A stretch of DNA of 64,000 nt from a virus. Both the position numbers and the translations under genes were made by a program. The notes beneath the pieces are model-generated. The model was not told the DNA's origin, searched no databases, and was given only the letters and a program-made list of their open reading frames with translations. Numbering within the stretch: position 1 is the stretch's first letter; every line of letters begins with the position of its first letter. Positions 1 through 64,000 of the stretch are shown in pieces. The DNA lies in IMG/VR virus record IMGVR_UViG_3300037261_000082, positions 1 through 64,000 of that record; one strand, 5' to 3'.

Positions 1-2
1 GG

Positions 3-263
3 CGTGGTTTGATCAGTGTAGGGACTATCACAAGAGTGACTAACCATTCCAGTAAATCTATTCGTATTCGTGCTTCTGAATTAGGTGTTGTGCTAGTGAT
101 TGGCGGCCAAGCCCAGCGTCCGCCCTATCAGAGCAATCATGGTTCTACTGAGTACGATCATACAATCACAGTAGGTAAGACAGACCGGCTGCTGCTTAAG
201 TTGCATGAGGAGTTTGGTTCGCCTCGGGACGAGGTCTATCCTGGGGTGCAGGTAAGAGCATGA
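3..263 (+). CDS. Hypothetical protein, probably cut by the left edge
   Basis: Unrecognised protein of about 85 residues. The frame is open to the left edge of the window, and the only start candidate inside is TTG at 9, with no visible Shine-Dalgarno sequence. The gene therefore probably begins upstream. The product is soluble, with no membrane segment or known motif. Its stop lies 3 nt past the ATG (260) of the next small gene, so the two look translationally coupled. Confidence 0.5.
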   Translation, partial: RGLISVGTITRVTNHSSKSIRIRASELGVVLVIGGQAQRPPYQSNHGSTEYDHTITVGKTDRLLLKLHEEFGSPRDEVYPGVQVRA

Positions 264-355
264 CACCACAGAGGGAACAACCCGTTCTTATCTGGATCAT
301 CATGATTGTTTTGGTTGGGGCAATTATTGTGCTTGCTTTAGGGGATTTGCCTTGA
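260..355 (+). CDS. 31-residue single-span membrane protein
   Basis: Very short reading frame starting with ATG that overlaps the end of the preceding gene. After a short polar N-terminus the rest is one hydrophobic helix (about residues 9-28: LIWIIMIVLVGAIIVLALG). It ends in TTGA, which also supplies the TTG start of the next gene at 352. The tight overlaps on both sides support translation. The function is unknown; small membrane peptides like this are common in phages. Confidence 0.5.
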   Translation: MTPQREQPVLIWIIMIVLVGAIIVLALGDLP

Positions 356-756
356 CCCCCACTTGGGACAACCCACGGGATAGTCTGCACCGGGAAATAG
401 CAGAACTGCGGGAAATGGTTGGTGACAGAGACCAGCGCATTGCAGAATTAGTAGATATGTTAACGGTGCCTGACGTTGACTTGCACAGGGTTTGGCGGTT
501 TACTCCTTGTGAGGATAGAGCCTTGCGGTTGCTTCTTAAGGGAGGGCTCAAGACAAGAGAACTCCTGATGAATTTTATGTATGACGATAAGCAGCCGACG
601 CCCCACGTATTGGACATCTTCATTATGAGTCTGCGGCAGAAGTTGGCACCACAAGAGATTGTAATTGATACTATTTATGGGCGGGGCTTTCGTATTTCCG
701 ATAAGGACATTGCCCGTGTGAAGCACTTGTGCAAGGCACAAGAGCAGGCAGCATGA
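352..756 (+). CDS. Winged-helix (OmpR/PhoB C-terminal type) DNA-binding protein
   Basis: Protein of 134 residues with a short N-terminal coiled-coil-like helix (about 8-38) and a C-terminal winged helix-turn-helix domain (about 48-120). The pattern matches the effector domain of OmpR/PhoB response regulators: a 'RFTPCEDRALRLLL' start, a recognition-helix region, and the terminal hairpin 'IDTIYGRGFRIS'. There is no receiver domain, so no phosphorylation control is expected. TTG is taken as start because it overlaps the previous stop (TTGA) and follows AGGGGA. It is a probable transcription regulator of phage or host promoters. The fold is fairly sure; the target is unknown. Confidence 0.82.
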   Translation: MTPTWDNPRDSLHREIAELREMVGDRDQRIAELVDMLTVPDVDLHRVWRFTPCEDRALRLLLKGGLKTRELLMNFMYDDKQPTPHVLDIFIMSLRQKLAPQEIVIDTIYGRGFRISDKDIARVKHLCKAQEQAA

Positions 757-950
757 TGCCTATCCTCGCTCGCATTGAGGACTGGTTAGCCTTAACCCAG
801 ATGTGTCGTTGTGTTGAGAAGTTGGCAACTCCAAATAGCACAATGGGTTTCTGTTGCATGCGGGTAGAGCCAGGAGATATGTACTGCAAAAGGCATATGA
901 TGGCAGTCGTCAAGTTGCGCAAGTCAAACAATAAACGCGAAGGAACATAG
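753..950 (+). CDS. Small cysteine-rich protein, possible zinc binder
   Basis: Protein of 65 residues whose ATG overlaps the stop of the winged-helix gene (ATGA). It has Cys-x-Cys near residue 19, a Cys-Cys pair near 35 and a Cys-x2-His ('YCKRH') near 46, spaced like a small zinc knuckle, followed by a basic tail. An upstream in-frame TTG at 729 exists but would overlap the previous gene further. The function is unknown; metal binding is inferred from spacing only. Confidence 0.62.
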   Translation: MMPILARIEDWLALTQMCRCVEKLATPNSTMGFCCMRVEPGDMYCKRHMMAVVKLRKSNNKREGT

Positions 951-954
951 TACA

Positions 955-1260
955 ATGTCATATCCGGAAAAAGGCGCTGGCTATTCCCACAAGCCCAAGT
1001 TCATTGAGCGGATGAAGCGGGCGGAAGGTGGTGCTGCGCCACAGCCAAGTGATTTATACGACCCAGAGCAATTAGAAAGCATTGCTAGTCAGGAAAAGCG
1101 TTTTAATCCGCCGTCTGCGCAGGATCAGCTAGCCGCTAAGCAAGTTGATCCTAACATTGAATTATTAAATACTCCTCGCTCGTTTGGCTCCAACCCACAC
1201 GGCTCTATTGACGCGCAAGGCAAAGTGCATGGTATGAAGCGTGGCGGCCACAAAAAGTAG
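955..1260 (+). CDS. Hypothetical protein with C-terminal KRGG motif
   Basis: Hydrophilic protein of 101 residues with no recognised domain, rich in Pro, Gln and charged residues and probably disordered. It ends in 'GMKRGGHKK', the same basic Gly-Gly motif that recurs in several virion-region proteins of this phage (see the genes at 1316, 10918, 27952, 29748 and 36510). AAGGA lies about 12 nt upstream of the ATG. Its placement just upstream of the head genes suggests a minor structural or assembly role, but nothing proves it. Confidence 0.7.
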   Translation: MSYPEKGAGYSHKPKFIERMKRAEGGAAPQPSDLYDPEQLESIASQEKRFNPPSAQDQLAAKQVDPNIELLNTPRSFGSNPHGSIDAQGKVHGMKRGGHKK

Positions 1261-1315
1261 TTAGAGAATTTACTCAGCTGCCACTCGGTGCAGCACAAAA
1301 CAGGAGACTGACCCG

Positions 1316-2134
1316 ATGGCTCACCCGATGAAGAAAGATCTAGAAGGTGTGACTGGGCATAATGCCAAGTTGCGTCGTATGACTGCTCACTATGGTGATG
1401 CAGATCCGGCAATGAAGAAGAATGCGCCGGTTGACATGCTCAAGAGTGAAGGCCCAGAAGATGCAGTTGGCTATGGCTCTGATTCGTCTAATAAGACCGC
1501 GAAGCGGGGCGACCGTAAAGCTAGACGTTCTACGCCCGCTAATCCGCTCGCTACTTATCGGAAGGGTGGGCGTGTGCACGCCAAGGGCAAGCGTGCTTCG
1601 GGTGGTTCCATTTCCGATATTGAGCAGGCCAATGTCGATCAGAAGTTGTCTACCCAGGGCCGCGCTCGTGGTGGCCGCACCAAGCACAAGGGCACCCATG
1701 TCAACGTGATCGTGGCTCCTCAGGGCGGCGGAGCTCCTGCAGCGCCTCCTATGCCTCCGTTGGGGGCTAACCCTGCTATGATGCCCCCGAAGCCGCCTAT
1801 GGTCCCTCCAGGGGCCGGTGCAGGCCCAATGCCGGGCGGACCCATGGCTGGCGGGCCAGGAATGATGCCTCCTATGGCCCCAGGCGCACCGGGCGGTCTG
1901 CCTCCTGGCTTAATGCCGCCCCGCGCTCGTGGTGGTAAGGTGGAACACGCCGACGCGAAAGAGGACAAGGCTATGATCAAGAAGATGGTCAAGCCGGAAT
2001 CACTCAAGCGTGCACGGGGTGGTCGTTTACCTAATCAGAAGCATCACATGACTGCTGGTGCGGCCTCGGGCGATGGACGCCTGGAGAAGATTGGCAAGAA
2101 GGCCCACGACGCTGGTCGTCCGCAGACGGTCTAA
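1316..2134 (+). CDS. Low-complexity RARGG-motif protein (head-region, unknown function)
   Basis: Protein of 272 residues with basic ends and a Pro/Gly/Met/Ala-rich centre (about residues 138-200). It carries at least five copies of a basic Gly-Gly motif: RKGGRVH, KRASGG, RARGGRT, RARGGKV and RARGGRL. The C-terminus resembles a pattern ('GAASGDGRLEKI') that I recall from proteins near phage head genes. It is likely disordered. The start is ATG after AGGAG (spacing about 10). Its TAATG end overlaps the next gene. The function is unknown; a minor virion or assembly role is inferred from context. Confidence 0.72.
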   Translation: MAHPMKKDLEGVTGHNAKLRRMTAHYGDADPAMKKNAPVDMLKSEGPEDAVGYGSDSSNKTAKRGDRKARRSTPANPLATYRKGGRVHAKGKRASGGSISDIEQANVDQKLSTQGRARGGRTKHKGTHVNVIVAPQGGGAPAAPPMPPLGANPAMMPPKPPMVPPGAGAGPMPGGPMAGGPGMMPPMAPGAPGGLPPGLMPPRARGGKVEHADAKEDKAMIKKMVKPESLKRARGGRLPNQKHHMTAGAASGDGRLEKIGKKAHDAGRPQTV

Positions 2135-2340
2135 TGTCTTCTCTGAACACTCCAGCATTAACTCGTCAAGCCATCATAAGACTGGTAAAGCTTGAAAGTT
2201 TGTACTGGGGTGTTCAGTTTGTGTTTGACGATGGTGAGATTATATGGGCTACGCAGACATTTCCGACGAAGGCTGAAGCCGTTGAAGCCTTGCAGGTTTG
2301 GGTTGCGGAAAATGGAGCCCAGACTGCGACAGTTCACTAG
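2134..2340 (+). CDS. Hypothetical small protein
   Basis: Protein of 68 residues whose ATG overlaps the previous stop (TAATG), which points to coupled translation. The sequence reads as an alpha/beta fold with a strand pair around 'YWGVQFVFDDGEIIWA' followed by a helix 'TKAEAVEALQVWVAEN'. No family recognised. Confidence 0.62.
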   Translation: MSSLNTPALTRQAIIRLVKLESLYWGVQFVFDDGEIIWATQTFPTKAEAVEALQVWVAENGAQTATVH

Positions 2341-2360
2341 GCGTGGAGTATGTATAGATC

Positions 2361-2636
2361 ATGGGCCTTCTTGAACGCCATTTAGACGAAGACTTGATTG
2401 ATCGCATGGCAGCGGGTTGGACGCCCTCGGCTAGAACAGTGCCTGTCAAGAAGGGCAGGACAGCGCGGGTTGCTAAGAGCTATCGTGCTGCTAGGCGCAA
2501 TGAAGCCAAAGGAACAGTCTGGGCTGGTGCTCAAGCGAAGCAGCGCTACCTACCACCCATTCGTCTTAACCGTTCCGAGAAGTGGGATGGTGTTGTCTTG
2601 ACGAAGCCGTATGGCTTTCCGTATGTAAATCGATAA
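2361..2636 (+). CDS. Hypothetical basic protein
   Basis: Basic protein of 91 residues, rich in Arg, Lys and Ala in its middle part, with an aromatic C-terminus. GGAG lies about 14 nt upstream of the ATG, rather far, but no closer alternative start is better. No family recognised. It sits in a run of small co-directional genes before the head genes. Confidence 0.6.
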   Translation: MGLLERHLDEDLIDRMAAGWTPSARTVPVKKGRTARVAKSYRAARRNEAKGTVWAGAQAKQRYLPPIRLNRSEKWDGVVLTKPYGFPYVNR

Positions 2637-2652
2637 GTGTGGAGAGGCTTTC

Positions 2653-2967
2653 ATGTGTGGCGGGACAGTTACAGGCGATGCTGATGCGGCCAGAAGTCTA
2701 GTTACTCTTCTTGAGGGTTATTGCGGTAATACAAACCTAACCTCAAAAGACTTACGACGGCTTATCCGAGAGAACTGGACTATTATTAAGGTACTTGCCC
2801 ATCAAATTCATGACGAGGAAACTTCTCGCGAAACTGTACGTCGGCAATCGGCAAAGAATATAGCTGAGCTAGATGCAGAAGGCATTATGCGTATAACTGA
2901 AGGTAAAGGAACTTCGGAGATTAAGCACTCGTTTAGGATAATCACCGAAGCAATGGAAAAGGCTTAG
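2653..2967 (+). CDS. Hypothetical helical protein
   Basis: Protein of 104 residues, predicted from its sequence to be largely alpha-helical and acidic/basic mixed. The start is ATG with GGAGAGG upstream at usual spacing. No recognised motif. It is followed after 3 nt by the next gene. Confidence 0.66.
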   Translation: MCGGTVTGDADAARSLVTLLEGYCGNTNLTSKDLRRLIRENWTIIKVLAHQIHDEETSRETVRRQSAKNIAELDAEGIMRITEGKGTSEIKHSFRIITEAMEKA

Positions 2968-2970
2968 CTG

Positions 2971-3171
2971 GTGGTTACTCTCCCTGCCCCTTTTCAAATA
3001 AAAGAATGGGTGACGCGATATATGGCGTTGCAGAATCCGGCAACTCAAATTCTTGTTGAACGCAACCGGCGTTACTGGCTTGATCGTACCCGGCAAGAGT
3101 TGCTTAACAATTATTGGGGCAATAATCCTGGCGAACTAGACCGCTGGGCTGACGATGGAGGCAGAGCATAA
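2971..3171 (+). CDS. Hypothetical protein with GTG start
   Basis: Protein of 66 residues rich in Arg, Trp and Asn ('RNRRYWLDRTRQELLNNYWG'). The GTG start lies 3 nt after the previous stop. The end of the gene contains the GGAGG that serves the next gene. No family recognised. Confidence 0.55.
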   Translation: MVTLPAPFQIKEWVTRYMALQNPATQILVERNRRYWLDRTRQELLNNYWGNNPGELDRWADDGGRA

Positions 3172-3172
3172 C

Positions 3173-3433
3173 ATGCCTCCTTCTCTCCTTGATCCATTTC
3201 ATCGCGCCCTACACACTCAGGTGTCTAAGACCATTGACGACCGCATGGTCAACCTAGCGCAGGGTGGTGCTGCTTCAATTGAAGGCTCAGCACAGACGGT
3301 TGCGGAAAAGTATGCAGCCCATGTGTCCTACATCAAAGCCTTATCAGATGTGCTGGGCTGGTGTGAGGAGCTAGAGCGGGAACAGTATGGGTTACGGCCT
3401 AGTGAAGAGGGCGAAGGCCAGGGCGGTGCATAA
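3173..3433 (+). CDS. Hypothetical protein
   Basis: Helical acidic protein of 86 residues. Two starts are possible, ATG at 3155 and ATG at 3173. The second is preferred because GGAGG (3157-3161) lies 11 nt before it and because it follows directly on the stop of the previous gene. The C-terminus is Glu/Gly-rich. No family recognised. Confidence 0.64.
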   Translation: MPPSLLDPFHRALHTQVSKTIDDRMVNLAQGGAASIEGSAQTVAEKYAAHVSYIKALSDVLGWCEELEREQYGLRPSEEGEGQGGA

Positions 3434-3547
3434 GTGACTTTACTAGCCCATGCCGTTGCGTTATGGTTGATCGGCAATGAGATTGTGTTTTTGTTGTATT
3501 TTGAGGAGAGTATAAATGCCACCTATGCTTATGAAGCACGACGCTGA
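3434..3547 (+). CDS. Possible 37-residue membrane peptide
   Basis: Short frame starting with GTG directly at the previous stop and overlapping the start of the GroES-like gene by 32 nt. The N-terminal two thirds are hydrophobic (about residues 3-22). No distinct ribosome-binding site of its own, so it depends on coupling. Evidence is limited to its position and hydrophobic character. Confidence 0.3.
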   Translation: MTLLAHAVALWLIGNEIVFLLYFEESINATYAYEARR

Positions 3548-3908
3548 CCCCGCCATGGCTATTATGAAACAGGCGGGCAATCTTGATGCCTTTGAGTTAT
3601 TTGGGAATCAAGTTTTGCTGGGCGTCTATATGCGCCCCAAGGTTACTAAGTCTGGTATTCACTTGGCAGACCAGACCCTCAAGGAAGACGAACATCAGGG
3701 CAAGGCTGGGCTGGTTCTCAAAAAGGGGCCAGCCGCATTTGTATCTGACGACAACTATGATTTCCGAGGTCAGGATGTGCAAGTTGGTGAATGGGTAGCC
3801 ATCTTCATATCAGATGGACGTAAGATTGCCATTAATGGGCAACTCTGCAGGCTCGTCGAAGATCATCACATTCGTTTGAAGATTCCGGCACCAGACGTAG
3901 TATTTTGA
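3516..3908 (+). CDS. GroES/Cpn10-like co-chaperonin
   Basis: Protein of 130 residues resembling the GroES (Cpn10) beta-barrel. It has an opening strand around 'FGNQVLLGVYMRP', a loop 'KSGIHLADQTLKEDE' at the position of the GroEL-binding mobile loop, then the 'GKAGLVLKKGP' strand, 'VQVGEWVAIF', and a closing strand near 'INGQLCRLVEDHHI'. GroES caps the GroEL folding chamber; phages such as T4 encode their own (gp31) to fold the capsid protein. Its position just before the scaffold and capsid genes fits that job. AGGAG precedes the ATG. Sequence similarity is modest, so the assignment is probable, not certain. Confidence 0.78.
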   Translation: MPPMLMKHDADPAMAIMKQAGNLDAFELFGNQVLLGVYMRPKVTKSGIHLADQTLKEDEHQGKAGLVLKKGPAAFVSDDNYDFRGQDVQVGEWVAIFISDGRKIAINGQLCRLVEDHHIRLKIPAPDVVF

Positions 3909-3939
3909 TTAAGCGTTTTTGAGGAGGAGAATAATTCCG

Positions 3940-5061
3940 ATGGCTGACAAAAAAGATGAAGCAGTTGTGGAAGTTGCTGACGAGGGCGTTGTCACTGTGG
4001 ACGTTACTGATAATCCTGACCTTGCAGACGTGGGCAAGGAAGCGGCTAAAGAAGGCGAAGAGAAAGAGCCAGTCGTCAAACTGGCTGACGAAGCCAAGCC
4101 GGAAAAGAAATCCGTTCCAAGAGTTAAGCTAGCTGAGAAGGCTGCCGTTGACGAAGCTAAGGTCGCCCTAGACCAGGCGGTTAAGACAGCGGCTGATGAA
4201 CGTAAGGCCCGTGAAGCAGCTGAGGCTACAGCCCAGGCCGAGCGTAGGCGTGCTGATGCGGCCACGAGCCAGGTTACTGCCCGTGACCAGGAACTAGCGG
4301 CTAGGGCTGAGGCAGCTGATGCCCGCGAACTAACCATCCTGGATAACGGCATTGCGTCTGCTACGGCGTTGCTGACGTCCTTACAGGACGAGAGCACGCG
4401 TCTGATGGAAGCTGGCGAGTTTGCCAAGGTTACGGCAGTTCAAACTAAGCTGGCCCGTGCAGCATCGCAACTCGATAGGCTAGAGGCTGCCAAGGCGGAT
4501 TACGAATCAGGCGTGCGCACGGTGCCTACCACTGAGGGTCGTGTAGAGGCTGCAGTTGCAAGCCAACTCAATCCTCTAGATCAGTATTTGTCAGGCTTTG
4601 CCCCCAAGGCACAGACCTGGCTGCGCGCCCACCCTGAATGCATCCCAGCGTCCATAGGCGGCAACGCAGCTAAGAACGCCAAGATGATGGCGGGGCATTG
4701 GGCGGCACTTGGCGAAGGCTTGCAGGAGGGTTCTGACGACTATTACCGGGTCATTGAGGAACATGCTGGCTATCGTACGCCCGTGTCTAAGGCGGCTGAC
4801 GTTGTAGAGGCTGGTGAGGAAGAGGAAGCCCCTGCGCCTAAGAAGGCCAAGGTGCACCCCTCTGCCCCTATATCTCGTGAGGTGCCTGGCGCAGACGGCA
4901 AGGTTGCTCGTACGACTCGTTCGGTCACCTTGACCAAGGAGCAACAGGATGCCGCCAAGATGAGCTTCCCACAGTTGCCCCCGAACCAGGCCTTTGCCCA
5001 GTATGCACGCAATTTGCTGGAGCTAGAGGCAGAAGGTAAAATGGGAAGAATTACTCATTAA
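3940..5061 (+). CDS. Probable capsid scaffolding protein
   Basis: Protein of 373 residues with an acidic N-terminus (Asp/Glu/Val-rich, about 1-50), a long Ala/Glu/Arg heptad-like coiled coil (about 60-185), a more globular region with Trp (about 205-270), an acidic linker and a C-terminal helical segment. This acidic, helical, coiled-coil architecture directly upstream of the capsid genes is typical of phage scaffolds. The chosen ATG at 3940 follows GAGGAGGAGA; an in-frame start at 3919 lies before that site and is unlikely. No sequence family was recognised, so the role rests on composition and location. Confidence 0.72.
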   Translation: MADKKDEAVVEVADEGVVTVDVTDNPDLADVGKEAAKEGEEKEPVVKLADEAKPEKKSVPRVKLAEKAAVDEAKVALDQAVKTAADERKAREAAEATAQAERRRADAATSQVTARDQELAARAEAADARELTILDNGIASATALLTSLQDESTRLMEAGEFAKVTAVQTKLARAASQLDRLEAAKADYESGVRTVPTTEGRVEAAVASQLNPLDQYLSGFAPKAQTWLRAHPECIPASIGGNAAKNAKMMAGHWAALGEGLQEGSDDYYRVIEEHAGYRTPVSKAADVVEAGEEEEAPAPKKAKVHPSAPISREVPGADGKVARTTRSVTLTKEQQDAAKMSFPQLPPNQAFAQYARNLLELEAEGKMGRITH

Positions 5062-5212
5062 AGAAACCCAAGATGGAGCGCCGAAAAAGATATCGATGGG
5101 GTGGGTGCTGGCGTCGCGTTAGCACAATGATCCGCGCGTATCCGCTTAATCATCGTAGGGCTTGGATTTGGCACCACCCAAAATTCAATTCATAGAATAG
5201 GAGTTCTACACA

Positions 5213-5764
5213 ATGACCGAAGCCGAACCCGTTACCCGTCGCCGCCTTAAGACACCAGTTGTGGAGCGTCCACCGCAGCGGGCTACAGCAACTGACGCTC
5301 GTGAGCCACAGCACGAACCAGTTCATGCTGAGGCTAGGCGCACGCGCCGTCGTAAGGCCACTGTTAATGACGATATGTTCTACATCCCCATTGACGAGAT
5401 CCCAGAAGGTTCCTCATACGAGTGGAAGCGCTGGTCCGTTAATGGTCTTGAGGATCCTTTCTACATTGCTCAGATGCGTGAGCAAGGCTGGGAGCCGGTC
5501 AATCCGAAGCGTCATCCAACCTGGGTTCCGCCTGGGTACAGCCAGCCGCACATCATTAAGGGTGGCCAGATCCTGATGGAACGGCCAATAGAACTCACGC
5601 GGGAAGCCCAGGCTGAGCAACGCAAGCTGGCCAAGAACCAAATGCGTGAAGCCGAGCAGCGTTTGGGTATGACTCCTAAGGATACCTTGACACGGCAGCA
5701 TCCTGGTGCTGAACCTCGCATCGTCAAGGAGTATATGCGGCCTGTGACTGCAATTGAGGAATAA
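5213..5764 (+). CDS. Conserved head-region protein
   Basis: Protein of 183 residues: a basic, Arg/Pro-rich, probably disordered N-terminus (1-48), then a compact region with a pattern I recall from hypothetical proteins beside phage head genes ('SYEWKRWSVNGLEDPFY', then 'QGWEPVNPKRHP'), and a helical charged C-terminus. AGGAG precedes the ATG with good spacing. A role in head assembly is likely from position only. Confidence 0.74.
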   Translation: MTEAEPVTRRRLKTPVVERPPQRATATDAREPQHEPVHAEARRTRRRKATVNDDMFYIPIDEIPEGSSYEWKRWSVNGLEDPFYIAQMREQGWEPVNPKRHPTWVPPGYSQPHIIKGGQILMERPIELTREAQAEQRKLAKNQMREAEQRLGMTPKDTLTRQHPGAEPRIVKEYMRPVTAIEE

Positions 5765-5818
5765 CATTTACTGCTAGAATTGCTCAGGGTCTGCTGCGCG
5801 TTGGAAGGGGAACTACCA

Positions 5819-6070
5819 TTGTCAAAACCAAAGCGCCATCCATTCCGATTAATGAATGGCCGTGAGACAGATCCTGACTTTTCCCAGTACCATCATCTAC
5901 GTCGTCCCATAACAACCTGGATTAGCAATGCGGAATATGATCTGTTCCAGAGCATAGTGAAATCCCACGGGGTGACAGGTGCGGCATATTTACGGGCTGT
6001 GCTGATTGATGTAATTGCCGAGGAAGGTCCGAAAGTGAAGACGTTGTTTACGCAGGCTCTAGAAAGTTAA
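5819..6070 (+). CDS. Small protein with ribbon-helix-helix-like region
   Basis: Protein of 83 residues. Residues about 30-65 ('TWISNAEYDLFQSIVKSHGV' followed by 'AAYLRAVLID') have the strand-helix-turn-helix rhythm of ribbon-helix-helix DNA-binding proteins. TTG at 5819 is preferred over the upstream frame opening at 5780 because GGAAGGGG lies 8 nt before it. It could be a regulator of the following capsid operon. The fold assignment is tentative. Confidence 0.55.
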   Translation: MSKPKRHPFRLMNGRETDPDFSQYHHLRRPITTWISNAEYDLFQSIVKSHGVTGAAYLRAVLIDVIAEEGPKVKTLFTQALES

Positions 6071-6343
6071 AACTTTTCTTTGATTACCCACTTGACTTTT
6101 TGTTTGCTTAACATCCATTACTTGATCATAGAAGTTTTCCGGCAGTCCGATAAGCTGCTGAAGGGTCTCGGAATCGAATTAGGTTCTTGACGATCAAAAG
6201 AGCAAACCTGGGTCCCGCATGGGCCTTTAAGGTGACTCCAGCTACAAACTAGCTGCCGAGCGCAATGCGGTAGCCTCTCAACCCTGGTAGTAGTCTAGGT
6301 CAAGCTGACCCTAGCCACTAACCAAGCCTGGGACCGTATTCAA
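6071..6343 (+). promoter_or_regulatory. Structured untranslated leader of the capsid operon
   Basis: A 273-nt stretch without a credible gene. It contains a TTGACT hexamer near 6103 that could be a -35 element, but no convincing -10 at 17 nt. Two hairpins lie near its 3' end: GCTGCCG (6252-6258) with CGGTAGC (6268-6274), and CTAGGTCA with TGACCCTAG (6295-6314, one bulged base). A long structured 5' leader before highly expressed capsid genes could stabilise the mRNA or mark a promoter or processing site. Confidence 0.4.
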
Positions 6344-6979
6344 ATGGCTAACGTCCTTGCACCATTTGGCTTTGCTCAGGTTGGCACCACGGGCATGCCC
6401 CCAAACTTTGCGCGTGCTGGTAGTGGTTCCCCGTATAAGATCAAGGCTAGCTTTGTCACCCCCATCTATTATGGTGACGCGGTTCGCATGTGGATTAGTG
6501 GTGATGACAGTTCTGGCAACCCCGGTTATATTACGCCTTGGGTAGCTGCTGACGGTAGTTCACCCACTAAGATTCTCGTTGGCATTTTCCTTGGTTGTGA
6601 GTATTACTCATCCTCGCAGCGTCAAAACGTCAAGAGTCAGTTTTGGCCAGGTGGTGATGCTGCGGCCGATGGCATAGCCTACGTTTGTGACGACCCTGAT
6701 TCTGAGTGGATGGTGCAGGCCGGAGTCGCTGCTACGCCCTTCACACAAATCTATGTTGGCTCGACGGCTGATGTTGTGGTTTCCCCCACGGGCAGCACCA
6801 TCACAGGCATTTCTGGGATGACTCTTGATACACCCACGACTACGGTGTCCTTCCCATTCAAGGTGAGAAACGTAATCACGACCCCGCCGACCGCTAACGG
6901 TCGCGACCTGCTCACGGCGTACAACTACGTCACCGTTGCCTTCAACAACCAGATATACAAAGCACTCCTAGGGGTCTAA
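6344..6979 (+). CDS. Capsid-associated structural protein, copy 1
   Basis: Protein of 211 residues with a pattern I recall from virion proteins encoded next to phage major capsid genes: an N-terminal 'APFGF' motif, 'IYYGDAVRM', 'KILVGIFLGCEYY', 'FWPG' and a Ser/Thr-rich beta C-terminus ending in 'YKALLGV'. It is likely a head decoration or auxiliary capsid protein. It is about half identical by eye to the next gene, with which it forms a tandem duplication. The last codons contain CCTAGGGG, which acts as ribosome-binding site for copy 2. Confidence 0.78.
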   Translation: MANVLAPFGFAQVGTTGMPPNFARAGSGSPYKIKASFVTPIYYGDAVRMWISGDDSSGNPGYITPWVAADGSSPTKILVGIFLGCEYYSSSQRQNVKSQFWPGGDAAADGIAYVCDDPDSEWMVQAGVAATPFTQIYVGSTADVVVSPTGSTITGISGMTLDTPTTTVSFPFKVRNVITTPPTANGRDLLTAYNYVTVAFNNQIYKALLGV

Positions 6980-6983
6980 GCAC

Positions 6984-7601
6984 ATGACTGTAAACGTCCA
7001 AGCACCCTTCGGTTTTCTCCAGATTGGCACTGCCTCTGGGCCACCGAACTTTGCCGAGAATCATAATCCACCTTATCGGATTGCGTCGGGCTATGGCACC
7101 GCCATTTATTTTGGCGACGCCGTACGCATGAACGTTTCCGGCCCTACTGGCTATATTGAGCAGTGGGCTAATGGTGATGGTGGTACTGCTACTAAGATTC
7201 TAGTTGGCATCTTCGTTGGTTGCAGCTACTTCTCAACGGCACGAGGCTACAACGTCGAAAGTCGTTACTGGCCTGGTTCCGATGCTACTGGCGACGTTCG
7301 CGCTTATGTTGTGGACGACCCAAATAGTCAATGGAAGATACAGGCGGGCATTGGCTCAGCCATCACCCAGACCTCAATTGGTGCTTGTGCTGATATTGTA
7401 GCTACTCCGCTGGGCAGTACTGTGACGGGTCAGTCCGGCATGTGCCTTTCAACGCCAACCACAACTGTTACGCTTCCGTTCAAGGTGGTGAACGTCATCA
7501 CCTCTCCGCCAGGTGCGCCGGGCACGGATCTCACGGCAGCCTACAACAACGTCATCGTGGCGTTTAACAACCAGCAATATAAAGCCCTCCTAGGAGTCTA
7601 A
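6984..7601 (+). CDS. Capsid-associated structural protein, copy 2
   Basis: Paralogue of the preceding gene (205 residues), with the same block order: 'APFGFLQIG', 'IYFGDAVRM', 'KILVGIFVGCSYF', 'YWPG', and the same C-terminus 'YKALLGV'. Divergence is spread through the whole length, so the duplication is not recent. The two copies may occupy different sites in the capsid, for example different decoration positions. The shared C-terminal codons (here CCTAGGAG) again provide the ribosome-binding site for the following major capsid gene. Confidence 0.78.
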   Translation: MTVNVQAPFGFLQIGTASGPPNFAENHNPPYRIASGYGTAIYFGDAVRMNVSGPTGYIEQWANGDGGTATKILVGIFVGCSYFSTARGYNVESRYWPGSDATGDVRAYVVDDPNSQWKIQAGIGSAITQTSIGACADIVATPLGSTVTGQSGMCLSTPTTTVTLPFKVVNVITSPPGAPGTDLTAAYNNVIVAFNNQQYKALLGV

Positions 7602-7604
7602 GCC

Positions 7605-8531
7605 ATGGCGATCAACGTCGCAGCCATCCGTGACCTTCTTCTGCCTGGCCTCCGGGGTGTCACGGGCGAATATAAGCAGTGGCCAGCTATCTGGCCAAAA
7701 CTCTTCGACCAGGGCAAGTCAGAAATGGCCCAGGAGCGCACCGCTAGTATGCGCTTCCTGCCACTGGCTCAACTGAAAACCGATGGTGGTCAGACCGCCT
7801 TCGACAACAACTCCGGTGAAGCCTTCGTCTATAACCAGTTGCATACTGGTATTGGCCTGGGCTATGGTATCACCCGTAATACGATTGCCGACAACCTGTA
7901 CAAGGCTCAGTTCCGGCCATCCAATCTTGGCCTGCAACGCAGCTTTGCCCAGACGAAGGAGATCTACGCGGCGGCAGTGTTCAACTCGGCTACCACTTAT
8001 GACACGACAGTGGGTGGTGATGGAGTTGCCCTGCTTAGCGCATCGCATCCCCTCCCGGCTGGTGGCTCTGGCCCGGCGACCTGGGCCAATACCCCCGGTA
8101 CGCAAGTGGACCTTAACGAGTCGTCTCTGCTTAACGGCATGATTAGCATCAAGACTGGCATGTACGACAATGCTGGGCTGCGCATGATGGCCACGGGCAA
8201 GACCCTCGTAATCCACCCGAACAACGAGCCTGTTGCGCTCCGGCTCCTGCGTGCTGAGTTGCGTCCGGGCACCGCGATGAACGACCCGAACGTGATCCCC
8301 ACCGTAGCGGGCGGCGTAACGGACTACGTCGAGGACGTGTTCTTTACCTCAGCCTTCCCCTGGTACATCAAGACCGACCAGCCCGGCATGCTCTATCTTG
8401 AACGTGAACCGTTTGAGATTGATATGCAGGTGGACTTCACCACGGACAACCTGTTGGTGAAGGCGTGGGAGAGGTACTCCTTCAATTATAACGATCCCAG
8501 GGCTTTATGGGGATCCTCACCGACCTCATAA
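7605..8531 (+). CDS. Major capsid protein
   Basis: Protein of 308 residues. Its size, its position after scaffold and auxiliary capsid genes, and its sequence pattern fit an HK97-fold major capsid subunit of the Mu gpT-like type. The N-terminal part has 'LPGLRGVTGEYKQWPAIW'. A central part reads like the A-domain ('GKTLVIHPNNEP', 'LRLLRAELRPG'), and the end 'KAWERYSFNYNDPRALWGS' is typical of a capsid C-terminus. It assembles the head shell around the DNA. The neat block of codons and the strong AGGAG site suggest high expression. Confidence 0.86.
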   Translation: MAINVAAIRDLLLPGLRGVTGEYKQWPAIWPKLFDQGKSEMAQERTASMRFLPLAQLKTDGGQTAFDNNSGEAFVYNQLHTGIGLGYGITRNTIADNLYKAQFRPSNLGLQRSFAQTKEIYAAAVFNSATTYDTTVGGDGVALLSASHPLPAGGSGPATWANTPGTQVDLNESSLLNGMISIKTGMYDNAGLRMMATGKTLVIHPNNEPVALRLLRAELRPGTAMNDPNVIPTVAGGVTDYVEDVFFTSAFPWYIKTDQPGMLYLEREPFEIDMQVDFTTDNLLVKAWERYSFNYNDPRALWGSSPTS

Positions 8532-8533
8532 CA

Positions 8534-8590
8534 CTCCTAGTCTTTCATCTTAGAGTATGTTATAGTTACTAGGATGAAAGATCTAAGGAG
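8534..8590 (+). promoter_or_regulatory. Hairpin sequestering the ribosome-binding site of the endonuclease gene
   Basis: Inverted repeat between the capsid gene and the HNH/endonuclease VII gene. TCTTTCATC (8541-8549) pairs perfectly with GATGAAAGA (8573-8581). CTCCTAG (8534-8540) extends the stem with TCTAAGGAG (8582-8590) through two single-base bulges. The outer 3' arm is the AAGGAG ribosome-binding site for the ATG at 8600. Transcripts reading through from the capsid gene would hide the site. The 23-nt loop contains TATGTTATAG, a -10-like sequence. Confidence 0.6.
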
Positions 8591-8599
8591 AAGGAATTG

Positions 8600-9727
8600 A
8601 TGGAACAAGAAGTTGCAAGTCCGAAAAAGAAGCAGTCGCCGACCAACGTTCGGTCCGCTGAAGTGTTGGCGATTGCTCACTCACGTGTTCTTGAGTTGTT
8701 TACTTACGCTCCCCAAAGTGGCAAACTTCTGTGGAAGATAAAAATTGCGCGTAAGGTTGTGCCCGGAACTGTAGCAGGACAGCAGAATTCTGACGGGTAC
8801 TGGTACGTTGGGTTTGACGGCAAACGGTTGCCCCTACACCATGTGATTTGGTTCTATCATTATGGTTCTTGGCCTACTGAGTACCTTGGCTTTAAGAATG
8901 GTAATTACGACGATACCCATGTAGAAAATTTGAAGTTATTAACAGCTTCAGATAAGCAGAAAATTGAAGCCCTTCAACACTTTGGTTTGAGCGCCGAACA
9001 GAAAGCTATTAAGTACAATCCTAAGCATAAGTACTGGCGTGTTCGGTTTAAGGGTGTGAAGCTTGGCAAGTTTTACACCTATGAGGCTGCGAAAGAGGTT
9101 TATGATAAAGCTCTTAGTGGGGAACTTGACTTAGCTCATCAAGCTGAAGTCAATTCTAAGATGGCGCTTTTGCGGTTGCGTACAAGCTGGCGCATGGTGC
9201 TTAAAGCTGGACCGCATGGTTGGAAATCTTTTGCACATTTTGTTGAGACGGTTAAGGACCGTCCCGGTAAGCTTACTAAGCTCCGTCCTAAGGATTTGAA
9301 TACTCTCATTGGGCCTAATAACTTTGAGTGGGAAACTTTAACTGTTGATGAAGCCAAGGCTCGCTACCAAAGTCAAAGTACGGAAGCTTACGAAGCTTCC
9401 CGTGTTAATTGGGTAAGCCGTAAGTTTGGTGTTTCTACTGAATGGTACGATGACACGCTTAAAGCACAAGGTGGTGTTTGCGCTATTTGTGCCAAACCAG
9501 AAACTGCTGTTCGGTTAGGAAAACTTCTTCCTCTTAGTGTAGATCATGATCACGTAACCGGGAAGGTTCGAGGCCTCCTTTGTACCTCTTGTAACATCGG
9601 AATTGGTGCTTTACAGGATGATCCTACTATTATGCGTACTGCTACTAATTATGTTGAACGCTGGCGTGCAGAACATGTAGCACCTTTGCCCGAAAATGTT
9701 GTTTCTCTTAAAGACCATAAAGCTTAG
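8600..9727 (+). CDS. HNH / endonuclease VII fusion homing endonuclease
   Basis: Protein of 375 residues. An N-terminal HNH_3-like region (about 30-125) has 'GYWYVGFDGKRLPLHHVIW', but its second half is degenerate ('GFKNGNYDDTHVENL'). An AP2-like 'WRVRFKGVKLGKFYTYEAA' segment follows (about 145-170). The C-terminus (about 290-345) is a recombination endonuclease VII domain: CAIC zinc pair, 'VDHDHVTGKVRGLLC', CTSC pair and 'LQDD'. Endonuclease VII enzymes nick branched or specific DNA. Free-standing genes of this kind spread by cutting phages that lack them. It is wedged between capsid and beta-helix genes. ATG at 8600 is preferred to TTG at 8597. Confidence 0.85.
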   Translation: MEQEVASPKKKQSPTNVRSAEVLAIAHSRVLELFTYAPQSGKLLWKIKIARKVVPGTVAGQQNSDGYWYVGFDGKRLPLHHVIWFYHYGSWPTEYLGFKNGNYDDTHVENLKLLTASDKQKIEALQHFGLSAEQKAIKYNPKHKYWRVRFKGVKLGKFYTYEAAKEVYDKALSGELDLAHQAEVNSKMALLRLRTSWRMVLKAGPHGWKSFAHFVETVKDRPGKLTKLRPKDLNTLIGPNNFEWETLTVDEAKARYQSQSTEAYEASRVNWVSRKFGVSTEWYDDTLKAQGGVCAICAKPETAVRLGKLLPLSVDHDHVTGKVRGLLCTSCNIGIGALQDDPTIMRTATNYVERWRAEHVAPLPENVVSLKDHKA

Positions 9728-9786
9728 CCTGGCTTGACCGGCGTAAAGCATCAACGCACTGCTCCTCCTCGCGTGTTGCTCAAACT

Positions 9787-9819
9787 CCCAGAGGGACTAA
9801 TCCTCCTTCTGGGTCTTTT
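9787..9819 (+). terminator. Rho-independent terminator
   Basis: CCCAGA (9787-9792) pairs with TCTGGG (9808-9813). The stem continues inward through GG/CC pairs with a one-base bulge, and TCTTTT follows. It lies after the endonuclease gene and would end the capsid transcript. Confidence 0.65.
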
Positions 9820-9868
9820 CCCGAGGACTAGCGACGGGTAGCTCGCTGTCTAACAAAGGATCACGTAG

Positions 9869-10840
9869 ATGACTACGCCCGGTTTTAACAACCCCGCATA
9901 TCTAGTTGGTCAATTCGGAATGCCGTTGTATGGCATTTCCGGATTGCCGCCGTTTACTGGTAACTACTTCTGGGTCGACGAGACCAACGGGAGTGATGGT
10001 AATACGGGTGGTCCTACTGACGCCTTCAAGACGCTGACCCAGGCGCTGTCCCGGTGTACGTCCGGTAATAGCGACGTCATTTTCATGACCGGCTCAGTGC
10101 ATACTGCGACAACTATCGCTTGGAACCTGAACAAGACCCATCTTATTGGTCTGTCACCGCCGTCTCAGAATAGCCGGGCGCGTATCGCAATTACGAATAC
10201 GGCCTCGACGACAGCGGTTACTCCGTTGGTCAATGTCACGGCATCAGGCTGCATCTTTCAGAACATCGAAGTGTTCAACGGGGTCAACGCTAACTCGGCT
10301 CAGGTTGCCTGGCTAGAAGCGGGTGGCCAGAACTTCTACCAGAACTGCAATTTCATTGGCACAGGCCATCTTACTGCCGCTGCGCATGCCGGTAATCGGG
10401 CACTCTCTGTTGCCAGTGATGAGAACTTGTTCAAGGAATGCACGATTGGTGGTGACACCATTTTGCGGGCCACGGGTAATAATGCTACGATGGACACTAT
10501 TGTCAATCCAACCAGTGGTTTGGGCGCGGCGCGCAACATCTTCCGAGATTGTGCCTTCCAGGCTTGGACGAGCAATGCTGCCGACCTTCATGTGCTGGTT
10601 GCGGCTGGCACTATCGACAGGTATCTCCTGTTCCATCGCTGCACCTTCCTGAATGCAATCAACTCAACGGGTACGGCTATGACCGTAGGCTTCACAGTCA
10701 ATGCCTCTGCGGGCGGTTCTGTGCTGCTGCAAGAGTGTGCCTCTGTTGGGGCTACCGTTTATGCCACGACTGGGCCTATCTATGTACAAGGTTCTGTGCC
10801 AACTGGTGCGACCTCTGGTCTTGCGGTTGCGGCTACCTAA
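9869..10840 (+). CDS. Right-handed beta-helix virion protein
   Basis: Protein of 323 residues with the features of a pectate-lyase-like parallel beta-helix. The N-terminal 'YFWVDETNGSDGNTGGPTDAFKTLTQAL' region is the usual cap before a helix, followed by repeated short strands with Asn, Cys and Phe ladders ('CIFQNIEVFNG', 'FYQNCNFIG', 'LFKECTIGG', 'IFRDCAFQA'). Such proteins serve as phage tailspikes or head fibres. It begins a new transcription segment just after a terminator and lies in the head/neck region, so a head-fibre or decoration role is as likely as a tailspike. No catalytic residues could be assigned. Confidence 0.75.
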   Translation: MTTPGFNNPAYLVGQFGMPLYGISGLPPFTGNYFWVDETNGSDGNTGGPTDAFKTLTQALSRCTSGNSDVIFMTGSVHTATTIAWNLNKTHLIGLSPPSQNSRARIAITNTASTTAVTPLVNVTASGCIFQNIEVFNGVNANSAQVAWLEAGGQNFYQNCNFIGTGHLTAAAHAGNRALSVASDENLFKECTIGGDTILRATGNNATMDTIVNPTSGLGAARNIFRDCAFQAWTSNAADLHVLVAAGTIDRYLLFHRCTFLNAINSTGTAMTVGFTVNASAGGSVLLQECASVGATVYATTGPIYVQGSVPTGATSGLAVAAT

Positions 10841-10852
10841 CCAATAACCTGA

Positions 10853-10877
10853 TCGTAAGCAGGTAACCTTCTTACGA
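10853..10877. other. Stem-loop between structural genes
   Basis: TCGTAAG (10853-10859) pairs with CTTACGA (10871-10877), and the loop can pair further as AGGT/ACCT. No T-run follows, so it is more likely an mRNA-processing or stabilising hairpin than a terminator. Confidence 0.35.
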
Positions 10878-10917
10878 CCGAGCCCACGGATCCGGGTCAC
10901 TACGAAGGAATTCTGTC

Positions 10918-11289
10918 ATGTCTCGTTCCCGTCATATGAAGCGCGCCAAGGGTGGTGCTACTGTTTACGCTGGTGAAGGTTCTAACGTGCTCAAGGAAGC
11001 CGAAGAGCGCAAGCGTGGTGGCAAGGTTCACGGCGAAGGCGAAAAAGGCAAAGAACGTGGCGATCGTCGTAAGCGTGGGGGCAAGGTTGAGCGCAAAGAA
11101 CACGAGCGCAAGCATGGCGGTAAAGTTGAGCATGAGAAGGAAGAGCACGAACGTAAGGCTGGCGGTGCTGTTTCCCCAGGCCGCAAGCGCGGCGGCGGTA
11201 TTGGGGCGAACTTGACCCCACTTAGCACGGCTGCCCGTATCAAGGAAGTCACCAAGGGTGAGTCTTCCGAGGACGAAGGCAAGCACTAG
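10918..11289 (+). CDS. KRGG-repeat protein (highly charged, virion region)
   Basis: Protein of 123 residues made almost wholly of Lys, Arg, Glu, His and Gly. It contains a loosely tandem motif: KRAKGGA, KRGGKVHG, KRGGKVER, KHGGKVEH, KAGGAVS and KRGGGIG, spaced 12-20 residues apart, and a short non-repetitive C-terminus. AAGGAA precedes the ATG. It is probably disordered. The same motif occurs in at least five other proteins here. Its position among head/neck genes suggests a virion or assembly protein; DNA binding is possible from the charge. The function is unknown. Confidence 0.72.
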   Translation: MSRSRHMKRAKGGATVYAGEGSNVLKEAEERKRGGKVHGEGEKGKERGDRRKRGGKVERKEHERKHGGKVEHEKEEHERKAGGAVSPGRKRGGGIGANLTPLSTAARIKEVTKGESSEDEGKH

Positions 11290-11308
11290 CCTTTAGGAGG
11301 CTCTCCTA

Positions 11309-11554
11309 GTGGCTAAGCTGAGCACCAAAGCCCGTAAGAAGCTGCCAGGTAAGTCATTTGCTGGGCCGGGCCGCTCATACCCCATAGAAGATGCAGCCCA
11401 TGCCAGGAACGCTCTGGCAAGGGCTGCACAGCATGCCAGCCCCGAACTAGCCGCTACGATCAAGGCCAAGGTCCGCCGCCGTTACCCCGGCATAAAGGTC
11501 GAGGGCGAACCCAGCAAGCCCCGTGCTGACCGCCCCAAGCGTAAGAAGGACTGA
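11309..11554 (+). CDS. Small conserved basic protein (DUF6582-like pattern)
   Basis: Protein of 81 residues matching a pattern I recall in phage and bacterial proteins: 'KLSTKARKKLPGKSFAGPGR', then 'SYPIEDAAHARNALARAAQH', and 'KVRRRYPGI'. The GTG start follows TTAGGAGG at good spacing. The family is usually annotated as a domain of unknown function beside head genes. The C-terminal tail is a basic Pro/Lys/Arg run. Confidence 0.76.
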   Translation: MAKLSTKARKKLPGKSFAGPGRSYPIEDAAHARNALARAAQHASPELAATIKAKVRRRYPGIKVEGEPSKPRADRPKRKKD

Positions 11555-11559
11555 GTTTT

Positions 11560-12216
11560 ATGCGGCCAATTGTTGTCAAGGTCGGCCCTCTAGCCGCTGC
11601 CTCACCCAATAACATTGTTACGGTACAGGCCACTCCAGCGGTTGGAGCCATTCTTCCGTTGACTGCAGGAGCCGCTGCTGGCACTATCCCAGACACAGCA
11701 CGCCGTGTCCTAATAACGTCAACTGGCAACGATAGTGGCACTACAATTACTGTTTCCGGAACAGACTGGAACAATTCGCTAATAAGCGAAAATGTTACAG
11801 GTATAAATACAACTGCGTACACGGTATACGATTACAAGACGGTTACCAGTATTGTAATTCTTTCGGCTGCCGGTGCTAACACCGTTGGCAATATTACTGT
11901 TGGTACGAACGGAGTAGCGTCAAGTCGTCCAGTTTTCCTTGATACTTTTGCTATGCCGCAGACGTCAATCCAGGTCTCGGTGTCAGGAACAATCAACTAC
12001 ACGGTTCGGCAGACACTGGACAATCCAAACTCGCCAAACAATCCTGTTCTTTATTCTGCAGTTACCTGGTTGAACCACCCCGATAGCAACCTTGTTGCAG
12101 CTGCAGGGAATGTGCAGGGGAATTATGCTTATGTGCCTTCAATGGTACAACTTTTGATCAATTCAAATACTAACCCCGCCTACGCTACCATGACGCTTAT
12201 TCAAGCGGATGCCTAA
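11560..12216 (+). CDS. Beta-rich virion protein
   Basis: Protein of 218 residues, rich in Thr, Val, Asn and Ala, with alternating beta-strand character throughout and no membrane segment. It resembles neck or head-tail joining proteins in general style but no family is recognised. Its TAATG end overlaps the small repeat protein that follows. AAGGA inside the previous gene's end serves its ATG. Confidence 0.68.
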   Translation: MRPIVVKVGPLAAASPNNIVTVQATPAVGAILPLTAGAAAGTIPDTARRVLITSTGNDSGTTITVSGTDWNNSLISENVTGINTTAYTVYDYKTVTSIVILSAAGANTVGNITVGTNGVASSRPVFLDTFAMPQTSIQVSVSGTINYTVRQTLDNPNSPNNPVLYSAVTWLNHPDSNLVAAAGNVQGNYAYVPSMVQLLINSNTNPAYATMTLIQADA

Positions 12217-12428
12217 TGCCGGGCTTAATTGAAGACACCACTGGTCTTTACTATGGGCAAGGACTTAGCTTTGAACCTAGCTTAGGTGGCGCTGGTTTAA
12301 CTAATACATCAACAATTGATACTGTTCTGTTTACGGGGGCAGGCAACCTAGTTGCAGCCACAAAACTTCTGGTAGCTGCAAGGGCTACTTTCGGGGGTAG
12401 TGGTTCTTTCTCCGTGCATGCTTCCTAA
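12216..12428 (+). CDS. Small F-x-G-x-G repeat protein
   Basis: Protein of 70 residues. The C-terminal half has two units ('VLFTGAGNLVAATKLLVAA', 'ATFGGSGSFSVHAS') of the same 20-21-residue repeat that fills the C-terminus of the protein at 20010 and the protein at 21891. The start overlaps the preceding stop (TAATG). It may be a small subunit carrying the same beta module as the fibre proteins. Confidence 0.66.
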   Translation: MPGLIEDTTGLYYGQGLSFEPSLGGAGLTNTSTIDTVLFTGAGNLVAATKLLVAARATFGGSGSFSVHAS

Positions 12429-12437
12429 TAGGGTCTT

Positions 12438-13115
12438 ATGCCAACTTCCAATACTTTCTCCTTCAATCCTGCTATTGGAACTCTAACGCTCAATGCTTTT
12501 GCGCGTTGCGGTGTGCGACGTACTGAGCTTACCCCGCAGCACATGAGTGATGCATTTCTTGAGGCAAATTTTCTTCAAGGCGATTGGGCAGCGGATGGGA
12601 TCATCTGGTGGACTGTAGAGCGTGTAGATCAACCTTTGACGGCTGGTGCACCTACTTATGGGTTACCCACTAACACAATAACGATCTTAGATTTATATAT
12701 TACGGCAAATGGTCAAAACCGTTTGATTATGCCTTTCTCTCGTACGGACTATGCTAGTTTGGCTGAGCCATTACAGCAAGGGTTCCCAACTAGCTTTTGG
12801 TTTGACCGGGCACTGATACCTACTGTTACATTGTGGCCTGTGCCGGATAACAACACGACGTATTCAATGTCCTATTACGTTTATACCCAACCTGAAGATG
12901 CTTTGTTGCGGGCAGGCGGTCAGGCAGCTATTCCTTACTGGTGGTTAAATGCGTACGTGGCTGACCTATCCCATCGTCTTGCGCGGATTTATGCGCCTGC
13001 CCTAGAAGCTGCACGTAAAATGGATCGTGATGAAGCTTATCAACGGGCATGCAAACAAACTGAGCCGAGTCCACTTTTCGTAACGCCTGGACTTTCTGGC
13101 TATTTCAGAGCGTGA
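12438..13115 (+). CDS. Head-tail adaptor / neck protein
   Basis: Protein of 225 residues resembling gp4-type connector proteins of short-tailed phages. The N-terminal helices ('LTLNAFARCGV', 'EANFLQGDWAADGIIWW') are followed by beta strands with 'YGLPTNTITILDLYI' and the pattern 'PTSFWFDRALIPTVTLWPVP', then 'TYSMSYYVYTQPEDAL' and a C-terminal helical stretch. Such proteins join the portal to the tail. The gene follows head genes and precedes the sugar cassette. The assignment rests on recalled family patterns. Confidence 0.74.
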   Translation: MPTSNTFSFNPAIGTLTLNAFARCGVRRTELTPQHMSDAFLEANFLQGDWAADGIIWWTVERVDQPLTAGAPTYGLPTNTITILDLYITANGQNRLIMPFSRTDYASLAEPLQQGFPTSFWFDRALIPTVTLWPVPDNNTTYSMSYYVYTQPEDALLRAGGQAAIPYWWLNAYVADLSHRLARIYAPALEAARKMDRDEAYQRACKQTEPSPLFVTPGLSGYFRA

Positions 13116-13143
13116 GTTTTAAGCAAACTTCTGGCAAGCCTTT

Positions 13144-13172
13144 ATTTTGATGTTACCAAGGCGTATCAAAAT
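13144..13172. other. AT-rich inverted repeat
   Basis: ATTTTGAT (13144-13151) and ATCAAAAT (13165-13172) form a perfect 8-bp inverted repeat in the gap before the next gene. There is no following T-run. It could be an operator or mRNA hairpin at the upstream edge of the sugar cassette. Confidence 0.3.
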
Positions 13173-13193
13173 CAAAACCGTGGAGGAGTGTCT

Positions 13194-13427
13194 ATGTCTG
13201 AAGTTGAGCATGCTGTAAAAGTATTACCTATCGATAATGATCTTCAGCAAGAAGTTAAGAAACTGGAGGCTGAGGGTTGGGAGTTGATGCCTGGTATTCT
13301 GCCCGTGGCGGTCTACCACGTGGTTCGGATTAAGAACAAGCCCCAATTTGCTCAGGCTGCTGAAGGCAACATGGGTATTGACGACACCAAGGTAGGTATC
13401 CTTCGTGATGGCAAGTTGGTGAACTAG
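13194..13427 (+). CDS. Small hypothetical protein before the sugar cassette
   Basis: Protein of 77 residues. A helix followed by strands ('VKKLEAEGWELMPGILPVAVYHVVRIK') recalls the small DUF4177/DUF1737-type folds, but this is a weak resemblance. ATG at 13194 is chosen over GTG at 13188 because GGAGG (13182-13186) is then correctly spaced. It lies 2 nt before the glycosyltransferase gene and is probably co-translated with the cassette. Confidence 0.62.
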   Translation: MSEVEHAVKVLPIDNDLQQEVKKLEAEGWELMPGILPVAVYHVVRIKNKPQFAQAAEGNMGIDDTKVGILRDGKLVN

Positions 13428-13429
13428 CC

Positions 13430-14503
13430 GTGAGTATGGGGTGGGCTGCGATTTGTCGGCTGGGGGGTGTTGGTGATAATCTCATAGCAGCTTCAGTGCT
13501 GCGCCCGCTTAAACAACTTGGGTATAAGACAGAGGTAATTACTACCGAGAAGGAAACCCACACGGTCTTCCTTAACAACCCTTTCATTGATAAATTGTCA
13601 TTGAAGGGTGAGAAGGATATTCCTGGGGGTGCTGAATGGCAGAAGTGGTTTGCTGCTCGTGCCGGTGAGTACGAAGTCTTTGCCAATTTATCACATTCCT
13701 GTGAGTACCGTCACGCTTTATTTCCGGACTCAACTGCGTTCTGGTGGCCTTCAGAGTATCGCCGCAAGCTTTGCGCTGGGTCATACCTAGAAACTGTTCA
13801 TGATATTGTGGGTGTCCCGCATACGTTTGGGCCACTGTTCTTTCCTACCGAGGAAGAACAGGAACGTGCTGAACGTACCCGTGACGAACAAATAAAGGGT
13901 CGCTACATTGCCTGGGTAGTTTCTGGGTCACGCCTCGATAAAATTTACCCGTATGCGGCTATGGCTATCGGACGGCTTATTCGAGAGCTTAATGTTCCCG
14001 TGGTTATGATTGGGGTAGGAGCTAAGCAGTTTGAGATGGCTAAGCAGATGATGGAACATGTCAATCGTCAGAATGGCACGAAGGATATGCTTCATCTGGC
14101 GTTGTCTCCTGATAATGCTGATCCTGGTGGTAACCAGGATTGGCCCATTCGTCGTTCCCTTGCGCAGGCTATGGCAGCCGACTTGGTTATTACCCCTGAT
14201 ACGGGTGTGGCTTGGGCGGTAGCTATGGAGAACGTACCTAAGATGGTTATGGTCAGTCACGCCAGCGTTGAGAATATTACCAAGCATTGGGTCAACACAA
14301 TTACACTGCACGCGGACCCCAACAAGGTGCCTTGCTGGCCGTGCCACCGGTTACATAATGAGATTGCTACATGCGTGCCTAATAAGGATATGGGTCAGGC
14401 GGCGGCTTGCATTAGCGATATCTCAGTGCAGACTATCGTCGAGACTGCTGAGCGGCTTTGGAACAAGAATAATGTTATACCATTGAGAGAAGCGGCAGAG
14501 TAA
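13430..14503 (+). CDS. Glycosyltransferase family 9 (heptosyltransferase-like)
   Basis: Protein of 357 residues with the GT9/ADP-heptose:LPS heptosyltransferase layout. The N-terminal 'LGGVGDNLIAASVLRPLKQLG' matches the donor family's first Rossmann domain. A central 'IAWVVSGSRLDKIYP' follows, then 'ADLVITPDTGVAWAVAMENVPKMVM' matching the nucleotide-sugar-binding second domain, and a C-terminal 'CWPCHR' plus Cys cluster. These enzymes transfer heptose or related sugars to lipopolysaccharide core. Start GTG at 13430 or ATG at 13436. It is the first gene of a tightly packed sugar-processing cassette inside the virion genes. Confidence 0.83.
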   Translation: MSMGWAAICRLGGVGDNLIAASVLRPLKQLGYKTEVITTEKETHTVFLNNPFIDKLSLKGEKDIPGGAEWQKWFAARAGEYEVFANLSHSCEYRHALFPDSTAFWWPSEYRRKLCAGSYLETVHDIVGVPHTFGPLFFPTEEEQERAERTRDEQIKGRYIAWVVSGSRLDKIYPYAAMAIGRLIRELNVPVVMIGVGAKQFEMAKQMMEHVNRQNGTKDMLHLALSPDNADPGGNQDWPIRRSLAQAMAADLVITPDTGVAWAVAMENVPKMVMVSHASVENITKHWVNTITLHADPNKVPCWPCHRLHNEIATCVPNKDMGQAAACISDISVQTIVETAERLWNKNNVIPLREAAE

Positions 14504-14504
14504 G

Positions 14505-15260
14505 ATGTTAGCCAAGACTCCACCTATTGGTAGTTGTGCTCAGGACAGCATTTCAAGTATCAAACTTGAAATTGAGGACTGGCTTTACGCAGAAGTAGGT
14601 GGCGAAGTACAGAGTGGCCCATTTGAGGGAATGAAGCTTCCAAAGGAGAAAGCTTGGCGAGAGTCCTACCTGCCTCCTATGCTCTTGGGATGCTACGAGG
14701 AAGAACTTCATGGCGTACTTACTCAACAGATTGAACGACTGAAGAATTGGGAGCGTTTACCCAACGTAGTGGTTGTTGGTTGTGCAGAGGGTTATTACGC
14801 AGTGGGTCTTGCTCGAAGGTTACCAAAAGCTACTATCTATGCTCTGGATATTGATGCTATGGCGTTAGAAATAGCAGCAATAGCGGCTAAAGCCAACGGT
14901 GTCTCGCTGAAAATTGGTGCGCCGTTGAATGAAGTCTTTGCTGCTCCTAATCTTATTGTTATGGATTGCGAAGGGGCTGAGGTTGATTATCTAAACTTAG
15001 ATACTTTTCCTGCTTTGGCGGGTTCTTATATCATTCTTGAGGTACATAATCTACCAAACCAGAATACAGACGCTATAATTCTTGATCGGTTTCGAGGCAC
15101 TCATCGTATCGATATGATTATGGAAGGTCCGCGCAATCCTACCAATTATACGCAGCTTTGTGCCTTATCATCCACCTACCGTTGGATGGCGGTGTGTGAA
15201 GGTCGGCCTTGTCTTATGGCTTGGTACTCAATGACGCCCAGAGGGATGAGCGTCTCATGA
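14505..15260 (+). CDS. FkbM-like SAM-dependent methyltransferase
   Basis: Protein of 251 residues. The class I SAM-binding motif appears as 'VVVVGCAEGYYAVGLARRLP' with the acidic residue at the end of strand 2 ('IYALDIDAMAL'). The later 'VMDCEGAEVDYL' is the FkbM-type 'D-x-EGAE' motif. FkbM enzymes O-methylate sugars and polyketides. The ATG follows the previous stop by 1 nt, and its own stop overlaps the next ATG (ATGA), so it is part of the same translational unit. The substrate is unknown, probably a sugar. Confidence 0.8.
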   Translation: MLAKTPPIGSCAQDSISSIKLEIEDWLYAEVGGEVQSGPFEGMKLPKEKAWRESYLPPMLLGCYEEELHGVLTQQIERLKNWERLPNVVVVGCAEGYYAVGLARRLPKATIYALDIDAMALEIAAIAAKANGVSLKIGAPLNEVFAAPNLIVMDCEGAEVDYLNLDTFPALAGSYIILEVHNLPNQNTDAIILDRFRGTHRIDMIMEGPRNPTNYTQLCALSSTYRWMAVCEGRPCLMAWYSMTPRGMSVS

Positions 15261-16030
15261 AGATTGGAATTATTGGAGTAGGGGTCGTTGGTGGTACGTT
15301 GGCTTATGGCTTTAATCGTATTGGTCACGAAGTCATTAAACACGACCTTAAATTGGCAACTAAGATTGACGTTGTTTTAGGTACACTTCTTACTTTCGTG
15401 TGTGTACCAACACTGCAGGCTGTTAACGGCTTGTGTGATACTTCTTCTGTAGAAGAAGTTGTGGCCTCCTTAGCCGAAATTGGTTATGAGGGTGTTGTTG
15501 TTATTAAGTCAACGGTTACTCCTGGAACGACGGATAGGTTAGCAAAAGAGTTTCCTTTCCTACGCTTAGCGTTCTGCCCAGAATTCTTGCGGGAGAAGTC
15601 AACTTACAGTGATTTTGTTGAAAATCATGATGTGTGTATTATTGGAACTCTATATGACAAGGACTTTGAGTTGATCAAAGCTGCCCACGAACCTTTGCCC
15701 AAGGCGTACGAACTTTTGACCCCAATTGAGGCTGAATTGGCTAAGTACTTCTCAAATACATTCAATGCAGCGCGAATCATATTTGCTAATCAGTTCTTTG
15801 AGGTTTGTAAGGCTGTGGGCGCTAACTATACAGCGGTCAAGAATGCAGTGTCTAAGCGTACGAATATTGGGGGTTATTACCTGGATTGTAATGAGAACTT
15901 CCGTGCATTTGGTGGTTCGTGTTTGCCGAAGGATACTTCGGCTCTTGCTACTTTTGTAAAGGAGAAAGGGATAGACGCTCCTATGTTTGAATGGCTGCTG
16001 GCTGCAAACGAGAGGATCAAAAGCAAATGA
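15257..16030 (+). CDS. Short UDP-glucose/GDP-mannose dehydrogenase
   Basis: Protein of 257 residues in the nucleotide-sugar 6-dehydrogenase family, which oxidises UDP-glucose-like substrates to uronic acids with NAD. The NAD motif is 'GIIGVGVVGG' at residues 4-13. 'KSTVTPGTTD' and 'AFCPEFLREKS' are family blocks. The catalytic cysteine lies in 'FGGSCLPKDTSAL' near residue 227. Usual members exceed 400 residues; the C-terminal UDP-binding domain is missing here, and the gene ends shortly after the catalytic loop. ATG at 15257 overlaps the previous stop; earlier in-frame starts would overlap more. Confidence 0.82.
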   Translation: MKIGIIGVGVVGGTLAYGFNRIGHEVIKHDLKLATKIDVVLGTLLTFVCVPTLQAVNGLCDTSSVEEVVASLAEIGYEGVVVIKSTVTPGTTDRLAKEFPFLRLAFCPEFLREKSTYSDFVENHDVCIIGTLYDKDFELIKAAHEPLPKAYELLTPIEAELAKYFSNTFNAARIIFANQFFEVCKAVGANYTAVKNAVSKRTNIGGYYLDCNENFRAFGGSCLPKDTSALATFVKEKGIDAPMFEWLLAANERIKSK

Positions 16031-16929
16031 TCCTGGTCACAGGGGGCATGGGTTTTATTGGCCGGGCTTTAGTCAAGGCACTTGTTGAGCGTGGTGAGAA
16101 GGTGCGGGTACTTGATAATGGCTGGCGGCACGGCCAAGGGCACAAGATGCCAAATGGCGTTGAATTCTTCAATGGTGATATTCGTGATAGTGCAACTGTC
16201 TTGCAGGCTGTGGCAGGTTGTGAAGAAGTGCATCATTTAGCAGCGATCAATGGTACGTCAAACTTCTACAAGTACCCTGGATTAGTGCTGGACGTTGCGG
16301 TTAAGGGCATGATTAACGTGCTCGACGCTTGCAAGGTGCATGGAGTTAAGACCCTAATGCTGGCATCCTCGTCAGAGGTCTACCAGACGGCAGTGGTTAT
16401 CCCAACACCAGAGGACGTCCCGCTGGTTATTCCAGATCCGTACAACCCGCGCTATAGCTACGCTGCTGGGAAGATTATCAGCGAAATGATGTTGCTGCAT
16501 TCCGCGCGTAATATCGAACGTGCTATTATCATGCGTCCCCATAATATCTACGGTCCCAATATGGGGAATGAGCATGTCATACCCCGACTGGCTAGGGACC
16601 CAAGTAACTTTACGGATGGTCAGCAGACTCGTGCATTTTGTTATATTGACGATGCAATAGACGGTTGGATGATAGCTCGTGAGCATGGTGAACACCGTCA
16701 GGTTTATAATCTAGGTACAGACCACGAGATTCGAGTAGTTGACCTTGCTTATCGTATTGTGGCATTGGCTGGGTTTACTCCAGTAGTTTCTGCCCCTGCT
16801 CCGGCGGATGGTGGTACAGAACGAAGGTGCCCTGATATATCGAAGTTGAGGGCGCTGGGGTACCAGCCCAAAGTTAGCCTTGAAGAGGGTTTAAGCAAAT
16901 CGATGGAGTGGTATCGTGCAGCTGCATAA
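16027..16929 (+). CDS. NAD-dependent sugar epimerase/dehydratase (extended SDR)
   Basis: Protein of 300 residues. 'ILVTGGMGFIGRALV' is the N-terminal NAD-binding glycine motif. 'SSSEVYQ' and 'YSYAAGKIISE' supply the catalytic Ser and Tyr-x3-Lys, and 'MRPHNIYGPNMG' is the usual substrate-binding block. This places it with UDP-glucose 4-epimerase-like and related dehydratases acting on nucleotide sugars. Exact chemistry cannot be read. ATGA overlap with the dehydrogenase and a 14-nt overlap with the next gene show a compact operon. Confidence 0.85.
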   Translation: MILVTGGMGFIGRALVKALVERGEKVRVLDNGWRHGQGHKMPNGVEFFNGDIRDSATVLQAVAGCEEVHHLAAINGTSNFYKYPGLVLDVAVKGMINVLDACKVHGVKTLMLASSSEVYQTAVVIPTPEDVPLVIPDPYNPRYSYAAGKIISEMMLLHSARNIERAIIMRPHNIYGPNMGNEHVIPRLARDPSNFTDGQQTRAFCYIDDAIDGWMIAREHGEHRQVYNLGTDHEIRVVDLAYRIVALAGFTPVVSAPAPADGGTERRCPDISKLRALGYQPKVSLEEGLSKSMEWYRAAA

Positions 16930-18139
16930 GTGTCAGAACTGTGACGAGGTAACGACTAAGATCATGTCGCTTGGCTATATGCCGCCGTGTAACGCAATGC
17001 CAAAGATTGGTGAACCCCGCCGGGCACAACGCTGGATACCAACTGATCTGATGTTGTGTCGTTCGTGCGACCTGGTACAGCTTGCGTACGTTGAAGCGCC
17101 AACTGATGTATTTCCAGCTGATTATCCCTACGTCAGCGGATCAACTAAGATACTGCACGATAACTTTGCAAATCTGGCAAAGGAGGCTCCAGCGATTGCT
17201 GGGATGAACTTAGGAGACTTGGTGGTTGACATAGGGTCCAATGACGGAACACTGCTCTCGAAGTTCGAGGGTTATCGGCAACTTGGCATTGAGCCAACGG
17301 ATACTGCAAACATTGCGATCTCGAATCACGTCCCAACAATCCAACAATACTTCTCTGTTGGACTTGCCAAGCGTGTGGTGAGCGATTATGGAGCGGTTAA
17401 GCTTGTCACTTGCGCTAATTGTTTTGCCCATATTCCGGATGTTCACGCGGTAGTAGACGGCGTGCTTGAGTTGCTGGCACCTGACGGTGTATTTGTTACT
17501 GAGTCCCATTATTTAATGGGGCTGATTGAGCGATTACAGTACGATACGATTTATCAAGAACACCTGCGTTATTACTCACTCAACTCGCTAACTAACATTC
17601 TGAAGCGGCATGGACTTAACGTATTTCATGCCAAGCATATCCCAAGCCACGGCGGTTCGATCCGCGTCTACGCTTCGCGAGAAGCGCGTACTGTGTCAGC
17701 ATCCGCTAAGAACCTGGCAGCCAGTGAGTTGCGCGCTGATGCATTGCACGCTCGTTTGCAAACATTTGCGAGAGATGTACAGGCATCGCGTTTTGCGCTG
17801 CTTGAACGCATAGCCAATGCTAAGCGGCGTGGCCACCAAGTTGTTGGTCTTTCAGCACCGTCGCGTGGTGGTACTGTGGTGAGCTACTGTGGCCTTGACG
17901 AAACAATGATCGACTACGTCTGTGAGATTGTAGGCTCGCCAAAAATTGGCCGCTACATGCCGGGCACCGAGATTCCGGTAGTTGACGAGAGCAGGTTATT
18001 TACTGATCAACCCGATTACGCCATAATCTTCTCTTGGCATATTGCCGATGAGTTAATACCAAAGTTGCGAGCTAAAGGTTACAAAGGTGAATTCATTTTG
18101 CCATGCAATCGTGAGAGTGATTATGCTCAAGCTGCATAA
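16916..18139 (+). CDS. Sugar C-methyltransferase-type protein with zinc domain
   Basis: Protein of 407 residues in the family of NDP-sugar C-methyltransferases (putative zinc-binding N-terminus, central methyltransferase, C-terminal Rossmann domain). Cys pairs at 'KCQNC' (about 6-9) and 'LCRSC' (about 48-51) form the zinc site. 'LVVDIGSNDGTLL' is the SAM motif, 'YQEHLRYYSL' a family signature, and 'GLSAPSRGGTVVSYCGL' starts the C-terminal domain. Members methylate carbon atoms of keto-deoxy sugars. The GTG start overlaps the epimerase end. Another role in branched-sugar synthesis is possible. Confidence 0.84.
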   Translation: MQLHKCQNCDEVTTKIMSLGYMPPCNAMPKIGEPRRAQRWIPTDLMLCRSCDLVQLAYVEAPTDVFPADYPYVSGSTKILHDNFANLAKEAPAIAGMNLGDLVVDIGSNDGTLLSKFEGYRQLGIEPTDTANIAISNHVPTIQQYFSVGLAKRVVSDYGAVKLVTCANCFAHIPDVHAVVDGVLELLAPDGVFVTESHYLMGLIERLQYDTIYQEHLRYYSLNSLTNILKRHGLNVFHAKHIPSHGGSIRVYASREARTVSASAKNLAASELRADALHARLQTFARDVQASRFALLERIANAKRRGHQVVGLSAPSRGGTVVSYCGLDETMIDYVCEIVGSPKIGRYMPGTEIPVVDESRLFTDQPDYAIIFSWHIADELIPKLRAKGYKGEFILPCNRESDYAQAA

Positions 18140-18887
18140 CCTAACCTTGGTGATGATTGAGACTCGCGAGCATGAACTTGCCGCGTTAGCGGTTGAGGAT
18201 TGTCTCAAGGTTGCAGAGTTTGGTGACGTGTTGATCCTGACTGATAGGTCAACTGCGTTCCCTCGTATTGGCACTCGTATTGAAGAAGTTCCTGACTGGT
18301 CAGACAAACTCGGTTGGGCACGTTCAATGTGGTACGACGTGCCTCCATTGGTAAAGACCTCCCATATTCTAGCCATCCAATGGGACAGCTGGATTTGGGA
18401 CCCATCAGTGTGGCGTGATGAGTTCCTAAATTATGATTTTTGCGGAGCGCCGTGGTGGTATAAGGACGGCAAGAATGTTGGTAATAGTGGCTTCTGTCTT
18501 AAGAGCACGCGACTAGCCCGGTACCTTGCTAAGAACCGCGACAAGTTTCCGTGTGATTCCAGTATTGAGGATGATTTGTTGTGTCGTAAGTATCGTTCTA
18601 AGTTGGAGGACGTTGGGTTTCGCTGGGCTCCTGAGAAGGTAGCTTACGACTTCTCATTTGAGGGTTGTGGGGGTAATAAGCCCACAAAGCATTTCGGTTT
18701 TCACGCGGCCATGAATTTTGGACTTGTTCTTGATCATGACCGGCTGCTTGAACGGGCAAGGCTCATGTTCAAGTCGCTTTACATTCGAGATAGTTATATT
18801 GCGAAAGCTTTCTGTGAGAAGAATCCTGATGTTGTTAAAGAATTGTTAGATGAAGAAAACAGTCCTAAATTGAAGGAAGTGACCTAA
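18123..18887 (+). CDS. DUF5672-like glycosyltransferase-type protein
   Basis: Protein of 254 residues matching the DUF5672 pattern: 'LTLVMIETREHELAALAVED', then 'VLILTDRS', 'AIQWDSWIWDPSVW', 'FCGAPWWYKDG' with 'VGNSGFCLKST'. This family is distantly related to nucleotide-sugar glycosyltransferases; the 'WDSWI' acidic motif may bind metal. ATG at 18123 overlaps the methyltransferase end by 17 nt. It is the last gene of the sugar cassette and may attach the modified sugar to its acceptor. The function is inferred. Confidence 0.74.
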   Translation: MLKLHNLTLVMIETREHELAALAVEDCLKVAEFGDVLILTDRSTAFPRIGTRIEEVPDWSDKLGWARSMWYDVPPLVKTSHILAIQWDSWIWDPSVWRDEFLNYDFCGAPWWYKDGKNVGNSGFCLKSTRLARYLAKNRDKFPCDSSIEDDLLCRKYRSKLEDVGFRWAPEKVAYDFSFEGCGGNKPTKHFGFHAAMNFGLVLDHDRLLERARLMFKSLYIRDSYIAKAFCEKNPDVVKELLDEENSPKLKEVT

Positions 18888-18889
18888 CA

Positions 18890-19588
18890 ATGCAGTATTA
18901 CGTTTATGAGCATTGGAGGCCAGATACTGGATTGCCCTTTTATGTTGGGAAGGGGAAAGGTGGGAGGGTTAACTGTACTCAGCGGAACAAATACTACGTT
19001 CGCGTTGTTAATAAATTGAAGCGCAACAACCTAGAAATTGAAGTTCGTAAGGTTTTCTCTGGGCTAGACGAGGAAATGGCTTTCGCTCTTGAGAAGTCCC
19101 AAATTGCATATTGGCGTGCGCGGGGCATTGCGTTGACAAATGCAACGGATGGTGGTGAGGGTATTTCTGGGTATAGATTCTCTGACGCACAAAAACAACA
19201 TATGAGCAAAGTCATAAAGGATCTTCCCCCCGAAGTTTGGGCTGTGATTAAAGCAGCTGTTAGTAAGGCTCGAAAGAATCACACCCCTTCGGATGAGACT
19301 CGTAAGCTGATGAGCATTTCGCAAACTGGGCGGAAGCACCTTGAAGAAACAAAGCAGAAGATGCGTATTAAGGCTTTGGAGCGCGAAGCTATGAGGCGCG
19401 AGTTGGGACTTGTTCAGCAAGGGCATTTAGGATTTAAGCATAGTGCAGCTACAAAACAAGAGATGCGCCTTATTGCATTGGCAAGAGGAGAGGTCAGTGC
19501 CGCTACTAAAGAAAAACTGCGTGACGCGGTTAGTAAGCGTTCCCGTGATAGTCGCGGGCGGTTACTGCCTTTAAATAACCCCTCTTGA
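18890..19588 (+). CDS. GIY-YIG homing endonuclease with NUMOD3 motifs
   Basis: Protein of 232 residues. The N-terminal GIY-YIG nuclease domain (about 1-95) shows 'YYVYEHWRPDTGLPFYVGKG' with the downstream Arg and Glu. The C-terminal part has three NUMOD3-like DNA-binding repeats ('SDETRKLMSISQTGRKHLEE', 'KHSAATKQEMR', 'SAATKEKLRDAVS'). It resembles the Seg-type free-standing endonucleases that cut related phages lacking the gene. AAGGAAG lies in the tail of the previous gene. It separates the sugar cassette from the tail genes. Confidence 0.86.
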   Translation: MQYYVYEHWRPDTGLPFYVGKGKGGRVNCTQRNKYYVRVVNKLKRNNLEIEVRKVFSGLDEEMAFALEKSQIAYWRARGIALTNATDGGEGISGYRFSDAQKQHMSKVIKDLPPEVWAVIKAAVSKARKNHTPSDETRKLMSISQTGRKHLEETKQKMRIKALEREAMRRELGLVQQGHLGFKHSAATKQEMRLIALARGEVSAATKEKLRDAVSKRSRDSRGRLLPLNNPS

Positions 19589-19605
19589 ACTAAAAGGAAA
19601 ATATC

Positions 19606-20001
19606 ATGGCTAACATATCAACGTATCTTACCCGCGCGTACCTCGACTGGTGCTTGAATGGAGCTACTCCGTCGCGCCCTGGTGCGGTGTGGGCAGGCCT
19701 CGCAGCTGGTACCCCAACGTCAGTTTCTGGTTCAGAGATTGGCACGTTGACTGGCTATTCCCGTGTGACGGCCCTGTTTGGCGCTGCGGCTTCGCCTGCT
19801 GGATCAGCATCTAATACTGCGGCCATGACTTTTGGCCCGTTCTCCTCAACGGGTTCAATTCTTGGTCTGCAACTGTGGGATGGCTCGCCAGTGGCGTCGT
19901 CCGATATGCTCTGGTATGGGACGCTGCAAACCGCACGCACCATTCTGATCGGCGACTCATTGGTTGTTGCTGCTGGAGCGTTAACGATCACGCTCTCATA
20001 A
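19606..20001 (+). CDS. Virion (fibre/tail-associated) protein
   Basis: Protein of 131 residues. The pattern 'YLTRAYLDWCLNG...RPGAVWAGLAAGTP', then 'GYSRVTALFGAA' and 'TAAMTFGPFSSTGSILGLQLWD', is one I recall from small structural proteins encoded near phage fibres. It is beta-rich with a hydrophobic C-terminus. AAGGAA precedes the ATG. Probable fibre base or attachment component; exact role unknown. Confidence 0.72.
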   Translation: MANISTYLTRAYLDWCLNGATPSRPGAVWAGLAAGTPTSVSGSEIGTLTGYSRVTALFGAAASPAGSASNTAAMTFGPFSSTGSILGLQLWDGSPVASSDMLWYGTLQTARTILIGDSLVVAAGALTITLS

Positions 20002-20009
20002 GTCAAAAA

Positions 20010-21887
20010 ATGACGGTCGAAGTCAAAACCACTACAGGCGCTTCTACCTGGACCGTTCCTGCGGGCGTGACTTCTATACAAGTTGAGGCTATTGGCAATG
20101 GCGGCACGCCGACTATCGGCGGTGGCGCTGGTGGTGGTGCCTATGTGATGGTGGCGGCTATCCCTGTAACCCCTACCAACACAGTTTGGTTAAACATTGG
20201 TACGGCTGGGGGAACGACTCCCACTTGGTTAAATGTTGCAAGCAATGCTGCGCCAACATTAGTATCGCAAGGCGTTCTAGCCGACTACGGAAGAAATTCT
20301 GGGGGTTCAACAGGCGGCGCTGGCGGTGCTATTGCAAACTGTATTCCTACTTCCGTGGGAGGAGGCAATCTAGCGTATGCTGGAGGCACTGGTGGCGCTC
20401 GTGGAGCGTCTGGCAGTAATGGAGGTGGCGGCGGTGCTGCTGGCCCAGATGGAGCAGGACAAGTCGGTGGCGCGGGGGATGCTACTTCGGCTACTTCTGG
20501 CGGCGGAGGTGGCGGTGCAGATGGATCGTCAAGTACCGCAGGGCAAATTGGCCAAACTTTAGCTGGTGGTGCTGGTGGTCAAGGACCCGCCGGATCAGGC
20601 TCCGGTGCTGGCGCTACATCTGTGGCGACGGCCCAAGTTGGCACTGATGGCGGCGGGGGTGGCGGTGGATTTGTAACAACAAATCCTAATGGAGCCCAAG
20701 GCGGTACGCACACAATTACTGCGTGGGGATCGGGCTTCGGTCCAGGCGGTGGCGGGGGCGGTAAAGAAGGAGCGGCAAGCAATGCCGGGGGGTCCGGTGG
20801 TACTTACGGCGGTGGAGGTGGCGCTTACCTCACTTCTGTCGGCGGCCAAGGCATCATCGTTATTACTTATACTTCTAGTACGGCTTGGACGGGTTCATTT
20901 GTAGGTTCAGGCTCAGGGACTTTTACGGGAGGCGTACAAGCTTTATTAGTTGCTAGTACTTCTCTTTCGGGGGGAAGCAACTTAGCAGTTGATACTCAGG
21001 ACTTCTTAGCTGCTACAGCTACTTTTATCAGCGTTGGTAGCCTAAGTGCTACTACTAATGTTCTGGTAGCTGCTCAGACTAATTTTGTTGGTATTGGTAA
21101 TTTATCTGCAACTGCAAGTATTGTTAGTGCTACTATATTTGTTACAGCTGCTTTTGTTGGTACTGGTTCTCTAACTGTTATTACTGCAGCAACCTTACGA
21201 ACTGCTTCTGCCGCTTTTGTTGGTACTGGTTCTCTAACTGTTATTACTGCAGCAACCTTACGAACTGCGTCTGCCGCTTTTGTTGGTACAGGTCATCTAT
21301 CAATAAACACAAATGCCTTACTTGCTGGGTTGGCTGCCTTTCATGGGGTAAGCTCGCTAACTGCTAATACTAAATCTTTATTCGCTGCCATTATTGCTTT
21401 CGCGGGTACTGGAAAGCTAAGTGCCGCTGCTGTTCAAAACTCTCTTGCGGTTGTAGGTTTTGCTGGATTAGGTAATCTTTCAGCTACCCTTACGGCTATA
21501 TTCCCAATAGCATGTACCCTTAATGGTACAGGTGGATTACTAACAAGCGCCACGCTTTTGCAAGTTGGGTCTGCTGCTTTTGTGGGTGTGGGGAGTTTTG
21601 CAGTCCATGTAGGAGTAAATACAGCCATTCTCGCTGCCTTTGCAGGAGCAGGACAGTTGTCAGCTACAGCAGGCGTAATATACACTATTTTTGCGACGTT
21701 TAGTGGTGCAGGTAGTCTACTAGCCAATGTTCTTGATTTTCTGTTTAATGCCACGGCTACTTTCTCTGGGAGTAGCAAGATGTGTGCCCAAGCCATTGTT
21801 CGTTTAGGTCCAAAAGGTGTTAAAGTTAATCAATTTGTGTTTGGTTCTGGCACTGCTTTTAATCGTATTATTCAGGCTGCGAAGTAA
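20010..21887 (+). CDS. Glycine-rich tail fibre with beta-type tandem repeats
   Basis: Protein of 625 residues. Residues 1-40 form a small beta domain ('STWTVPAGVTSIQVEAIG') typical of glycine-rich phage fibre domains. Residues about 35-285 are extremely Gly-rich, with several GGGGGG-type stretches as in polyglycine-II adhesins. Residues about 300-610 hold roughly 13 repeats of 20-21 residues built on F-x-G-x-G-x-L-x-x. Two neighbouring repeats are nearly identical at DNA level (21151-21276). No ribosome-binding site is visible, so the gene is probably coupled to its neighbour. Likely host-recognition fibre. Confidence 0.78.
   Translation: MTVEVKTTTGASTWTVPAGVTSIQVEAIGNGGTPTIGGGAGGGAYVMVAAIPVTPTNTVWLNIGTAGGTTPTWLNVASNAAPTLVSQGVLADYGRNSGGSTGGAGGAIANCIPTSVGGGNLAYAGGTGGARGASGSNGGGGGAAGPDGAGQVGGAGDATSATSGGGGGGADGSSSTAGQIGQTLAGGAGGQGPAGSGSGAGATSVATAQVGTDGGGGGGGFVTTNPNGAQGGTHTITAWGSGFGPGGGGGGKEGAASNAGGSGGTYGGGGGAYLTSVGGQGIIVITYTSSTAWTGSFVGSGSGTFTGGVQALLVASTSLSGGSNLAVDTQDFLAATATFISVGSLSATTNVLVAAQTNFVGIGNLSATASIVSATIFVTAAFVGTGSLTVITAATLRTASAAFVGTGSLTVITAATLRTASAAFVGTGHLSINTNALLAGLAAFHGVSSLTANTKSLFAAIIAFAGTGKLSAAAVQNSLAVVGFAGLGNLSATLTAIFPIACTLNGTGGLLTSATLLQVGSAAFVGVGSFAVHVGVNTAILAAFAGAGQLSATAGVIYTIFATFSGAGSLLANVLDFLFNATATFSGSSKMCAQAIVRLGPKGVKVNQFVFGSGTAFNRIIQAAK
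21151..21276 (+). repeat. Tandem 63-bp repeat inside the fibre gene
   Basis: Two adjacent 63-bp copies (21151-21213 and 21214-21276) differ at one base, with the start of a diverged third copy after them. The unit encodes one 21-residue repeat (A-F-V-G-T-G-S-L type). Near identity next to more diverged copies points to recent unit duplication. Confidence 0.85.
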
Positions 21888-21890
21888 GTT

Positions 21891-22334
21891 ATGACAGTCC
21901 GGGCAGGATCATTTGTAAGTGTAGGCCAGAGTTCTCTTTCTGTTGCAGCTAATACAGCCTTAATAGCACAAACCGTTTTCTCTGGTACTGGTTCACTTTC
22001 TGCTAACGCTGCGCGACTCACAACCTTTGATCTATCAGAAGTATTTGCAGGCGTAGGTTCTCTTTCTGCTTCTGCACAGACATTTATCTACTTGAGTGAA
22101 AGATTTGCAGGTGCAGCTAGCCTTTCTGTTTATGCAACAATGAATTCGGTATCTATAGTGTTTATGGGGCAAGGAGGTCTTTCTGTTACAGATAGAGCAG
22201 TCTTATCTGCGTCAGCTAGTTTTGCAGGTAATAGTAAGATTTGTGTTTTTGCTAACGTGCTTCTTGCTACCCGTGGAGTTGTTCATAATGTTATGCGTCC
22301 CGGCTCCGGCCCAACCAATAATGTGATTGTATGA
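21891..22334 (+). CDS. Second F-x-G-x-G repeat protein
   Basis: Protein of 147 residues made of about six units of the repeat seen in the gene before it, for example 'FSGTGSLSANA', 'FAGVGSLSASA' and 'FAGAASLSVYA'. Both proteins end with a matching block ('FAGNSKICVFANV' here, 'FSGSSKMCAQAIV' before) followed by a similar short tail with a Gly-Ser-Gly motif. It looks like a duplicated, shortened relative of the fibre C-terminus. It could assemble with it or serve as an alternative fibre tip. Confidence 0.72.
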   Translation: MTVRAGSFVSVGQSSLSVAANTALIAQTVFSGTGSLSANAARLTTFDLSEVFAGVGSLSASAQTFIYLSERFAGAASLSVYATMNSVSIVFMGQGGLSVTDRAVLSASASFAGNSKICVFANVLLATRGVVHNVMRPGSGPTNNVIV

Positions 22335-22723
22335 GACCACACGGAAATCATGCTAGAGTTAATCCGTCTGACCCGGCTGCTCTCGCAGTTTGTGATCGTT
22401 GTGGACGTTGGTTCAACCATAAGGATTTAGTTTGGCAGTTGGCTTGGGCCGGTACGCAAATTTATAACACCCAGGTTCTTGTTTGTACACAAGGGGACTG
22501 CTACGATACTCCTAATGAGCAACTTCGTACTATCATTCTACCCCCAGATCCACCACCTATCTTGAATGCACGTGTGCCTAACTTTGCTTACGAGGAACAG
22601 ACCATACGCATCACTGAATATAATTCACCTAAGAATCCACCCTGGGGGGCAGGACCACAAATGGCACGATGCCTACAAAATGGCACCGTCTCGCGCATTT
22701 TAGAATTCAACACGAGTAGTTAA
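22331..22723 (+). CDS. Conserved phage protein with zinc-ribbon-like N-terminus
   Basis: Protein of 130 residues. 'VCDRCGRWFNHKDLVWQ' provides a Cys-x2-Cys pair, and 'VLVCTQGDCYDTPNEQLR' gives two more Cys, consistent with a small zinc-binding fold. A Pro-rich block follows ('ILPPDPPPILNARVP'). I recall this combination from hypothetical proteins in phage tail regions. The ATG overlaps the previous stop (ATGA). Probably a structural or assembly protein. Confidence 0.74.
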   Translation: MRPHGNHARVNPSDPAALAVCDRCGRWFNHKDLVWQLAWAGTQIYNTQVLVCTQGDCYDTPNEQLRTIILPPDPPPILNARVPNFAYEEQTIRITEYNSPKNPPWGAGPQMARCLQNGTVSRILEFNTSS

Positions 22724-23074
22724 ATGACCGCACCCTTTATTCCGCTTGATGGCCGCATCACGAGTTTGCAAAGTCTTCCGCTTGCCTTAACAGGGGATGA
22801 AGTTATTGAGATTGTTTCCCCTGGTAACGCAACTAATGGAAATAACTATCAGGTACTACTCAGCGTCCTTGCTGCATTCTTCTCAACGAATGTAGGGTTA
22901 CAAGCGTACACAGTGACAACGTTGCCAACTCCTTCTGCTGCAGGAGCGATGGCTTACGTTACGGATGGTGACTCTGGGCTTGCTTGGGGAGATACTGTGG
23001 TAAATACTGGGGCAGGAGCTACCCAGTACGCTGTGTGGTTTAATGGAAGCAACTGGACGGTATTTGGTAAATAA
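22724..23074 (+). CDS. Small tail/fibre-associated beta protein
   Basis: Protein of 116 residues. The N-terminal half resembles bases of phage fibres ('GDEVIEIVSPGNATNGNNYQV'). The C-terminal half is a pattern common at the tips of tail proteins ('GAMAYVTDGDSGLAWGDTV', 'QYAVWFNGSNWTVFGK'). It starts directly after the previous stop. Likely virion component. Confidence 0.72.
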   Translation: MTAPFIPLDGRITSLQSLPLALTGDEVIEIVSPGNATNGNNYQVLLSVLAAFFSTNVGLQAYTVTTLPTPSAAGAMAYVTDGDSGLAWGDTVVNTGAGATQYAVWFNGSNWTVFGK

Positions 23075-23076
23075 TC

Positions 23077-23787
23077 ATGGCCCTAACCTACACAACTTTT
23101 GTAACCTCGTTGGCAAACCTTTTGGTCGTACCACCAACGGACCCAAATTTTGTGCTTGTGCTCCCCAACATTATTGATGATGCTGAACAGAGAATATATC
23201 GTGAACTTGATTTGCTCTCTACCATTGTACGTGACAATTCAGGGGTGCTAACGCCTAACAGTCGCAATTTTACTTTCCCCCAGCATTTTGTTGTAAGTGA
23301 ATCAATCAATGTATTTACCCCAGTAACGGTCAACACTTATCGCAATCAGTTAATAGCGGTCTCTCGTGAGTTCCTAGATGCTGTATACCCTGATGAAATA
23401 GCAGGAGGGTGTTGTGGTCCTGCTGTGCCAGAGTACTACGCTATGATTACGGATCAGACAATCATTGTGGGGCCAGCGCCTGATGCAGCTTACACAATGG
23501 AAGTTGTGGGTACAATTAGGCCAGCGCCACTTAGCAATGCAAATCAGACTACGTATTTGACATTGTACTTGCCAGATTTATTCTTTACGGCTGCCCTCGT
23601 CTTCGGTTACGGCTATTTGAAAGATTATGGTGCTAGTACTGATGATCCGAATGCACCTGCTAATTGGGCAGCACATTATAATGCACTGAAGCAGTCAGCT
23701 GACATTGAAGAGAATCGTAAAAAGTACGCATCTCAGGCTTGGACGCCCAAATCGCCTGCTCCGCTTGCCACTCCACCCCGCACCTAG
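23077..23787 (+). CDS. SU10-type adaptor protein
   Basis: Protein of 236 residues fitting the phage adaptor family known from SU10-like podoviruses. An N-terminal helix 'NIIDDAEQRIYRELDLLSTI', beta strands with 'EYYAMITDQTIIVGPAPDAAYTMEV', 'TYLTLYLPDLFFTAALVFGYGYLK', and a helical C-terminus match the recalled pattern. Adaptors bind under the portal and connect the tail nozzle. Together with the gene at 12438 this gives two neck-type proteins on either side of the sugar cassette. Confidence 0.74.
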   Translation: MALTYTTFVTSLANLLVVPPTDPNFVLVLPNIIDDAEQRIYRELDLLSTIVRDNSGVLTPNSRNFTFPQHFVVSESINVFTPVTVNTYRNQLIAVSREFLDAVYPDEIAGGCCGPAVPEYYAMITDQTIIVGPAPDAAYTMEVVGTIRPAPLSNANQTTYLTLYLPDLFFTAALVFGYGYLKDYGASTDDPNAPANWAAHYNALKQSADIEENRKKYASQAWTPKSPAPLATPPRT

Positions 23788-23799
23788 AAGAGTTAGCCT

Positions 23800-25305
23800 A
23801 TGGCAGACCCTGTAACCAATAATTTTAGTCTCATTCAACCTACAGTTGGTGCTGACCTTAATATATGGGGAGGTGTTCTTAACAATGGTGTAGTTGCTGC
23901 TCTTGATGCTACGTTAGGGTCAAATCTAGCAGTTGCTATAACAGTGGCAGACGTCACGTTAACTGCTTCTCAGTGGCAGAATGCTATTTTTGTTGTAAGT
24001 GGTGTACTGACTGGCGCTCGGAACTTAATTCTGCCACTCTCACCTAACTCAGCTACCGTTGCGGTAGGGGGACGCTTTGTAGTTGTCAATAATACAACGG
24101 CTGCGTATAGCCTTACTGTTAAGACTGCAGCGTCTGGCTCCACGGGTGTAGTAGTTCCTCAGGGCTTTACGGCGTTACTTTATTCTGATGGCACAAATGT
24201 GGGCTATGGGAATAACAATGGCTTACCCGGCTATGCTGCAGCGTCCAATGGCAATCCTAATACACAACTTGCTGGTACGGCAGGGTCAGTGAATACCAAT
24301 GCTTCCCTGGCATTTGATTATGTCAACAACCTTCTGTACATTTGCGTAACAACAGGTAATGCTGCAGGTGCAGTCTGGGCTCAGACTAGTGTTACCATTC
24401 CTCGTGGTTTTGATACGCCTATTAACTTGGCACTGAGTGTTACCCACACGGGTGGAAATCTACTTAATGTAGCAGTTAAGACGGTAGCCGGAACTGATGC
24501 AACAGCTATAAATCCTGTTACCACTAATTTTCAGACTGTCAGTGGTGCTAACACAACTGGTGTACCAGTAACTGTTAATATCACTTCTGCATTGTCTATG
24601 ACTACCAATGCAACTGGTGCCACTCTTGGGAGTTCTAATAATACTCCCTTCCGTATCTGGTTTGCACTGTTTAATAATGCTGGTACGGTTGTCTTGGCAA
24701 TGCGGAACTTTGTTAATGCGCCGCCCACAACATTTTCACTTGCTAGTTACGGTGTCGCGTCCACAACCGCCATTGATGGCACGGCTACATCAACTGATGT
24801 TTGGTACACTCCTAACGGTACAACACTTACCAATTGTGCCTATCGCATTATTGGCTATTGTGAATACACGACAGGTTTAGCTACTGCTGGTACTTATACG
24901 AGCGACCCAAACAATACTGTTATCTTTGGTCCCGGAGTTCCAACGCCACCTTTTCAACTTGTTGGAAATCAGATTCCTGCATCCTATGGTTTCTATGGCC
25001 CGAAGGCATGGGTTACTTGGACGCAAAGCGGAACGAGCGTAACCGTGCAAAAGTCCTACAATGTGACCAGCGTAACAAGAAACTCTACAGGGTTATTTAC
25101 GATAGCCTTCACGAATGCAATGACGGACATTTATTACGTGCCTAGCGTAATGGCGCGGCGCTCAAGTGCGACTACCGGTGACATATTTCCGGTAATCAAC
25201 AAAGATACTGCACCACTAACAACTGCAGTGGCAATAACGACACTAGATTCAGGAGCCAGCGCAGTAGACCCCGTGCAGGTGTCTGTTGCGATATTCGGAA
25301 ACTAA
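23800..25305 (+). CDS. Tail fibre-like protein
   Basis: Protein of 501 residues. The N-terminal 'NNFSLIQPTVGADLNIWGGVLNNGVVAALDATLG' region is a common start in phage fibre proteins. It is followed by a Thr/Val/Asn-rich beta body with strands such as 'NLILPLSPNSATVAVGGRFVVVN' and a C-terminal globular part with aromatic residues. Probable receptor-binding or short fibre. No enzymatic motif seen. Confidence 0.75.
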   Translation: MADPVTNNFSLIQPTVGADLNIWGGVLNNGVVAALDATLGSNLAVAITVADVTLTASQWQNAIFVVSGVLTGARNLILPLSPNSATVAVGGRFVVVNNTTAAYSLTVKTAASGSTGVVVPQGFTALLYSDGTNVGYGNNNGLPGYAAASNGNPNTQLAGTAGSVNTNASLAFDYVNNLLYICVTTGNAAGAVWAQTSVTIPRGFDTPINLALSVTHTGGNLLNVAVKTVAGTDATAINPVTTNFQTVSGANTTGVPVTVNITSALSMTTNATGATLGSSNNTPFRIWFALFNNAGTVVLAMRNFVNAPPTTFSLASYGVASTTAIDGTATSTDVWYTPNGTTLTNCAYRIIGYCEYTTGLATAGTYTSDPNNTVIFGPGVPTPPFQLVGNQIPASYGFYGPKAWVTWTQSGTSVTVQKSYNVTSVTRNSTGLFTIAFTNAMTDIYYVPSVMARRSSATTGDIFPVINKDTAPLTTAVAITTLDSGASAVDPVQVSVAIFGN

Positions 25306-25308
25306 TAG

Positions 25309-27564
25309 ATGCCCTTTGGCTCAGTTCAACTAATTCCTGGAGTAAATGTTGAGCGTACGCCAACACTATTGCGCGCAGGGTTTTCGCAGAGTAGCCTCAT
25401 TCGCTTTAGAGACTCTTTAGTTCAGAAGTATGGTGGTTGGGCAAAGTTTTATGCCTTTGTAGTGTCGGGCACGCCACGTGACTTGCATGCTTGGCAGGAT
25501 TTGAATAATAACACACACTTGAGTGTAGGTACTACCACTCAGTTAGGTGTGGTGTCGTCTGGGAACTTTCTAGATATTACGCCCCAAACATTAACTTCAG
25601 ACTTTGCTCCCAATATTTCGACTACAGCGAGTAGTCCTACGGTTACAATTATCGACCCTAACATTGCAAATGTTACAGTTTATGATTCAGTTTTCTTCAA
25701 TGTTCCAGTTTCCATTGGTGGGTTGATTCTAGATGGGCTCTACCAAATTGCCTCTATTGTAGGTACTAGCTCTTACACAATAACTGCATCAGCTAATGCA
25801 ACCACAACTGAGACTAATCCTACTGTTACGAACGGGACTACTGCTTCAGGTAATAACACGTTGAACTTTGCTGCTACGCCAAGTTGGGTTGTGGCAGGAA
25901 TGGCCATTGCAGACCTAACTGCACCAACAGTTATTACCGCTGGTGCCACGGTACTTTCTGTAACTGGTACTACTGTTGTAATGTCTGCTGTTGCAGGGGG
26001 GGCAGGGGTAGGAGCAACTGACAATATTGTCTTTACTAGTTTGCCAGTTTTTACGACGGTAAGTGGCAGTTCAATTGTTTCAGTTAAGCTTATCGCTAAC
26101 GGGCAGGTTGCTGGAAATGTAGTGGTATTTCCTATCGCTACAACGGGCAATGGCATAACAATCTTAGGCAGTTATGATGTTCTTAGCATTACCGACGCAA
26201 ATACTTTTACTATCCAGGCAGGTGCCACAGCAAGTGCCTCTTCCTCCTTTGCTATGAATGGTGGAAATGCAGAACTAATTTATTACCTTGCCCTTGGTCC
26301 AGTGCAAGCAGGCGTGGGTTATGGTCTAGGGAATTTTGGGGTTGGTGCTTATGGTTTTGGTACAGGCTCAACTTCTGTTCAAGTTGGAAGCCGAATTGTT
26401 GCAACGGATTGGACCTCTGATAATTGGGGTGCCCTTTCTGTTACTAATCCTAAAGGAGGGGGTATCTATTACTGGGATCCTGCTGGTGGTTTTTCTAATG
26501 CTTCCATTGTGGCTTCCGCGCCACCACTTAACAATGGCATTTTCGTTTCTATGTCAGAGCAGATACTCGTGGCTTATGGCTCTTCAGTGCATGAAGGGTT
26601 AGGATGGCAACAAGAACCTCTTCTGGTGCAGTGGTGTGATGTTAGCAACTTCTTTCAGTGGGCTGCCACGGCAGCAACTCAAGCAGGCAATTTTGTTATT
26701 CCTATTGGCTCTGCCATTATGGCAGGTATGGCGGTGTCCAATCAGAATCTGATTTGGACTGATCTTGATCTCTGGGCCATGTCTTATATTGGACCACCAG
26801 ATGTGTTTGGTTTTAATAAAATTGGTGCTGGTATGGGAGCAGTGTCCTCCCATGCTGTACAGCAACTTCGTGGGTCTGTGTACTGGATGGGGCGCACTAA
26901 CTTCTACGGTTATTCTTCTGGTGGTGCTAATGCTATCCCCTGTTCAGTGTGGGACGCGGTATTCCAGAATCTGAATTTGAGCTTTCTTAACAATATTCGT
27001 GCTATGCCTAACACTCCGTACAATGAGGCAGGGTGGCTCTACCCCTCCGCAGCGAGCAATTCTGGTGAGTGTGATAGCTACGTTAAAATGAACATCACTG
27101 AGCCCGGTGCTCCCTGGGACTATGGCCCTATCCAGCGGTCGGCTTGGATTGATCAGACTATATTAGGCATGCCTATAGGCGCTGCACCAAATGGATTCAT
27201 TTATCAACACGAAACCACGAATGATGCTGATGGTGCCCCGCTTAACGCTAGCTTTACCACGGGTGAATTCTATCTAGCTGAAGGTGAAGATTTTGCTTTC
27301 GTTGACCAGATACTACCTGATTTTAAGTGGTCCTTATTTGCTGGAGGTGCTTCGGCGCAAATTCAGCTAACCTTTAATGTTACTAACTATCCAGGGGACA
27401 CGCCTACGTTGTACGGGCCTTACGTTGTTACTCAAGCTACTGAATATATTTCTGTGCGGTTTCGAGGACGGTTGATGAGTATCACGGTAGCGTCTGCCGA
27501 CTTGGGCAGTTTCTGGCGGTTAGGAAGTATTAAGTATCGCTTTGCTCCTTCTGGGAGGCGTTAG
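25309..27564 (+). CDS. Tail nozzle / DNA stabilisation-type protein
   Basis: Protein of 751 residues. The N-terminal 'LIPGVNVERTPTLLRAGFSQSSLIRFRDSLVQKYGGW' region matches the start of large tail-tube or stabilisation proteins of short-tailed phages (gp10-like logic in P22). The middle is a Thr/Val-rich beta insertion (about 90-320), and the C-terminal half has Trp and Tyr-rich propeller-like strands ('LVQWCDVSNFFQW', 'YWMGRTNFYGYSSGG'). It likely forms the tail nozzle that holds DNA in the head. The role is inferred from size, order and style. Confidence 0.74.
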   Translation: MPFGSVQLIPGVNVERTPTLLRAGFSQSSLIRFRDSLVQKYGGWAKFYAFVVSGTPRDLHAWQDLNNNTHLSVGTTTQLGVVSSGNFLDITPQTLTSDFAPNISTTASSPTVTIIDPNIANVTVYDSVFFNVPVSIGGLILDGLYQIASIVGTSSYTITASANATTTETNPTVTNGTTASGNNTLNFAATPSWVVAGMAIADLTAPTVITAGATVLSVTGTTVVMSAVAGGAGVGATDNIVFTSLPVFTTVSGSSIVSVKLIANGQVAGNVVVFPIATTGNGITILGSYDVLSITDANTFTIQAGATASASSSFAMNGGNAELIYYLALGPVQAGVGYGLGNFGVGAYGFGTGSTSVQVGSRIVATDWTSDNWGALSVTNPKGGGIYYWDPAGGFSNASIVASAPPLNNGIFVSMSEQILVAYGSSVHEGLGWQQEPLLVQWCDVSNFFQWAATAATQAGNFVIPIGSAIMAGMAVSNQNLIWTDLDLWAMSYIGPPDVFGFNKIGAGMGAVSSHAVQQLRGSVYWMGRTNFYGYSSGGANAIPCSVWDAVFQNLNLSFLNNIRAMPNTPYNEAGWLYPSAASNSGECDSYVKMNITEPGAPWDYGPIQRSAWIDQTILGMPIGAAPNGFIYQHETTNDADGAPLNASFTTGEFYLAEGEDFAFVDQILPDFKWSLFAGGASAQIQLTFNVTNYPGDTPTLYGPYVVTQATEYISVRFRGRLMSITVASADLGSFWRLGSIKYRFAPSGRR

Positions 27565-27567
27565 TAA

Positions 27568-27936
27568 ATGAGCATGCAAGACAATGCTTCTGCTTCTGGC
27601 CAAGGTACTGCTGGTGTTACGGATGCTGTTACTCAACTACAAGGTATTGTGCGTCAGTTATCAAATTGGGTAACGGCGTTCACAGGCCGCACGGTTTACG
27701 GGTCCTTTACGTTAACGGCAGCGGCTACAACGGTAGTGGCGGAACCATCCACAAAGTCAAATTCCTTTATTCAATTGACTCCTACAAATGCAGCAGCAGG
27801 TACACTCGTTGGGTCTGCTGCTGCATTATACGTTTCAACTAAGACAGCAGGTGCTAGCTTCACTGTGGCTACAGCTAGTGGCGGTGCGGCTGCTGGTACT
27901 GAAATGTTCTCTTACTCTCTATCAACTCCGGCATAA
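27568..27936 (+). CDS. Small fibre/tail protein with common beta domain
   Basis: Protein of 122 residues. After a short helical start it contains a domain I recall from many phage fibre ends: 'GRTVYGSFTLTAAATTVV', 'KSNSFIQLTPTNAAAGTLVG', 'ALYVSTKTAGASFTVATASG' and 'GTEMFSYSLSTP'. It begins 3 nt after the nozzle gene. Likely virion protein. Confidence 0.76.
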   Translation: MSMQDNASASGQGTAGVTDAVTQLQGIVRQLSNWVTAFTGRTVYGSFTLTAAATTVVAEPSTKSNSFIQLTPTNAAAGTLVGSAAALYVSTKTAGASFTVATASGGAAAGTEMFSYSLSTPA

Positions 27937-27951
27937 GGTAGAACGAAGCAC

Positions 27952-28908
27952 ATGCCCTTAACTCCTGGTGCACCTGTTGGTACCTCAATTAAAGAGTTGC
28001 ATAGCGGAAAAACTTTTGCCCACACATCGGCTAAGTTTGGAAAAGAGCGCGCCCAGAAACAAGCTATTGCTATCGCTCTTAGTAACAACCGTAATCGGGC
28101 GTTTGGGGGTGGGATGATGCCTCCAATGATGGGGCCTGGAGCGCCTATGCAAGCCCCGCCAAACGGTATAGCCCCTGTGGGGCCTGGCACGGTGCCCTCC
28201 GGCCAGATAAACCCCTCTCTGCCTCCTGCAGGGCTGGCTCCGGTGGGGACTAACCCGGCCACTATGGGCATGCCCCAAGCGCCCATGACTCCTTCAGCAG
28301 CAGCCCCTGTCTCCATGGCTCCGGCCCTTAAGCGGGGTGGCACTCCTAACCGCGCTTTCGGAGGTTTCAGTTCAGGATTGATTAAGCCCCCTACTCTTAA
28401 ATCTGGTTTCCAGGAACGCCAGGAAGCCCGTAACATGACGCGGGGACCTATTCTAAGTGCAGTACCAGGGCGCACGGATGCCCATGCTACTCATGTACCT
28501 TCAGGGTCATACGTTGTACCCGCTGACATTGTATCTGGCCGGGGCCAAGGAAACACAATAGCGGGCGCCAATTCACTCCAACACATGTTCAAGATGGGGC
28601 CTTATGGGTCTGCTCCCGGCAAAATAGGCCACGGCGCTGGTGCACCAAGGCCACCCAAGATTGGCAAGTTTGCCTCTGGTGGTGGCAAATCAGGTGACGC
28701 TAATGTTGGTACACCAGTACGGGTCAACTTAGCGGGGGGTGAAGTCGTAATTCCGCCTGAGCACATTATGGAAACCATACACCGTCTTAATCCAGGAAAG
28801 ACGTATACCCTTAAGCAAGCCCATGCAATTCTGGACGCGTGGGTGCTACATGAACGTAAGAATCTGCGTAAGACCTTGGCAAAGCTCCCTGGCCCAGTCA
28901 AGACATAA
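27952..28908 (+). CDS. Large RAFGG-motif virion-region protein
   Basis: Protein of 318 residues. The N-terminal part ('KSGKTFAHTSAKFGKERAQK' style) is a small helical block. The centre (about 45-120) is Pro/Met/Gly-rich and probably disordered, with KRGG and RAFGG motifs. The C-terminal part has a pattern I recall in phages ('AVPGRTDAHATHVPSGSYVV', 'PADIVSGRGQGNTIAGANSL', 'VRVNLAGGEVVIPPEHI'). It belongs to the family group sharing basic Gly-Gly motifs. The unknown function is probably linked to virion assembly or ejection. Confidence 0.72.
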   Translation: MPLTPGAPVGTSIKELHSGKTFAHTSAKFGKERAQKQAIAIALSNNRNRAFGGGMMPPMMGPGAPMQAPPNGIAPVGPGTVPSGQINPSLPPAGLAPVGTNPATMGMPQAPMTPSAAAPVSMAPALKRGGTPNRAFGGFSSGLIKPPTLKSGFQERQEARNMTRGPILSAVPGRTDAHATHVPSGSYVVPADIVSGRGQGNTIAGANSLQHMFKMGPYGSAPGKIGHGAGAPRPPKIGKFASGGGKSGDANVGTPVRVNLAGGEVVIPPEHIMETIHRLNPGKTYTLKQAHAILDAWVLHERKNLRKTLAKLPGPVKT

Positions 28909-28929
28909 ACAACAAAACGGAGGAGTGCT

Positions 28930-29232
28930 ATGAAATCGATAGACAATGTTGGCGTAACTTTCATCAATACAGTACTCGGACGTGGTGTCATGAACGGCGT
29001 AATAAACCTGACCCTTGGTGTGTTGCAGTTTACTCCTGACGATAAGGGTGAGGCAATTGATCCTGACATCGGAGTGGCAGCACGGTTGCGCATGGATGTA
29101 GTTTGTGCTCGCCAGTTACACGAAGCCCTTGGCGATTTGCTTGTCCTTATTGACAAGAGTGATGCTGAGCAGAAGCAAGGTTTGAATGGTACTTCGGCAC
29201 AACCCGCTGTTTCAACTGAGAAGTCCAACTGA
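28930..29232 (+). CDS. Hypothetical protein
   Basis: Protein of 100 residues with strands near 'INLTLGVLQFTPDDKG' and a helix 'AARLRMDVVCARQLHEALGDLLVLID'. The same strand-then-helix pattern with an Arg-Leu-Arg-Met/Phe-Asp centre is known to me from small proteins in phage tail regions, function unknown. GGAGG lies at good spacing before the ATG. Confidence 0.66.
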   Translation: MKSIDNVGVTFINTVLGRGVMNGVINLTLGVLQFTPDDKGEAIDPDIGVAARLRMDVVCARQLHEALGDLLVLIDKSDAEQKQGLNGTSAQPAVSTEKSN

Positions 29233-29711
29233 TGGCCTACTCAGGACGTGTCCGCATTGTTGGGCCGGAAGAAGAAGAGGAAGTCATGGCCTTGTGCCAT
29301 GACCTTCACGCCGAGAATGGCATCTTTACCATGAATGATAACAAAGTACGGGCCATGCTTCGCAAAGCCTTTAATCGTGAGGGGGGCATACTCGGTGCTA
29401 TAGGCCCAGCAGGAAAGATTGAAGCCCTAATTTTCTTGATGGTGTCTACCTTTTGGTACTCAGACGACCCTCATCTAGAAGAGATATTTACCTACGTATC
29501 CCCTCAGTATCGCAAGTCTCGTAACGCGGTAGAGTTGATGCACTTTGCAAAGTGGTGTGTGGATCAGTCTGGCTTACCCTTAGTGATTGGTATACTGTCC
29601 AATGAGCGCACTGAAGGCAAGGTGCGTCTCTACCAACGGCAGTTTGATAAGCCAATGGGCAATTTTTTCATGTACACAAAAACTAATTCGCCTGTGTTAG
29701 TGACGGCGTAA
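29232..29711 (+). CDS. GNAT-family acetyltransferase-like protein
   Basis: Protein of 159 residues with GNAT layout: 'RIVGPEEEEEVMALCHDLH' as the first strand and helix, 'FWYSDDPHLEEIFTYVSPQYR' as the strand carrying motif A, and 'SRNAVELMHFAKWCVDQ' as the following helix near the acetyl-CoA pyrophosphate site. Such proteins transfer acetyl groups to amines on proteins or small molecules. The canonical Q/R-x-x-G-x-G/A loop is only loosely present ('QYRKSRNA'), so catalysis is uncertain. The start overlaps the previous stop by 1 nt (TGATG). Confidence 0.72.
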   Translation: MAYSGRVRIVGPEEEEEVMALCHDLHAENGIFTMNDNKVRAMLRKAFNREGGILGAIGPAGKIEALIFLMVSTFWYSDDPHLEEIFTYVSPQYRKSRNAVELMHFAKWCVDQSGLPLVIGILSNERTEGKVRLYQRQFDKPMGNFFMYTKTNSPVLVTA

Positions 29712-29747
29712 AGCCTACCTAACCCTCTACTACAGAAGTAAATTTCA

Positions 29748-32700
29748 ATGGGATCCAAGACACAAACTAGTTCTAGCAGTTCCGCGCCTAATCCGCAGGC
29801 GATGGACCTATACCAGAGTCTGCTTAAGCAGGCGCAAGGTGTGGCAGCAACTCCATACGATCCTTACGGGGGCCAGCTAGTCGCGCCGGTTAACCAGCAG
29901 CAAGGCACTGGTATTGCTAATATCAATCAGTACGCTGGTGCTGCCCAGCCTGCCATTCAGACGGCTGAAGGTATGGCACAGCAGGCTGCCTCGCCAATTA
30001 CGCAGGCGCAAATCCAAGGGTATATGTCGCCTTATACCCAGGATGTGGTTAATGCTACTCAGAACCAGTTTAATAATCAGAATCAGCAGCAACAGCAGGG
30101 TGTTGTTGGCAATGCCATATCTCAAGGTGCTTTGGGTGGTAACCGTGTAGGAGTAGCGCAAGCTGAATTGGCTAACCAGCAAAATCTAGCGCAGGCTCCG
30201 GTTATTGCTAACCTGGAGAATCAGGGCTACCAGACTGGGTTGAGTACTGCTTTATCACAGCAGCAAGCCCAAGCTGCTGGCGCTTATTCGTTAGGCAATT
30301 TGGGTGTGGCTGGGCAGAATGCTGGATTGACTGGTGCTAATGCACAAATTGGTGCTGGTTCGTTGCAACAGCAAACTCAGCAAGCTCAGTTAGCTGCCCA
30401 GTATCAGCAATTCCTTAACCAGCAGGCCTACCCCTTCCAGACCACACAGTGGCTGGCGGGTCTGGGTACTGGTGTTGGCTCGCAGATGGGTGGCACAAGC
30501 ACCACGACAGCCCCTGCGCCTAGTTTACTTGGGCAGATATTTGGTGGCGTGGCGGGTGGTGCTAGTATGTTAGGGGCTTCAGGTGCCTTCCCTGGGGCTG
30601 CTACAGCTACTACTGCTGCAACACCAGGATGGTTAGCTGGTTTAGGGTCATTGTTTGCTCGTGGGGGCAGTGTATCTAACCGCGCGCAAGGCGGTGGTAT
30701 TGCTAATCACGAAGTTGTTATACCGGAAACTCCACACACACTTATTGCTCAACAGCATCAGTTATTACAAGGCCACCGTCGCGCTCAATTGTTCCCGCAC
30801 GGAACGTCAGAACTACCGTTGCCTAACGGAATGGCTCGGGCCACAACTGAAGCTGGAGCAATTCATTATAATCCGCACCACATTGATGCTGAAACGGTGC
30901 ACCATCTTGCTTCTGGTGGTCGCTTAAACGAGTTGCTTGACCTTGGTCCTGTCACTAAGGACGAGGCTCTACGGCGTATTCATGAGGGTGAGCACCCTGT
31001 TGCTGTAGTGGAACGCAATGAACACGGACACGAAGTGCGCGCTGCCTTGGGTACGCACCTTACTGCAATGGATCAACTACATGCTATGCATAGAACCAAA
31101 TCACCTGGGCATACGCTTACCCTAGAGCACCCTGACCATGTAGTGGCTCGGCGTATACACGCTCACATGAGCGGTGGTGTGGCTAACCGTGATATGGGTG
31201 GTGGTGTTAATTACCAGACCTTCGGTGGTGGCTACGGCACACCAGTTATGCCTTATAGTGGAGGTAAAGGTTATATCCCATCTATGGGCATTACCCATGG
31301 TGATGGTGCGCCACGTCCACCGTCGCCTTCTGGGCAACAGCAGGGCGACTTAACTAGCCAGATGAAGAATATTGGGTCGTTAGCTGGTGCAATTCATTCA
31401 GGGATGAATCAGCCGGGAGGTTTGGGTGATGATGGCATGGGTAGCACCAACGACCCAAGTTGGACTGGTGGTGATCCTCTTGCTGGGGGTGCTGATATTG
31501 GTACGGGTGGTATTGGTGCAGCGAAGCGTGGCGGTGGTATTTCTAACTATGCTGACGGAGGTACGCCTAGCTTTGACGACCGTTTTAGTGGTGTTGATCC
31601 TGGTGCTCTCCCACCCACAATTGATGGTGTGCCAACACAGCTGCTATTAGGTAAGGGTGGTTTTGATGCGCCAGCTGCTACGCCTTCCTTTAACGATAGG
31701 TTTAATGGCGAACCGGCTCCAGCTTCAGGAGTAGTGCCTCTTAAGGAAAATAGTATCCCAACTCCACACATAACTCCTTCGTCAGGCTTTACTGAGGATG
31801 CTTCAACCCCTGCTCCTGCATCAGAAGGAGTAGTCCCTACTGAGGCTTCGTTCCACCCAAGTGATACTGGTGGACCTGCTCCTGCAATTGCTCCTGAAGC
31901 TTCTACACCCCCTGCTCCAGGAGTTGCTTCTGCTTCAACTTCGGCACCACGTGGTATTCGCAACAATAATCCTGGTAATATTGAGGATGGTCCCTTCGCA
32001 CGTTCGCAGCCTGGTTATGCAGGTAGTGATGGGCGCTTTGCCAAGTTCCAAACTCCGGAAGCGGGAGCAAATGCTAGCGGTAATCTACTTGGTTCCTATG
32101 GCGCAAAGGGAATCAACACGATAAGTGGTATCATTAATCGCTGGGCACCAGCTGCTGATAATAACAATACGCAAGCTTATATTGCGGCAGTGTCTAAAGC
32201 GACTGGTCTGGCCCCCAATCAGCCTTTGAATATGCAGGATCCTGCTCTACGTATGAAGATTGCTGGTGCAATTCATCAGTACGAAAATGGGACAGGTGGG
32301 CCTTCAGGTGATACGCTTACTGCTCGTAATTATAATCGTGCCTCCGGAGTAGGAGCACCAGAAGTTGCAGGGGGTGACCCTACTGACCTACCTGCTCAGT
32401 CTAAGCAGCCTCCCGCTGCCGGAGTAGCGCCTAATATTGATTGGGGGGCAAATTCTAAACTCTGGCCTTCGCTCATGGCGGCAGGCTTCGGCATGATGTC
32501 TTCACGTTCGCCCTTCCCAGGTGTGGCAATTGGTCAAGGTGCCGAGCAAGGCATGCAGACTTACCAAACACTTAAACAACAGGAGCAGCAGCAAGCGTTT
32601 AGTAAGCAAAGACTTGATCTAGAAGCAGCAACGCTTACAGAAACTACACGTAAGAATAAAGCTACTGAGCAGTATCAGCAACAGCAACTTGAAGCAAAAA

Positions 32701-33869
32701 TGATAGAACCAAAACCGTTCTATAATCCTAAGACCGGGCAAATGGATTATACTGTCAGGACCCCAGAAGGTGATGTGGTATCCTTAGGCACAGGGGAGAT
32801 TATAGTTGGGCCGCATCGGGGCCAGGTGATTCCAACCCCCGCCCCATCAGGTGCAGCACCCAGTGGGCAATTAGGCCAACCTTCTCAACAGCAGTCTGGT
32901 TTTCAACAGGCGGCTTTTAACCCTGATGGGATTTGGCGGGTTAATTCGCAACAATCTGAGGGACCAACTGATTATAGCAATGGGAGTAAACTTCCCTATG
33001 TTGAACATGGTATGACCGTTCCTGACCCTGCGCCTGTGGCTGGGTATTCACCAGATACAGTAAAAACTGCTGCTGAGTGGTATCTAAAGACTGGAAAACA
33101 GCCATTGATTTCTAGAGGAGCCAGCCCCGTTGCTCAAATGCAGAATGCTTATGCTAGGGCTGTTATGAACTACGGTAATGCTCTTGCGGCGTCGCGTGGT
33201 GTCTCGCGTGAAGAATTAACCGATATCTGGCAAACTGCTCCAAGGGTTGGTCAATTTATTCTTGGCCAACCGGGCCAGCAAATTGTTTCGCTTGGTACTG
33301 CGATGCGGCACTTAGAAACTCTTAAGGATTATGAAGCCGCTTGGCAGCAGGCAAAGGCAGGCGACACTCGGCCACTCAATGCTATCCAAGCCTATATTAA
33401 GACTCAGTGGGGTAGTGACGCAGCCACCAACCTTAATACTGTAGCCCACATACTGGGGCCTGAAATTATTAAGGCCATTGGCGTGGCAGGTGCTGGTACG
33501 GATAAAGACCGTGCTGATGCGGTGGCTCAGTTTACTTCTAGTGGCAGTGATTCGCAAGTCAATGGTGCAATTAAAGCCACTGAACTACTACTTCGTGGTC
33601 AACTAATAGGTAAAGAAAATCAGGCGCGAGCAGCTGGGCTTAGTGAGGGCAGGCTGCAGAAGATGATTGGGGAAAAGGAATACAAGACATTGCAGAACCT
33701 TGATCAGCACTACTCAGGGGCTAAGACTACTGCTCCTGGTACTCCTGCCGCTCCGGCTGCACCAGCTGCTACTGCGTTACCCCCAGGAGTTCCACCTGGT
33801 TCTGTTTCAGGCATGAAGGGTGGTGCCCCAGTTTGGCGTACCCCTGATGGACAGTTTATTCCAAAATAA
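29748..33869 (+). CDS. Giant ejection protein with transglycosylase-like domain
   Basis: Protein of 1373 residues. The N-terminal 270 residues are Gln/Ala/Asn-rich helices ending in a Gly-rich stretch. A long middle region has repeated Gly-Gly motifs (ARGGSVS, RAQGGG, KRGGGI). Residues about 735-848 match phage peptidoglycan transglycosylase/muramidase domains: 'RGIRNNNPGNIEDG', 'FAKFQTPEAGA', 'TISGIINRWAP', 'YIAAVSKATG' and 'IHQYENG'. The C-terminal third is helical, Gln/Ala-rich. Large Gln-rich proteins with a lytic domain are ejected through the tail to open the cell wall for DNA entry. One ORF without frameshift. Confidence 0.8.
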   Translation: MGSKTQTSSSSSAPNPQAMDLYQSLLKQAQGVAATPYDPYGGQLVAPVNQQQGTGIANINQYAGAAQPAIQTAEGMAQQAASPITQAQIQGYMSPYTQDVVNATQNQFNNQNQQQQQGVVGNAISQGALGGNRVGVAQAELANQQNLAQAPVIANLENQGYQTGLSTALSQQQAQAAGAYSLGNLGVAGQNAGLTGANAQIGAGSLQQQTQQAQLAAQYQQFLNQQAYPFQTTQWLAGLGTGVGSQMGGTSTTTAPAPSLLGQIFGGVAGGASMLGASGAFPGAATATTAATPGWLAGLGSLFARGGSVSNRAQGGGIANHEVVIPETPHTLIAQQHQLLQGHRRAQLFPHGTSELPLPNGMARATTEAGAIHYNPHHIDAETVHHLASGGRLNELLDLGPVTKDEALRRIHEGEHPVAVVERNEHGHEVRAALGTHLTAMDQLHAMHRTKSPGHTLTLEHPDHVVARRIHAHMSGGVANRDMGGGVNYQTFGGGYGTPVMPYSGGKGYIPSMGITHGDGAPRPPSPSGQQQGDLTSQMKNIGSLAGAIHSGMNQPGGLGDDGMGSTNDPSWTGGDPLAGGADIGTGGIGAAKRGGGISNYADGGTPSFDDRFSGVDPGALPPTIDGVPTQLLLGKGGFDAPAATPSFNDRFNGEPAPASGVVPLKENSIPTPHITPSSGFTEDASTPAPASEGVVPTEASFHPSDTGGPAPAIAPEASTPPAPGVASASTSAPRGIRNNNPGNIEDGPFARSQPGYAGSDGRFAKFQTPEAGANASGNLLGSYGAKGINTISGIINRWAPAADNNNTQAYIAAVSKATGLAPNQPLNMQDPALRMKIAGAIHQYENGTGGPSGDTLTARNYNRASGVGAPEVAGGDPTDLPAQSKQPPAAGVAPNIDWGANSKLWPSLMAAGFGMMSSRSPFPGVAIGQGAEQGMQTYQTLKQQEQQQAFSKQRLDLEAATLTETTRKNKATEQYQQQQLEAKMIEPKPFYNPKTGQMDYTVRTPEGDVVSLGTGEIIVGPHRGQVIPTPAPSGAAPSGQLGQPSQQQSGFQQAAFNPDGIWRVNSQQSEGPTDYSNGSKLPYVEHGMTVPDPAPVAGYSPDTVKTAAEWYLKTGKQPLISRGASPVAQMQNAYARAVMNYGNALAASRGVSREELTDIWQTAPRVGQFILGQPGQQIVSLGTAMRHLETLKDYEAAWQQAKAGDTRPLNAIQAYIKTQWGSDAATNLNTVAHILGPEIIKAIGVAGAGTDKDRADAVAQFTSSGSDSQVNGAIKATELLLRGQLIGKENQARAAGLSEGRLQKMIGEKEYKTLQNLDQHYSGAKTTAPGTPAAPAAPAATALPPGVPPGSVSGMKGGAPVWRTPDGQFIPK

Positions 33870-33889
33870 CCTCTAGTTTGGCAAAAGTA
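33867..33889 (+). repeat. Left copy of direct repeat flanking the accessory cassette
   Basis: 23-nt sequence starting at the stop codon of the ejection gene; 19 of 23 positions match 36486-36508 just before the next ejection gene. Shared core is TAACCTCTA, four variable bases, then GGCAAAA. The two copies bracket the 2.6 kb cassette. Confidence 0.55.
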
Positions 33890-33940
33890 TGTATAGCTAG
33901 TGAAAGCACGGTTCTCACTAACGTAATAAGGAAAATTAAA

Positions 33941-34186
33941 ATGACCCATAACATACTTGAAAGCAAAGAACGCTTTATTGCTTGGGCTGGTCCGTTAGTT
34001 TTTCAAGCCGTTAAGCATTGTAGAGAAGCTGATGATTTGCACGCACATGAATTCTGTGATGGAATAGCTGGTCTTATGTATCAGTCTTTGACTGATACTA
34101 GATCAACCAATGAAATATCTGAGTCCAATAAGAAATTGTCGTCAGAGATTTCAGATAAGTTACGGACAGATAATAAATTACAATAG
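33941..34186 (+). CDS. Hypothetical helical protein (cassette gene 1)
   Basis: Protein of 81 residues, helical and rich in Ser, Glu and Lys at its C-terminus. ATG at 33941 follows AAGGAA; the longer frame opening at 33878 (TTG) lacks a ribosome-binding site. No family recognised. First gene of an AT-rich insert between the two ejection-protein genes. Confidence 0.62.
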   Translation: MTHNILESKERFIAWAGPLVFQAVKHCREADDLHAHEFCDGIAGLMYQSLTDTRSTNEISESNKKLSSEISDKLRTDNKLQ

Positions 34187-34218
34187 TTGGTAGTTTCATC
34201 AAAGTAGGGAGAGTGTTA

Positions 34219-34563
34219 ATGAATAGGCGCAGGGTTTTTTCTTGGATTGCAACTCTTCCATTTATGGGAGTGATCACGTCTGCTAGTATGGCAAAGCCAG
34301 CCACTAAAATGCACCCGCGTTTCCCTGAATTTCTTAATGCAACTCGTGATGAATTAATGCCTGGTCTAAGAAGTTTTGAAACTTCTGAAATAGAACTCGA
34401 TATCCATTGTAATTATGCTTACGACACTTTGTTTGTTAAGGGCTATAACCTCAAAACACACCGCCTTAACAATTTTGTTATTACTAGAGAACAAATAATC
34501 TCTGGTGACTATAAGACTCGTTTTGCGCCTCAGTTACACATACTTATTTCTACATTAACTTAA
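34219..34563 (+). CDS. Exported protein with Tat-like signal (cassette gene 2)
   Basis: Protein of 114 residues. The start 'MNRRRVFSWIATLPFMGVIT' has a twin-arginine-like n-region followed by a moderately hydrophobic stretch and an Ala-x-Ala-like site near residues 23-27. The mature part is short and unrecognised. ATG at 34219 is preferred to GTG at 34213 because AGGGAGAG lies at the right distance. Second of three consecutive cassette proteins with twin-Arg starts is the gene at 34889. Export across the inner membrane is inferred. Confidence 0.64.
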   Translation: MNRRRVFSWIATLPFMGVITSASMAKPATKMHPRFPEFLNATRDELMPGLRSFETSEIELDIHCNYAYDTLFVKGYNLKTHRLNNFVITREQIISGDYKTRFAPQLHILISTLT

Positions 34564-34575
34564 CAGGAGGAACTT

Positions 34576-34887
34576 ATGGCTGAAGAAACTATTGCGGAAA
34601 TGGATAAGCGAATTCAGGCTGAACTTAATAAGCAGTACAGTCTTGAAGAGATTAAACAACTAGAAAATGAACTTGATGATCTGGATAAGTTGTATTACGA
34701 AAAAGTGTACCGTAGAGTTACGGACATTTCTACTATCTTTTTGAGACAGAAATTAGTTACTCCGGAGTATAAAACGGAATTAGCGGACTTGGGCTTTCCT
34801 CTTGGAAAGGTATGGTTTGGCTTAAGTGGGCTTAAACGAATGAGTGCTACAATCCCTACTGCCACTGTTTATATTGAGGAGCGTTGA
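34576..34887 (+). CDS. Coiled-coil protein (cassette gene 3)
   Basis: Protein of 103 residues. The first 60 residues form a charged helix/coiled coil ('IAEMDKRIQAELNKQYSLEE', 'QLENELDDLDKLYYEK'). No signal peptide and no known family. GGAGG precedes the ATG. It sits between two genes with Tat-like signals and may be a cytoplasmic partner. Confidence 0.64.
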   Translation: MAEETIAEMDKRIQAELNKQYSLEEIKQLENELDDLDKLYYEKVYRRVTDISTIFLRQKLVTPEYKTELADLGFPLGKVWFGLSGLKRMSATIPTATVYIEER

Positions 34888-34888
34888 C

Positions 34889-35623
34889 ATGAAACGAAGA
34901 AATTTGCTTGTAGCAGGACTTGCTTCACTAATTAGTTTACCTTTTACTAAGAAAGGCTTTGCGGAGGATACTAGCTTTGCTAATTTTCCCGGCTTTTCTT
35001 ACTTAAAGAAAAAAGTAGTAACTCCTCTTAAGGGCGACGTTGATTTTAACACGCTGCAATCCTGGATTAAGGAATGGCCAATTACTCAACTACCTTCTGA
35101 GATGGCTCAAGTTTATGATGCCCCATCAGGCAAATGCTTATTACATCAGACACTTTCGATAGGTGCAAGGTTCAAATTAACCGCTGAGGAATTGGAATTC
35201 TGTTGGAGCGGAAAAGCTCCTCTTCAGATTTTAGATTACTGCAAAGCGCATAATATCGACCACACCATCAAGGGACATACCCTTAATGCTGTGCCTCCGT
35301 CAGCGTGGTTGAGCAGTTGTGTGAATTACAAAGCTGCAGAATTGCTTATTTGTGAAGTAGTAGCTAAAGCTTTGTACTTCAAGGCGCTTGGGCAAACTAC
35401 CGTTTATTGGCGTGAACCCCCAGAAATGGACACTGCATTTGATTTTAACTTTGTACCAGATGCTGCTGGTCCAGACGTTGACTTTGCTACTGACCAAAAA
35501 GGATACTCTCATTTGCGTGGCGGGTCAGTTAGGTTCTACACCCGATTATCGTTTGATGACCCAGATTTCTACATAGATGTACCACGTTTTAGGGAAGGTG
35601 GTAAGGTACGTTGGATTGCTTAA
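34889..35623 (+). CDS. Exported protein with Tat-like signal (cassette gene 4)
   Basis: Protein of 244 residues. 'MKRRNLLVAGLASLISLPF' is a twin-arginine-type signal with a hydrophobic core and a likely cleavage at 'GFAED' (about 27-28). The mature domain is unrecognised, contains several Cys and Trp, and has a beta-rich C-terminus. ATG at 34889 follows GAGGAG; earlier in-frame starts overlap the previous gene. A mature domain of this size suggests a folded periplasmic protein, but no activity can be named. Confidence 0.66.
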   Translation: MKRRNLLVAGLASLISLPFTKKGFAEDTSFANFPGFSYLKKKVVTPLKGDVDFNTLQSWIKEWPITQLPSEMAQVYDAPSGKCLLHQTLSIGARFKLTAEELEFCWSGKAPLQILDYCKAHNIDHTIKGHTLNAVPPSAWLSSCVNYKAAELLICEVVAKALYFKALGQTTVYWREPPEMDTAFDFNFVPDAAGPDVDFATDQKGYSHLRGGSVRFYTRLSFDDPDFYIDVPRFREGGKVRWIA

Positions 35624-35636
35624 AAGGGAGGCTTGC

Positions 35637-36206
35637 TTGAACAACATCTCTCGGCGTTCAATCCTTTGTGGCCTAATTGCGGCTCCTGTTGTAATTTGGG
35701 CCAGCCATTTAATGCCTTTACGAGGCGTTAAGTTACGTCAAAGGTTTGGCTGGAATATGAAACTTGAGGCAGACGGCTCTACGGCACTCGTAAAAAGTGG
35801 GCGGTACTCACTTGATGATTGGCTTCAAGTCCAAAACCCAACTGATTGGGGAAAGAAACACAAAATGTGGACTCTTGATGGGGAATTATATTCTACGATT
35901 GAGGATCCTACCCTAGAAAGAGTTTCAGTTCAGATTATAGATGATAAAGCAAAGCTTCAAGAACGCCTTGAACATTGGAACCATTTCCAAGCATTTCAGA
36001 AGGAGGAGGGGGTTAAGGTTGAGGCAAGTTTATACGCGCCTGGTGTTGTTTTTGAGGGGGATGTGATTGCTCCTCCACCTAAACCTTGTAGTTGGCCTGT
36101 ATTTCAGTTTTGGGAAAAGGATTTTGTGGGGTTCCGTCATATGGACGGGGAAGCCCTCAATAATGCTCAGAAATTGGTGGCTCAGGAAATGGCATATAAT
36201 GGGTAG
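35637..36206 (+). CDS. Exported or membrane-anchored protein with Tat-like signal (cassette gene 5)
   Basis: Protein of 189 residues. The N-terminal 'ISRRSILCGLIAAPVVIWAS' has the S-R-R-x-I-L Tat consensus with a hydrophobic segment. The mature part contains Trp-rich strands ('DWLQVQNPTDWGKKHKMW'), a helix and a C-terminal 'PVFQFWEKDFVGFRH'. TTG at 35637 is taken as the start because AGGGAGG (35625-35631) is 5 nt before it. Function unknown. Confidence 0.62.
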   Translation: MNNISRRSILCGLIAAPVVIWASHLMPLRGVKLRQRFGWNMKLEADGSTALVKSGRYSLDDWLQVQNPTDWGKKHKMWTLDGELYSTIEDPTLERVSVQIIDDKAKLQERLEHWNHFQAFQKEEGVKVEASLYAPGVVFEGDVIAPPPKPCSWPVFQFWEKDFVGFRHMDGEALNNAQKLVAQEMAYNG

Positions 36207-36236
36207 GATGAATGGGGTTGCCATACTCGAAAGAAC

Positions 36237-36455
36237 TTAAAGACTACGCAGAACCTGATGCGGTCCCTGAATCTTTACCAAAATGCGATACCATTTATTT
36301 CCTTTAGTGTGAGCTTCCAAATACAAACCAAGAGAACTGGCCTTCATAAGGGCTGCACGGCTGTCAGCACCTACACCGTCGGAAGCATAAACATGATCAC
36401 CCTCAAAACATAAACGTATATTAGACGCAACAGACTTCATTTTTACTTTTGCCAT
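36237..36455 (-). CDS. Opposite-strand small protein with its own promoter
   Basis: Protein of 72 residues read against the direction of all surrounding genes. The start is well supported: AAGGAG 7 nt before the ATG, and a consensus-like promoter just upstream (36475-36503). The product is basic with a strand-rich middle ('IRLCFEGDHVYASDGVG') and contains no known domain. An independently promoted, oppositely oriented small gene between structural genes fits a moron-type gene. Confidence 0.68.
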   Translation of the reverse strand: MAKVKMKSVASNIRLCFEGDHVYASDGVGADSRAALMKASSLGLYLEAHTKGNKWYRILVKIQGPHQVLRSL

Positions 36456-36474
36456 ACCGAGTCTCCTTTCCCTA

Positions 36475-36503
36475 ATTAAACATACTAACCTCTAATCCGG
36501 CAA
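36475..36503 (-). promoter_or_regulatory. Promoter of the opposite-strand gene
   Basis: On the minus strand TTGCCG (36498-36503) and TTTAAT (36475-36480) are separated by exactly 17 nt, matching 4/6 and 5/6 of the sigma70 hexamers. Transcription would start near 36468, giving a leader of about 13 nt with AAGGAG. Confidence 0.6.
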
Positions 36504-36508
36504 AACTA
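36486..36508 (+). repeat. Right copy of direct repeat flanking the accessory cassette
   Basis: Second copy of the 23-nt repeat (19/23 identical to 33867-33889), ending 1 nt before the ATG of the second ejection gene. It overlaps the -35 element of the opposite-strand promoter. Confidence 0.55.
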
Positions 36509-36509
36509 A

Positions 36510-39500
36510 ATGGCTGATATCAACGACTTTGTACCTGACACTACTCCGGCTCCTGTTCCGGTGCCACAGCACGACGACTTCGTGCCTGATGTGGCACACG
36601 ATGATTTTGTGCCTGATGCTCCTCATGGGCGTGCCCCCTTGGTATCTGCAGTAGGAGCTTCTGAAGCAGCACCAGCTTCCGGTGAAAGCAACATGCTTTC
36701 TGACGTGCCTCATGAAGTGTATGAAGCAGGTAAATCTGCTTTGACTGACATTAATGCTGGGCTGAACCCTTGGTCGGAGGAAAACAAAGCTGCTGAAGCA
36801 AAGAAAGCTAACGCACCTACTTTTTTGAGTGGTCTATCTGCGCAAGCTAGCGACTTGGGACGAGTTGGTAAGGGGCTTATGGGAATTCCGGCTCTTGCTG
36901 TGGCTCCAATTACTGGTGCTGCTCGGTCGTTAATTGGGCACCCGTTAGCTACAGCAGAACACACTGCTGGTACTATAATTGCTCCGGAAATTGCAGCGAA
37001 AGACAATCCGGATGAAATGTACCGTACTGCAAAGGAGGGCGTTGATACGGCTATGATGGGGCTACGCCCGGCTGGTGCGCCTGTGCTTCGTGCTCCCCCG
37101 TCAGGACTTCCTCGTGGCCCCTATGAAATTCCTCCTACTAAGCCTGCTCTGGCTTGGGAAGCTCCTACAAAACCACAGCCTCCTACTCCACCGGCCTTAA
37201 CACCACAGAATCGTCCTTTTGGTGTTACCCTTAGTCAAGGTGAAGTTGAGGGTGATTTAGCTAAGCGCATGGCTGAGCAAAATGCCATTCGTAGTGGCGA
37301 CCCTCATGCTAGGGCTTTCGCTGATCAACGTGCTGCGGAATTAGCACGGTCTCGTGAGGACTTAACAGCTCAATTAGATCCAACCCAGCAACTTGTTGAG
37401 TCCCCTCATGCTGCTGCAGAAAAGATTATTGGGGAACTGCAAGCCCAAAGCCACGCTGAACAGGCTGCCACTCAGCAGCGTGAAAGTTTGCTTCAGCAGT
37501 ACCATGAAGGCTACCGAAATAATCTAAGCCCTACCCATACCCAGCTAGCGTCTAATCCCATGGAAGCAGCTGATATTGTTTCTGGTTCGGTTGCGGCTTC
37601 GGCTGAACGTGCACAAGCTGCCGCAGACGCAGCCTACACTGCCTTCCGTGAGTTGCCCGGACAGTTCCATCCTGCGTCTTTTAACAAGACAGCTGACGTA
37701 ATTAAGAGCAATCTTGCACGGGGCGACGACCCTACATTTATCAATCCTCAGAATACTCCCAATGCTAATACAGCATTAGGTGATCTTACAGATATTCTGG
37801 GAGATATTAGTCAGGTTCGTGATCCGGAGACGGGACAGATCATTCCTCGCCCGCCAGTTACGCCACAGCTGGTTGAGACAGCGCGTAAGCGCCTTAATAC
37901 TTCGCTCAGTAATGCATTGAGTTCTGCTCGTTCCACTGGGAACTGGGCCGACGTTAGAGCTATGCGTCAGGTAATTGACGAGTTTGATGGCCAGGTTCTA
38001 AAGAAACTAGACACTACCTTTACCGGGGGTGACCCTCGTGACGTTTCGTCTACCTTAAAATGGGCACGTGGGCAGTATGCTGAGTACCGCAAGACATTTA
38101 CTCCGCAAGGTGCTGGCGATGTAGTTGGCCCTGCTATTCAGAAGATTGTTGGGCGTCAGGAAGGACAGGCTGCTGCTCCCGAAGAAATTAAGTCTATGCT
38201 CTACGGAAATGGGCAGCTGCCGCCTAAGATAGCACGGCGGCTGGTTGATATGTTTGGGGTCAACTCGCCTGAGATAGGAGCCATTAAGCAGGGCCTTTTC
38301 TCCTCTATTACTGAGCGCCCGCCAGGAGCAACAGCCTGGGGGCCAGCACAGGTAGCGGATCGTATTGATGCTGCGGCAAATAGCACCCTTACGCGGGCTT
38401 ACCTTAACCCAACTGAGATTAAGGATCTGCAGCGGTACGGGCGGGCCTTGCGTCAGCACGACGCAGTTACTAACGCACCCCAGGACAGTGTTGGGAGTAT
38501 TATCTCAAAGCTGACGGGTACGGATACTGCTGAACCTGCTAGCCTGCAAGCTGCTGTTAACCGGCTATTCAAGAATACTCTCACCGGAGAGTCCAATTCT
38601 GTTGCCCTTATTAATGAGTTGAAAACACGACTAAGCCCTGAAGCCTTTACTACATTTAAGCAGGGCTTATTTCAGTACGCAGTAAGTCCCGGTGAAAACC
38701 TGGAAGCTTGGGGACCGCAGAAGATTGCCACCAATCTCAATAAACTATTGAATACTACAGGGCGTCAAGGTGCAGCTGCTGTCTATTCACCCCAGGAGCG
38801 GGCTACGCTGCAGGCTTATGCCAACTTGATGGGCAAGATAACGATGCCTCCTGGCACATACTTCCCGTCTGCACCAGGTATTAATGCTATGATGTCTACA
38901 GTGGCAAACCGCATTGGGCAAGTCATAGGTGCGCTTGTGGGGCGTTCATTGACTCCTGGGCTGCCGCTCATTGGTGAGTTTGCCGGTATCACCATTGGCG
39001 GAAAGCTGGAAAGAGCCTTAGAGAAATTGCATGGTGGTGTTAGTAAGCAATTGCCTCTCGTAACTAATGAGATGCAGAAATGGCAACGTGCTCAGGCTCG
39101 TGCTGCTAAGAATCCCAATTGGGCAACTAAGCAAGGTGCATTACTTGCTACAACGAGTCTGCAGAATTCTCTACGCCCTCTCGGAATTGACTTCAGTAGG
39201 TTGCAATTGCCAGGCCCAGGCACAGCCCAGGATCAGCAACCTCAGCAGCGGGCTGATGGTGGTGCAACAGACAATGCACCTACTCCCCCAGCAGGTCCTC
39301 GCCCATTTGGTTGGCCTCCTCATTTGCCTTGGGACCAACCGTCTCAGAAAGGCTCAGCACAAGCACCAATAGATAAGAGAGCTGATGGTGGTGCAACAGA
39401 CGATAATCCTGACGTAGGGAGTAATTACGTCACACGTCGCACTGCCCCTTTTCCGGAAAAGCCTGAGGGCTACGAATATATTGAAGCCAAAGGGGCCGGG

Positions 39501-40664
39501 GCTGATACTCCAGGCCCTATTGCTACACCCTTATCCAGCGGGCTAGAGACGCTTGCAGGGGCGGTAGGTGCGCCTGAGCCTAGCCCAACCCCCTCTACCC
39601 TCGAAGAAGCGCCTGCAGGAGGCCCTGCAGACTGGTCTACAGCGGGGTTTGGCCCGTCTGTGGATACTAGTGAAGGGTTAGGCAGTAAGGCGTTGAATAG
39701 ACTTACTGGCGCTGGTGGTGAAGAACGCCTTCAGACTTGGCCTGAGAAAATGGTCCGTTCTGGCACAACCCTTGCAGGTGACGTGCTGTCTGGGCAAGAA
39801 CCTGACTTGACTGGATTGCGTAGAGAGGATTTTACGGACGAGCCACGTCCGGGTGGTTTTACGGTTGCTGCCGAACCTCAGGATGCCCTTATTCAACGTA
39901 CCCAGGACATGGCTGCGTTGGCGGGTGGTGCAGGAATTCCTAATGCTGAGGAAGGTGCGTTGGGAATGGCTGGAGGAAAATTAACCCAACCTCCTATGGA
40001 GCAGGCCCTTAGCCGGGGCATGCCATTATTCTCGGACACGGCTAAGCCAGGGGCGGCGTTGAGTGGGTTAGAGAATAAACTTAAGAAAGTTTCTGATGCA
40101 CCAATTCAGGGGGAGTACCAATTAAACAATGATCCTGATTTAAGGTTTATTGCTGACCATGGTAAAAATTGGAAAGCTGGTGAATTAGCTCCTGGCAACT
40201 ATTTAGGTAAAGAGGCTGAGTGTCACTGGAATGTTGCTCGTTTATTTCATGATGGTAAAATTGATCAAGTAGTAGTTGGTTACGCAGAAAATGCTGATGG
40301 GTGGCACCAGCATACTTGGGGATTAAAGGCTGGGAAAGTTGTGGAGACTACACGTTCTAACACTGAGAATAAAAATTGGTACGGGGCGCCATTAAGTAAT
40401 GCGCAGTCAACACAATTTTCCAATTATGTGTTAAAGCCTAAAAATAGCCCTGGAAAAGGAAATGTTCGTACAACTCAAGGGTCACATCGTATCTTACAAA
40501 ATGCTGGTATTGTTGGCACGCCATTGAGTGCTAATAAAACTCGTTCCAATCAAAACCATATTCCAAGGCCAATAGCCCAGCAGCCACACCCCGGTCAACC
40601 AGCCCAGGAGCAAAACCGTGCGCATGGTGGGCGGGTTAATCCGGCCAATATCAAAAAGTTTTAG
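36510..40664 (+). CDS. Second giant ejection-type protein with possible peptidase-like end
   Basis: Protein of 1384 residues. The N-terminus repeats 'DDFVPD'-type acidic units three times. A central 600 residues are Ala/Gln-rich helices ('AERAQAAADAAYTAFRELPG'), a Gly/Ala segment near 800-840 may enter membranes, and then a disordered Pro/Gly region carries RADGGATD twice. The C-terminal part (about 1195-1345) looks like a separate domain with 'ECHWNVARLF' (Cys1238) and 'WHQHTWGL' (His1266/His1268), reminiscent of papain-like or transglutaminase-like folds. The last residues include RAHGGRV. Likely DNA-ejection protein. Confidence 0.76.
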   Translation: MADINDFVPDTTPAPVPVPQHDDFVPDVAHDDFVPDAPHGRAPLVSAVGASEAAPASGESNMLSDVPHEVYEAGKSALTDINAGLNPWSEENKAAEAKKANAPTFLSGLSAQASDLGRVGKGLMGIPALAVAPITGAARSLIGHPLATAEHTAGTIIAPEIAAKDNPDEMYRTAKEGVDTAMMGLRPAGAPVLRAPPSGLPRGPYEIPPTKPALAWEAPTKPQPPTPPALTPQNRPFGVTLSQGEVEGDLAKRMAEQNAIRSGDPHARAFADQRAAELARSREDLTAQLDPTQQLVESPHAAAEKIIGELQAQSHAEQAATQQRESLLQQYHEGYRNNLSPTHTQLASNPMEAADIVSGSVAASAERAQAAADAAYTAFRELPGQFHPASFNKTADVIKSNLARGDDPTFINPQNTPNANTALGDLTDILGDISQVRDPETGQIIPRPPVTPQLVETARKRLNTSLSNALSSARSTGNWADVRAMRQVIDEFDGQVLKKLDTTFTGGDPRDVSSTLKWARGQYAEYRKTFTPQGAGDVVGPAIQKIVGRQEGQAAAPEEIKSMLYGNGQLPPKIARRLVDMFGVNSPEIGAIKQGLFSSITERPPGATAWGPAQVADRIDAAANSTLTRAYLNPTEIKDLQRYGRALRQHDAVTNAPQDSVGSIISKLTGTDTAEPASLQAAVNRLFKNTLTGESNSVALINELKTRLSPEAFTTFKQGLFQYAVSPGENLEAWGPQKIATNLNKLLNTTGRQGAAAVYSPQERATLQAYANLMGKITMPPGTYFPSAPGINAMMSTVANRIGQVIGALVGRSLTPGLPLIGEFAGITIGGKLERALEKLHGGVSKQLPLVTNEMQKWQRAQARAAKNPNWATKQGALLATTSLQNSLRPLGIDFSRLQLPGPGTAQDQQPQQRADGGATDNAPTPPAGPRPFGWPPHLPWDQPSQKGSAQAPIDKRADGGATDDNPDVGSNYVTRRTAPFPEKPEGYEYIEAKGAGADTPGPIATPLSSGLETLAGAVGAPEPSPTPSTLEEAPAGGPADWSTAGFGPSVDTSEGLGSKALNRLTGAGGEERLQTWPEKMVRSGTTLAGDVLSGQEPDLTGLRREDFTDEPRPGGFTVAAEPQDALIQRTQDMAALAGGAGIPNAEEGALGMAGGKLTQPPMEQALSRGMPLFSDTAKPGAALSGLENKLKKVSDAPIQGEYQLNNDPDLRFIADHGKNWKAGELAPGNYLGKEAECHWNVARLFHDGKIDQVVVGYAENADGWHQHTWGLKAGKVVETTRSNTENKNWYGAPLSNAQSTQFSNYVLKPKNSPGKGNVRTTQGSHRILQNAGIVGTPLSANKTRSNQNHIPRPIAQQPHPGQPAQEQNRAHGGRVNPANIKKF

Positions 40665-40676
40665 GTGGACTTTCTT

Positions 40677-41537
40677 ATGTGGTATCACTACGTCTATATT
40701 CACTATAAAGCTGATAACGATGTTCCTTTTTACGTTGGAAAGGGACATGTAAGCAAGAAAGCTAAGGAACAGGTTTTTAAGCGTGCGAACGAGCCACGCT
40801 TGAAGAATTTACATTGGGCAAATACTGTCAAAACGCACGGGTTACGGGTAGCAATCTTTGCTTCTTGCTCCTCAGACGAGGAAGCACAACGCTTAGAAAA
40901 AGTTCTTATTGCTGAATTTGGCCGTAAGGATTTAGGGAGGGGATCTTTAATTAATCGTACTGACGGGGGCGAGGGGAGTTGTGGTATGATTATTTCCCCA
41001 AAACACCGAGAACGGTTAAGTGTTTCTCTTACAGGAAGAAAAGGGAAGCCATTTTCTCTGGAGCAAAAAGAGGAGATGAGTAGGAGAAAAAAGATGCAGT
41101 ATGCTAACGGTTGCAAGACAACAAAAGGTTACCATCATACATTAGAAACTAAAGCAGTGCTGTCTGCTAAAAATAAGGGACGCAAGGCTTTCTTTTCGGA
41201 AGAACATAAAGCTAATATATCTGCGGCAAAGAAGAACAAACCTTCTACCTTGAAAGGTAAGAAGAGGCCTCCTTTTTCGTCTGAATGGCGTGCAAATCTG
41301 TCAGCAGCGGCAACTAGGCGCTATGCTAAGGAAGAAGGGAGAGCTGCCAGCCGCGCAGCTTGGGAAAAAGTAAAAGTAAATAATCCTAATTGGCGCCAAG
41401 ACCTGCTTGAGAGATCAGCAAAAGGTGCACGCCAACGTAGCCTAAACGCTAAGATTAGAAGAGAATTAAAAGCCCAAACTCCTCCTATAAGGTTTCCAGA
41501 AAATGCACATAATGCTGTATTAAGTTTTGGAGCGTAA
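40677..41537 (+). CDS. GIY-YIG homing endonuclease with NUMOD3 repeats
   Basis: Protein of 286 residues. The GIY-YIG domain begins 'YHYVYIHYKADNDVPFYVGKG'-like at residues 3-23, with the usual catalytic-region Arg and a 'LIAEFGR...TDGGEGS' block. The C-terminal half has four NUMOD3-like motifs ('SPKHRERLSVSLTGRKGKPF', 'SLEQKEEMS', 'SEEHKANISAAK', 'SSEWRANLSAAA'). ATG at 40677 has AGGTGG upstream; GTG at 40665 is an alternative. It sits between the second ejection gene and the lysis region. Related in layout to the gene at 18890 but not a close copy. Confidence 0.86.
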   Translation: MWYHYVYIHYKADNDVPFYVGKGHVSKKAKEQVFKRANEPRLKNLHWANTVKTHGLRVAIFASCSSDEEAQRLEKVLIAEFGRKDLGRGSLINRTDGGEGSCGMIISPKHRERLSVSLTGRKGKPFSLEQKEEMSRRKKMQYANGCKTTKGYHHTLETKAVLSAKNKGRKAFFSEEHKANISAAKKNKPSTLKGKKRPPFSSEWRANLSAAATRRYAKEEGRAASRAAWEKVKVNNPNWRQDLLERSAKGARQRSLNAKIRRELKAQTPPIRFPENAHNAVLSFGA

Positions 41538-41652
41538 GTGCTCCCATTTCCGTCGTAAGCGTCTTTGACGGTTAAAACTGTTCGTGCTTAGGCAATAGCG
41601 GCACGGTCTGATTACGCCTTATACTAACCCACAACCCACTTAGGAGGATACA

Positions 41653-41880
41653 ATGGATCTCGCAATCGCTTTAGGTATTACCCTGCTCGTTGGCATCGCT
41701 CTCGGTGCTATCGGCGTGCACTACATTCATAATGTAGCCAGTGCGGCTACACGTGCAGTTACCGTACCTGGTAGCGCTGCTGCAACTACTCCAGCCGTGG
41801 TCAGCGATGTAGCGGCTAGCCTTCAAAAGCAAATCAGTGATCTTGAAGCTAAGCTAGCCGCAGCAGCCCCAAAGGTGTAA
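41653..41880 (+). CDS. Small membrane protein before the endolysin
   Basis: Protein of 75 residues with one hydrophobic helix (about 3-24, 'AIALGITLLVGIALGAIGV') and a C-terminal Ala-rich coiled coil ('VAASLQKQISDLEAKLA'). GGAGG precedes the ATG strongly. It lies 6 nt before the endolysin gene and could be a holin, antiholin or accessory lysis protein. No family recognised. Confidence 0.66.
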   Translation: MDLAIALGITLLVGIALGAIGVHYIHNVASAATRAVTVPGSAAATTPAVVSDVAASLQKQISDLEAKLAAAAPKV

Positions 41881-41886
41881 CCAGCC

Positions 41887-42546
41887 ATGACAATAAATTT
41901 GAAGGTGTTGGACCTTAGTCATCATAACTGTGGCCCTAGCGGCGACCCTAATGATCCTATCGATTTTGAGGCCATCGCTGCCTATGGCGTCAAGGGGATT
42001 ATCCATAAGGCTAGCCAGGGGACCGGCGTGGTTGACCACAAGTATGCAGAACGGCGCACTGCTGCTGTGGCTGCCGGACTTCTCTGGGGCGCTTACCACT
42101 TTGCTACTGGTGATGATGTTGATGCACAGGTTAAGCATTTTCTGGACTGTGCCCAACCTGACGCTAGCACGCTGACGGCACTTGATCATGAACCAAATGG
42201 GGGGAATGAGTTGGACCTTGCTGGTGCGCGTTCCTTCATGGAAAGTTTGCGTGATCAAAACTCAGGTAAGAATCCTGTCATCTATAGTGGCAATCTGATT
42301 AAGGAACAGATGGCTAAGGATGACAGCCAGAACGACTTCTTTGGTAGCTTCCGGCTATGGTTGTGTCAATATGGTCCAAATGCGGTTCTTCCCCCAGCAT
42401 GGGACAGGTACTGGCTCTGGCAGTTTGCCGGCGATGGAACAAACTCACATGGTATTGTGGTCCCTGGCATTTTTGCTGGCAGCAAAGTTGATATGAATAC
42501 CTGGGATGGCACGGATGAGGACTTAGCTGCCCAATGGGCAACCTAA
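41887..42546 (+). CDS. GH25 muramidase endolysin
   Basis: Protein of 219 residues forming a single glycoside hydrolase family 25 domain. 'KVLDLSHHN' near residues 6-14 holds the first catalytic-barrel Asp. 'ALDHEPN' (about 97-103) gives the Asp-x-Glu pair, and 'VDMNTW' closes the barrel, with 'YWLWQFAG' before it. GH25 enzymes cut the MurNAc-GlcNAc bond of peptidoglycan. No signal peptide, so access to the wall depends on a holin. It starts the lysis cassette proper. Confidence 0.9.
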   Translation: MTINLKVLDLSHHNCGPSGDPNDPIDFEAIAAYGVKGIIHKASQGTGVVDHKYAERRTAAVAAGLLWGAYHFATGDDVDAQVKHFLDCAQPDASTLTALDHEPNGGNELDLAGARSFMESLRDQNSGKNPVIYSGNLIKEQMAKDDSQNDFFGSFRLWLCQYGPNAVLPPAWDRYWLWQFAGDGTNSHGIVVPGIFAGSKVDMNTWDGTDEDLAAQWAT

Positions 42547-42936
42547 ATGCCGGAACCGGATGCACTTGCCAATGAGGGATGGTTTAACAACAGGTGGAGG
42601 CCCGCAATGGCGTGGCTGTGGTTCACAACCTCAGCCTTTGACTTTATTTTGTTTCCTATCCTAAATGCCTTTGCTGCTGGTGTGAAAATGATACCCTACG
42701 CTCCTTGGGATCCCATAACACTTAAGGGGGGTGGGCTGTTTCACATGGCAATGGGCGCGGTAGTTGGGGTTGCTACGTGGCAAAGGACGCAAGAAAAACT
42801 AGCGATCATGCGGACCGACAGTGGTTCATATAGCGAGAGTAGCCACACCATTGAAACGGTCACGTCTAAGGACGCGGTTAAGCCAACTACTACATCACCG
42901 TCCACTTCACCAACAGTTTCATCGAGGGCCGATTAA
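42547..42936 (+). CDS. Holin candidate
   Basis: Protein of 129 residues with two hydrophobic stretches (about 18-42 'AMAWLWFTTSAFDFILFPIL', and about 62-80 'GLFHMAMGAVVGVATW') and a Ser/Thr-rich cytoplasmic-type tail. The 'NRWRPAMAW' start and 'LKGGGLFHMAMGAVVGV' are patterns I recall from phage holins related to gene-transfer-agent holins. It follows the endolysin directly. Probable pore former that triggers lysis. Confidence 0.74.
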   Translation: MPEPDALANEGWFNNRWRPAMAWLWFTTSAFDFILFPILNAFAAGVKMIPYAPWDPITLKGGGLFHMAMGAVVGVATWQRTQEKLAIMRTDSGSYSESSHTIETVTSKDAVKPTTTSPSTSPTVSSRAD

Positions 42937-43298
42937 TGTTAACAATGGTATGGCACTGGTTTACCGGGTGGCTAATTAGTTGGGGCGGTGTTGGTGGGGC
43001 CATTGCCGTTGGAGCATGGGCCTTATGGTTTTTCTGTCCTGCTGGGTTGCTCACTTACAAAACACAACTGATGTATATTGCTATTGCTGCAACTGTAATT
43101 GCAATTACAAACACGCATTCATATACCACGGGCTACAACAGAGGTCGTTCAGAAGTTCTTCACGCGGTAGCAGCGCAGGACGCGAAGGCGAAAGAAGAGG
43201 GAGATAGAGCAAATGACGACGTTCAGAAGTGCTTTGCTGGTGGTGGTAGTTGGAACATTGCTGACAGCGTGTGCGACGCCGCCGCCAGCAACCGTTAA
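42936..43298 (+). CDS. Membrane protein, candidate inner-membrane spanin
   Basis: Protein of 120 residues with two hydrophobic segments (about 15-33 and 40-58) followed by a charged, partly coiled-coil C-terminus ('GRSEVLHAVAAQDAKAKEEG'). The ATG overlaps the previous stop (TAATG). The following lipoprotein gene starts inside its 3' end in another frame, the Rz/Rz1 arrangement. It may therefore act in outer-membrane disruption at lysis. The second membrane segment is atypical for an i-spanin. Confidence 0.62.
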   Translation: MLTMVWHWFTGWLISWGGVGGAIAVGAWALWFFCPAGLLTYKTQLMYIAIAATVIAITNTHSYTTGYNRGRSEVLHAVAAQDAKAKEEGDRANDDVQKCFAGGGSWNIADSVCDAAASNR

Positions 43299-43638
43299 TG
43301 GTCTGAAGGCAGTCTTTCACGATCCTGGCTTTGCCGTCCAAGGCAAGACTCGTACTGATCAAGTGTGGATTAGTGCCACACAGGAGACTGGCATCCGTGT
43401 TCTCGGTTGGGCGCGGCCGAAGGGGGTAGCAGGGAAGAAAGTAGTTCTCGTAAAAACTCACAAGGCAATTCAGACTTCTCATAAAGTGGTTATCCTGCCG
43501 AAGGCAAGACCTACAATTCTTACGCCAGCAACTCCTGCTGTTGTAACTGTCGTGCCGAAGAAACCAGTCACTACGCAATCCCTTAGAGAGCGAATCAGGG
43601 CGCTCAATGAGAAAGTAAGAAGGCTGGAAGGCAAGTAG
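43213..43638 (+). CDS. Lipoprotein, candidate outer-membrane spanin
   Basis: Protein of 141 residues. 'MTTFRSALLVVVVGTLLTAC' is a lipoprotein signal with lipobox L-T-A-C and Cys20 as the modified residue. The mature part is beta-like then basic and Pro/Lys-rich, ending in a coiled helix ('LRERIRALNEKVRRLEGK'). It overlaps the previous gene by 86 nt out of frame, as o-spanin genes often do. It is longer than typical o-spanins, so another outer-membrane role is possible. Confidence 0.66.
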   Translation: MTTFRSALLVVVVGTLLTACATPPPATVNGLKAVFHDPGFAVQGKTRTDQVWISATQETGIRVLGWARPKGVAGKKVVLVKTHKAIQTSHKVVILPKARPTILTPATPAVVTVVPKKPVTTQSLRERIRALNEKVRRLEGK

Positions 43639-43640
43639 TT

Positions 43641-44018
43641 ATGCCACGACGTAAGCCACCTTCACCAACACTTGTCCATCGGGTCGTTGCCCTTCTCAAG
43701 CGCAACCCATGGAGGACGATCTCGTTGGTTGTTACCTTGTTCATTGGCATTCCAGGGATTGGCCTCAGCTTGGAGTACGTCAATCGTAATCTAGAACCAT
43801 GGTACTGGACGAGTCATGCTTATGCTCGTGAGTTAGTTGCAGACGATCATACGTACATCATCTATCTAAAGCTACGTGATGCACGACAAGCTTTGAAAGA
43901 TGCCAAGGCAGATTTGGTAAAGACCCCAGACAGTGGTACAGCGCAGCGGGCAGTTGAGTATTATGTTGACATTATAGCAAAGTATCAGAAGCAACTTGAC
44001 AAAGCGGCAGGAAATTAA
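43641..44018 (+). CDS. Single-span membrane protein with coiled coil
   Basis: Protein of 125 residues: basic N-terminus, one hydrophobic helix (about 27-46, 'ISLVVTLFIGIPGIGLSLEY'), then a helical charged region ('LKLRDARQALKDAKADLV', 'IIAKYQKQLDKAAG'). This is also an i-spanin-like topology. It overlaps the next gene by 1 nt. Function unknown, but probably part of the lysis/envelope group. Confidence 0.62.
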   Translation: MPRRKPPSPTLVHRVVALLKRNPWRTISLVVTLFIGIPGIGLSLEYVNRNLEPWYWTSHAYARELVADDHTYIIYLKLRDARQALKDAKADLVKTPDSGTAQRAVEYYVDIIAKYQKQLDKAAGN

Positions 44019-44515
44019 TGGCTGCAATTCCTACTAGTATAGTGACTGCAACTACTACTGACGTAGCAGCGTGGGCTGCTGTTGTACTATCAGCTACATC
44101 GATTCTATACTCATTCTTCTTTGCTAGTGTAAAGCACGCCCGCGAAATGGCTACCTTGACCGTCAAGGTTGACACTATGTGGGGGTTTACAATGCGCCAA
44201 GCTGTTAGTCGGGCTGTAGATAATGATCTAATGAAACACAACTCCCCGCTTGAGATCACGGCGAAGGGCTACAACTACATTAAGCCGGTAGCTCAAGAAC
44301 TTTGGGAGTATTATCAGAAATTTCCCACCAGCGTAAGCAAGCTAACTGATGCTGACTTGGCCTTGGCTATTGAACGTGACTTTGGGGAACGACTATTGAA
44401 AGAAATCTGCATCCCAAATGGCCTTCTATTCGGTGAGTGCGTTATCCTTGCCATTGAAGCAATTAGGAAGAACGGTAACTTACCACCGCACATTACATTG
44501 GGCAATGTAGCATGA
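44018..44515 (+). CDS. Membrane-anchored hypothetical protein
   Basis: Protein of 165 residues with one hydrophobic helix near 17-37 ('AAWAAVVLSATSILYSFFF') and a helical soluble C-terminal domain with conserved-looking acidic residues ('DADLALAIERDFGERLL'). TAATG start overlap, ATGA end overlap. No family recognised. Confidence 0.62.
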   Translation: MAAIPTSIVTATTTDVAAWAAVVLSATSILYSFFFASVKHAREMATLTVKVDTMWGFTMRQAVSRAVDNDLMKHNSPLEITAKGYNYIKPVAQELWEYYQKFPTSVSKLTDADLALAIERDFGERLLKEICIPNGLLFGECVILAIEAIRKNGNLPPHITLGNVA

Positions 44516-44901
44516 GAATCTTCGGTCTTCCCTACCATCATAAAGAAAATCCACTGGACGGGGCAAGCCCAGCGGTTGTCGAACTCTATCACATGCTGGC
44601 CCACATCATAAACAACCAGGAGAAGATCATGGCTGCAATCGACGATCTCGCGGCTGCCGTAGCGGCAGAGGATACTGTTATTGACGGTGCTGTAACACTG
44701 CTCAATGGCATCCCAGCACTTATTGCGGCGGCTGGCACGGACCCGGCCAAGCTTGCTGCGCTGCAAGCTGACATCACTGCAAAAACGACCACCCTTGCGG
44801 CGGCTGTTCTTGCAGGTACCCCAACCCCGGTTCCGGCTGCTCCGCCAGTCACGGCTGCGGCAGCCACTACTGCGGCCACGGCTGCTGTAGCGGCGGCTTA
44901 G
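44512..44901 (+). CDS. Ala-rich helical phage protein, possible internal start
   Basis: Protein of 129 residues. From residue 40 it matches a helical pattern I recall in many phages ('DDLAAAVAAEDTVIDGAVTL', then 'GTDPAKLAALQADI') with an Ala/Pro tail. ATG at 44512 overlaps the previous stop (ATGA). A second in-frame ATG at 44629 has a better ribosome-binding site (AGGAGA, 44618-44623) and would give only the conserved part. Both products may be made. Function unknown. Confidence 0.66.
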   Translation: MRIFGLPYHHKENPLDGASPAVVELYHMLAHIINNQEKIMAAIDDLAAAVAAEDTVIDGAVTLLNGIPALIAAAGTDPAKLAALQADITAKTTTLAAAVLAGTPTPVPAAPPVTAAAATTAATAAVAAA

Positions 44902-44917
44902 TCTCTAGTCTCGCGTA

Positions 44918-44952
44918 AGCCCAGGCCGCAATCCCTGCGGCTTGGGGGCTTT
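44918..44952 (+). terminator. Rho-independent terminator
   Basis: AGCCCAGGCCGCA (44918-44930) pairs with TGCGGCTTGGGGGCT (44936-44950) through a long GC-rich stem with mismatches; only TT-C follows, so termination may be partial. Confidence 0.55.
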
Positions 44953-44977
44953 CATCGTTGATCAATGAGGTAACCCC

Positions 44978-45232
44978 ATGGGGTGCTTTACTCTCGCGTG
45001 GCTTGAGCAGTTCTTAGTCTGGTGCGTGATCGTTGGAGCGATCATCGCGATCATCCGCCTTGTTGTGCCCTGGATTATGGCTCAGGTTGGAATCCCTATG
45101 TTAGCTCAGATTGTTAATATCATTCTCTGGGCTATCGTATGTATCTTCGTGATCTACATCGTGTTCGCACTTCTGAGTTGCTTGATTGGACTGGGCGGTG
45201 GTGGGCTATCCCTGCTTCCGCCGCATAGGTAA
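44978..45232 (+). CDS. Two-span membrane protein
   Basis: Protein of 84 residues with two long hydrophobic helices (about 10-34 and 43-72) and a short Gly-rich tail. I recall similar small proteins ('WLEQFLVWCVIVGAIIAII', 'NIILWAIVCIFVIYIVF') in phages and prophages. GAGG lies 7 nt before the ATG. A second holin or a membrane regulator is possible. Confidence 0.7.
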   Translation: MGCFTLAWLEQFLVWCVIVGAIIAIIRLVVPWIMAQVGIPMLAQIVNIILWAIVCIFVIYIVFALLSCLIGLGGGGLSLLPPHR

Positions 45233-45340
45233 ATGCTGATGAAAGGCAACATCACTGATAATCAAGTTGTTCTTCTGGTGCTGGTGATTGCTGCCGTCAT
45301 CGTTGGCGTGTATCTGGCCGGCATCGGCAACTGTTGCTAG
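45233..45340 (+). CDS. 35-residue single-span membrane protein
   Basis: Short frame starting directly at the stop of the preceding gene. One hydrophobic helix ('VVLLVLVIAAVIVGVYLAGI') and two terminal Cys. The next in-frame ATG (45239) is also possible. Position and hydrophobicity support it; function unknown. Confidence 0.5.
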   Translation: MLMKGNITDNQVVLLVLVIAAVIVGVYLAGIGNCC

Positions 45341-45353
45341 CACGCTTAATTAC

Positions 45354-45382
45354 CTGCCCGGTGGGGTTGTCCTATCGGGCAG
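45354..45382. other. GC-rich hairpin in intergenic region
   Basis: CTGCCCG (45354-45360) and CGGGCAG (45376-45382) form a perfect 7-bp stem with a 15-nt loop. No U-run follows. It may be a weak terminator or a leader element of the following secreted-protein gene. Confidence 0.4.
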
Positions 45383-45428
45383 CAGTATGTATAACCTACG
45401 TGTTTTCCTTCTAATCAATTAAATCCCC

Positions 45429-45451
45429 AGGAGGTGGGATAGATGAACTAG
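45429..45451 (+). other. Possible two-codon minigene in leader
   Basis: AGGAGG (45429-45434) is followed at 8 nt by ATG-AAC-TAG (45443-45451). This is a near-perfect ribosome-binding site spent on a two-codon frame, 26 nt upstream of the ATG of the next gene. It could be a leader minigene or a remnant. Confidence 0.3.
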
Positions 45452-45477
45452 CCCTGAAACAAACGACAGAGGACACC

Positions 45478-46104
45478 ATGAATATTCGGGTCATGGCGGC
45501 ATTCGCCGTCGCTTTCATAGCAGTTCTTCTAGCCCAACCGGCTGAAGCACGAAGCGTCAATACAAAATACCAAGTCCAGAAGCATCGCGTTATTCGTGAT
45601 GTGGCACCAAGTTACGCTGCCCACACTGAGCAATTTAGTGCACGGCGGCATTCAGTGCACCGTCGCCATTACACTCGTCGCAGTGGCGGGAGTCGCCATT
45701 ATGCCCGTAGGGGCGGTGGCGCTTGCGACGGTTTCCAGCGTTGCCGGTGTGGCACTACTGCCGCCCGCCATTTTGGCCTTCCATATAGTTACAAAGGCTT
45801 CAACTTGAAGCTGGCGTGGGAGTGGCAGCGCGCATTTCCACACACGTCCTTTCACGTTGGGGTAGCCGGTGTGCGCCCACATCACGTTCTTGCAGTGATT
45901 GGGGGCTCCAACTGTAGTAATGCCACTATCTCCGATGATGCTGGAACGCGTCAGCGCAACGTCTGCGGCTTTACGTTCGTGGAAGTTGGCGGGGGTGGCT
46001 TTACAAACACAGCTTCAGCCCAAACGCACAGGCACCATTCACGGATACGCCACCGTGAGAATTATCAACAGTTTACATTTAACGGCAGGAGTGATGCCTA
46101 CTAG
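45478..46104 (+). CDS. Secreted His/Arg-rich protein
   Basis: Protein of 208 residues with a Sec-type signal peptide (about 1-25, cleavage after 'AEA'). A His/Arg/Ser-rich linker (about 48-82) precedes a region with 'CDGFQRCRCGTTAARHFG' and 'HHVLAVIGG', faintly like small Cys/His wall-hydrolase-type domains secreted by rhizobia; this is a weak resemblance. The C-terminus is His-rich. It overlaps the RlpA-like gene by 11 nt. Both are secreted and may act on the envelope together. Confidence 0.64.
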   Translation: MNIRVMAAFAVAFIAVLLAQPAEARSVNTKYQVQKHRVIRDVAPSYAAHTEQFSARRHSVHRRHYTRRSGGSRHYARRGGGACDGFQRCRCGTTAARHFGLPYSYKGFNLKLAWEWQRAFPHTSFHVGVAGVRPHHVLAVIGGSNCSNATISDDAGTRQRNVCGFTFVEVGGGGFTNTASAQTHRHHSRIRHRENYQQFTFNGRSDAY

Positions 46105-46516
46105 GCTTTGCTTGGCTGCAGCGCTTCTGCTTGCGACGACGGCGGCAGAAGCGCGCAACAGCTGCCGGGAGGCAGGCTTAACCGGCAACGCCTTAAAGAA
46201 CTGCTCTATCCAGCGTTATGTGCCCAAGCCAGCAGGATGTAAGTGGGCAACCTCCTATGGCAACGGAGATGGCTACTTAGGCAAGCCGGTGAGTGCTGGT
46301 GGTGTGCTAGACCGCACGACACCCACCGCTGCTCATCTCACCAAGCCATTAGGTAGCCATGTGCAGCTGCACCATGGAAACAGGAGTGTTACTGTTTTGA
46401 TAAATGATCGGGGACCCCACCACTCGGTTGCTGAGTACGACTTATCCCCGGCTGCTGGTCGTGCTCTTGGGTTTGAAGGTGATACTGGCTACGTATGTGA
46501 GGGCTCAGGATCATAA
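46094..46516 (+). CDS. Secreted RlpA-like double-psi beta-barrel protein
   Basis: Protein of 140 residues: signal peptide 1-21 ('MPTRLCLAAALLLATTAAEA'), then an RlpA-like domain: 'ATSYGNGDGYLGKPVSAGGV' and 'TAAHLTKPLGSHVQLHHGNR', 'VLINDRGPHH' and 'EYDLSPAAGRALGF'. The 'INDRGP' block and the final 'DLS-x-A-A-A-L' are RlpA hallmarks. RlpA enzymes are lytic transglycosylases that cut peptide-free glycan strands. ATG at 46094 after CAGGAG is used; the longer open frame upstream runs inside the previous gene. Confidence 0.82.
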   Translation: MPTRLCLAAALLLATTAAEARNSCREAGLTGNALKNCSIQRYVPKPAGCKWATSYGNGDGYLGKPVSAGGVLDRTTPTAAHLTKPLGSHVQLHHGNRSVTVLINDRGPHHSVAEYDLSPAAGRALGFEGDTGYVCEGSGS

Positions 46517-46540
46517 CCTAACATTCCTCTGCTTTGAAAG

Positions 46541-46577
46541 AGACCGTCTAGCATAACAGCTAGGCGGTCTTTTTATT
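46541..46577 (+). terminator. Strong rho-independent terminator
   Basis: AGACCGTCTAGC (46541-46552) pairs with GCTAGGCGGTCT (46559-46570), followed by TTTTTATTT. It ends the rightward late transcript exactly where leftward genes converge. Confidence 0.88.
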
Positions 46578-46582
46578 TGGGG

Positions 46583-46702
46583 TTAATGAAAGGCAATGAT
46601 GAGGGCTATGAATGCTAGGATAACACAACCAATTATCAAAACAGAGACTCCGTTAGCAGCCCGTTCTTGAGTTTCTCGGAACCAATTTATCAAATGTCTC
46701 AC
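46583..46702 (-). CDS. 39-residue single-span membrane protein
   Basis: Leftward short frame starting with GTG that overlaps the stop of the SbcC-like gene (GTGA). Residues about 20-38 are a hydrophobic helix ('VSVLIIGCVILAFIALIIAF'). It is the last gene of the leftward operon before the converging terminator. Function unknown. Confidence 0.5.
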   Translation of the reverse strand: MRHLINWFRETQERAANGVSVLIIGCVILAFIALIIAFH

Positions 46703-48534
46703 TCGAAGTGTGCTCCTTTCGCTGTTTTAACAACAGTAACAGAGCCTGAAAATGCAGTGCCTTCACGAGCCATATGATCAACCATCCAGATTTGTCTATC
46801 CAATCGTTCCGCCCGGTCACTAAGGTAGTCACACAGATCTCTTACGCCAGATTCACTGAGATGTCTGGTGGGTTCGTCCAGACATTCAAAGCTGGTTTCT
46901 ACCCCTGCATGGTTGAGCAGCACCTGGCTTAGGGCAAGAGCTCCTACAATACGTAGCCGTTGCCCTTCTCCACCACTCCAATTCTCAAACCGCACAGCCT
47001 CCTTATTGCTAGGCGAGAGAATGACGGCATTGATGCCCCGCTGGGTTCCACCAGATTTAGTTTCCCTCTCCACATCAAACTTAATGGACCAGTCGTCTAG
47101 TCCAACTTCGGTCAAGGCGGCATTTGTGGTTAACTCTAGTTCCTGCAAGACCTCCTGGATGAGGTAGAGTTTTAAGTCCTTAAAGCCCTTGACCCAGAAC
47201 TTCGTACGCTCCAACTGGCGTCCCGCTTTAGCAATGTCCTCTTTCAATTCGGTAAGCTTAACCTCGGTCTGCTGACTCTTACGGCGCAATGCTTGTACTT
47301 GCTCCTGGTAGGGATTGGAAGCCTCCTCCTGCTCCGTACGCCCACTCTTAAGAGCTAGTACCGTGGCGGCTAACTCAGCAACCTGGGGCTTGAGGAAGTC
47401 TAGTTCTACCCGAGCCTTATCAGCTTTGTCCTCAAAGTCCCCAGCCGCTGCAGAGGCTCGCTCTAGAGCGTCCTCTGCCTTTTCCTTAGCTAGGGTCAGC
47501 TTCTGGGGTATACCCGCTGCTATAACGGTCTGCAGGGCTTTCAGCTGGGCCTTTAGTTCTGCCTGGTGCTTAGCTAGCCCGGTGCCCTTCAAGGACTGGC
47601 CACAGGTAGGGCACTCCTCAGCCTCACCCAGCGTAGCCATTTCGCGTTCTATCTTGCGGGCCTCAGTCTTCTTCGTCTCTAAGAGATAACTAGAGCCACT
47701 GTGCACTTCCTTGTGCTGGGCAACAGCCTCAGCCAGCACCAGTATCTCTTTCTTCAGGGCCTTAAGTTCGGTAGTAGCACCATCCCAGGCTAGGTCCGCG
47801 TTGCCTAACTTAGCCCGCTGGCGTGCTAGGATAGCCTCTTGCTCCTTGAGAGTCTGGGCGGCTTTAGCAACCCGCTCACGACGTTCGGCTTCCCATGCTG
47901 TTGAGTGAGTCTTTGCTGTGGCTAGCAAGCCCTCGGCCTGGGCTAGAGCAGCATTGAGGCCGGTTTCCTCACCTGTCAACTCAGCTGCCAATTGCTCTAG
48001 CTCACGGGCCTTCGCTGAGGCTCCAGTTGAACGATCTTCCCAACGCTCTAGGTTAAGCACATCCGCAAACAGTTGCATCTTGTCTTTGGGGGAACGGTCT
48101 AAAAATAAGGGCTGGCCTTGCGCCAGCAGGACCGTGTTGGTAAATACATCAAAGGATAGTCCAATCAGCTTCTCGGCTTCTTCGGAGCCAACTTCCTGGC
48201 CGTCAATCCTAAGACCATTAGTAACCGCTGTGCGAGTGATCTCGTGAGGATCGCCGTCCAATTCTAAGCGTAGAGTAACAGTGGGGGTGCCGCGTCCAGT
48301 CCAAGGCTTGATATCCGTGTTGCGAAGGCCGTCCGCCGTCTTGCCATAAAGACACCAGCATAATGCTGCGAATGCCGAACTCTTCCCGGCTCCATTAGCG
48401 CCAAGTTTGGGTTCGACGTCGTTCCTTCCACGCATAAACCAAAGACCAGAACCACGGGATGCAAAGCCCAAGGTCTGCTTCGTTGTGAAGCATTTGAAGT
48501 CAGAAATTTCTAGGGAGTCAAATTCCAGTCTCAT
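46699..48534 (-). CDS. SbcC/Rad50-like nuclease ATPase subunit (T4 gp46 type)
   Basis: Protein of 611 residues. Walker A 'GANGAGKSS' (45-53), long coiled coils around the zinc hook 'CPTC' (308-311), ABC signature 'SGGEGQRLR' (520-528), Walker B 'ECLDEP' (550-555) and an H-loop His near 587. This is the Rad50/SbcC architecture in phage size. With its SbcD partner it forms an ATP-driven nuclease that processes DNA ends and branched intermediates for recombination-dependent replication. Stop overlaps a small gene; start overlaps the SbcD end. Confidence 0.92.
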   Translation of the reverse strand: MRLEFDSLEISDFKCFTTKQTLGFASRGSGLWFMRGRNDVEPKLGANGAGKSSAFAALCWCLYGKTADGLRNTDIKPWTGRGTPTVTLRLELDGDPHEITRTAVTNGLRIDGQEVGSEEAEKLIGLSFDVFTNTVLLAQGQPLFLDRSPKDKMQLFADVLNLERWEDRSTGASAKARELEQLAAELTGEETGLNAALAQAEGLLATAKTHSTAWEAERRERVAKAAQTLKEQEAILARQRAKLGNADLAWDGATTELKALKKEILVLAEAVAQHKEVHSGSSYLLETKKTEARKIEREMATLGEAEECPTCGQSLKGTGLAKHQAELKAQLKALQTVIAAGIPQKLTLAKEKAEDALERASAAAGDFEDKADKARVELDFLKPQVAELAATVLALKSGRTEQEEASNPYQEQVQALRRKSQQTEVKLTELKEDIAKAGRQLERTKFWVKGFKDLKLYLIQEVLQELELTTNAALTEVGLDDWSIKFDVERETKSGGTQRGINAVILSPSNKEAVRFENWSGGEGQRLRIVGALALSQVLLNHAGVETSFECLDEPTRHLSESGVRDLCDYLSDRAERLDRQIWMVDHMAREGTAFSGSVTVVKTAKGAHFE

Positions 48535-49550
48535 AACAACGTCAACCCTGTCTTTTCCGTACGCTCGTCAAGCCCACGTGACTTAGCATACTCTTGGATT
48601 AACTGCTCGTCACTCTTGGTAGCCTTTGCCTTAATGGCTTTGGCAGAACCACGTTCTAGGGCAGTTACAACTGGCTGCACAAGGTGGATCAGATACCCAT
48701 TGTCAACGCCCCAGGCTCTTACCTTAGCGGCTAGTTCAGGCCATTCAGCATGCTGCTCCGGTGCAATCGTCAAACGTACTTTCAAGATATCACCAGGGTT
48801 GAGTTGACGCTGCTTACTTAACTCGGCAATTGATTTGACTTCTACAAGGCGCTTCTGGGGGCCGGTGCACGGAATAGAACGCAGCTTGCCGTTGTTCTCA
48901 ATCAACAAACATCTTGGCATAAACTCATCGCCAAAATCTACATGAAAGGGTGCTCCCACGTAGGTCAGTGGCCCTAATGTTTGTGGACGATGAATATCCC
49001 CGCTTATGATCTGCAGGTACTTTGGGAAGTAGTTGAGAGGGATGCCATCCAACTTAAATCCGGAATCACTCAGAGCATTGGCGAAGGTCTGGTGCATAAA
49101 GGCTAGATCGTAACTCTTAAAGTCGATGTCAGCCCAGTCTCGCTCATAATTAGGAGAGAATGGAACGAATATAGCCCTGCCCAGGCTCCTAGCGGCGGTC
49201 GCTGGTACGTTCTTTAGGTCTCGTATAGGGGTGGGCTGCCCGACCCATGAAATACCCTCTATTCGCTGTAGAAACCTAAAATAAGGGTTATCAGGCGAGG
49301 AAAGGTAATCGTGGTTGCCTTGCAATACGATAACCGGGCAGACGGTGGCTAAGGCGTACAGGTGGTCAACTAGAGCGTTGACGAGTTCGGCGGGGTGAGC
49401 ATCTTTCTCCTCACACAAGTCCCCGAGAATTATGACTAGTTCTGCTCCGAACTTCTTGGCTAGCGCGGGAAATCGCTTCATGAATTCGTGGCGGTAAGCG
49501 TCACGCACATTTGCGGATAGATGAATATCGGCTGTTACAAGTACGGTCAT
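48531..49550 (-). CDS. SbcD/Mre11-like nuclease subunit (T4 gp47 type)
   Basis: Protein of 339 residues with calcineurin-type phosphoesterase motifs: 'TADIHL' (Asp8, His10), 'ILGDLCEE' (Asp44), 'QGNHDY' (78-82), 'AFMHQTF' and 'SGDIHRP' with 'GAPFHVDFGD'. The two metal ions it binds cut DNA. It is encoded directly before the SbcC-like ATPase with a 4-nt overlap, so the pair is co-translated. Role: end processing in phage recombination and replication. Confidence 0.92.
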   Translation of the reverse strand: MTVLVTADIHLSANVRDAYRHEFMKRFPALAKKFGAELVIILGDLCEEKDAHPAELVNALVDHLYALATVCPVIVLQGNHDYLSSPDNPYFRFLQRIEGISWVGQPTPIRDLKNVPATAARSLGRAIFVPFSPNYERDWADIDFKSYDLAFMHQTFANALSDSGFKLDGIPLNYFPKYLQIISGDIHRPQTLGPLTYVGAPFHVDFGDEFMPRCLLIENNGKLRSIPCTGPQKRLVEVKSIAELSKQRQLNPGDILKVRLTIAPEQHAEWPELAAKVRAWGVDNGYLIHLVQPVVTALERGSAKAIKAKATKSDEQLIQEYAKSRGLDERTEKTGLTLL

Positions 49551-50020
49551 TTTGCGTCTAACACTCTTTCTAAATTAGCCTCAGCATACCGTAATAGACA
49601 TACGGCATCTGCCTCATGCTCATTGCTGCCTTTATACCCCATACGCTTTGCAGCAATGATCATTTGATCCTTGCTGGCCTTTCCATGACCAGTAGCAAAC
49701 TTCTTTATTGTGGGAACCGCCACATCGACAACGGGTAGCCCCGCGTTGGTTGCACAGGCTTCAATTATCCCGGCTATGCCCCAGAGTGATCGAGTGGCGT
49801 CACGACCACGGGCGAAAGGAGTTTCGTAAACAGCAATATCAAACCCAGGACTACCCTGGCTTTGGTAGTCAAAGAATAGGTTGTTTAGAAAAGTACTAAG
49901 GGAGCCTAGACGGTGGGCACGAGTCTCGCCGGTCAGCACTTCTAAATGAGTTGCGGGACGTTTAGAAAGATTATGGGCAAACGCAAAATTGCGGCCCAAG
50001 TCAAATGCAATGATTTTCAT
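49547..50020 (-). CDS. RuvC-like Holliday junction resolvase
   Basis: Protein of 157 residues with an RNase H-like fold: 'IAFDLGRN' (Asp7), 'AVYETPFARG' (Glu66) and 'NEHEADAVCLL' (Asp138) give the acidic triad, with 'KKFATGHGKASKDQM' matching the RuvC family block before it. It would cut four-way junctions made during recombination and resolve branches before packaging. Overlaps both neighbours by 4 nt, forming one unit with the SbcCD-like genes. Confidence 0.88.
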   Translation of the reverse strand: MKIIAFDLGRNFAFAHNLSKRPATHLEVLTGETRAHRLGSLSTFLNNLFFDYQSQGSPGFDIAVYETPFARGRDATRSLWGIAGIIEACATNAGLPVVDVAVPTIKKFATGHGKASKDQMIIAAKRMGYKGSNEHEADAVCLLRYAEANLERVLDAK

Positions 50021-50313
50021 TTTGTTTCCACTAGATCAAACTCAACAATTTCCATATCATTTTTCTTTCGATGGGGCTGTGGGGTTACCCGCAATGAGAA
50101 GTCTTCGTTCCCATTGTAATCAAGGCTGTAGTCATTCTCAAATATTCCTTGTAGCCAGTTACCTAAAAACGACCTAGCAGATAAGGCTGATGGGAATATG
50201 CGTGGGGGACTGTCGTTAGTTGGCTCAGAATGACTTCCTCCGCGCTTAAATCCACGCTTAAGAATTGGAATAAAGTAGCCGGTGGATTTTTGCCGAACAG
50301 CATAAGCTTTCAT
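50017..50313 (-). CDS. Hypothetical protein
   Basis: Protein of 98 residues, basic N-terminus ('KAYAVRQKSTGYFIPILKRG') and acidic C-terminus. ATG at 50313 with GAGG upstream is used; a longer open frame to 50427 lacks support. Overlaps the RuvC-like start. No family recognised. Confidence 0.64.
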   Translation of the reverse strand: MKAYAVRQKSTGYFIPILKRGFKRGGSHSEPTNDSPPRIFPSALSARSFLGNWLQGIFENDYSLDYNGNEDFSLRVTPQPHRKKNDMEIVEFDLVETK

Positions 50314-50333
50314 GGTAAGCCTCAAAATTAAGT

Positions 50334-50362
50334 GGTGGGGCACTTGGTTTCCGGACCCCACC
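50334..50362 (-). other. Hairpin in leftward intergenic gap
   Basis: GGTGGGG (50334-50340) and CCCCACC (50356-50362) form a perfect 7-bp GC stem. On the minus strand the following bases are ACTTAATTTTG, so it could be a weak terminator or processing hairpin ahead of the gene at 50313. Confidence 0.45.
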
Positions 50363-50435
50363 GTGCCGGTCATAGGATGAACGCAGACGGCAATCTGCGC
50401 TCTGGCCACCAAGCTAGGCCAAATCATACTTTACC

Positions 50436-50654
50436 TTATTCTGGGTCATTTCCTATGAGTTTGTTGGGTAGCCCTGATACAAACCCCATCTTCTTCAACG
50501 GGGCTTCGTGCACAGGTTCGTCTAGGTCATGCGTTGCAGCGCGGGTCTGGATTGTTTTCAGGTCACCCTGAATTGACCATCCACACGTGCATACGGCACG
50601 GAACAGGCCCGGTTCGTCAGGGCAGCGATAGAAGCGTGTGATGTGTGTGGTCAT
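50436..50654 (-). CDS. Small protein with possible zinc site
   Basis: Protein of 72 residues: 'FYRCPDEPGLFRAVCTCGWS' provides three Cys spaced like a zinc ribbon. The ATG overlaps the stop of the next upstream membrane peptide (ATGA). No family recognised. Confidence 0.62.
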   Translation of the reverse strand: MTTHITRFYRCPDEPGLFRAVCTCGWSIQGDLKTIQTRAATHDLDEPVHEAPLKKMGFVSGLPNKLIGNDPE

Positions 50655-50743
50655 GATAGCACCACTGCCCAGACTGTCAACATAGCCACGAAAAGGGCCA
50701 ATGCAACTAGAGTAGCCGCTTCATGCAGGATTGTCTTAGCCAT
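50651..50743 (-). CDS. 30-residue single-span membrane peptide
   Basis: Very short frame with a good ribosome-binding site (AAGAGGAG, then ATG). It overlaps both neighbours (TAATG upstream and ATGA downstream). Residues about 10-29 are hydrophobic ('ATLVALALFVAMLTVWAVVL'). Function unknown. Confidence 0.55.
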   Translation of the reverse strand: MAKTILHEAATLVALALFVAMLTVWAVVLS

Positions 50744-50937
50744 TAGCGGCTCCTCTTATTTGCTGCATCAACAAGTGCCGCCATTGCAGATTCAAATTTC
50801 TGTTCAGCCCTAACGTAACGTGTGTGCGCGGTATCAGTTTTGTGATGTTTAGCCCAAGCTATAGCCCAGGTTTGAGCTGCATCAATTGCGTTATCATGCC
50901 TTTTTACAACACGTTGGACTATGTCTTGCGGGATCAT
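50743..50937 (-). CDS. Hypothetical helical protein
   Basis: Protein of 64 residues, a single long amphipathic helix pattern rich in Ala, His and Lys. Strong AGGAGG in the shared leader motif ATCATAGGAG precedes the ATG, and its stop overlaps the following ATG. Confidence 0.64.
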   Translation of the reverse strand: MIPQDIVQRVVKRHDNAIDAAQTWAIAWAKHHKTDTAHTRYVRAEQKFESAMAALVDAANKRSR

Positions 50938-51389
50938 TCGCTACCTCCTATGATTGTTTTCCACTTAGTCACGACACGTGCCGCAGCTTGGCGGCAGGCC
51001 TCGGCGTGCACTCCGCCGTAGTAAGCTGGGCGTGGATGCTTATAATCCGGTTCGGCTCCAGTACGCCAGCCGACATTACCTAACGGGCCAAGCTTTACAA
51101 CCTTGGTTTTGCCGCCAACATAGTCATAATTGACGGTCAGCGTTTCGGCTTCAGTTGTCTGTTCGTAATCAACGCCAAAGGATTCGACGATGCACTTGGC
51201 GCGTAAGAATTTCTCTCGCCAGTCCTTCTTGCGGCCAGCCAAATCCATATTGCCCCAATTCGGTGCGTTGTAGGTCTTGGCTGTTATGTAGTCACACCAC
51301 GCCCCAAACTTGGCGGCATCCTCTGCCGCCTGCAAAAGAAAGGGTTCAGCGTCGTCAGCTAGCAACGTCAACGTAACTTTGTTTGCCAT
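50934..51389 (-). CDS. Hypothetical protein
   Basis: Protein of 151 residues, mixed alpha/beta, rich in Trp, Lys and Asp. No motif recognised. Its leader carries the ATCATAGGAG motif (51398-51407), and an 8-bp hairpin (51421-51444) lies just upstream. Confidence 0.66.
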   Translation of the reverse strand: MANKVTLTLLADDAEPFLLQAAEDAAKFGAWCDYITAKTYNAPNWGNMDLAGRKKDWREKFLRAKCIVESFGVDYEQTTEAETLTVNYDYVGGKTKVVKLGPLGNVGWRTGAEPDYKHPRPAYYGGVHAEACRQAAARVVTKWKTIIGGSE

Positions 51390-51420
51390 TTGTCAGTCTC
51401 CTATGATGTTTCTGGGTGGC

Positions 51421-51444
51421 AAGGGCGGCTTTTGCACCGCCCTT
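51421..51444 (-). other. Intercistronic hairpin
   Basis: AAGGGCGG (51421-51428) pairs perfectly with CCGCCCTT (51437-51444). It lies between two leftward genes, directly upstream of an ATCATAGGAG leader; no U-run follows on the minus strand. Confidence 0.5.
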
Positions 51445-51451
51445 GTTTCAA

Positions 51452-51628
51452 CTATTTAAGCCAGGTAGTTTCTACCTCACGGTACTCAACGTCTGAAGGC
51501 TTTTGCCGTTTCCAGCGCAGTGCTTTTCTTTCACTGCGGTAAGCGCACACGGTTTCCATCCTTTCAAAAGTTCCCTCAGAGCAGAAATAGATACGCACAG
51601 GCTTGCGTTTACGCTTTTTTATGGCCAT
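51452..51628 (-). CDS. Small basic protein
   Basis: Protein of 58 residues, strongly basic ('AIKKRKRKPVRIYF'). ATG at 51628 overlaps the end of the membrane peptide upstream. A GTG at 51715 could extend it by 29 residues but would overlap that gene far more. No family recognised. Confidence 0.52.
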   Translation of the reverse strand: MAIKKRKRKPVRIYFCSEGTFERMETVCAYRSERKALRWKRQKPSDVEYREVETTWLK

Positions 51629-51735
51629 GTGAGTAGTCCGTTTCGGGTGGCGGCTACAACTGCAATAATTGTGAGCGAACCACTCACCATTAATGCAATA
51701 GACACGTAGTGCCACACTTTCTCAGCCCTGTGCAT
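51619..51735 (-). CDS. 38-residue single-span membrane peptide
   Basis: AAGGAGG 5 nt before the ATG is a near-consensus site. Residues about 9-29 are hydrophobic ('WHYVSIALMVSGSLTIIAVV'). Overlaps neighbours on both sides. Function unknown. Confidence 0.55.
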   Translation of the reverse strand: MHRAEKVWHYVSIALMVSGSLTIIAVVAATRNGLLTWP

Positions 51736-52081
51736 TATGCCCTCCTTGTCCCTTATGCATACCGAGCCATATCTCGGCAAACTTTTCGTAATCTTTCTTG
51801 GGAATACAGAATGCCCGGCCATCGTCAGTCACGGCATAGATCAACATTCTGGGATTTTCGTGGGCCAGGTACACCGCCACAGCAAAGGACTTAACTGTGG
51901 CTATTTCTGAGCCATTGAAGGTTCCGTATTTCACGATGTTGAAGTGACTTGCCGTACGGAATACCCGTTCTTCAAAAGCCTCACGGGTTGCCCCAAACTC
52001 AGGCTCGCGGTTGCTGGCCGCTAGCCTTAAATGGGTGAGGCGCTGGCTGGGTGATTTGGGTTGGGGGTAAGTGGTTTTCAT
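51722..52081 (-). CDS. Hypothetical protein
   Basis: Protein of 119 residues. The C-terminal half is a strand-rich domain ('KSFAVAVYLAHENPRMLIYA', 'GRAFCIPKKDYEKF'). The ATG overlaps the previous stop (ATGA). No family recognised. Confidence 0.66.
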   Translation of the reverse strand: MKTTYPQPKSPSQRLTHLRLAASNREPEFGATREAFEERVFRTASHFNIVKYGTFNGSEIATVKSFAVAVYLAHENPRMLIYAVTDDGRAFCIPKKDYEKFAEIWLGMHKGQGGHNAQG

Positions 52082-52383
52082 CGGAAGGCCCCAACTTGCT
52101 CAGCAAGGTTGCGCAATTCGTAGCGCGGGGAAAACTGGTCCTTGAGTTTCCCCGTTTCGCGGTCCAGGTGGTCCCTGATGCCACAGACGTCATGAAAGAA
52201 GTTAAAGTCGTCAGCGGCGAGCAGGTCGCTGAGCTTCAACGGACAGCCGTTTGAGATAACGGCTTCCAGGTCCATCATCACGTCCAACTTCTTGCCAAAG
52301 TTTGGGAACCGTTTCAAGTAACGATTCGCAATTTGGCTCATCAGAAGTAAGTCATTGTGCGAAGCTTTGAATTGAACAGTCAT
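52078..52383 (-). CDS. Hypothetical helical protein
   Basis: Protein of 101 residues, mainly helical ('NDLLLMSQIANRYLKRFPNF', 'KKLDVMMDLEAVISNGCPL'). The leader has ATCATAGGAG (52390-52400). No family named with confidence; it is a typical phage early-region protein. Confidence 0.68.
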   Translation of the reverse strand: MTVQFKASHNDLLLMSQIANRYLKRFPNFGKKLDVMMDLEAVISNGCPLKLSDLLAADDFNFFHDVCGIRDHLDRETGKLKDQFSPRYELRNLAEQVGAFR

Positions 52384-52412
52384 GGTTCACTCCTATGATT
52401 AAGTTTGGGTTA

Positions 52413-52434
52413 GACCGGGCCGTTAAGCCCGGTC
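52413..52434 (-). other. Intercistronic hairpin
   Basis: GACCGGGC (52413-52420) pairs perfectly with GCCCGGTC (52427-52434) across a 6-nt loop. It separates the VWA gene from the next gene and precedes an ATCATAGGAG leader, as at 51421-51444. Confidence 0.55.
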
Positions 52435-52441
52435 TTGTCTT

Positions 52442-53815
52442 TTACGCAGCGATTGCTACCTCTGTCCCACAGTCAATAACCTTACCCCAGGGCAGAGCAC
52501 TTCCGAGTCGCTCAACGGCGCGTGGGTCACCCCAGGCACAGAAAAGCGCAGGACTAGCCGGTTCCGGTCCTGGGTCGCCAATGTACAGGTCAGTACAGCA
52601 GACAATCAGGGACGCGTCCGGTTCGTTCTCCTCAACCCACGCAAACGCTGGGCGCATATCAGTACCACCACGCCCAGGAGCCTTGAACTCAATCTTGTCG
52701 CCGTCAATGTACCTGTCCACCTTATTGACGCGGGTGTCACAATAGACGGTTACGACTTCGCTGATTGAGCCATCGTCCATAGCGGCTTGTACTTCTTCTG
52801 CTATCTTGGCGAGTACCGGATCACTCATTGACCCAGAAGTATCGATAATGAACGCGACCTTGTTGATGCCATCGCGCTGACTGCCCGGTAGGATAGTTCC
52901 GGAGTAGGCAAAGCGACGGTTTGGGCGGTTCCAGGTATCAATACGACGGGCACCTGCGTCAATGTATTCACGCAGAATGGCACGCCAATCCTGGGTAGGT
53001 GTTTTGCGACGTTCAATGATGCTTTCCCAGTGGCCCGGAAGGCTGCCCTGCTTCTTAGCAATGGCTGCTGCCTGACGAGTTACGACTTCCCACTTGGCGT
53101 CTAAGTCAGCCTTCTCGGCTGCGGTGCCAGGGGCGTCTAGTACTTCGCCACAGCCACCATCCTCGCCACATGACTGAGGTTTGCCAGAACCCTGGCCTTC
53201 CTCAGCTTCACCTTCGCCTTCTCCGTCGCCGTCCTCAGAAGGAGAACCTTCACCTTCCTCAGAGCCTTCACCTTCGTCATCACCAGCTTCATCACCAGCT
53301 TCGGAATCAGAGCCGTCGTCACTCTTATCCTCAGAAGCATCCTCAGACTTTTCGTCGTCCTGGGGCTTCTGTTCCTCTTGCTGCTGCTTCTGCTGTTCCT
53401 CAATTTCCAGGATGCGGTAGATTTCCTCAGCCGCCATACCTACAAATTCCTTACGGAACAGAATGCCGTCTGGCAACTCAAAGCCTTCGGCTATTAAGTC
53501 ACCATTGATGGCGTAGTCGCAGGCCTTGTTCCACCGCTGTGGGTCACGCCCAGCGCGGCGGGTAGAGTGATGGCGGGCATCGTGCTCACTTTCATGGGCC
53601 TGCGTACCCAGGATTTTCTTGGGAGGCAGGCTTACAATGAACTCCGGATTGTAGAAGTGCTGTACGGAGTTCGTCGCCATGGTGGGGAAGTCCCAGGACG
53701 GCACCGGGTCAACTTGGGACACCAGCACCGCATAGAACTTCCGTTCCAGGATTAGGGCTGCGCGTGCATTTCGGATCAGCACGGCAGCCTTGGCTTCCAT
53801 CTCAACCTTGTCCAT
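52442..53815 (-). CDS. VWA / putative metallopeptidase protein (DUF2201-like)
   Basis: Protein of 457 residues. The N-terminal domain contains a zinc-peptidase-like HESEH motif (His74, Glu75, His78). A long Glu/Asp/Gly/Gln-rich linker (about 138-212) follows. The C-terminal von Willebrand A domain has the MIDAS motif 'DTSGSMS' (325-331) with 'GGTDMRP' later. This matches the putative metallopeptidase plus VWA pattern of DUF2201-type proteins, which usually work with MoxR AAA ATPases. The next upstream gene is such an ATPase. Likely substrate-recruiting partner of an ATP-driven remodelling complex. Confidence 0.84.
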   Translation of the reverse strand: MDKVEMEAKAAVLIRNARAALILERKFYAVLVSQVDPVPSWDFPTMATNSVQHFYNPEFIVSLPPKKILGTQAHESEHDARHHSTRRAGRDPQRWNKACDYAINGDLIAEGFELPDGILFRKEFVGMAAEEIYRILEIEEQQKQQQEEQKPQDDEKSEDASEDKSDDGSDSEAGDEAGDDEGEGSEEGEGSPSEDGDGEGEGEAEEGQGSGKPQSCGEDGGCGEVLDAPGTAAEKADLDAKWEVVTRQAAAIAKKQGSLPGHWESIIERRKTPTQDWRAILREYIDAGARRIDTWNRPNRRFAYSGTILPGSQRDGINKVAFIIDTSGSMSDPVLAKIAEEVQAAMDDGSISEVVTVYCDTRVNKVDRYIDGDKIEFKAPGRGGTDMRPAFAWVEENEPDASLIVCCTDLYIGDPGPEPASPALFCAWGDPRAVERLGSALPWGKVIDCGTEVAIAA

Positions 53816-53839
53816 AACCTTGCTCCTATGAAGGCAAGT

Positions 53840-54874
53840 TTAGTGAAGCGTGATATCTTGATTCGCAACAGCCCAAGTAACGTAGGCTGTTGTTTCTGCC
53901 AACTTCTTGTCGCGTTGCACGGCGTCGGTTACCGCCACGATCTCCAACTCGCGGTTCGTCTCGCCAATGCGCTTAGCGTAGGTCACGATGTTGTCGAAGT
54001 TCTTGCGATCAGCAAGGCGTCCGAGTGCCGTGACTACGGCATAGCATTCTGACCGTTCGGTAGGCAGCTTCGCAGTCTTGGGGTTGGCCAGAATGTCCTC
54101 GATGTTAGCGAGGGACTGGTACATAGCCACGAAGCTTTCCATTTCCGAGCCAACATCCTTACCTACGAGGGCCACGAAAGCCTTGTAGCGCAGCCGGGTA
54201 GGCATACTGACGTAGACGCCACACTTATAGACCGAACGGGGTGAAGCATAGGCGTTCTCATCCCCCAGCAACTGCCGGGAGATATGGTCAGGGCGGAATC
54301 GCCCAAAGGCCACGATTTCCGGCGCTAGGTTGGTACGTACGCAGTGACCAACCCACGACTCGTGGTCAAACACCATTGTGTAGTGGGCGAAGCGGTTACG
54401 AAGCGGCTTCGGCATCTGCACAACAGCACGGGAGTCCTTAGAACGATTGCCCATGGCCAGGATGACGCAATTATCAGGGAGGATATAATCCCCAACCTTG
54501 CGATCCAGAACCAGTTGCATAGCAACGGCCATCATTTGCATCGTGCCGGTATTGATTTCGTCCAGCACGAGAATAGAAGGACCGTCGCTTCCGTCCATTT
54601 TGGGCAACTCGCCTGGCACGAACCAGTCCGTAGTCTTGGTCTTCATGTTGGGCACCGGAATGCCCCGCATATCCACTGGCTCACGGATATTAAGGCGGAA
54701 GTCAAACTTCTTCCGACTCAAGGTGAGAGCAACCTGGTCTGAGAGTTCCGATTTGCCAATACCGGCATCGCCCCAGACCATCACTGCCTGCTTCTGCTCG
54801 AAGTGCATGGGCAGTAGTTCAACCAGTTCCCGCGACGTCACGGGGTTCTCGATTTCCATGTTGATTGCCGTCAT
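53840..54874 (-). CDS. MoxR-type AAA+ ATPase
   Basis: Protein of 344 residues. Walker A 'GDAGIGKS' (35-42), Walker B 'ILVLDEI' (101-107), sensor-1 'LAMGNRSKD' and Arg residues in 'LRNRFAHYTM' that fit the arginine-finger region. MoxR ATPases act as chaperones that insert cofactors or remodel partner complexes, paired with VWA proteins. ATG at 54874 follows an ATCATAGGAG leader; the longer frame to 54928 has no site. Pairs with the genes at 52442 and 55132. Confidence 0.86.
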   Translation of the reverse strand: MTAINMEIENPVTSRELVELLPMHFEQKQAVMVWGDAGIGKSELSDQVALTLSRKKFDFRLNIREPVDMRGIPVPNMKTKTTDWFVPGELPKMDGSDGPSILVLDEINTGTMQMMAVAMQLVLDRKVGDYILPDNCVILAMGNRSKDSRAVVQMPKPLRNRFAHYTMVFDHESWVGHCVRTNLAPEIVAFGRFRPDHISRQLLGDENAYASPRSVYKCGVYVSMPTRLRYKAFVALVGKDVGSEMESFVAMYQSLANIEDILANPKTAKLPTERSECYAVVTALGRLADRKNFDNIVTYAKRIGETNRELEIVAVTDAVQRDKKLAETTAYVTWAVANQDITLH

Positions 54875-54909
54875 TGTCGTAGCTCCTATGATTAATCTGT
54901 TGTCGTGCT

Positions 54910-55107
54910 TTAAGGTGCGGGAATACACCTAACATTGTATCCTTCATTCATAATCCAAGCTTCGTTCCACCACAAACCTGCTTCTTGATGGTGCATAAAT
55001 TTGTGGGCGGCTTCTTTGCACGCTTGCTCTGTTTTGTATCCTGGTTGCAGAGCAGGTTGAGGAGTGCCAAGTCCTCCTAAAGTTATCAGCACAAGAGTCC
55101 ATGTCAT
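54910..55107 (-). CDS. Small secreted protein
   Basis: Protein of 65 residues with a short hydrophobic N-terminus (about 1-13) that may be a signal peptide or anchor, then a Trp/His/Cys-containing part. GGAG with the shared leader motif (55115-55124, diverged) precedes the ATG. No family recognised. Confidence 0.58.
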   Translation of the reverse strand: MTWTLVLITLGGLGTPQPALQPGYKTEQACKEAAHKFMHHQEAGLWWNEAWIMNEGYNVRCIPAP

Positions 55108-55131
55108 TTTTAGTCTCCTATGGGGTTAAGC

Positions 55132-56034
55132 TTACGCCATAAACTTGGTGACGTCCTTGAGGATCTTCTCGGCAGCGTCCGCAACCTTCTCGCGGGCGTT
55201 ATCACTTTCACGCAACTCTGGGGCATCGAACGCACAGAGGTCTTTCTCCATTTTGTCCGCTAGAGTATTGATGACCGGGTCGTCAGCAAAGTTGAAGGTG
55301 CGGAGCACAGGGACGAACTCACGGATGTTATCAACAAGGCTTCCGTAAAGTCGGCCTTCAGTCTTCTCGCCCTTTTCTGCTGCAGGCTTATAGGCACGCA
55401 GCCGGTCAACCATCGTACTGACGAGGGTTGCAGCTTTCTCAAGAGCAAACTTCTGGGCGTCGTGCAGCCCAGCCGCTAACCGCTTCTGAACGTCCGCTTC
55501 AATGTCAGCGAGTTGTTCTGACGCTATGTCACAGCGGAAGTCTGAGGATGGGCAAGGCATAACCGCCACGTCAAAGTAGAAGCGGTGCCCAATCTGGCTC
55601 TGGTCAGGGTAGTCAGCCGGGTCGAAGGCCCCATTGAGGCGCTTCTTGGCAGCCTCCACGAACGTGGGGTAAGCAGCCACGAATTCCTTGACGGCTGAGG
55701 AAAACTCCTCCTTGAGTTTCCGCATCTCATTCGTGTACTCAATATAGGCCACGGCGGGCAGCAACCGCTGGCCGTCCATGTCCATCCAAGGGAGTGTCTT
55801 GGACCAGTTATACCCACGAGCCTTATTGTGGATATGGGTAATCTTTTCCAAGGCATCCTTGGCCAGCAGCTGCTTGTTGTAGCGACCAGCGTCGTCCTGC
55901 ATGCCGTGAGAGGTATGCACGTCGTTCGTCAACTTCTTATCGAAGCGTCGCGCTGACCATTGCGAAATAGTCAACACAGTGAGAACCGCCTTTTTGCTAA
56001 GGACGGACTCAGCATTCTTGATCGGATTGATCAT
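55132..56034 (-). CDS. DUF3150-like protein next to MoxR/VWA genes
   Basis: Protein of 300 residues, mostly helical with a central strand region ('QIGHRFYFDVAVMPCPS') and long amphipathic helices ('EADVQKRLAAGLHDAQKFAL'). The arrangement beside MoxR and VWA/metallopeptidase genes matches a phage cluster in which a DUF3150 protein is the third member; I recall this rather than prove it. The leader carries ATCATAGGAG (56044-56054). First gene of its leftward sub-operon. Confidence 0.72.
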   Translation of the reverse strand: MINPIKNAESVLSKKAVLTVLTISQWSARRFDKKLTNDVHTSHGMQDDAGRYNKQLLAKDALEKITHIHNKARGYNWSKTLPWMDMDGQRLLPAVAYIEYTNEMRKLKEEFSSAVKEFVAAYPTFVEAAKKRLNGAFDPADYPDQSQIGHRFYFDVAVMPCPSSDFRCDIASEQLADIEADVQKRLAAGLHDAQKFALEKAATLVSTMVDRLRAYKPAAEKGEKTEGRLYGSLVDNIREFVPVLRTFNFADDPVINTLADKMEKDLCAFDAPELRESDNAREKVADAAEKILKDVTKFMA

Positions 56035-56496
56035 GGTGTTAGTCTCCTATGATTAAGCTTTTGGTGCTAGTCGTTGTAGTGAAGCTTGATGCCGGCAGCA
56101 CGGATGGCTACTGCCGGGTCGTTCTTAGGGGCTTGACCTTTTGTCGAACCATCGAACCGGGGGTGGGGTGTAGCCCGCGCTTGCCGACGCGACAGCTAGA
56201 ATATGCGCTAATTCGGCAAAGTAAACAAGGGGTTTTGCCGGATTACCTGAAATATCTGAGGGGTGGAGTTAAGGCCCGATTAAGGGGGCCTAGTCGGGGT
56301 AGGGCTGTTTTGGGCCTAAATAAGGGGTAAACCAGGGCCTAGAGACGGCTGCAGAGACGTTTTAGGGGGTGGGGAGCCACCGCTACGCCGATAAGGGCTA
56401 AAAGCCTCTAAAAAGGCCCTTTTAGGCCGATTAGAGATAGGCCTGGTTTTATTGGGGTTTTGACGTATTACCCCCTCTAGAGCTGCCCTCGGGGGC
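56035..56496. other. Non-coding control region with inverted repeat
   Basis: About 460 bp between leftward genes with no convincing ORF. It is rich in G-runs on the + strand and in repeated GGCCTA / TAGGCC words. TAATTCGGCAAA (56209-56220) and TTTGCCGGATTA (56234-56245) form an 11/12 inverted repeat with a 13-nt spacer. A 14-nt word, GTTTTGCCGGATTA (56232-56245), also occurs on the minus strand at 36493-36506 beside the cassette promoter. It may hold a promoter for the DUF3150/MoxR genes, an operator or replication origin. Confidence 0.4.
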
Positions 56497-56772
56497 CTAG
56501 CCGGGGGTAGGCTTGACGATTTTAAGGTGAGCTACCTGGGCCGGGGTGCTGGGCGTTTCTAGCCACTTAAACCAAAGGGCCATTTCAGCACGGGTGTTAA
56601 AGAAGACCGTGGATTCCGGCAGAACGTCTAGGTCAATGAGACGCATAAAGGTAGCGGGCATATCGTCCGGTCGGAACAGATAAAGAGTTGGCGTAATAAG
56701 GCTTACAATTTTGCCAGTTAGATAATGCTCGTCATCAGTTTCGAGCATGATGAATTTTCCGACAAGGCTCAT
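56497..56772 (-). CDS. Hypothetical protein
   Basis: Protein of 91 residues, beta-rich N-terminal half ('LVGKFIMLETDDEHYLTGKI'), helical end. ATG at 56772 overlaps the ProQ-like stop (ATGA) and follows AAGGAATAAAATC. No family recognised. Confidence 0.66.
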   Translation of the reverse strand: MSLVGKFIMLETDDEHYLTGKIVSLITPTLYLFRPDDMPATFMRLIDLDVLPESTVFFNTRAEMALWFKWLETPSTPAQVAHLKIVKPTPG

Positions 56773-57128
56773 GATTTTATTCCTTTGATTATGCTGGCCC
56801 AATTTTCCTGAGTTTCTTTAGAAAGTTGTTCCATTTGTTCTTTTGCACGGGTAGCCTGGGCAGCATTCACAGAACCAACAATTTTTCCTTGAAGGCTATA
56901 CCGAGGTGCCCCTTCTAGTAGCATAGCCTTATAACTTGGTCCAGCAACATAATCTTCCAGGGCTTTCCGCAAAAGCCAGGAATTTATTTTTGGTAATTGA
57001 GCACGAATATCGTCATAGATTCCTACCTTCAACGGGCGTTTTGTAGTTCGAACCGGGCAGAAACAGTTTGGGAACCGCTCCACCAAAGACTCACGGATTT
57101 TCTGGATCTTTTTAGAGAGGTTGCTCAT
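56769..57128 (-). CDS. ProQ/FinO-family RNA chaperone
   Basis: Protein of 119 residues with a FinO/ProQ fold: 'LVERFPNCFCPVRTTKRPLK' then 'VGIYDDIRAQLPKINSWLLR', 'ALEDYVAGPSYKAMLLEGAP' and 'RYSLQGKIVGSVNAAQATRA' follow ProQ block by block (RPLKIG, RxALxxY, PGA-RxDL-G). ProQ/FinO proteins bind terminator-like RNA hairpins and match small RNAs to mRNAs. The gene lies next to the divergent control region with terminator-like hairpins, so it might regulate its own leader. No C-terminal Tudor domain. Confidence 0.86.
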   Translation of the reverse strand: MSNLSKKIQKIRESLVERFPNCFCPVRTTKRPLKVGIYDDIRAQLPKINSWLLRKALEDYVAGPSYKAMLLEGAPRYSLQGKIVGSVNAAQATRAKEQMEQLSKETQENWASIIKGIKS

Positions 57129-57218
57129 AGTAAAAACATACTAAGAGCTATGGGGTTTAGAAAAACTTAAAACTCACTAACAAAAAGTCGTAGTCTTTTT
57201 GCAATAGCTAGTTTAAGT

Positions 57219-57254
57219 TGAAAACGCCCGCAGGTTTAGCGACCCACGGGCGTT
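57219..57254 (-). terminator. Leftward terminator-like hairpin upstream of the ProQ gene
   Basis: CGGGCGTT (57247-57254 region) pairs with AACGCCCG (57223-57230); on the minus strand TTTTC follows the stem. It would stop leftward transcription before the ProQ-like gene, i.e. act as an attenuator, or end a short leftward RNA. Confidence 0.5.
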
Positions 57255-57932
57255 GATGACCAATCTAGGGCAGCTAGTGGTCAACTAGAAACTTGTTAGG
57301 AAATATATAACCTACCTGTTTCGGTAAAACTAGCCCTCCCCAGAACGGTGCCCACAGCCCTTTTAACTCTAACAGGGGTTTGCCATCGTTTCTAGCGACC
57401 TTAATCGCTCAGGGGACCCAGTCCTTTTAAGGACTGACCGAGTCCAGCAAACCAATAAAGGCTTAAAGAGGACGGAAGCTCTTAGTTCTTCCGAGACGAG
57501 TCGCGGCGGGGAGGAGACCCCCGACGCCCCCGACGGCTGAAAGGCAGCCCAGGGGATATCAACGTACTTGGTACTGGATAAGTTGTAATGTTCAGAAAAG
57601 TTCAATCAACTCTCGGAACAATGCTACCGACTTCAGAATCAGTGGGTGGTTGCCGCTGTGATAGCGCCGCCACATGGACCCCAGGAGAGAAATCTCCCCC
57701 AGCTTATCAAAAATTCCTCGTTCTTAAGGCAACAGCTGCGTTTGAACCACAAGGTATAGTGGAAGCAACTGTTCGCATAGAGGGAAACAGCGGGGCTGGT
57801 GTGCCCCGACAACAAAACACGGGTCCTCGTAAAACGCGACTGGCAGCTGCCTTTGATGTGAGGGTTGTAACATAACTAGGTTGCAGCTTTAGCATCTTTA
57901 CCCGTTCATCTTGGCTGTAGCTAGAGTTGCAT

Positions 57933-58037
57933 TAACACTAGCACATAGGTGCTGGACCAGACGCGGGTCCTACGCCAGCCAGGGTAGCGGGGGTCTTTAT
58001 ATGGCTGCAAGGGTAGGACGGTAGTGTGCTAGTGTTA
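57933..58037. other. Perfect 13-bp inverted repeat, possible operators or structured RNA
   Basis: TAACACTAGCACA (57933-57945) and TGTGCTAGTGTTA (58025-58037) are exact reverse complements 79 nt apart. Inside, GTCCTAC (57967-57973) pairs with GTAGGAC (58013-58019), and CAGCC/GGCTG pairs within that. It may be a regulator's operators with looping or a structured transcript. The right arm sits just upstream of a -10-like element. Confidence 0.55.
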
Positions 58038-58058
58038 TGTAAATGAATGAAAATAGAG

Positions 58059-58064
58059 TATGAT
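58059..58064 (+). promoter_or_regulatory. Possible -10 element for the GcrA gene
   Basis: TATGAT, 5 of 6 to the sigma70 -10, lies 30 nt upstream of the ATG at 58095. The -35 region at 17 nt (TTATGT area) is poor, so activation by a regulator would be needed. Confidence 0.35.
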
Positions 58065-58094
58065 TGCATGTGCAGGCTTAGATAGGGTAATAGC

Positions 58095-58496
58095 ATGACC
58101 ACCTGGACGGCTGACCGCACTGAAATACTGGTTAAGTTACGAAAGAAGCACCAGCCTGTATCTGTCATGGTTGAACGTCTTGGTATTACTCGTACCGCCA
58201 TCATGGGTAAGTTGTTTCGTTTAGGACTGTCCGTGGCAAGAGTTCGCAACCCAGCACCAACCTTGACTGCACCTGAGCCACACTCTACGCGAGTAGGCAT
58301 CACTCTTTTGCAGTTGACGAGTAAAACCTGTCATTGGCCTCTGGGTGATCCCCAGCAATCCAACTTTGCCTTCTGTGGGGATGTGAGTCTAGATGGTTGC
58401 CCTTATTGTGAAGCCCACGCTAAGATTGCTTATAATAAAGGTGGGAACATAAGAGTGACGATGAAAGCTTCAGCGTATTGGAAAAAGCGGTATTAA
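58095..58496 (+). CDS. GcrA-family cell-cycle regulator homologue
   Basis: Protein of 133 residues. The N-terminal half is a GcrA-type helix-turn-helix ('WTADRTEILVKLRKKH', 'ERLGITRTAIMGKLFRLGLS'). The C-terminal half has the Cys-containing part typical of GcrA ('CHWPLGDP' near 79-86, 'FCG', 'CPYCEAHAKIAY'). GcrA binds methylated GANTC sites with sigma70 in alphaproteobacteria and controls cell-cycle genes. A phage copy could steer host or phage promoters. First gene of the rightward early operon. Strongest single hint for an alphaproteobacterial host. Confidence 0.88.
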   Translation: MTTWTADRTEILVKLRKKHQPVSVMVERLGITRTAIMGKLFRLGLSVARVRNPAPTLTAPEPHSTRVGITLLQLTSKTCHWPLGDPQQSNFAFCGDVSLDGCPYCEAHAKIAYNKGGNIRVTMKASAYWKKRY

Positions 58497-58546
58497 TGAA
58501 AAGCTGGGAAGTCGTATGACTAGGCATCTAAATCGGATAAACATCA

Positions 58547-59797
58547 ATGACAAAGAAAATCACCAAACTAACTACTAGCCAAGAAACTCGTCTTATCGAG
58601 TTTCGTGAGGAATGGCTAAAGATTGGGTTATGCTGTGAACCGGCGGATTTTACAACTGGCGATGAAGTCATTCGTGGTTTTTACGCGAGGCTAAAGAAGC
58701 CTTCGCCAATAATCTTGCATTTCTCATCACCAGCAATATGCGAACTGGCAGTAAACTTTATCTTTATGTTGCTTAAAGAGAAACCGAGCCAGTTGTGGAG
58801 CCAGTTGGGGAGCCAGTTGGAGAGCCAGTTGTGGAGCCAGTTGGGGAGCCAGTTGCGGAGCCAGTTGGGGAGCCAGTTGGGGAGCCAGTTGCGGAGCCAG
58901 TTGGGGAGCCAGTTGGAGAGCCAGTTGTGGAGCCAGTTGCGGAGCCAGTTGCGGAGCCAGTTGGGGAGCCAGTTGGGGAGCCAGTTGTGGAGCCAGTTGT
59001 GGAGCCAGTTGGGGAGCCAGTTGTGGAGCCAGTTGTGGAGCCAGTTGCGGAGCCAGTTGGGGAGCCAGTTGGGGAGCCAGTTGTGGAGCCAGTTGTGGAG
59101 CCAGTTGGGGAGCCAGTTGGGGAGCCAGTTGCGGAGCCAGTTGTGGAGCCCCCAGCTTTATTTTCGAAATAATAGTTTTGGCGGGCAACACTGGTGTGCC
59201 TGGGAGGCTTTTTATCTTTTTGGGCACGAAATTGGTGTAACTTATAAAGCCGAAGACATTGCGCTTCTGTTGGAATGGGCCAGACAATCACAAAGTATTG
59301 GTTGGTGGGCACCTTGGGATGGGATTTGCTTTGTGAGTGACCGTCCGCGTTTAGTTAAGTTCGATGCTGAAAAGCGTTTTCATAATGAAACCGGAAAATC
59401 CGTCGAATACTCTGATGGCTGGGGGGTTTCATCTTGGCATGGAGTGCAAGTGCCAGACGAGTGGATAGTAAAGAAGCAAGACCTTACTCCGAAGGTTGCC
59501 CTAACTTGGAAAAACATTGAGCAGCGTCGTGCGGCTTGCGAGATTATAGGTTGGGAGCGTATATTGCACGAGTTGAATGCTAAGACTATTGATAAGGACG
59601 GTGACCCAGAAATAGGTGAACTTGTAGAAGTAGAATTGCCGGAAATTGGCAAAGAGAAATTTCTACGGGTAGTATGTGGTACTAAGCGGTCTTTTGCTTT
59701 GCCAGTGCCTCCTAATATGAAAACTGCACTAGAGGCCAATGCTTGGACCTTTGGGCTTGACAAGGTAACCTTCGTTCGGCCTGAGGTTAGAACTTAA
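58547..59797 (+). CDS. DUF6745-like protein with 30 tetrapeptide repeats
   Basis: Protein of 416 residues. An N-terminal helical part (1-78) is followed by 30 consecutive S-Q-L-x units (81-200) in which x is only Trp, Gly, Arg or Glu. The rest ('GQHWCAWEAFYLFGHEIG', 'SIGWWAPWDGICFVSDRPRL', 'AACEIIGWERILHEL' and 'FLRVVCGTKRSFALPVPPNM') is a pattern I recall as DUF6745, where similar tetrad repeats occur. The activity is unknown. It forms a close pair with the gene at 59823, a combination I also recall in bacteria. Confidence 0.76.
   Translation: MTKKITKLTTSQETRLIEFREEWLKIGLCCEPADFTTGDEVIRGFYARLKKPSPIILHFSSPAICELAVNFIFMLLKEKPSQLWSQLGSQLESQLWSQLGSQLRSQLGSQLGSQLRSQLGSQLESQLWSQLRSQLRSQLGSQLGSQLWSQLWSQLGSQLWSQLWSQLRSQLGSQLGSQLWSQLWSQLGSQLGSQLRSQLWSPQLYFRNNSFGGQHWCAWEAFYLFGHEIGVTYKAEDIALLLEWARQSQSIGWWAPWDGICFVSDRPRLVKFDAEKRFHNETGKSVEYSDGWGVSSWHGVQVPDEWIVKKQDLTPKVALTWKNIEQRRAACEIIGWERILHELNAKTIDKDGDPEIGELVEVELPEIGKEKFLRVVCGTKRSFALPVPPNMKTALEANAWTFGLDKVTFVRPEVRT
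58787..59146 (+). repeat. 30 tandem 12-bp repeats inside a coding region
   Basis: 30 units of AGCCAGTTG plus one variable codon. The variable codon is GGG 12 times, TGG 10, CGG 6 and GAG 2; otherwise units are identical. Being a multiple of 3, expansion or contraction keeps the frame, and several other frames stay open as well. Confidence 0.95.
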
Positions 59798-59822
59798 CTC
59801 TTGCTTGGAGAAAGTATCCCCG

Positions 59823-60161
59823 ATGAAAACCTTTAAGAACTTTTGCGCGCAGGGTGATATCTACATTCGTCGTGTAGATAAATTGCCAACAGAAGCAATT
59901 GCTGTTAAGGCAGAGAATGGCCAGGTAACTGTTACCCATTCGGAAACTGGGCATCACCACGTGATGGACGCGACTACAGTTACAATGTACCGGCTGCCAA
60001 ACTCAATCATGGACTGCTTGCTTGTGGTAGATCAGCCAACGGCTCTTGAGCATTTGCGGGAGTTTGATCAGCACGAGCCTATCATGTTTGACAAGGGTAT
60101 CTACCATGTCCGTCGCCAGCAGGAACACACACCTGAAGGATTGCGGCGGGTAGAAGACTAG
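59823..60161 (+). CDS. Small conserved protein paired with the DUF6745-like gene
   Basis: Protein of 112 residues with a recalled conserved pattern: 'QGDIYIRRVDKLPTEAIAVK', then 'VTHSETGHHHVMDA', and 'FDQHEPIMFDKGIYHVRRQQ' with a final 'EHTPEGLRRVED'. It may bind a metal or ligand through the His cluster. ATG at 59823 is chosen with GGAGAA upstream; TTG at 59805 is the alternative. Function unknown. Confidence 0.74.
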   Translation: MKTFKNFCAQGDIYIRRVDKLPTEAIAVKAENGQVTVTHSETGHHHVMDATTVTMYRLPNSIMDCLLVVDQPTALEHLREFDQHEPIMFDKGIYHVRRQQEHTPEGLRRVED

Positions 60162-60168
60162 CTGTCTT

Positions 60169-60648
60169 ATGAGGGGCAATGCTGACCTAACTTTGGTGCT
60201 TAAGCATCTGCCAAAGCTAGGTAGACTTGATCTCGAAAAAGTTCGCCAGCGGACGGTCTTCTTGTTGGGAGTAGCCGCGCCTAAAGGAAATCCTTCTGAA
60301 CAGGATTGGTTGTTAGACGGCATAACAAGTGAGTTGCGACGACGTGGGTTGTGGTCCCGTTCTCCTGTTCCTAAGAAGTTGTTGCCTGAAGGTTTTGCTG
60401 AGAAGTCTGTTGTTGTTAGGGAGCATCTATTGAAGGGCTTGACTAAGCCTAACCCGCGCCCGGCAGAGCGTATGGCGTTAGGGGCACTCGCGGCAGCTGC
60501 ACTAGCAGATTATCTGACGAAGGTGCAAGTGCCTGTTGGGCCGAAGACTTTGCTAAACAATATTGAGAAGGTACCGCTTGCGTTAGAAGAATCATTTCCC
60601 GGCTACTGGGCACAAAAGTTACTGGGTTTCTGCGTGAAAGTGAGTTAG
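60169..60648 (+). CDS. Hypothetical protein
   Basis: Protein of 159 residues. Helical with a winged-helix-like middle ('EQDWLLDGITSELRRRGLW'). It follows closely on the previous gene and precedes the helicase by 3 nt; a role in replication is suggested only by location. Confidence 0.64.
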   Translation: MRGNADLTLVLKHLPKLGRLDLEKVRQRTVFLLGVAAPKGNPSEQDWLLDGITSELRRRGLWSRSPVPKKLLPEGFAEKSVVVREHLLKGLTKPNPRPAERMALGALAAAALADYLTKVQVPVGPKTLLNNIEKVPLALEESFPGYWAQKLLGFCVKVS

Positions 60649-60651
60649 GTC

Positions 60652-62082
60652 TTGGCGGGCGAGGAACCACTCACAGAGTCCCTACAGGAAGCCATTCTGG
60701 CTGTCTTGGCGTTTGACGCTAAGCACGGAGCACTTATAGCAACTCAGGTTGCTCCTGAACACTTTTCAGGACAGTACCATGAAATTGCTGGGCCGGTATT
60801 AGAGTACCGCAAGAAGTATGGCAAGCCCCCAGGCCACGCTCACCTAGAGCATATATTCTCCCGTTCGAAGCTAGACCCGGCCGACCGCAGAACGGCGGCG
60901 CTGCGGCGTACCTTAGTCAATTTGTCTTCCCAGGCCGAAGCCCTCAATGCTGAATACATCGTCTCTCGGGTACAGGACTTCGTACGGTCGCAGAAGCTAA
61001 TCTCAGCCCTTCTGGCAGCCAATGACCGGGCGGTGCAGGGTGGCGAGGGGATGGCAACGGACGTGGAGGGTATTCTCCACACGGCGCTGCGTTACCGCCA
61101 GACTACTTTAGACGCTGGTACATTCTTAAATCAGATAGAAAAGTCTGCACTATTTTCTCCTCGTGCTGAGGAAACTTATGCATTAGGTATTCCAGAACTA
61201 GATCGTTTGGGCATAGGTCCTGCTGCTAAACGGTTGATGCTTTACATTGCTCCGAAAAATACGGGGAAGTCATGGGCATGTGTTCATGTAGGGCGTCAGT
61301 GCCTTCTACAAAAAGCCAAGGTGGTGCATATTTCACTTGAAATGTCAGAACGAGAGGTTTTGGGAAGATATTATCAAAATTTCTTCAGCATTGCTACGCG
61401 GTCTGATCCCTATACCAAAGCAACTCTAGAGTTTGATGAGTTAGAAAGGTTGACTGGCTTTAAGGTGCGGCGCAGTAAGCCTAAGCTAGATTTTGGTGAT
61501 CCAGGTATTCGAAAGTTCCTTCGCAATAAAGTGAGCTCCTGGGGAACACGCTTTAAGCGCCTTGTTATCAAAGAGTACCCATCAGGCACTCTCACGATTG
61601 ATGCTTTACGGGGCTACCTAGACTACCTAGAGTTGGTAGAGAAATTCATACCCAACGTGCTGATTGTGGATTATGGGGATTTGTTTGCTATAAAATCAAC
61701 TGACTACCGTCTTGCGCTGGGGCGAATATTTGTGGATTTGCGAGGTTTAGCTTCTGAGCGTAATCTAGCTGTGGTTGTGCCTACGCAATCAGGGCGTTCG
61801 AGCATAGGAGCGAAGCGGGTTAATAGCGCCAATGTAACAGAGGATATTAGCAAAGTCTTTACTTCCGACTTAGTAATAGCATATAGTCAAACAAATGCAG
61901 AGGAGAAGTTGGGGTTAGCGCGGTTATCAGTAGAACATGCTAGAAATGCTCCTAGGGGGTCAGTAATTCTAATTTCTCAATCTTATAGTACTGGCCAATT
62001 TGTGTTAGAGTCTGCTGCTTTGACTAGCAACGCATATTGGGAAAAGTTACGTGAGGTCACAGGAGATGATGGTGAGGGCTAA
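60652..62082 (+). CDS. DnaB-like replicative helicase
   Basis: Protein of 476 residues with a DnaB-type N-terminal helical domain (about 1-160) and a RecA-type motor. Walker A is 'APKNTGKS' near residue 200, with Ala in place of the usual first Gly. 'VVHISLEMSEREVLGRYYQ' and 'NVLIVDYGDLF' (Walker B, near 337-343), and 'GLASERNLAVVVPTQSGRSS', follow the DnaB family. It unwinds DNA ahead of the replication fork. TTG start 3 nt after the previous stop. The last codons overlap a homing-endonuclease-like gene. Confidence 0.82.
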   Translation: MAGEEPLTESLQEAILAVLAFDAKHGALIATQVAPEHFSGQYHEIAGPVLEYRKKYGKPPGHAHLEHIFSRSKLDPADRRTAALRRTLVNLSSQAEALNAEYIVSRVQDFVRSQKLISALLAANDRAVQGGEGMATDVEGILHTALRYRQTTLDAGTFLNQIEKSALFSPRAEETYALGIPELDRLGIGPAAKRLMLYIAPKNTGKSWACVHVGRQCLLQKAKVVHISLEMSEREVLGRYYQNFFSIATRSDPYTKATLEFDELERLTGFKVRRSKPKLDFGDPGIRKFLRNKVSSWGTRFKRLVIKEYPSGTLTIDALRGYLDYLELVEKFIPNVLIVDYGDLFAIKSTDYRLALGRIFVDLRGLASERNLAVVVPTQSGRSSIGAKRVNSANVTEDISKVFTSDLVIAYSQTNAEEKLGLARLSVEHARNAPRGSVILISQSYSTGQFVLESAALTSNAYWEKLREVTGDDGEG

Positions 62083-62635
62083 TCCCGATAAATCTTTGAA
62101 ACGTAGGCGGTCGCTACGCACGCAATATATGGGGCATAAACAGCGAGCTATTCGCAGTGGTATTGGATTTGATATGACTTTTGAGGAATGGTCCAATATT
62201 TGGGTTGATTCAGGGCATTGGGAGGAGCGTGGTGTGCGTAAAGGTCAATATGTAATGGCTCGCACAAAAGATCAGGGGCCTTACAAGGTTGGTAACGTTC
62301 GGATTTGTACGGTTGAAGAGAATAGAGCAGAACAAACTGCAAATATTCGTCCAGAAACGCGCGCAAAAATAAGCAAGTCTTTGTTAAATAACAAACGTAC
62401 GGTTGGTAATAAAAATCACTTAGGTTGCTCGCAGCCGCAATCTGCTAAAGATGCAATAAGCAGGAAAAATCGAGGTCGGGTGTTGAGTGATAAGACTAAG
62501 GCTAGAATGAGTAAAGCTAAGAAAAATAACATTTATCGTTTAGGTACAACACAGTCTTTGGAGACTAGAGCTAAAATGCGTGCGGCTCAAACTAGGAGAC
62601 GCTTACGAGAGAAAGGGTTTTATTTGCTGTATTAG
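62069..62635 (+). CDS. Homing-endonuclease-like protein with NUMOD3 motifs
   Basis: Protein of about 188 residues whose 5' end overlaps the helicase gene. The core 'MTFEEWSNIWVDSGHWEERG' with 'RKGQYVMARTKDQGPYKVGN' and 'VRICTVEENRAEQ' is a pattern I recall from phage HNH-type or NUMOD-bearing proteins. The C-terminal half has NUMOD3-like repeats ('SDKTKARMSKAKKNN', 'SLETRAKMRAAQTR'). A full HNH catalytic set is not obvious. Several starts (62066, 62069 ATG, 62072 GTG) crowd behind AGGAG at 62061. Confidence 0.74.
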   Translation: MVRANPDKSLKRRRSLRTQYMGHKQRAIRSGIGFDMTFEEWSNIWVDSGHWEERGVRKGQYVMARTKDQGPYKVGNVRICTVEENRAEQTANIRPETRAKISKSLLNNKRTVGNKNHLGCSQPQSAKDAISRKNRGRVLSDKTKARMSKAKKNNIYRLGTTQSLETRAKMRAAQTRRRLREKGFYLLY

Positions 62636-62666
62636 GCAACGGTATGGTTTGGTAGGGAGACTAATC

Positions 62667-63335
62667 ATGGGCGCACGAAATGAATGTGTTGAGGCAGTTT
62701 TACTAGAACTAGAACGCTTTGGTTTGAAGGGCGAAGTCAGTGCCCTCGCTAAGCATATGGAGATTGCTTGGCATTATCCTGATGGTACAAGACGTATTCA
62801 GATAGTTCCAGCTACTCCGTCAGACCATCGTGCTGCATTAAACTCTCGTGGCGACGTGCGGCGACAGTTGCGTGCTGATAACGTACAGAAGCCTGAGCGC
62901 CCGGTTGTTAGCTTAGGCAAGGCATTACAGCTGCCCAGCCCTAATGATTTTGCGGCTAATAGATTGGCGCGGCTAGAGAAGGATGTTGAGGGTTTGCTAG
63001 ACTTAGTTGTGGAGTTAACTTCTCAACTAGCAGAAACGCAGGCGCGATTGAGCAACGCGCGAGTGATAACGACTTTGAGCTTTGAGGCTCAGCCTGTAAT
63101 GGTTCCTGTTGAAACCCCTGCGGTGCCTCATCGTAAAGGTTCTCGTCAGGAAGGGATAATGTCTGCGTTGAGTAATGGTCAGTGGCGTTATCGCAATGAT
63201 ATTGCGGAAGAGGTTAAGGCTGACGTAAAGCTGGTGAGTGCCTGCCTAAGTAATCTTCGAGCAAAGGGCTTAGTTGAGAACGGTCTGCGCGGTTTGTGGC
63301 GCAAGGTGCCCGAACTTAGGGTGGCAGCGCAATGA
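62667..63335 (+). CDS. Hypothetical protein with coiled coil and winged-helix-like end
   Basis: Protein of 222 residues: an N-terminal helical part, a coiled coil (about 98-135, 'LARLEKDVEGLLDLVVELTS') and a C-terminal helix-turn-helix-like region ('NGQWRYRNDIAEEVKADVKLV', 'SACLSNLRAKGLVENGLRGLW'). ATG at 62667 with AGGGAG is used; the longer open frame starts inside the previous gene. A DNA-binding role is likely but unproven. Confidence 0.7.
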   Translation: MGARNECVEAVLLELERFGLKGEVSALAKHMEIAWHYPDGTRRIQIVPATPSDHRAALNSRGDVRRQLRADNVQKPERPVVSLGKALQLPSPNDFAANRLARLEKDVEGLLDLVVELTSQLAETQARLSNARVITTLSFEAQPVMVPVETPAVPHRKGSRQEGIMSALSNGQWRYRNDIAEEVKADVKLVSACLSNLRAKGLVENGLRGLWRKVPELRVAAQ

Positions 63336-63604
63336 AACTTAGAACCGGGCGTAGCACTTACCCTCTCCCTAAGCATAGTCAAATTTTGTTGGTGCTTATT
63401 GAGGGGAATCAGAAGCACAATCAGGGAATAGACTTTGCGTTACGGCCGATAAGTCTTTCAGATATGGATGAGGTTAGTAAGCAGAAAATTAGGGCTATTC
63501 CTACCGTTTTTACAATAATTCATGGCAGGATTGAGTTTTGGCCAGTTCCTTCTAAACCTTACAAGGTGCGGGTGCGTTACGTTCCACCAATAATGGAATG
63601 CTAA
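63332..63604 (+). CDS. Hypothetical small protein
   Basis: Protein of 90 residues, basic N-terminus and a strand-rich C-terminus ('TVFTIIHGRIEFWPVPSKPY', 'VRVRYVPPIMEC'). The ATG overlaps the preceding stop (ATGA). No family recognised. Confidence 0.64.
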   Translation: MKLRTGRSTYPLPKHSQILLVLIEGNQKHNQGIDFALRPISLSDMDEVSKQKIRAIPTVFTIIHGRIEFWPVPSKPYKVRVRYVPPIMEC

Positions 63605-64000
63605 GTGATTCCTAGCTCAGCTGTAAACAACTATCTCAGACGACAGCTTGACGGCCACCTTTGGGTGAAGCAGTTGACGGCTAAGCAGCTAGATGCTGCT
63701 ATTGCTCAATTACAGCCCCCACCAAAATTAAACCCGCGTCTTCGGCTCCATCAAAAGGGGTGCTTTCTTATTGGGGTAGCTCAGCCAAAATTCTGCTTTT
63801 TTCTCGATATGGGAACTGGGAAAACATTACTCACTCTTGAGTTGTTGCGTTACTGGTTTCAGGTTGGCTTGATAAAGCGAGCATTGATTTTCGTGACATC
63901 AGATAAAGCCTTTCCTACTTGGGAGAAGCAACTGATTGAGTTTGGTATTAAGTTACCAATTACAGCATTGGCTGGGTCGTCAGAACAGAAGTGGCAGCAG
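63605..64000 (+). CDS. SNF2/DEAD-type helicase, 5' part only
   Basis: The first 132 residues of a gene running off the right edge. 'LRLHQKGCFLIGVAQPKFCF' is the Q-motif-like region and 'FLDMGTGKTLLTLELLRYW' is Walker A (motif I) of superfamily 2; 'ALIFVTSDKAFPTWEKQL' matches motif Ia of SNF2-like helicases. The GTG start at 63605 directly follows the previous stop. Phage SNF2-like helicases often act in replication or recombination. Partial. Confidence 0.85.
   Translation, partial: MIPSSAVNNYLRRQLDGHLWVKQLTAKQLDAAIAQLQPPPKLNPRLRLHQKGCFLIGVAQPKFCFFLDMGTGKTLLTLELLRYWFQVGLIKRALIFVTSDKAFPTWEKQLIEFGIKLPITALAGSSEQKWQQ

Follow-up and report, generated by a model that had tools for sequence, protein, structure and literature searches.

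The locus described here places genes for predicted sugar-making and sugar-transferring enzymes inside the virion gene block of a phage, which raises the question of what these enzymes modify. The stretch of DNA that we analysed (the window) comprises bases 1–64000 of the 100,177-base virus record IMGVR_UViG_3300037261_000082. Domain searches matched the portal and two adaptor proteins to SU10-type families, as in podoviruses, and the capsid protein shares 60% identity with its counterpart in an uncultured phage and 33–36% with the capsids of phages from Roseobacter, Pelagibacter and Alcaligenes. A first-pass annotation had described six enzymes in overlapping frames, namely a GT9 transferase, an FkbM-like methyltransferase, a sugar dehydrogenase, an SDR epimerase, a C-methyltransferase and a DUF5672 protein. 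All six ORFs (13430–18887) were found intact and tightly packed on the plus strand, where neighbouring frames either overlap slightly or lie a few bases apart. We counted a 79-aa ORF with the cassette because it recurs upstream of GT9 in other contigs, and we placed the DUF5672 start at 18123, probably the correct one since homologues begin there, rather than at the mechanical ORF start at 18087.

Features of the module and the basis for each assignment
Feature	Coordinates	Strand	Basis
79-aa conserved protein, no assigned function	13188..13427	+	homologues 41–61% identical, upstream of GT9 in L108, L110, L112, L116, L131
GT9-like GT-B glycosyltransferase	13430..14503	+	AlphaFold model, PDB fold matches, residues unchanged across 13 homologues
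SAM methyltransferase, weakly FkbM-like, optional module partner	14505..15260	+	PF05175, PF13649
Mini nucleotide-sugar dehydrogenase	15257..16030	+	first two domains (NAD-binding, central) present, with the catalytic residues
Extended SDR, UDP-glucuronate-decarboxylase / 4,6-dehydratase class	16027..16929	+	SSSEVY, YAAGK
Sugar 3-C-methyltransferase, TylC3/TcaB9 type	16916..18139	+	Pfam domains, closest relatives
DUF5672 protein, predicted GT-A-fold glycosyltransferase	18123..18887	+	PF18922; structure model
Homing-endonuclease-like gene (NUMOD3), between DUF5672 and fibre genes	18890..19588	+	domain search
Gp80 / podophage GP4 fibre I-type virion protein (131 aa), candidate acceptor	19606..20001	+	PF23140, E 3.1e-22
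Repeat protein, main candidate acceptor	20010..21887	+	glycine-rich N-terminal part and ~12 repeats of 20 residues (AxFxGxGSLSA)
Short protein with five further copies of the AxFxGxGSLSA-type repeat	21891..22334	+	sequence

To define the genes that travel together, the GT9, DUF5672 and 131-aa proteins were each used to scan viral contigs. The resulting locus sets overlap; all close homologues are environmental contigs, mostly fragments, and because the scans were seeded by patterns the counts are not exhaustive. Gene maps revealed a recurring backbone consisting of the 79-aa gene, GT9, DUF5672, the 131-aa protein and a large repeat protein, into which a methyltransferase or other genes are optionally interspersed. 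The order GT9, DUF5672, 131-aa protein, repeat protein was present in L109, L112, L114, L116, L121, L135, L137 and L139, where the other genes are dissimilar to those of this phage. DUF5672 was upstream of the 131-aa protein in 14 of the 14 loci from the 131-aa scan, a set that includes two loci near-identical to this phage and two further near-duplicate pairs. Among the DUF5672 loci, the three most divergent (36–46% identity) had neither GT9 nor the 131-aa protein, and all of the remaining loci with enough downstream sequence carry the 131-aa protein. The conserved core is therefore wider than the enzymes: it consists of GT9, DUF5672, the Gp80-type fibre protein and the repeat protein, and the linked unit exceeds the reported cassette, extending to 21887 or 22334.

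The cassette had been said to end at a homing endonuclease gene. An endonuclease-like gene is present at that position, but the linked unit runs on beyond it; we rejected the endonuclease as a boundary, as relatives continue with the same genes past a junction that contains no endonuclease. L130 carries a 46% identical homologue at the DUF5672/fibre junction and other loci, L119 among them, have none there, so we consider the endonuclease to be an independent insert. Comparison with close relatives also indicated how the whole region varies. L119 (the same locus as L131), whose capsid protein is 93% identical, contains the adaptor, GT9, DUF5672, the 131-aa protein and the repeat protein without the FkbM-like gene, the dehydrogenase, the SDR, the C-methyltransferase or the endonuclease. 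In L006 the adaptor is followed directly by the homologue of gene 22331, an empty arrangement, and in L004 one other gene separates the two. From these arrangements we conclude that 13188–22334 is a variable island. Since L119 has the core without the sugar-making genes, those genes are either additions or were lost in L119.

We next consider the two transferases. PDB sequence searches with GT9 and DUF5672 gave no match even at an E value of 1, and it was the folds that provided assignments. The AlphaFold model of GT9 (pLDDT 81.8) had 3tov (a GT9 enzyme), WaaF, WaaC and TibC as its best PDB fold matches in Foldseek, the top entries being 3tov, 1psw and 2h1h with TM scores of 0.5–0.6. The GT9 label is further supported by PF01075, which matched 5 of 13 homologues (best E 6.2e-5), although the window protein alone has no Pfam match. 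Invariant in the 13 sequences are C302, C305, C315 and C327 (CxxC-x9-C-x11-C), D16, K171 and D257-T258-G259. D16 is the predicted N-lobe catalytic Asp, K171 is predicted to bind the donor and the DTG lies in the predicted C-lobe, all of which are GT9 features; sequence order suggests that D16 and K171 are equivalent to Asp-110 and Lys-230 of TibC.

TibC, likewise of the GT-B type, carries an iron finger built from four cysteines and heptosylates serine residues in a beta-helical adhesin (PMC4358343). The phage enzyme resembles the TibC/AAH enzymes in its predicted GT-B fold, in four conserved cysteines ending in C-x11-C and in having a repeat-built candidate substrate. However, the cysteine spacing is 2-9-11 (302, 305, 315, 327) in the phage protein and 2-15-11 (339, 342, 358, 370) in TibC, and cysteines of this kind may be widespread among GT9 enzymes. 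In addition, the N-terminal beta-barrel of TibC/AAH (~97 residues) is absent, the phage model beginning directly at the catalytic N-lobe, and we therefore did not file the phage GT9 in the TibC/AAH family. A second transferase is always close by in the phage module, which is another difference from TibC/AAH.

That second transferase is the DUF5672 protein, a label that domain searches confirmed: PF18922 was found in 17 of 17 homologues. The best matches listed for its model (pLDDT 86.5) were GT6 and other GT-A enzymes at E values of about 1e-5, with TM scores of only about 0.47. On the strength of this predicted GT-A fold we regard it as the putative second glycosyltransferase of the module. 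At the position checked for a DxD motif it has QWDSW, in which D100 is invariant and the first Asp is missing; the metal-independent GT6 enzyme 4ayl was among the matches. Our literature search on DUF5672 returned unrelated work only, and a glycosyltransferase role would be a new one for this domain if our reading is correct. The presence of two transferases suggests at least two sugar transfers.

The cassette could also consist of recently captured bacterial polysaccharide genes without a phage-specific role, as the nearest solved relatives of the SDR and the C-methyltransferase belong to cellular sugar pathways. This explanation is very improbable. GT9 and DUF5672 form phage groups that are 52–75% identical across many contigs, and a GT9 profile scan of 84,980 prokaryote genomes, although dependent on its seed pattern, found only short or distant matches. 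Moreover, the frames are intact and the catalytic residues are conserved.

If the transferases serve the phage, candidate acceptors are encoded immediately downstream. The 131-aa protein is a virion protein by family because it matches Pfam Gp80, which is named after fibre I of podophage GP4; it also matches the phrog_240 head protein. In the repeat protein and its relatives, 171 successive motif spacings across 18 proteins are exactly 20 residues, and Ser/Thr is kept at two repeat positions (58% and 63%). All 17 module contigs that extend far enough downstream encode the repeat protein. It was missing from each of 10 loci of the same family that have no module; several of these module-less loci are near-duplicates, leaving about six that are independent. 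Nor was it found among 778 long ORFs taken from viral loci that are unrelated. When the whole contigs of seven module-less relatives were searched, no GT9, DUF5672 or repeat protein was recovered. Of the new evidence, this pattern of presence and absence weighs most, and it suggests that the transferases act on a component of the virion.

A different explanation for the linkage is that GT9 and DUF5672 alter the LPS core or another glycan of the host surface, thereby blocking superinfection or readsorption. Transferases would then accompany fibre genes since a receptor-binding protein has to fit its receptor, and fibres beside surface-modifying enzymes would fit a host-receptor cassette; the LPS core builders WaaC and WaaF are also among the close structures of GT9. 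Nevertheless, the linkage covers the repeat-built protein in addition to the fibre, domain searches of the cassette recognised no membrane glycosyltransferase or flippase gene, and the cassette sits within the structural gene block. We consider host-surface modification unlikely.

We think it somewhat more probable than the reverse that the locus is a phage virion-glycosylation module, in which the transferases decorate the adjoining virion proteins with an elaborated, perhaps C-methylated sugar. GT9 would probably transfer the first sugar onto Ser/Thr residues of the repeat protein, within its GxGSLS units, and/or of the Gp80-type fibre. The DUF5672 enzyme would add a further sugar, and the FkbM-like methyltransferase may cap the glycan. 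In this phage the mini-dehydrogenase, a decarboxylase/dehydratase-type SDR and the 3-C-methyltransferase would together produce a sugar donor that is unusual in being C-methylated. The analysis itself shows which genes are present and in what order, which folds are predicted, which residues are conserved and what co-occurs; from this we infer the action of the enzymes on these proteins, the identity of the sugar and the order of the steps, together with late expression, which gene order and orientation alone suggest. The glycosyltransferase genes are linked to virion protein genes, as expected for virion glycosylation, although co-occurrence is not proof of substrate.

Decoration of the virion had already been favoured in the first-pass annotation. 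Its interpretation is partly supported. The preference itself is supported, and on better grounds than position alone, in that phages which otherwise differ in gene content carry both glycosyltransferases next to this pair of virion-type proteins. What changes, among other points, is the core, to which only GT9 and DUF5672 of the six enzymes belong, the sugar genes being optional. Homologues of the FkbM-like methyltransferase occur in module loci L110, L112, L113, L114, L115, L116, L121, L134, L136, L137 and L138, and close matches to the SDR and C-methyltransferase were found in only two near-identical contigs. An exchange of sugar genes while the two transferases around them stay fixed would point to diversifying selection on particle surfaces.

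Glycosylation of virions by phages is already known; the glycosyltransferases of mycobacteriophages Che8, Corndog and Myrna act on the phages’ own structural proteins (PMC12363180). The module described here would be similar in that phage-encoded glycosyltransferases modify the phage’s own structural proteins, and it differs in its enzymes, a GT9 and DUF5672 pair, and in their linked partners, a Gp80-type fibre and a repeat protein. We read this conserved module as most likely serving virion glycosylation, in a form that is new for such systems. GT9, the 131-aa protein and the repeat protein had no cultured-phage relatives at 1e-5, although the BLAST low-complexity filter may hide the repeat protein. 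A more specific proposal, which we put forward as possible at somewhat less than even confidence, is a phage-specific type of protein glycosylation that our searches of cultured phages did not reveal. A repeat-built virion protein would be decorated by a TibC-like GT9 together with DUF5672 as a new GT-A family, and swappable sugar genes would diversify the system, here including a C-methyltransferase and a minimal dehydrogenase that works without the canonical UDP-binding domain. Were this correct, it would supply virion glycosylation with a concrete, testable enzyme–substrate pair in phages distant from the mycobacteriophages.

Which sugar might be made was examined from the remaining enzymes, whose earlier labels required adjustment. 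The FkbM profile scored only 17.1 bits against a cut-off of 37.7 and generic methyltransferase domains matched instead, so that the protein stands as a methyltransferase and the FkbM-like label is weak. The sugar dehydrogenase (258 residues) has PF03721 and PF00984 but is a shortened form without PF03720. Like UDP-glucose and GDP-mannose dehydrogenases it has NAD-binding and central domains with the catalytic residues, retaining T87, E110, K164, N168, C223, K226 and D227, of which the catalytic Cys, Lys, Asn and Asp are invariant among homologues; in contrast to those enzymes, it has no UDP-binding domain at its C-terminus, and a portion of the N-terminal domain is missing. Among homologues, 37 of 37 representatives have PF03721 and PF00984 and only those, and a separate PF03720 gene was found in none of eight viral records, including G000, in a search whose control was positive in 14 of 14 genomes. 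In 78 viral loci recovered with the profile of the mini-dehydrogenase family, no ORF that is complete within its contig extends more than about 60 residues past the catalytic region; because the seeds were specific to the family, the scan is uninformative on full-length forms. Campylobacter phage CP220 has a 256-aa annotated version, and full-length dehydrogenases occur in other phages. If our reading is right, these data expose a widespread viral mini-dehydrogenase family without the domain that normally holds the nucleotide.

The SDR is an SDR as labelled, but it is not specifically an epimerase. It contains SSSEVY, with Glu in the S-[ST]-E motif, and YAAGK (YxxxK); Glu at this position is typical of the dehydratase and decarboxylase classes. 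UDP-glucuronate decarboxylases were among its best PDB matches, and no cut-off was reached against the NCBIfam equivalogs. Membership of the decarboxylase/dehydratase class thus appears more likely than an epimerase function. The C-methyltransferase label was borne out by the architecture PF08421, PF13489 and PF08484, with D-mycarose 3-C-methyltransferase and TcaB9 as closest relatives. Its domain order is that of TylC3 and TcaB9 and the alignment is near full-length, although the phage enzyme is encoded inside a virion gene block. Enzymes of this type act on 4-keto sugars. A route from a uronate through a 4-keto pentose to a C-methyl sugar would be coherent with these predicted activities; alternatively, the SDR may catalyse a 4,6-dehydratase step, with the dehydrogenase acting separately. 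An SDR gene directly follows the mini-dehydrogenase gene in L030, L032, L034 and L040, from which we conclude that the two are a recurrent pair, and C-methyltransferase homologues lie near mini-dehydrogenase genes in L049 and L053.

Thymine-modification genes outside the window suggest a rival destination for this sugar. There the genome encodes an amino-acid:DNA transferase, a thymidylate-synthase-like protein and both parts of a 5-hmdU DNA kinase, of which one contains an intein. The sugar-making trio, perhaps with the transferases, could supply a sugar for DNA hypermodification, as proposed for Bacillus phage SP-15, in which a UDP-glucose dehydrogenase and glycosyltransferases would modify a thymine derivative (PMC5977210). 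Both phages combine a sugar dehydrogenase and glycosyltransferases with thymine modification genes. Furthermore, no other phage had the trio as a set, and among those tested thymine hypermodification genes were likewise confined to this phage, which counts against the virion-glycosylation reading. However, the SP-15 cluster was assigned to DNA, whereas the transferases here are linked to virion proteins, and the thymine-modification genes lie more than 48 kb from the module. HMUDK_hel or ADDT was found in none of 20 other records (13 with the full module) and HMUDK_hel in none of 15 records with mini-dehydrogenases, many records in both sets being fragments. The module core therefore does not track DNA hypermodification, within the limit that the fragments place on this test. 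The amino-acid:DNA transferase by itself implies an end product that is not a sugar. We regard a role in DNA hypermodification as improbable, less firmly so for the sugar-making trio taken alone.

A defence-system role was discounted, the only match being a single weak one to mad2 over a methyltransferase stretch of 63 residues (E 4.5e-8). Scans for Sigma-70 promoters and for terminators gave results not above those for shuffled sequence, which we count against the virion-glycosylation reading. The GC content of the dehydrogenase gene is 43%, compared with 46–50% in neighbouring genes, a difference that is not decisive.

The FxGxGSL repeat of the main repeat protein is also present in two small proteins, and the island is bordered by two proteins of the SU10-adaptor type. 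Several genes of homing-endonuclease-like or HNH type are dispersed over the genome, and an SbcC/SbcD-like nuclease pair is encoded in the window. Mini UDP-sugar dehydrogenases that lack the C-terminal domain make up a large viral family (DNA stretches L028-L105), for which large glycan gene clusters are a frequent setting.

Beyond the window, the virus record carries a thymine hypermodification gene set that includes an amino-acid:DNA transferase and a thymidylate-synthase-like protein. Its 5-hmdU DNA kinase is split over two ORFs, one of which is interrupted by an intein with HNH. The stretch L158 contains one NusG-like and one TnpB/OrfB-type gene.

Coordinates of the features (L-numbers, local coordinates of viral DNA stretches)
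Feature	Location	Strand
FxGxGSL small proteins	window 12216-12428; 21891-22334	
SU10-adaptor-type proteins	window 12438-13115; 23077-23787	
Homing-endonuclease-like or HNH genes	window 8597-9727; 18890-19588; 40665-41537; 52442-53815	
SbcC/SbcD-like nuclease pair	window 46699-49550	minus
Thymine hypermodification set	record 64001-82500; L157:3663-4775, 6498-9028, 9577-10650	
NusG-like gene	L158:865-1389	
TnpB/OrfB-type gene	L158:2029-3249
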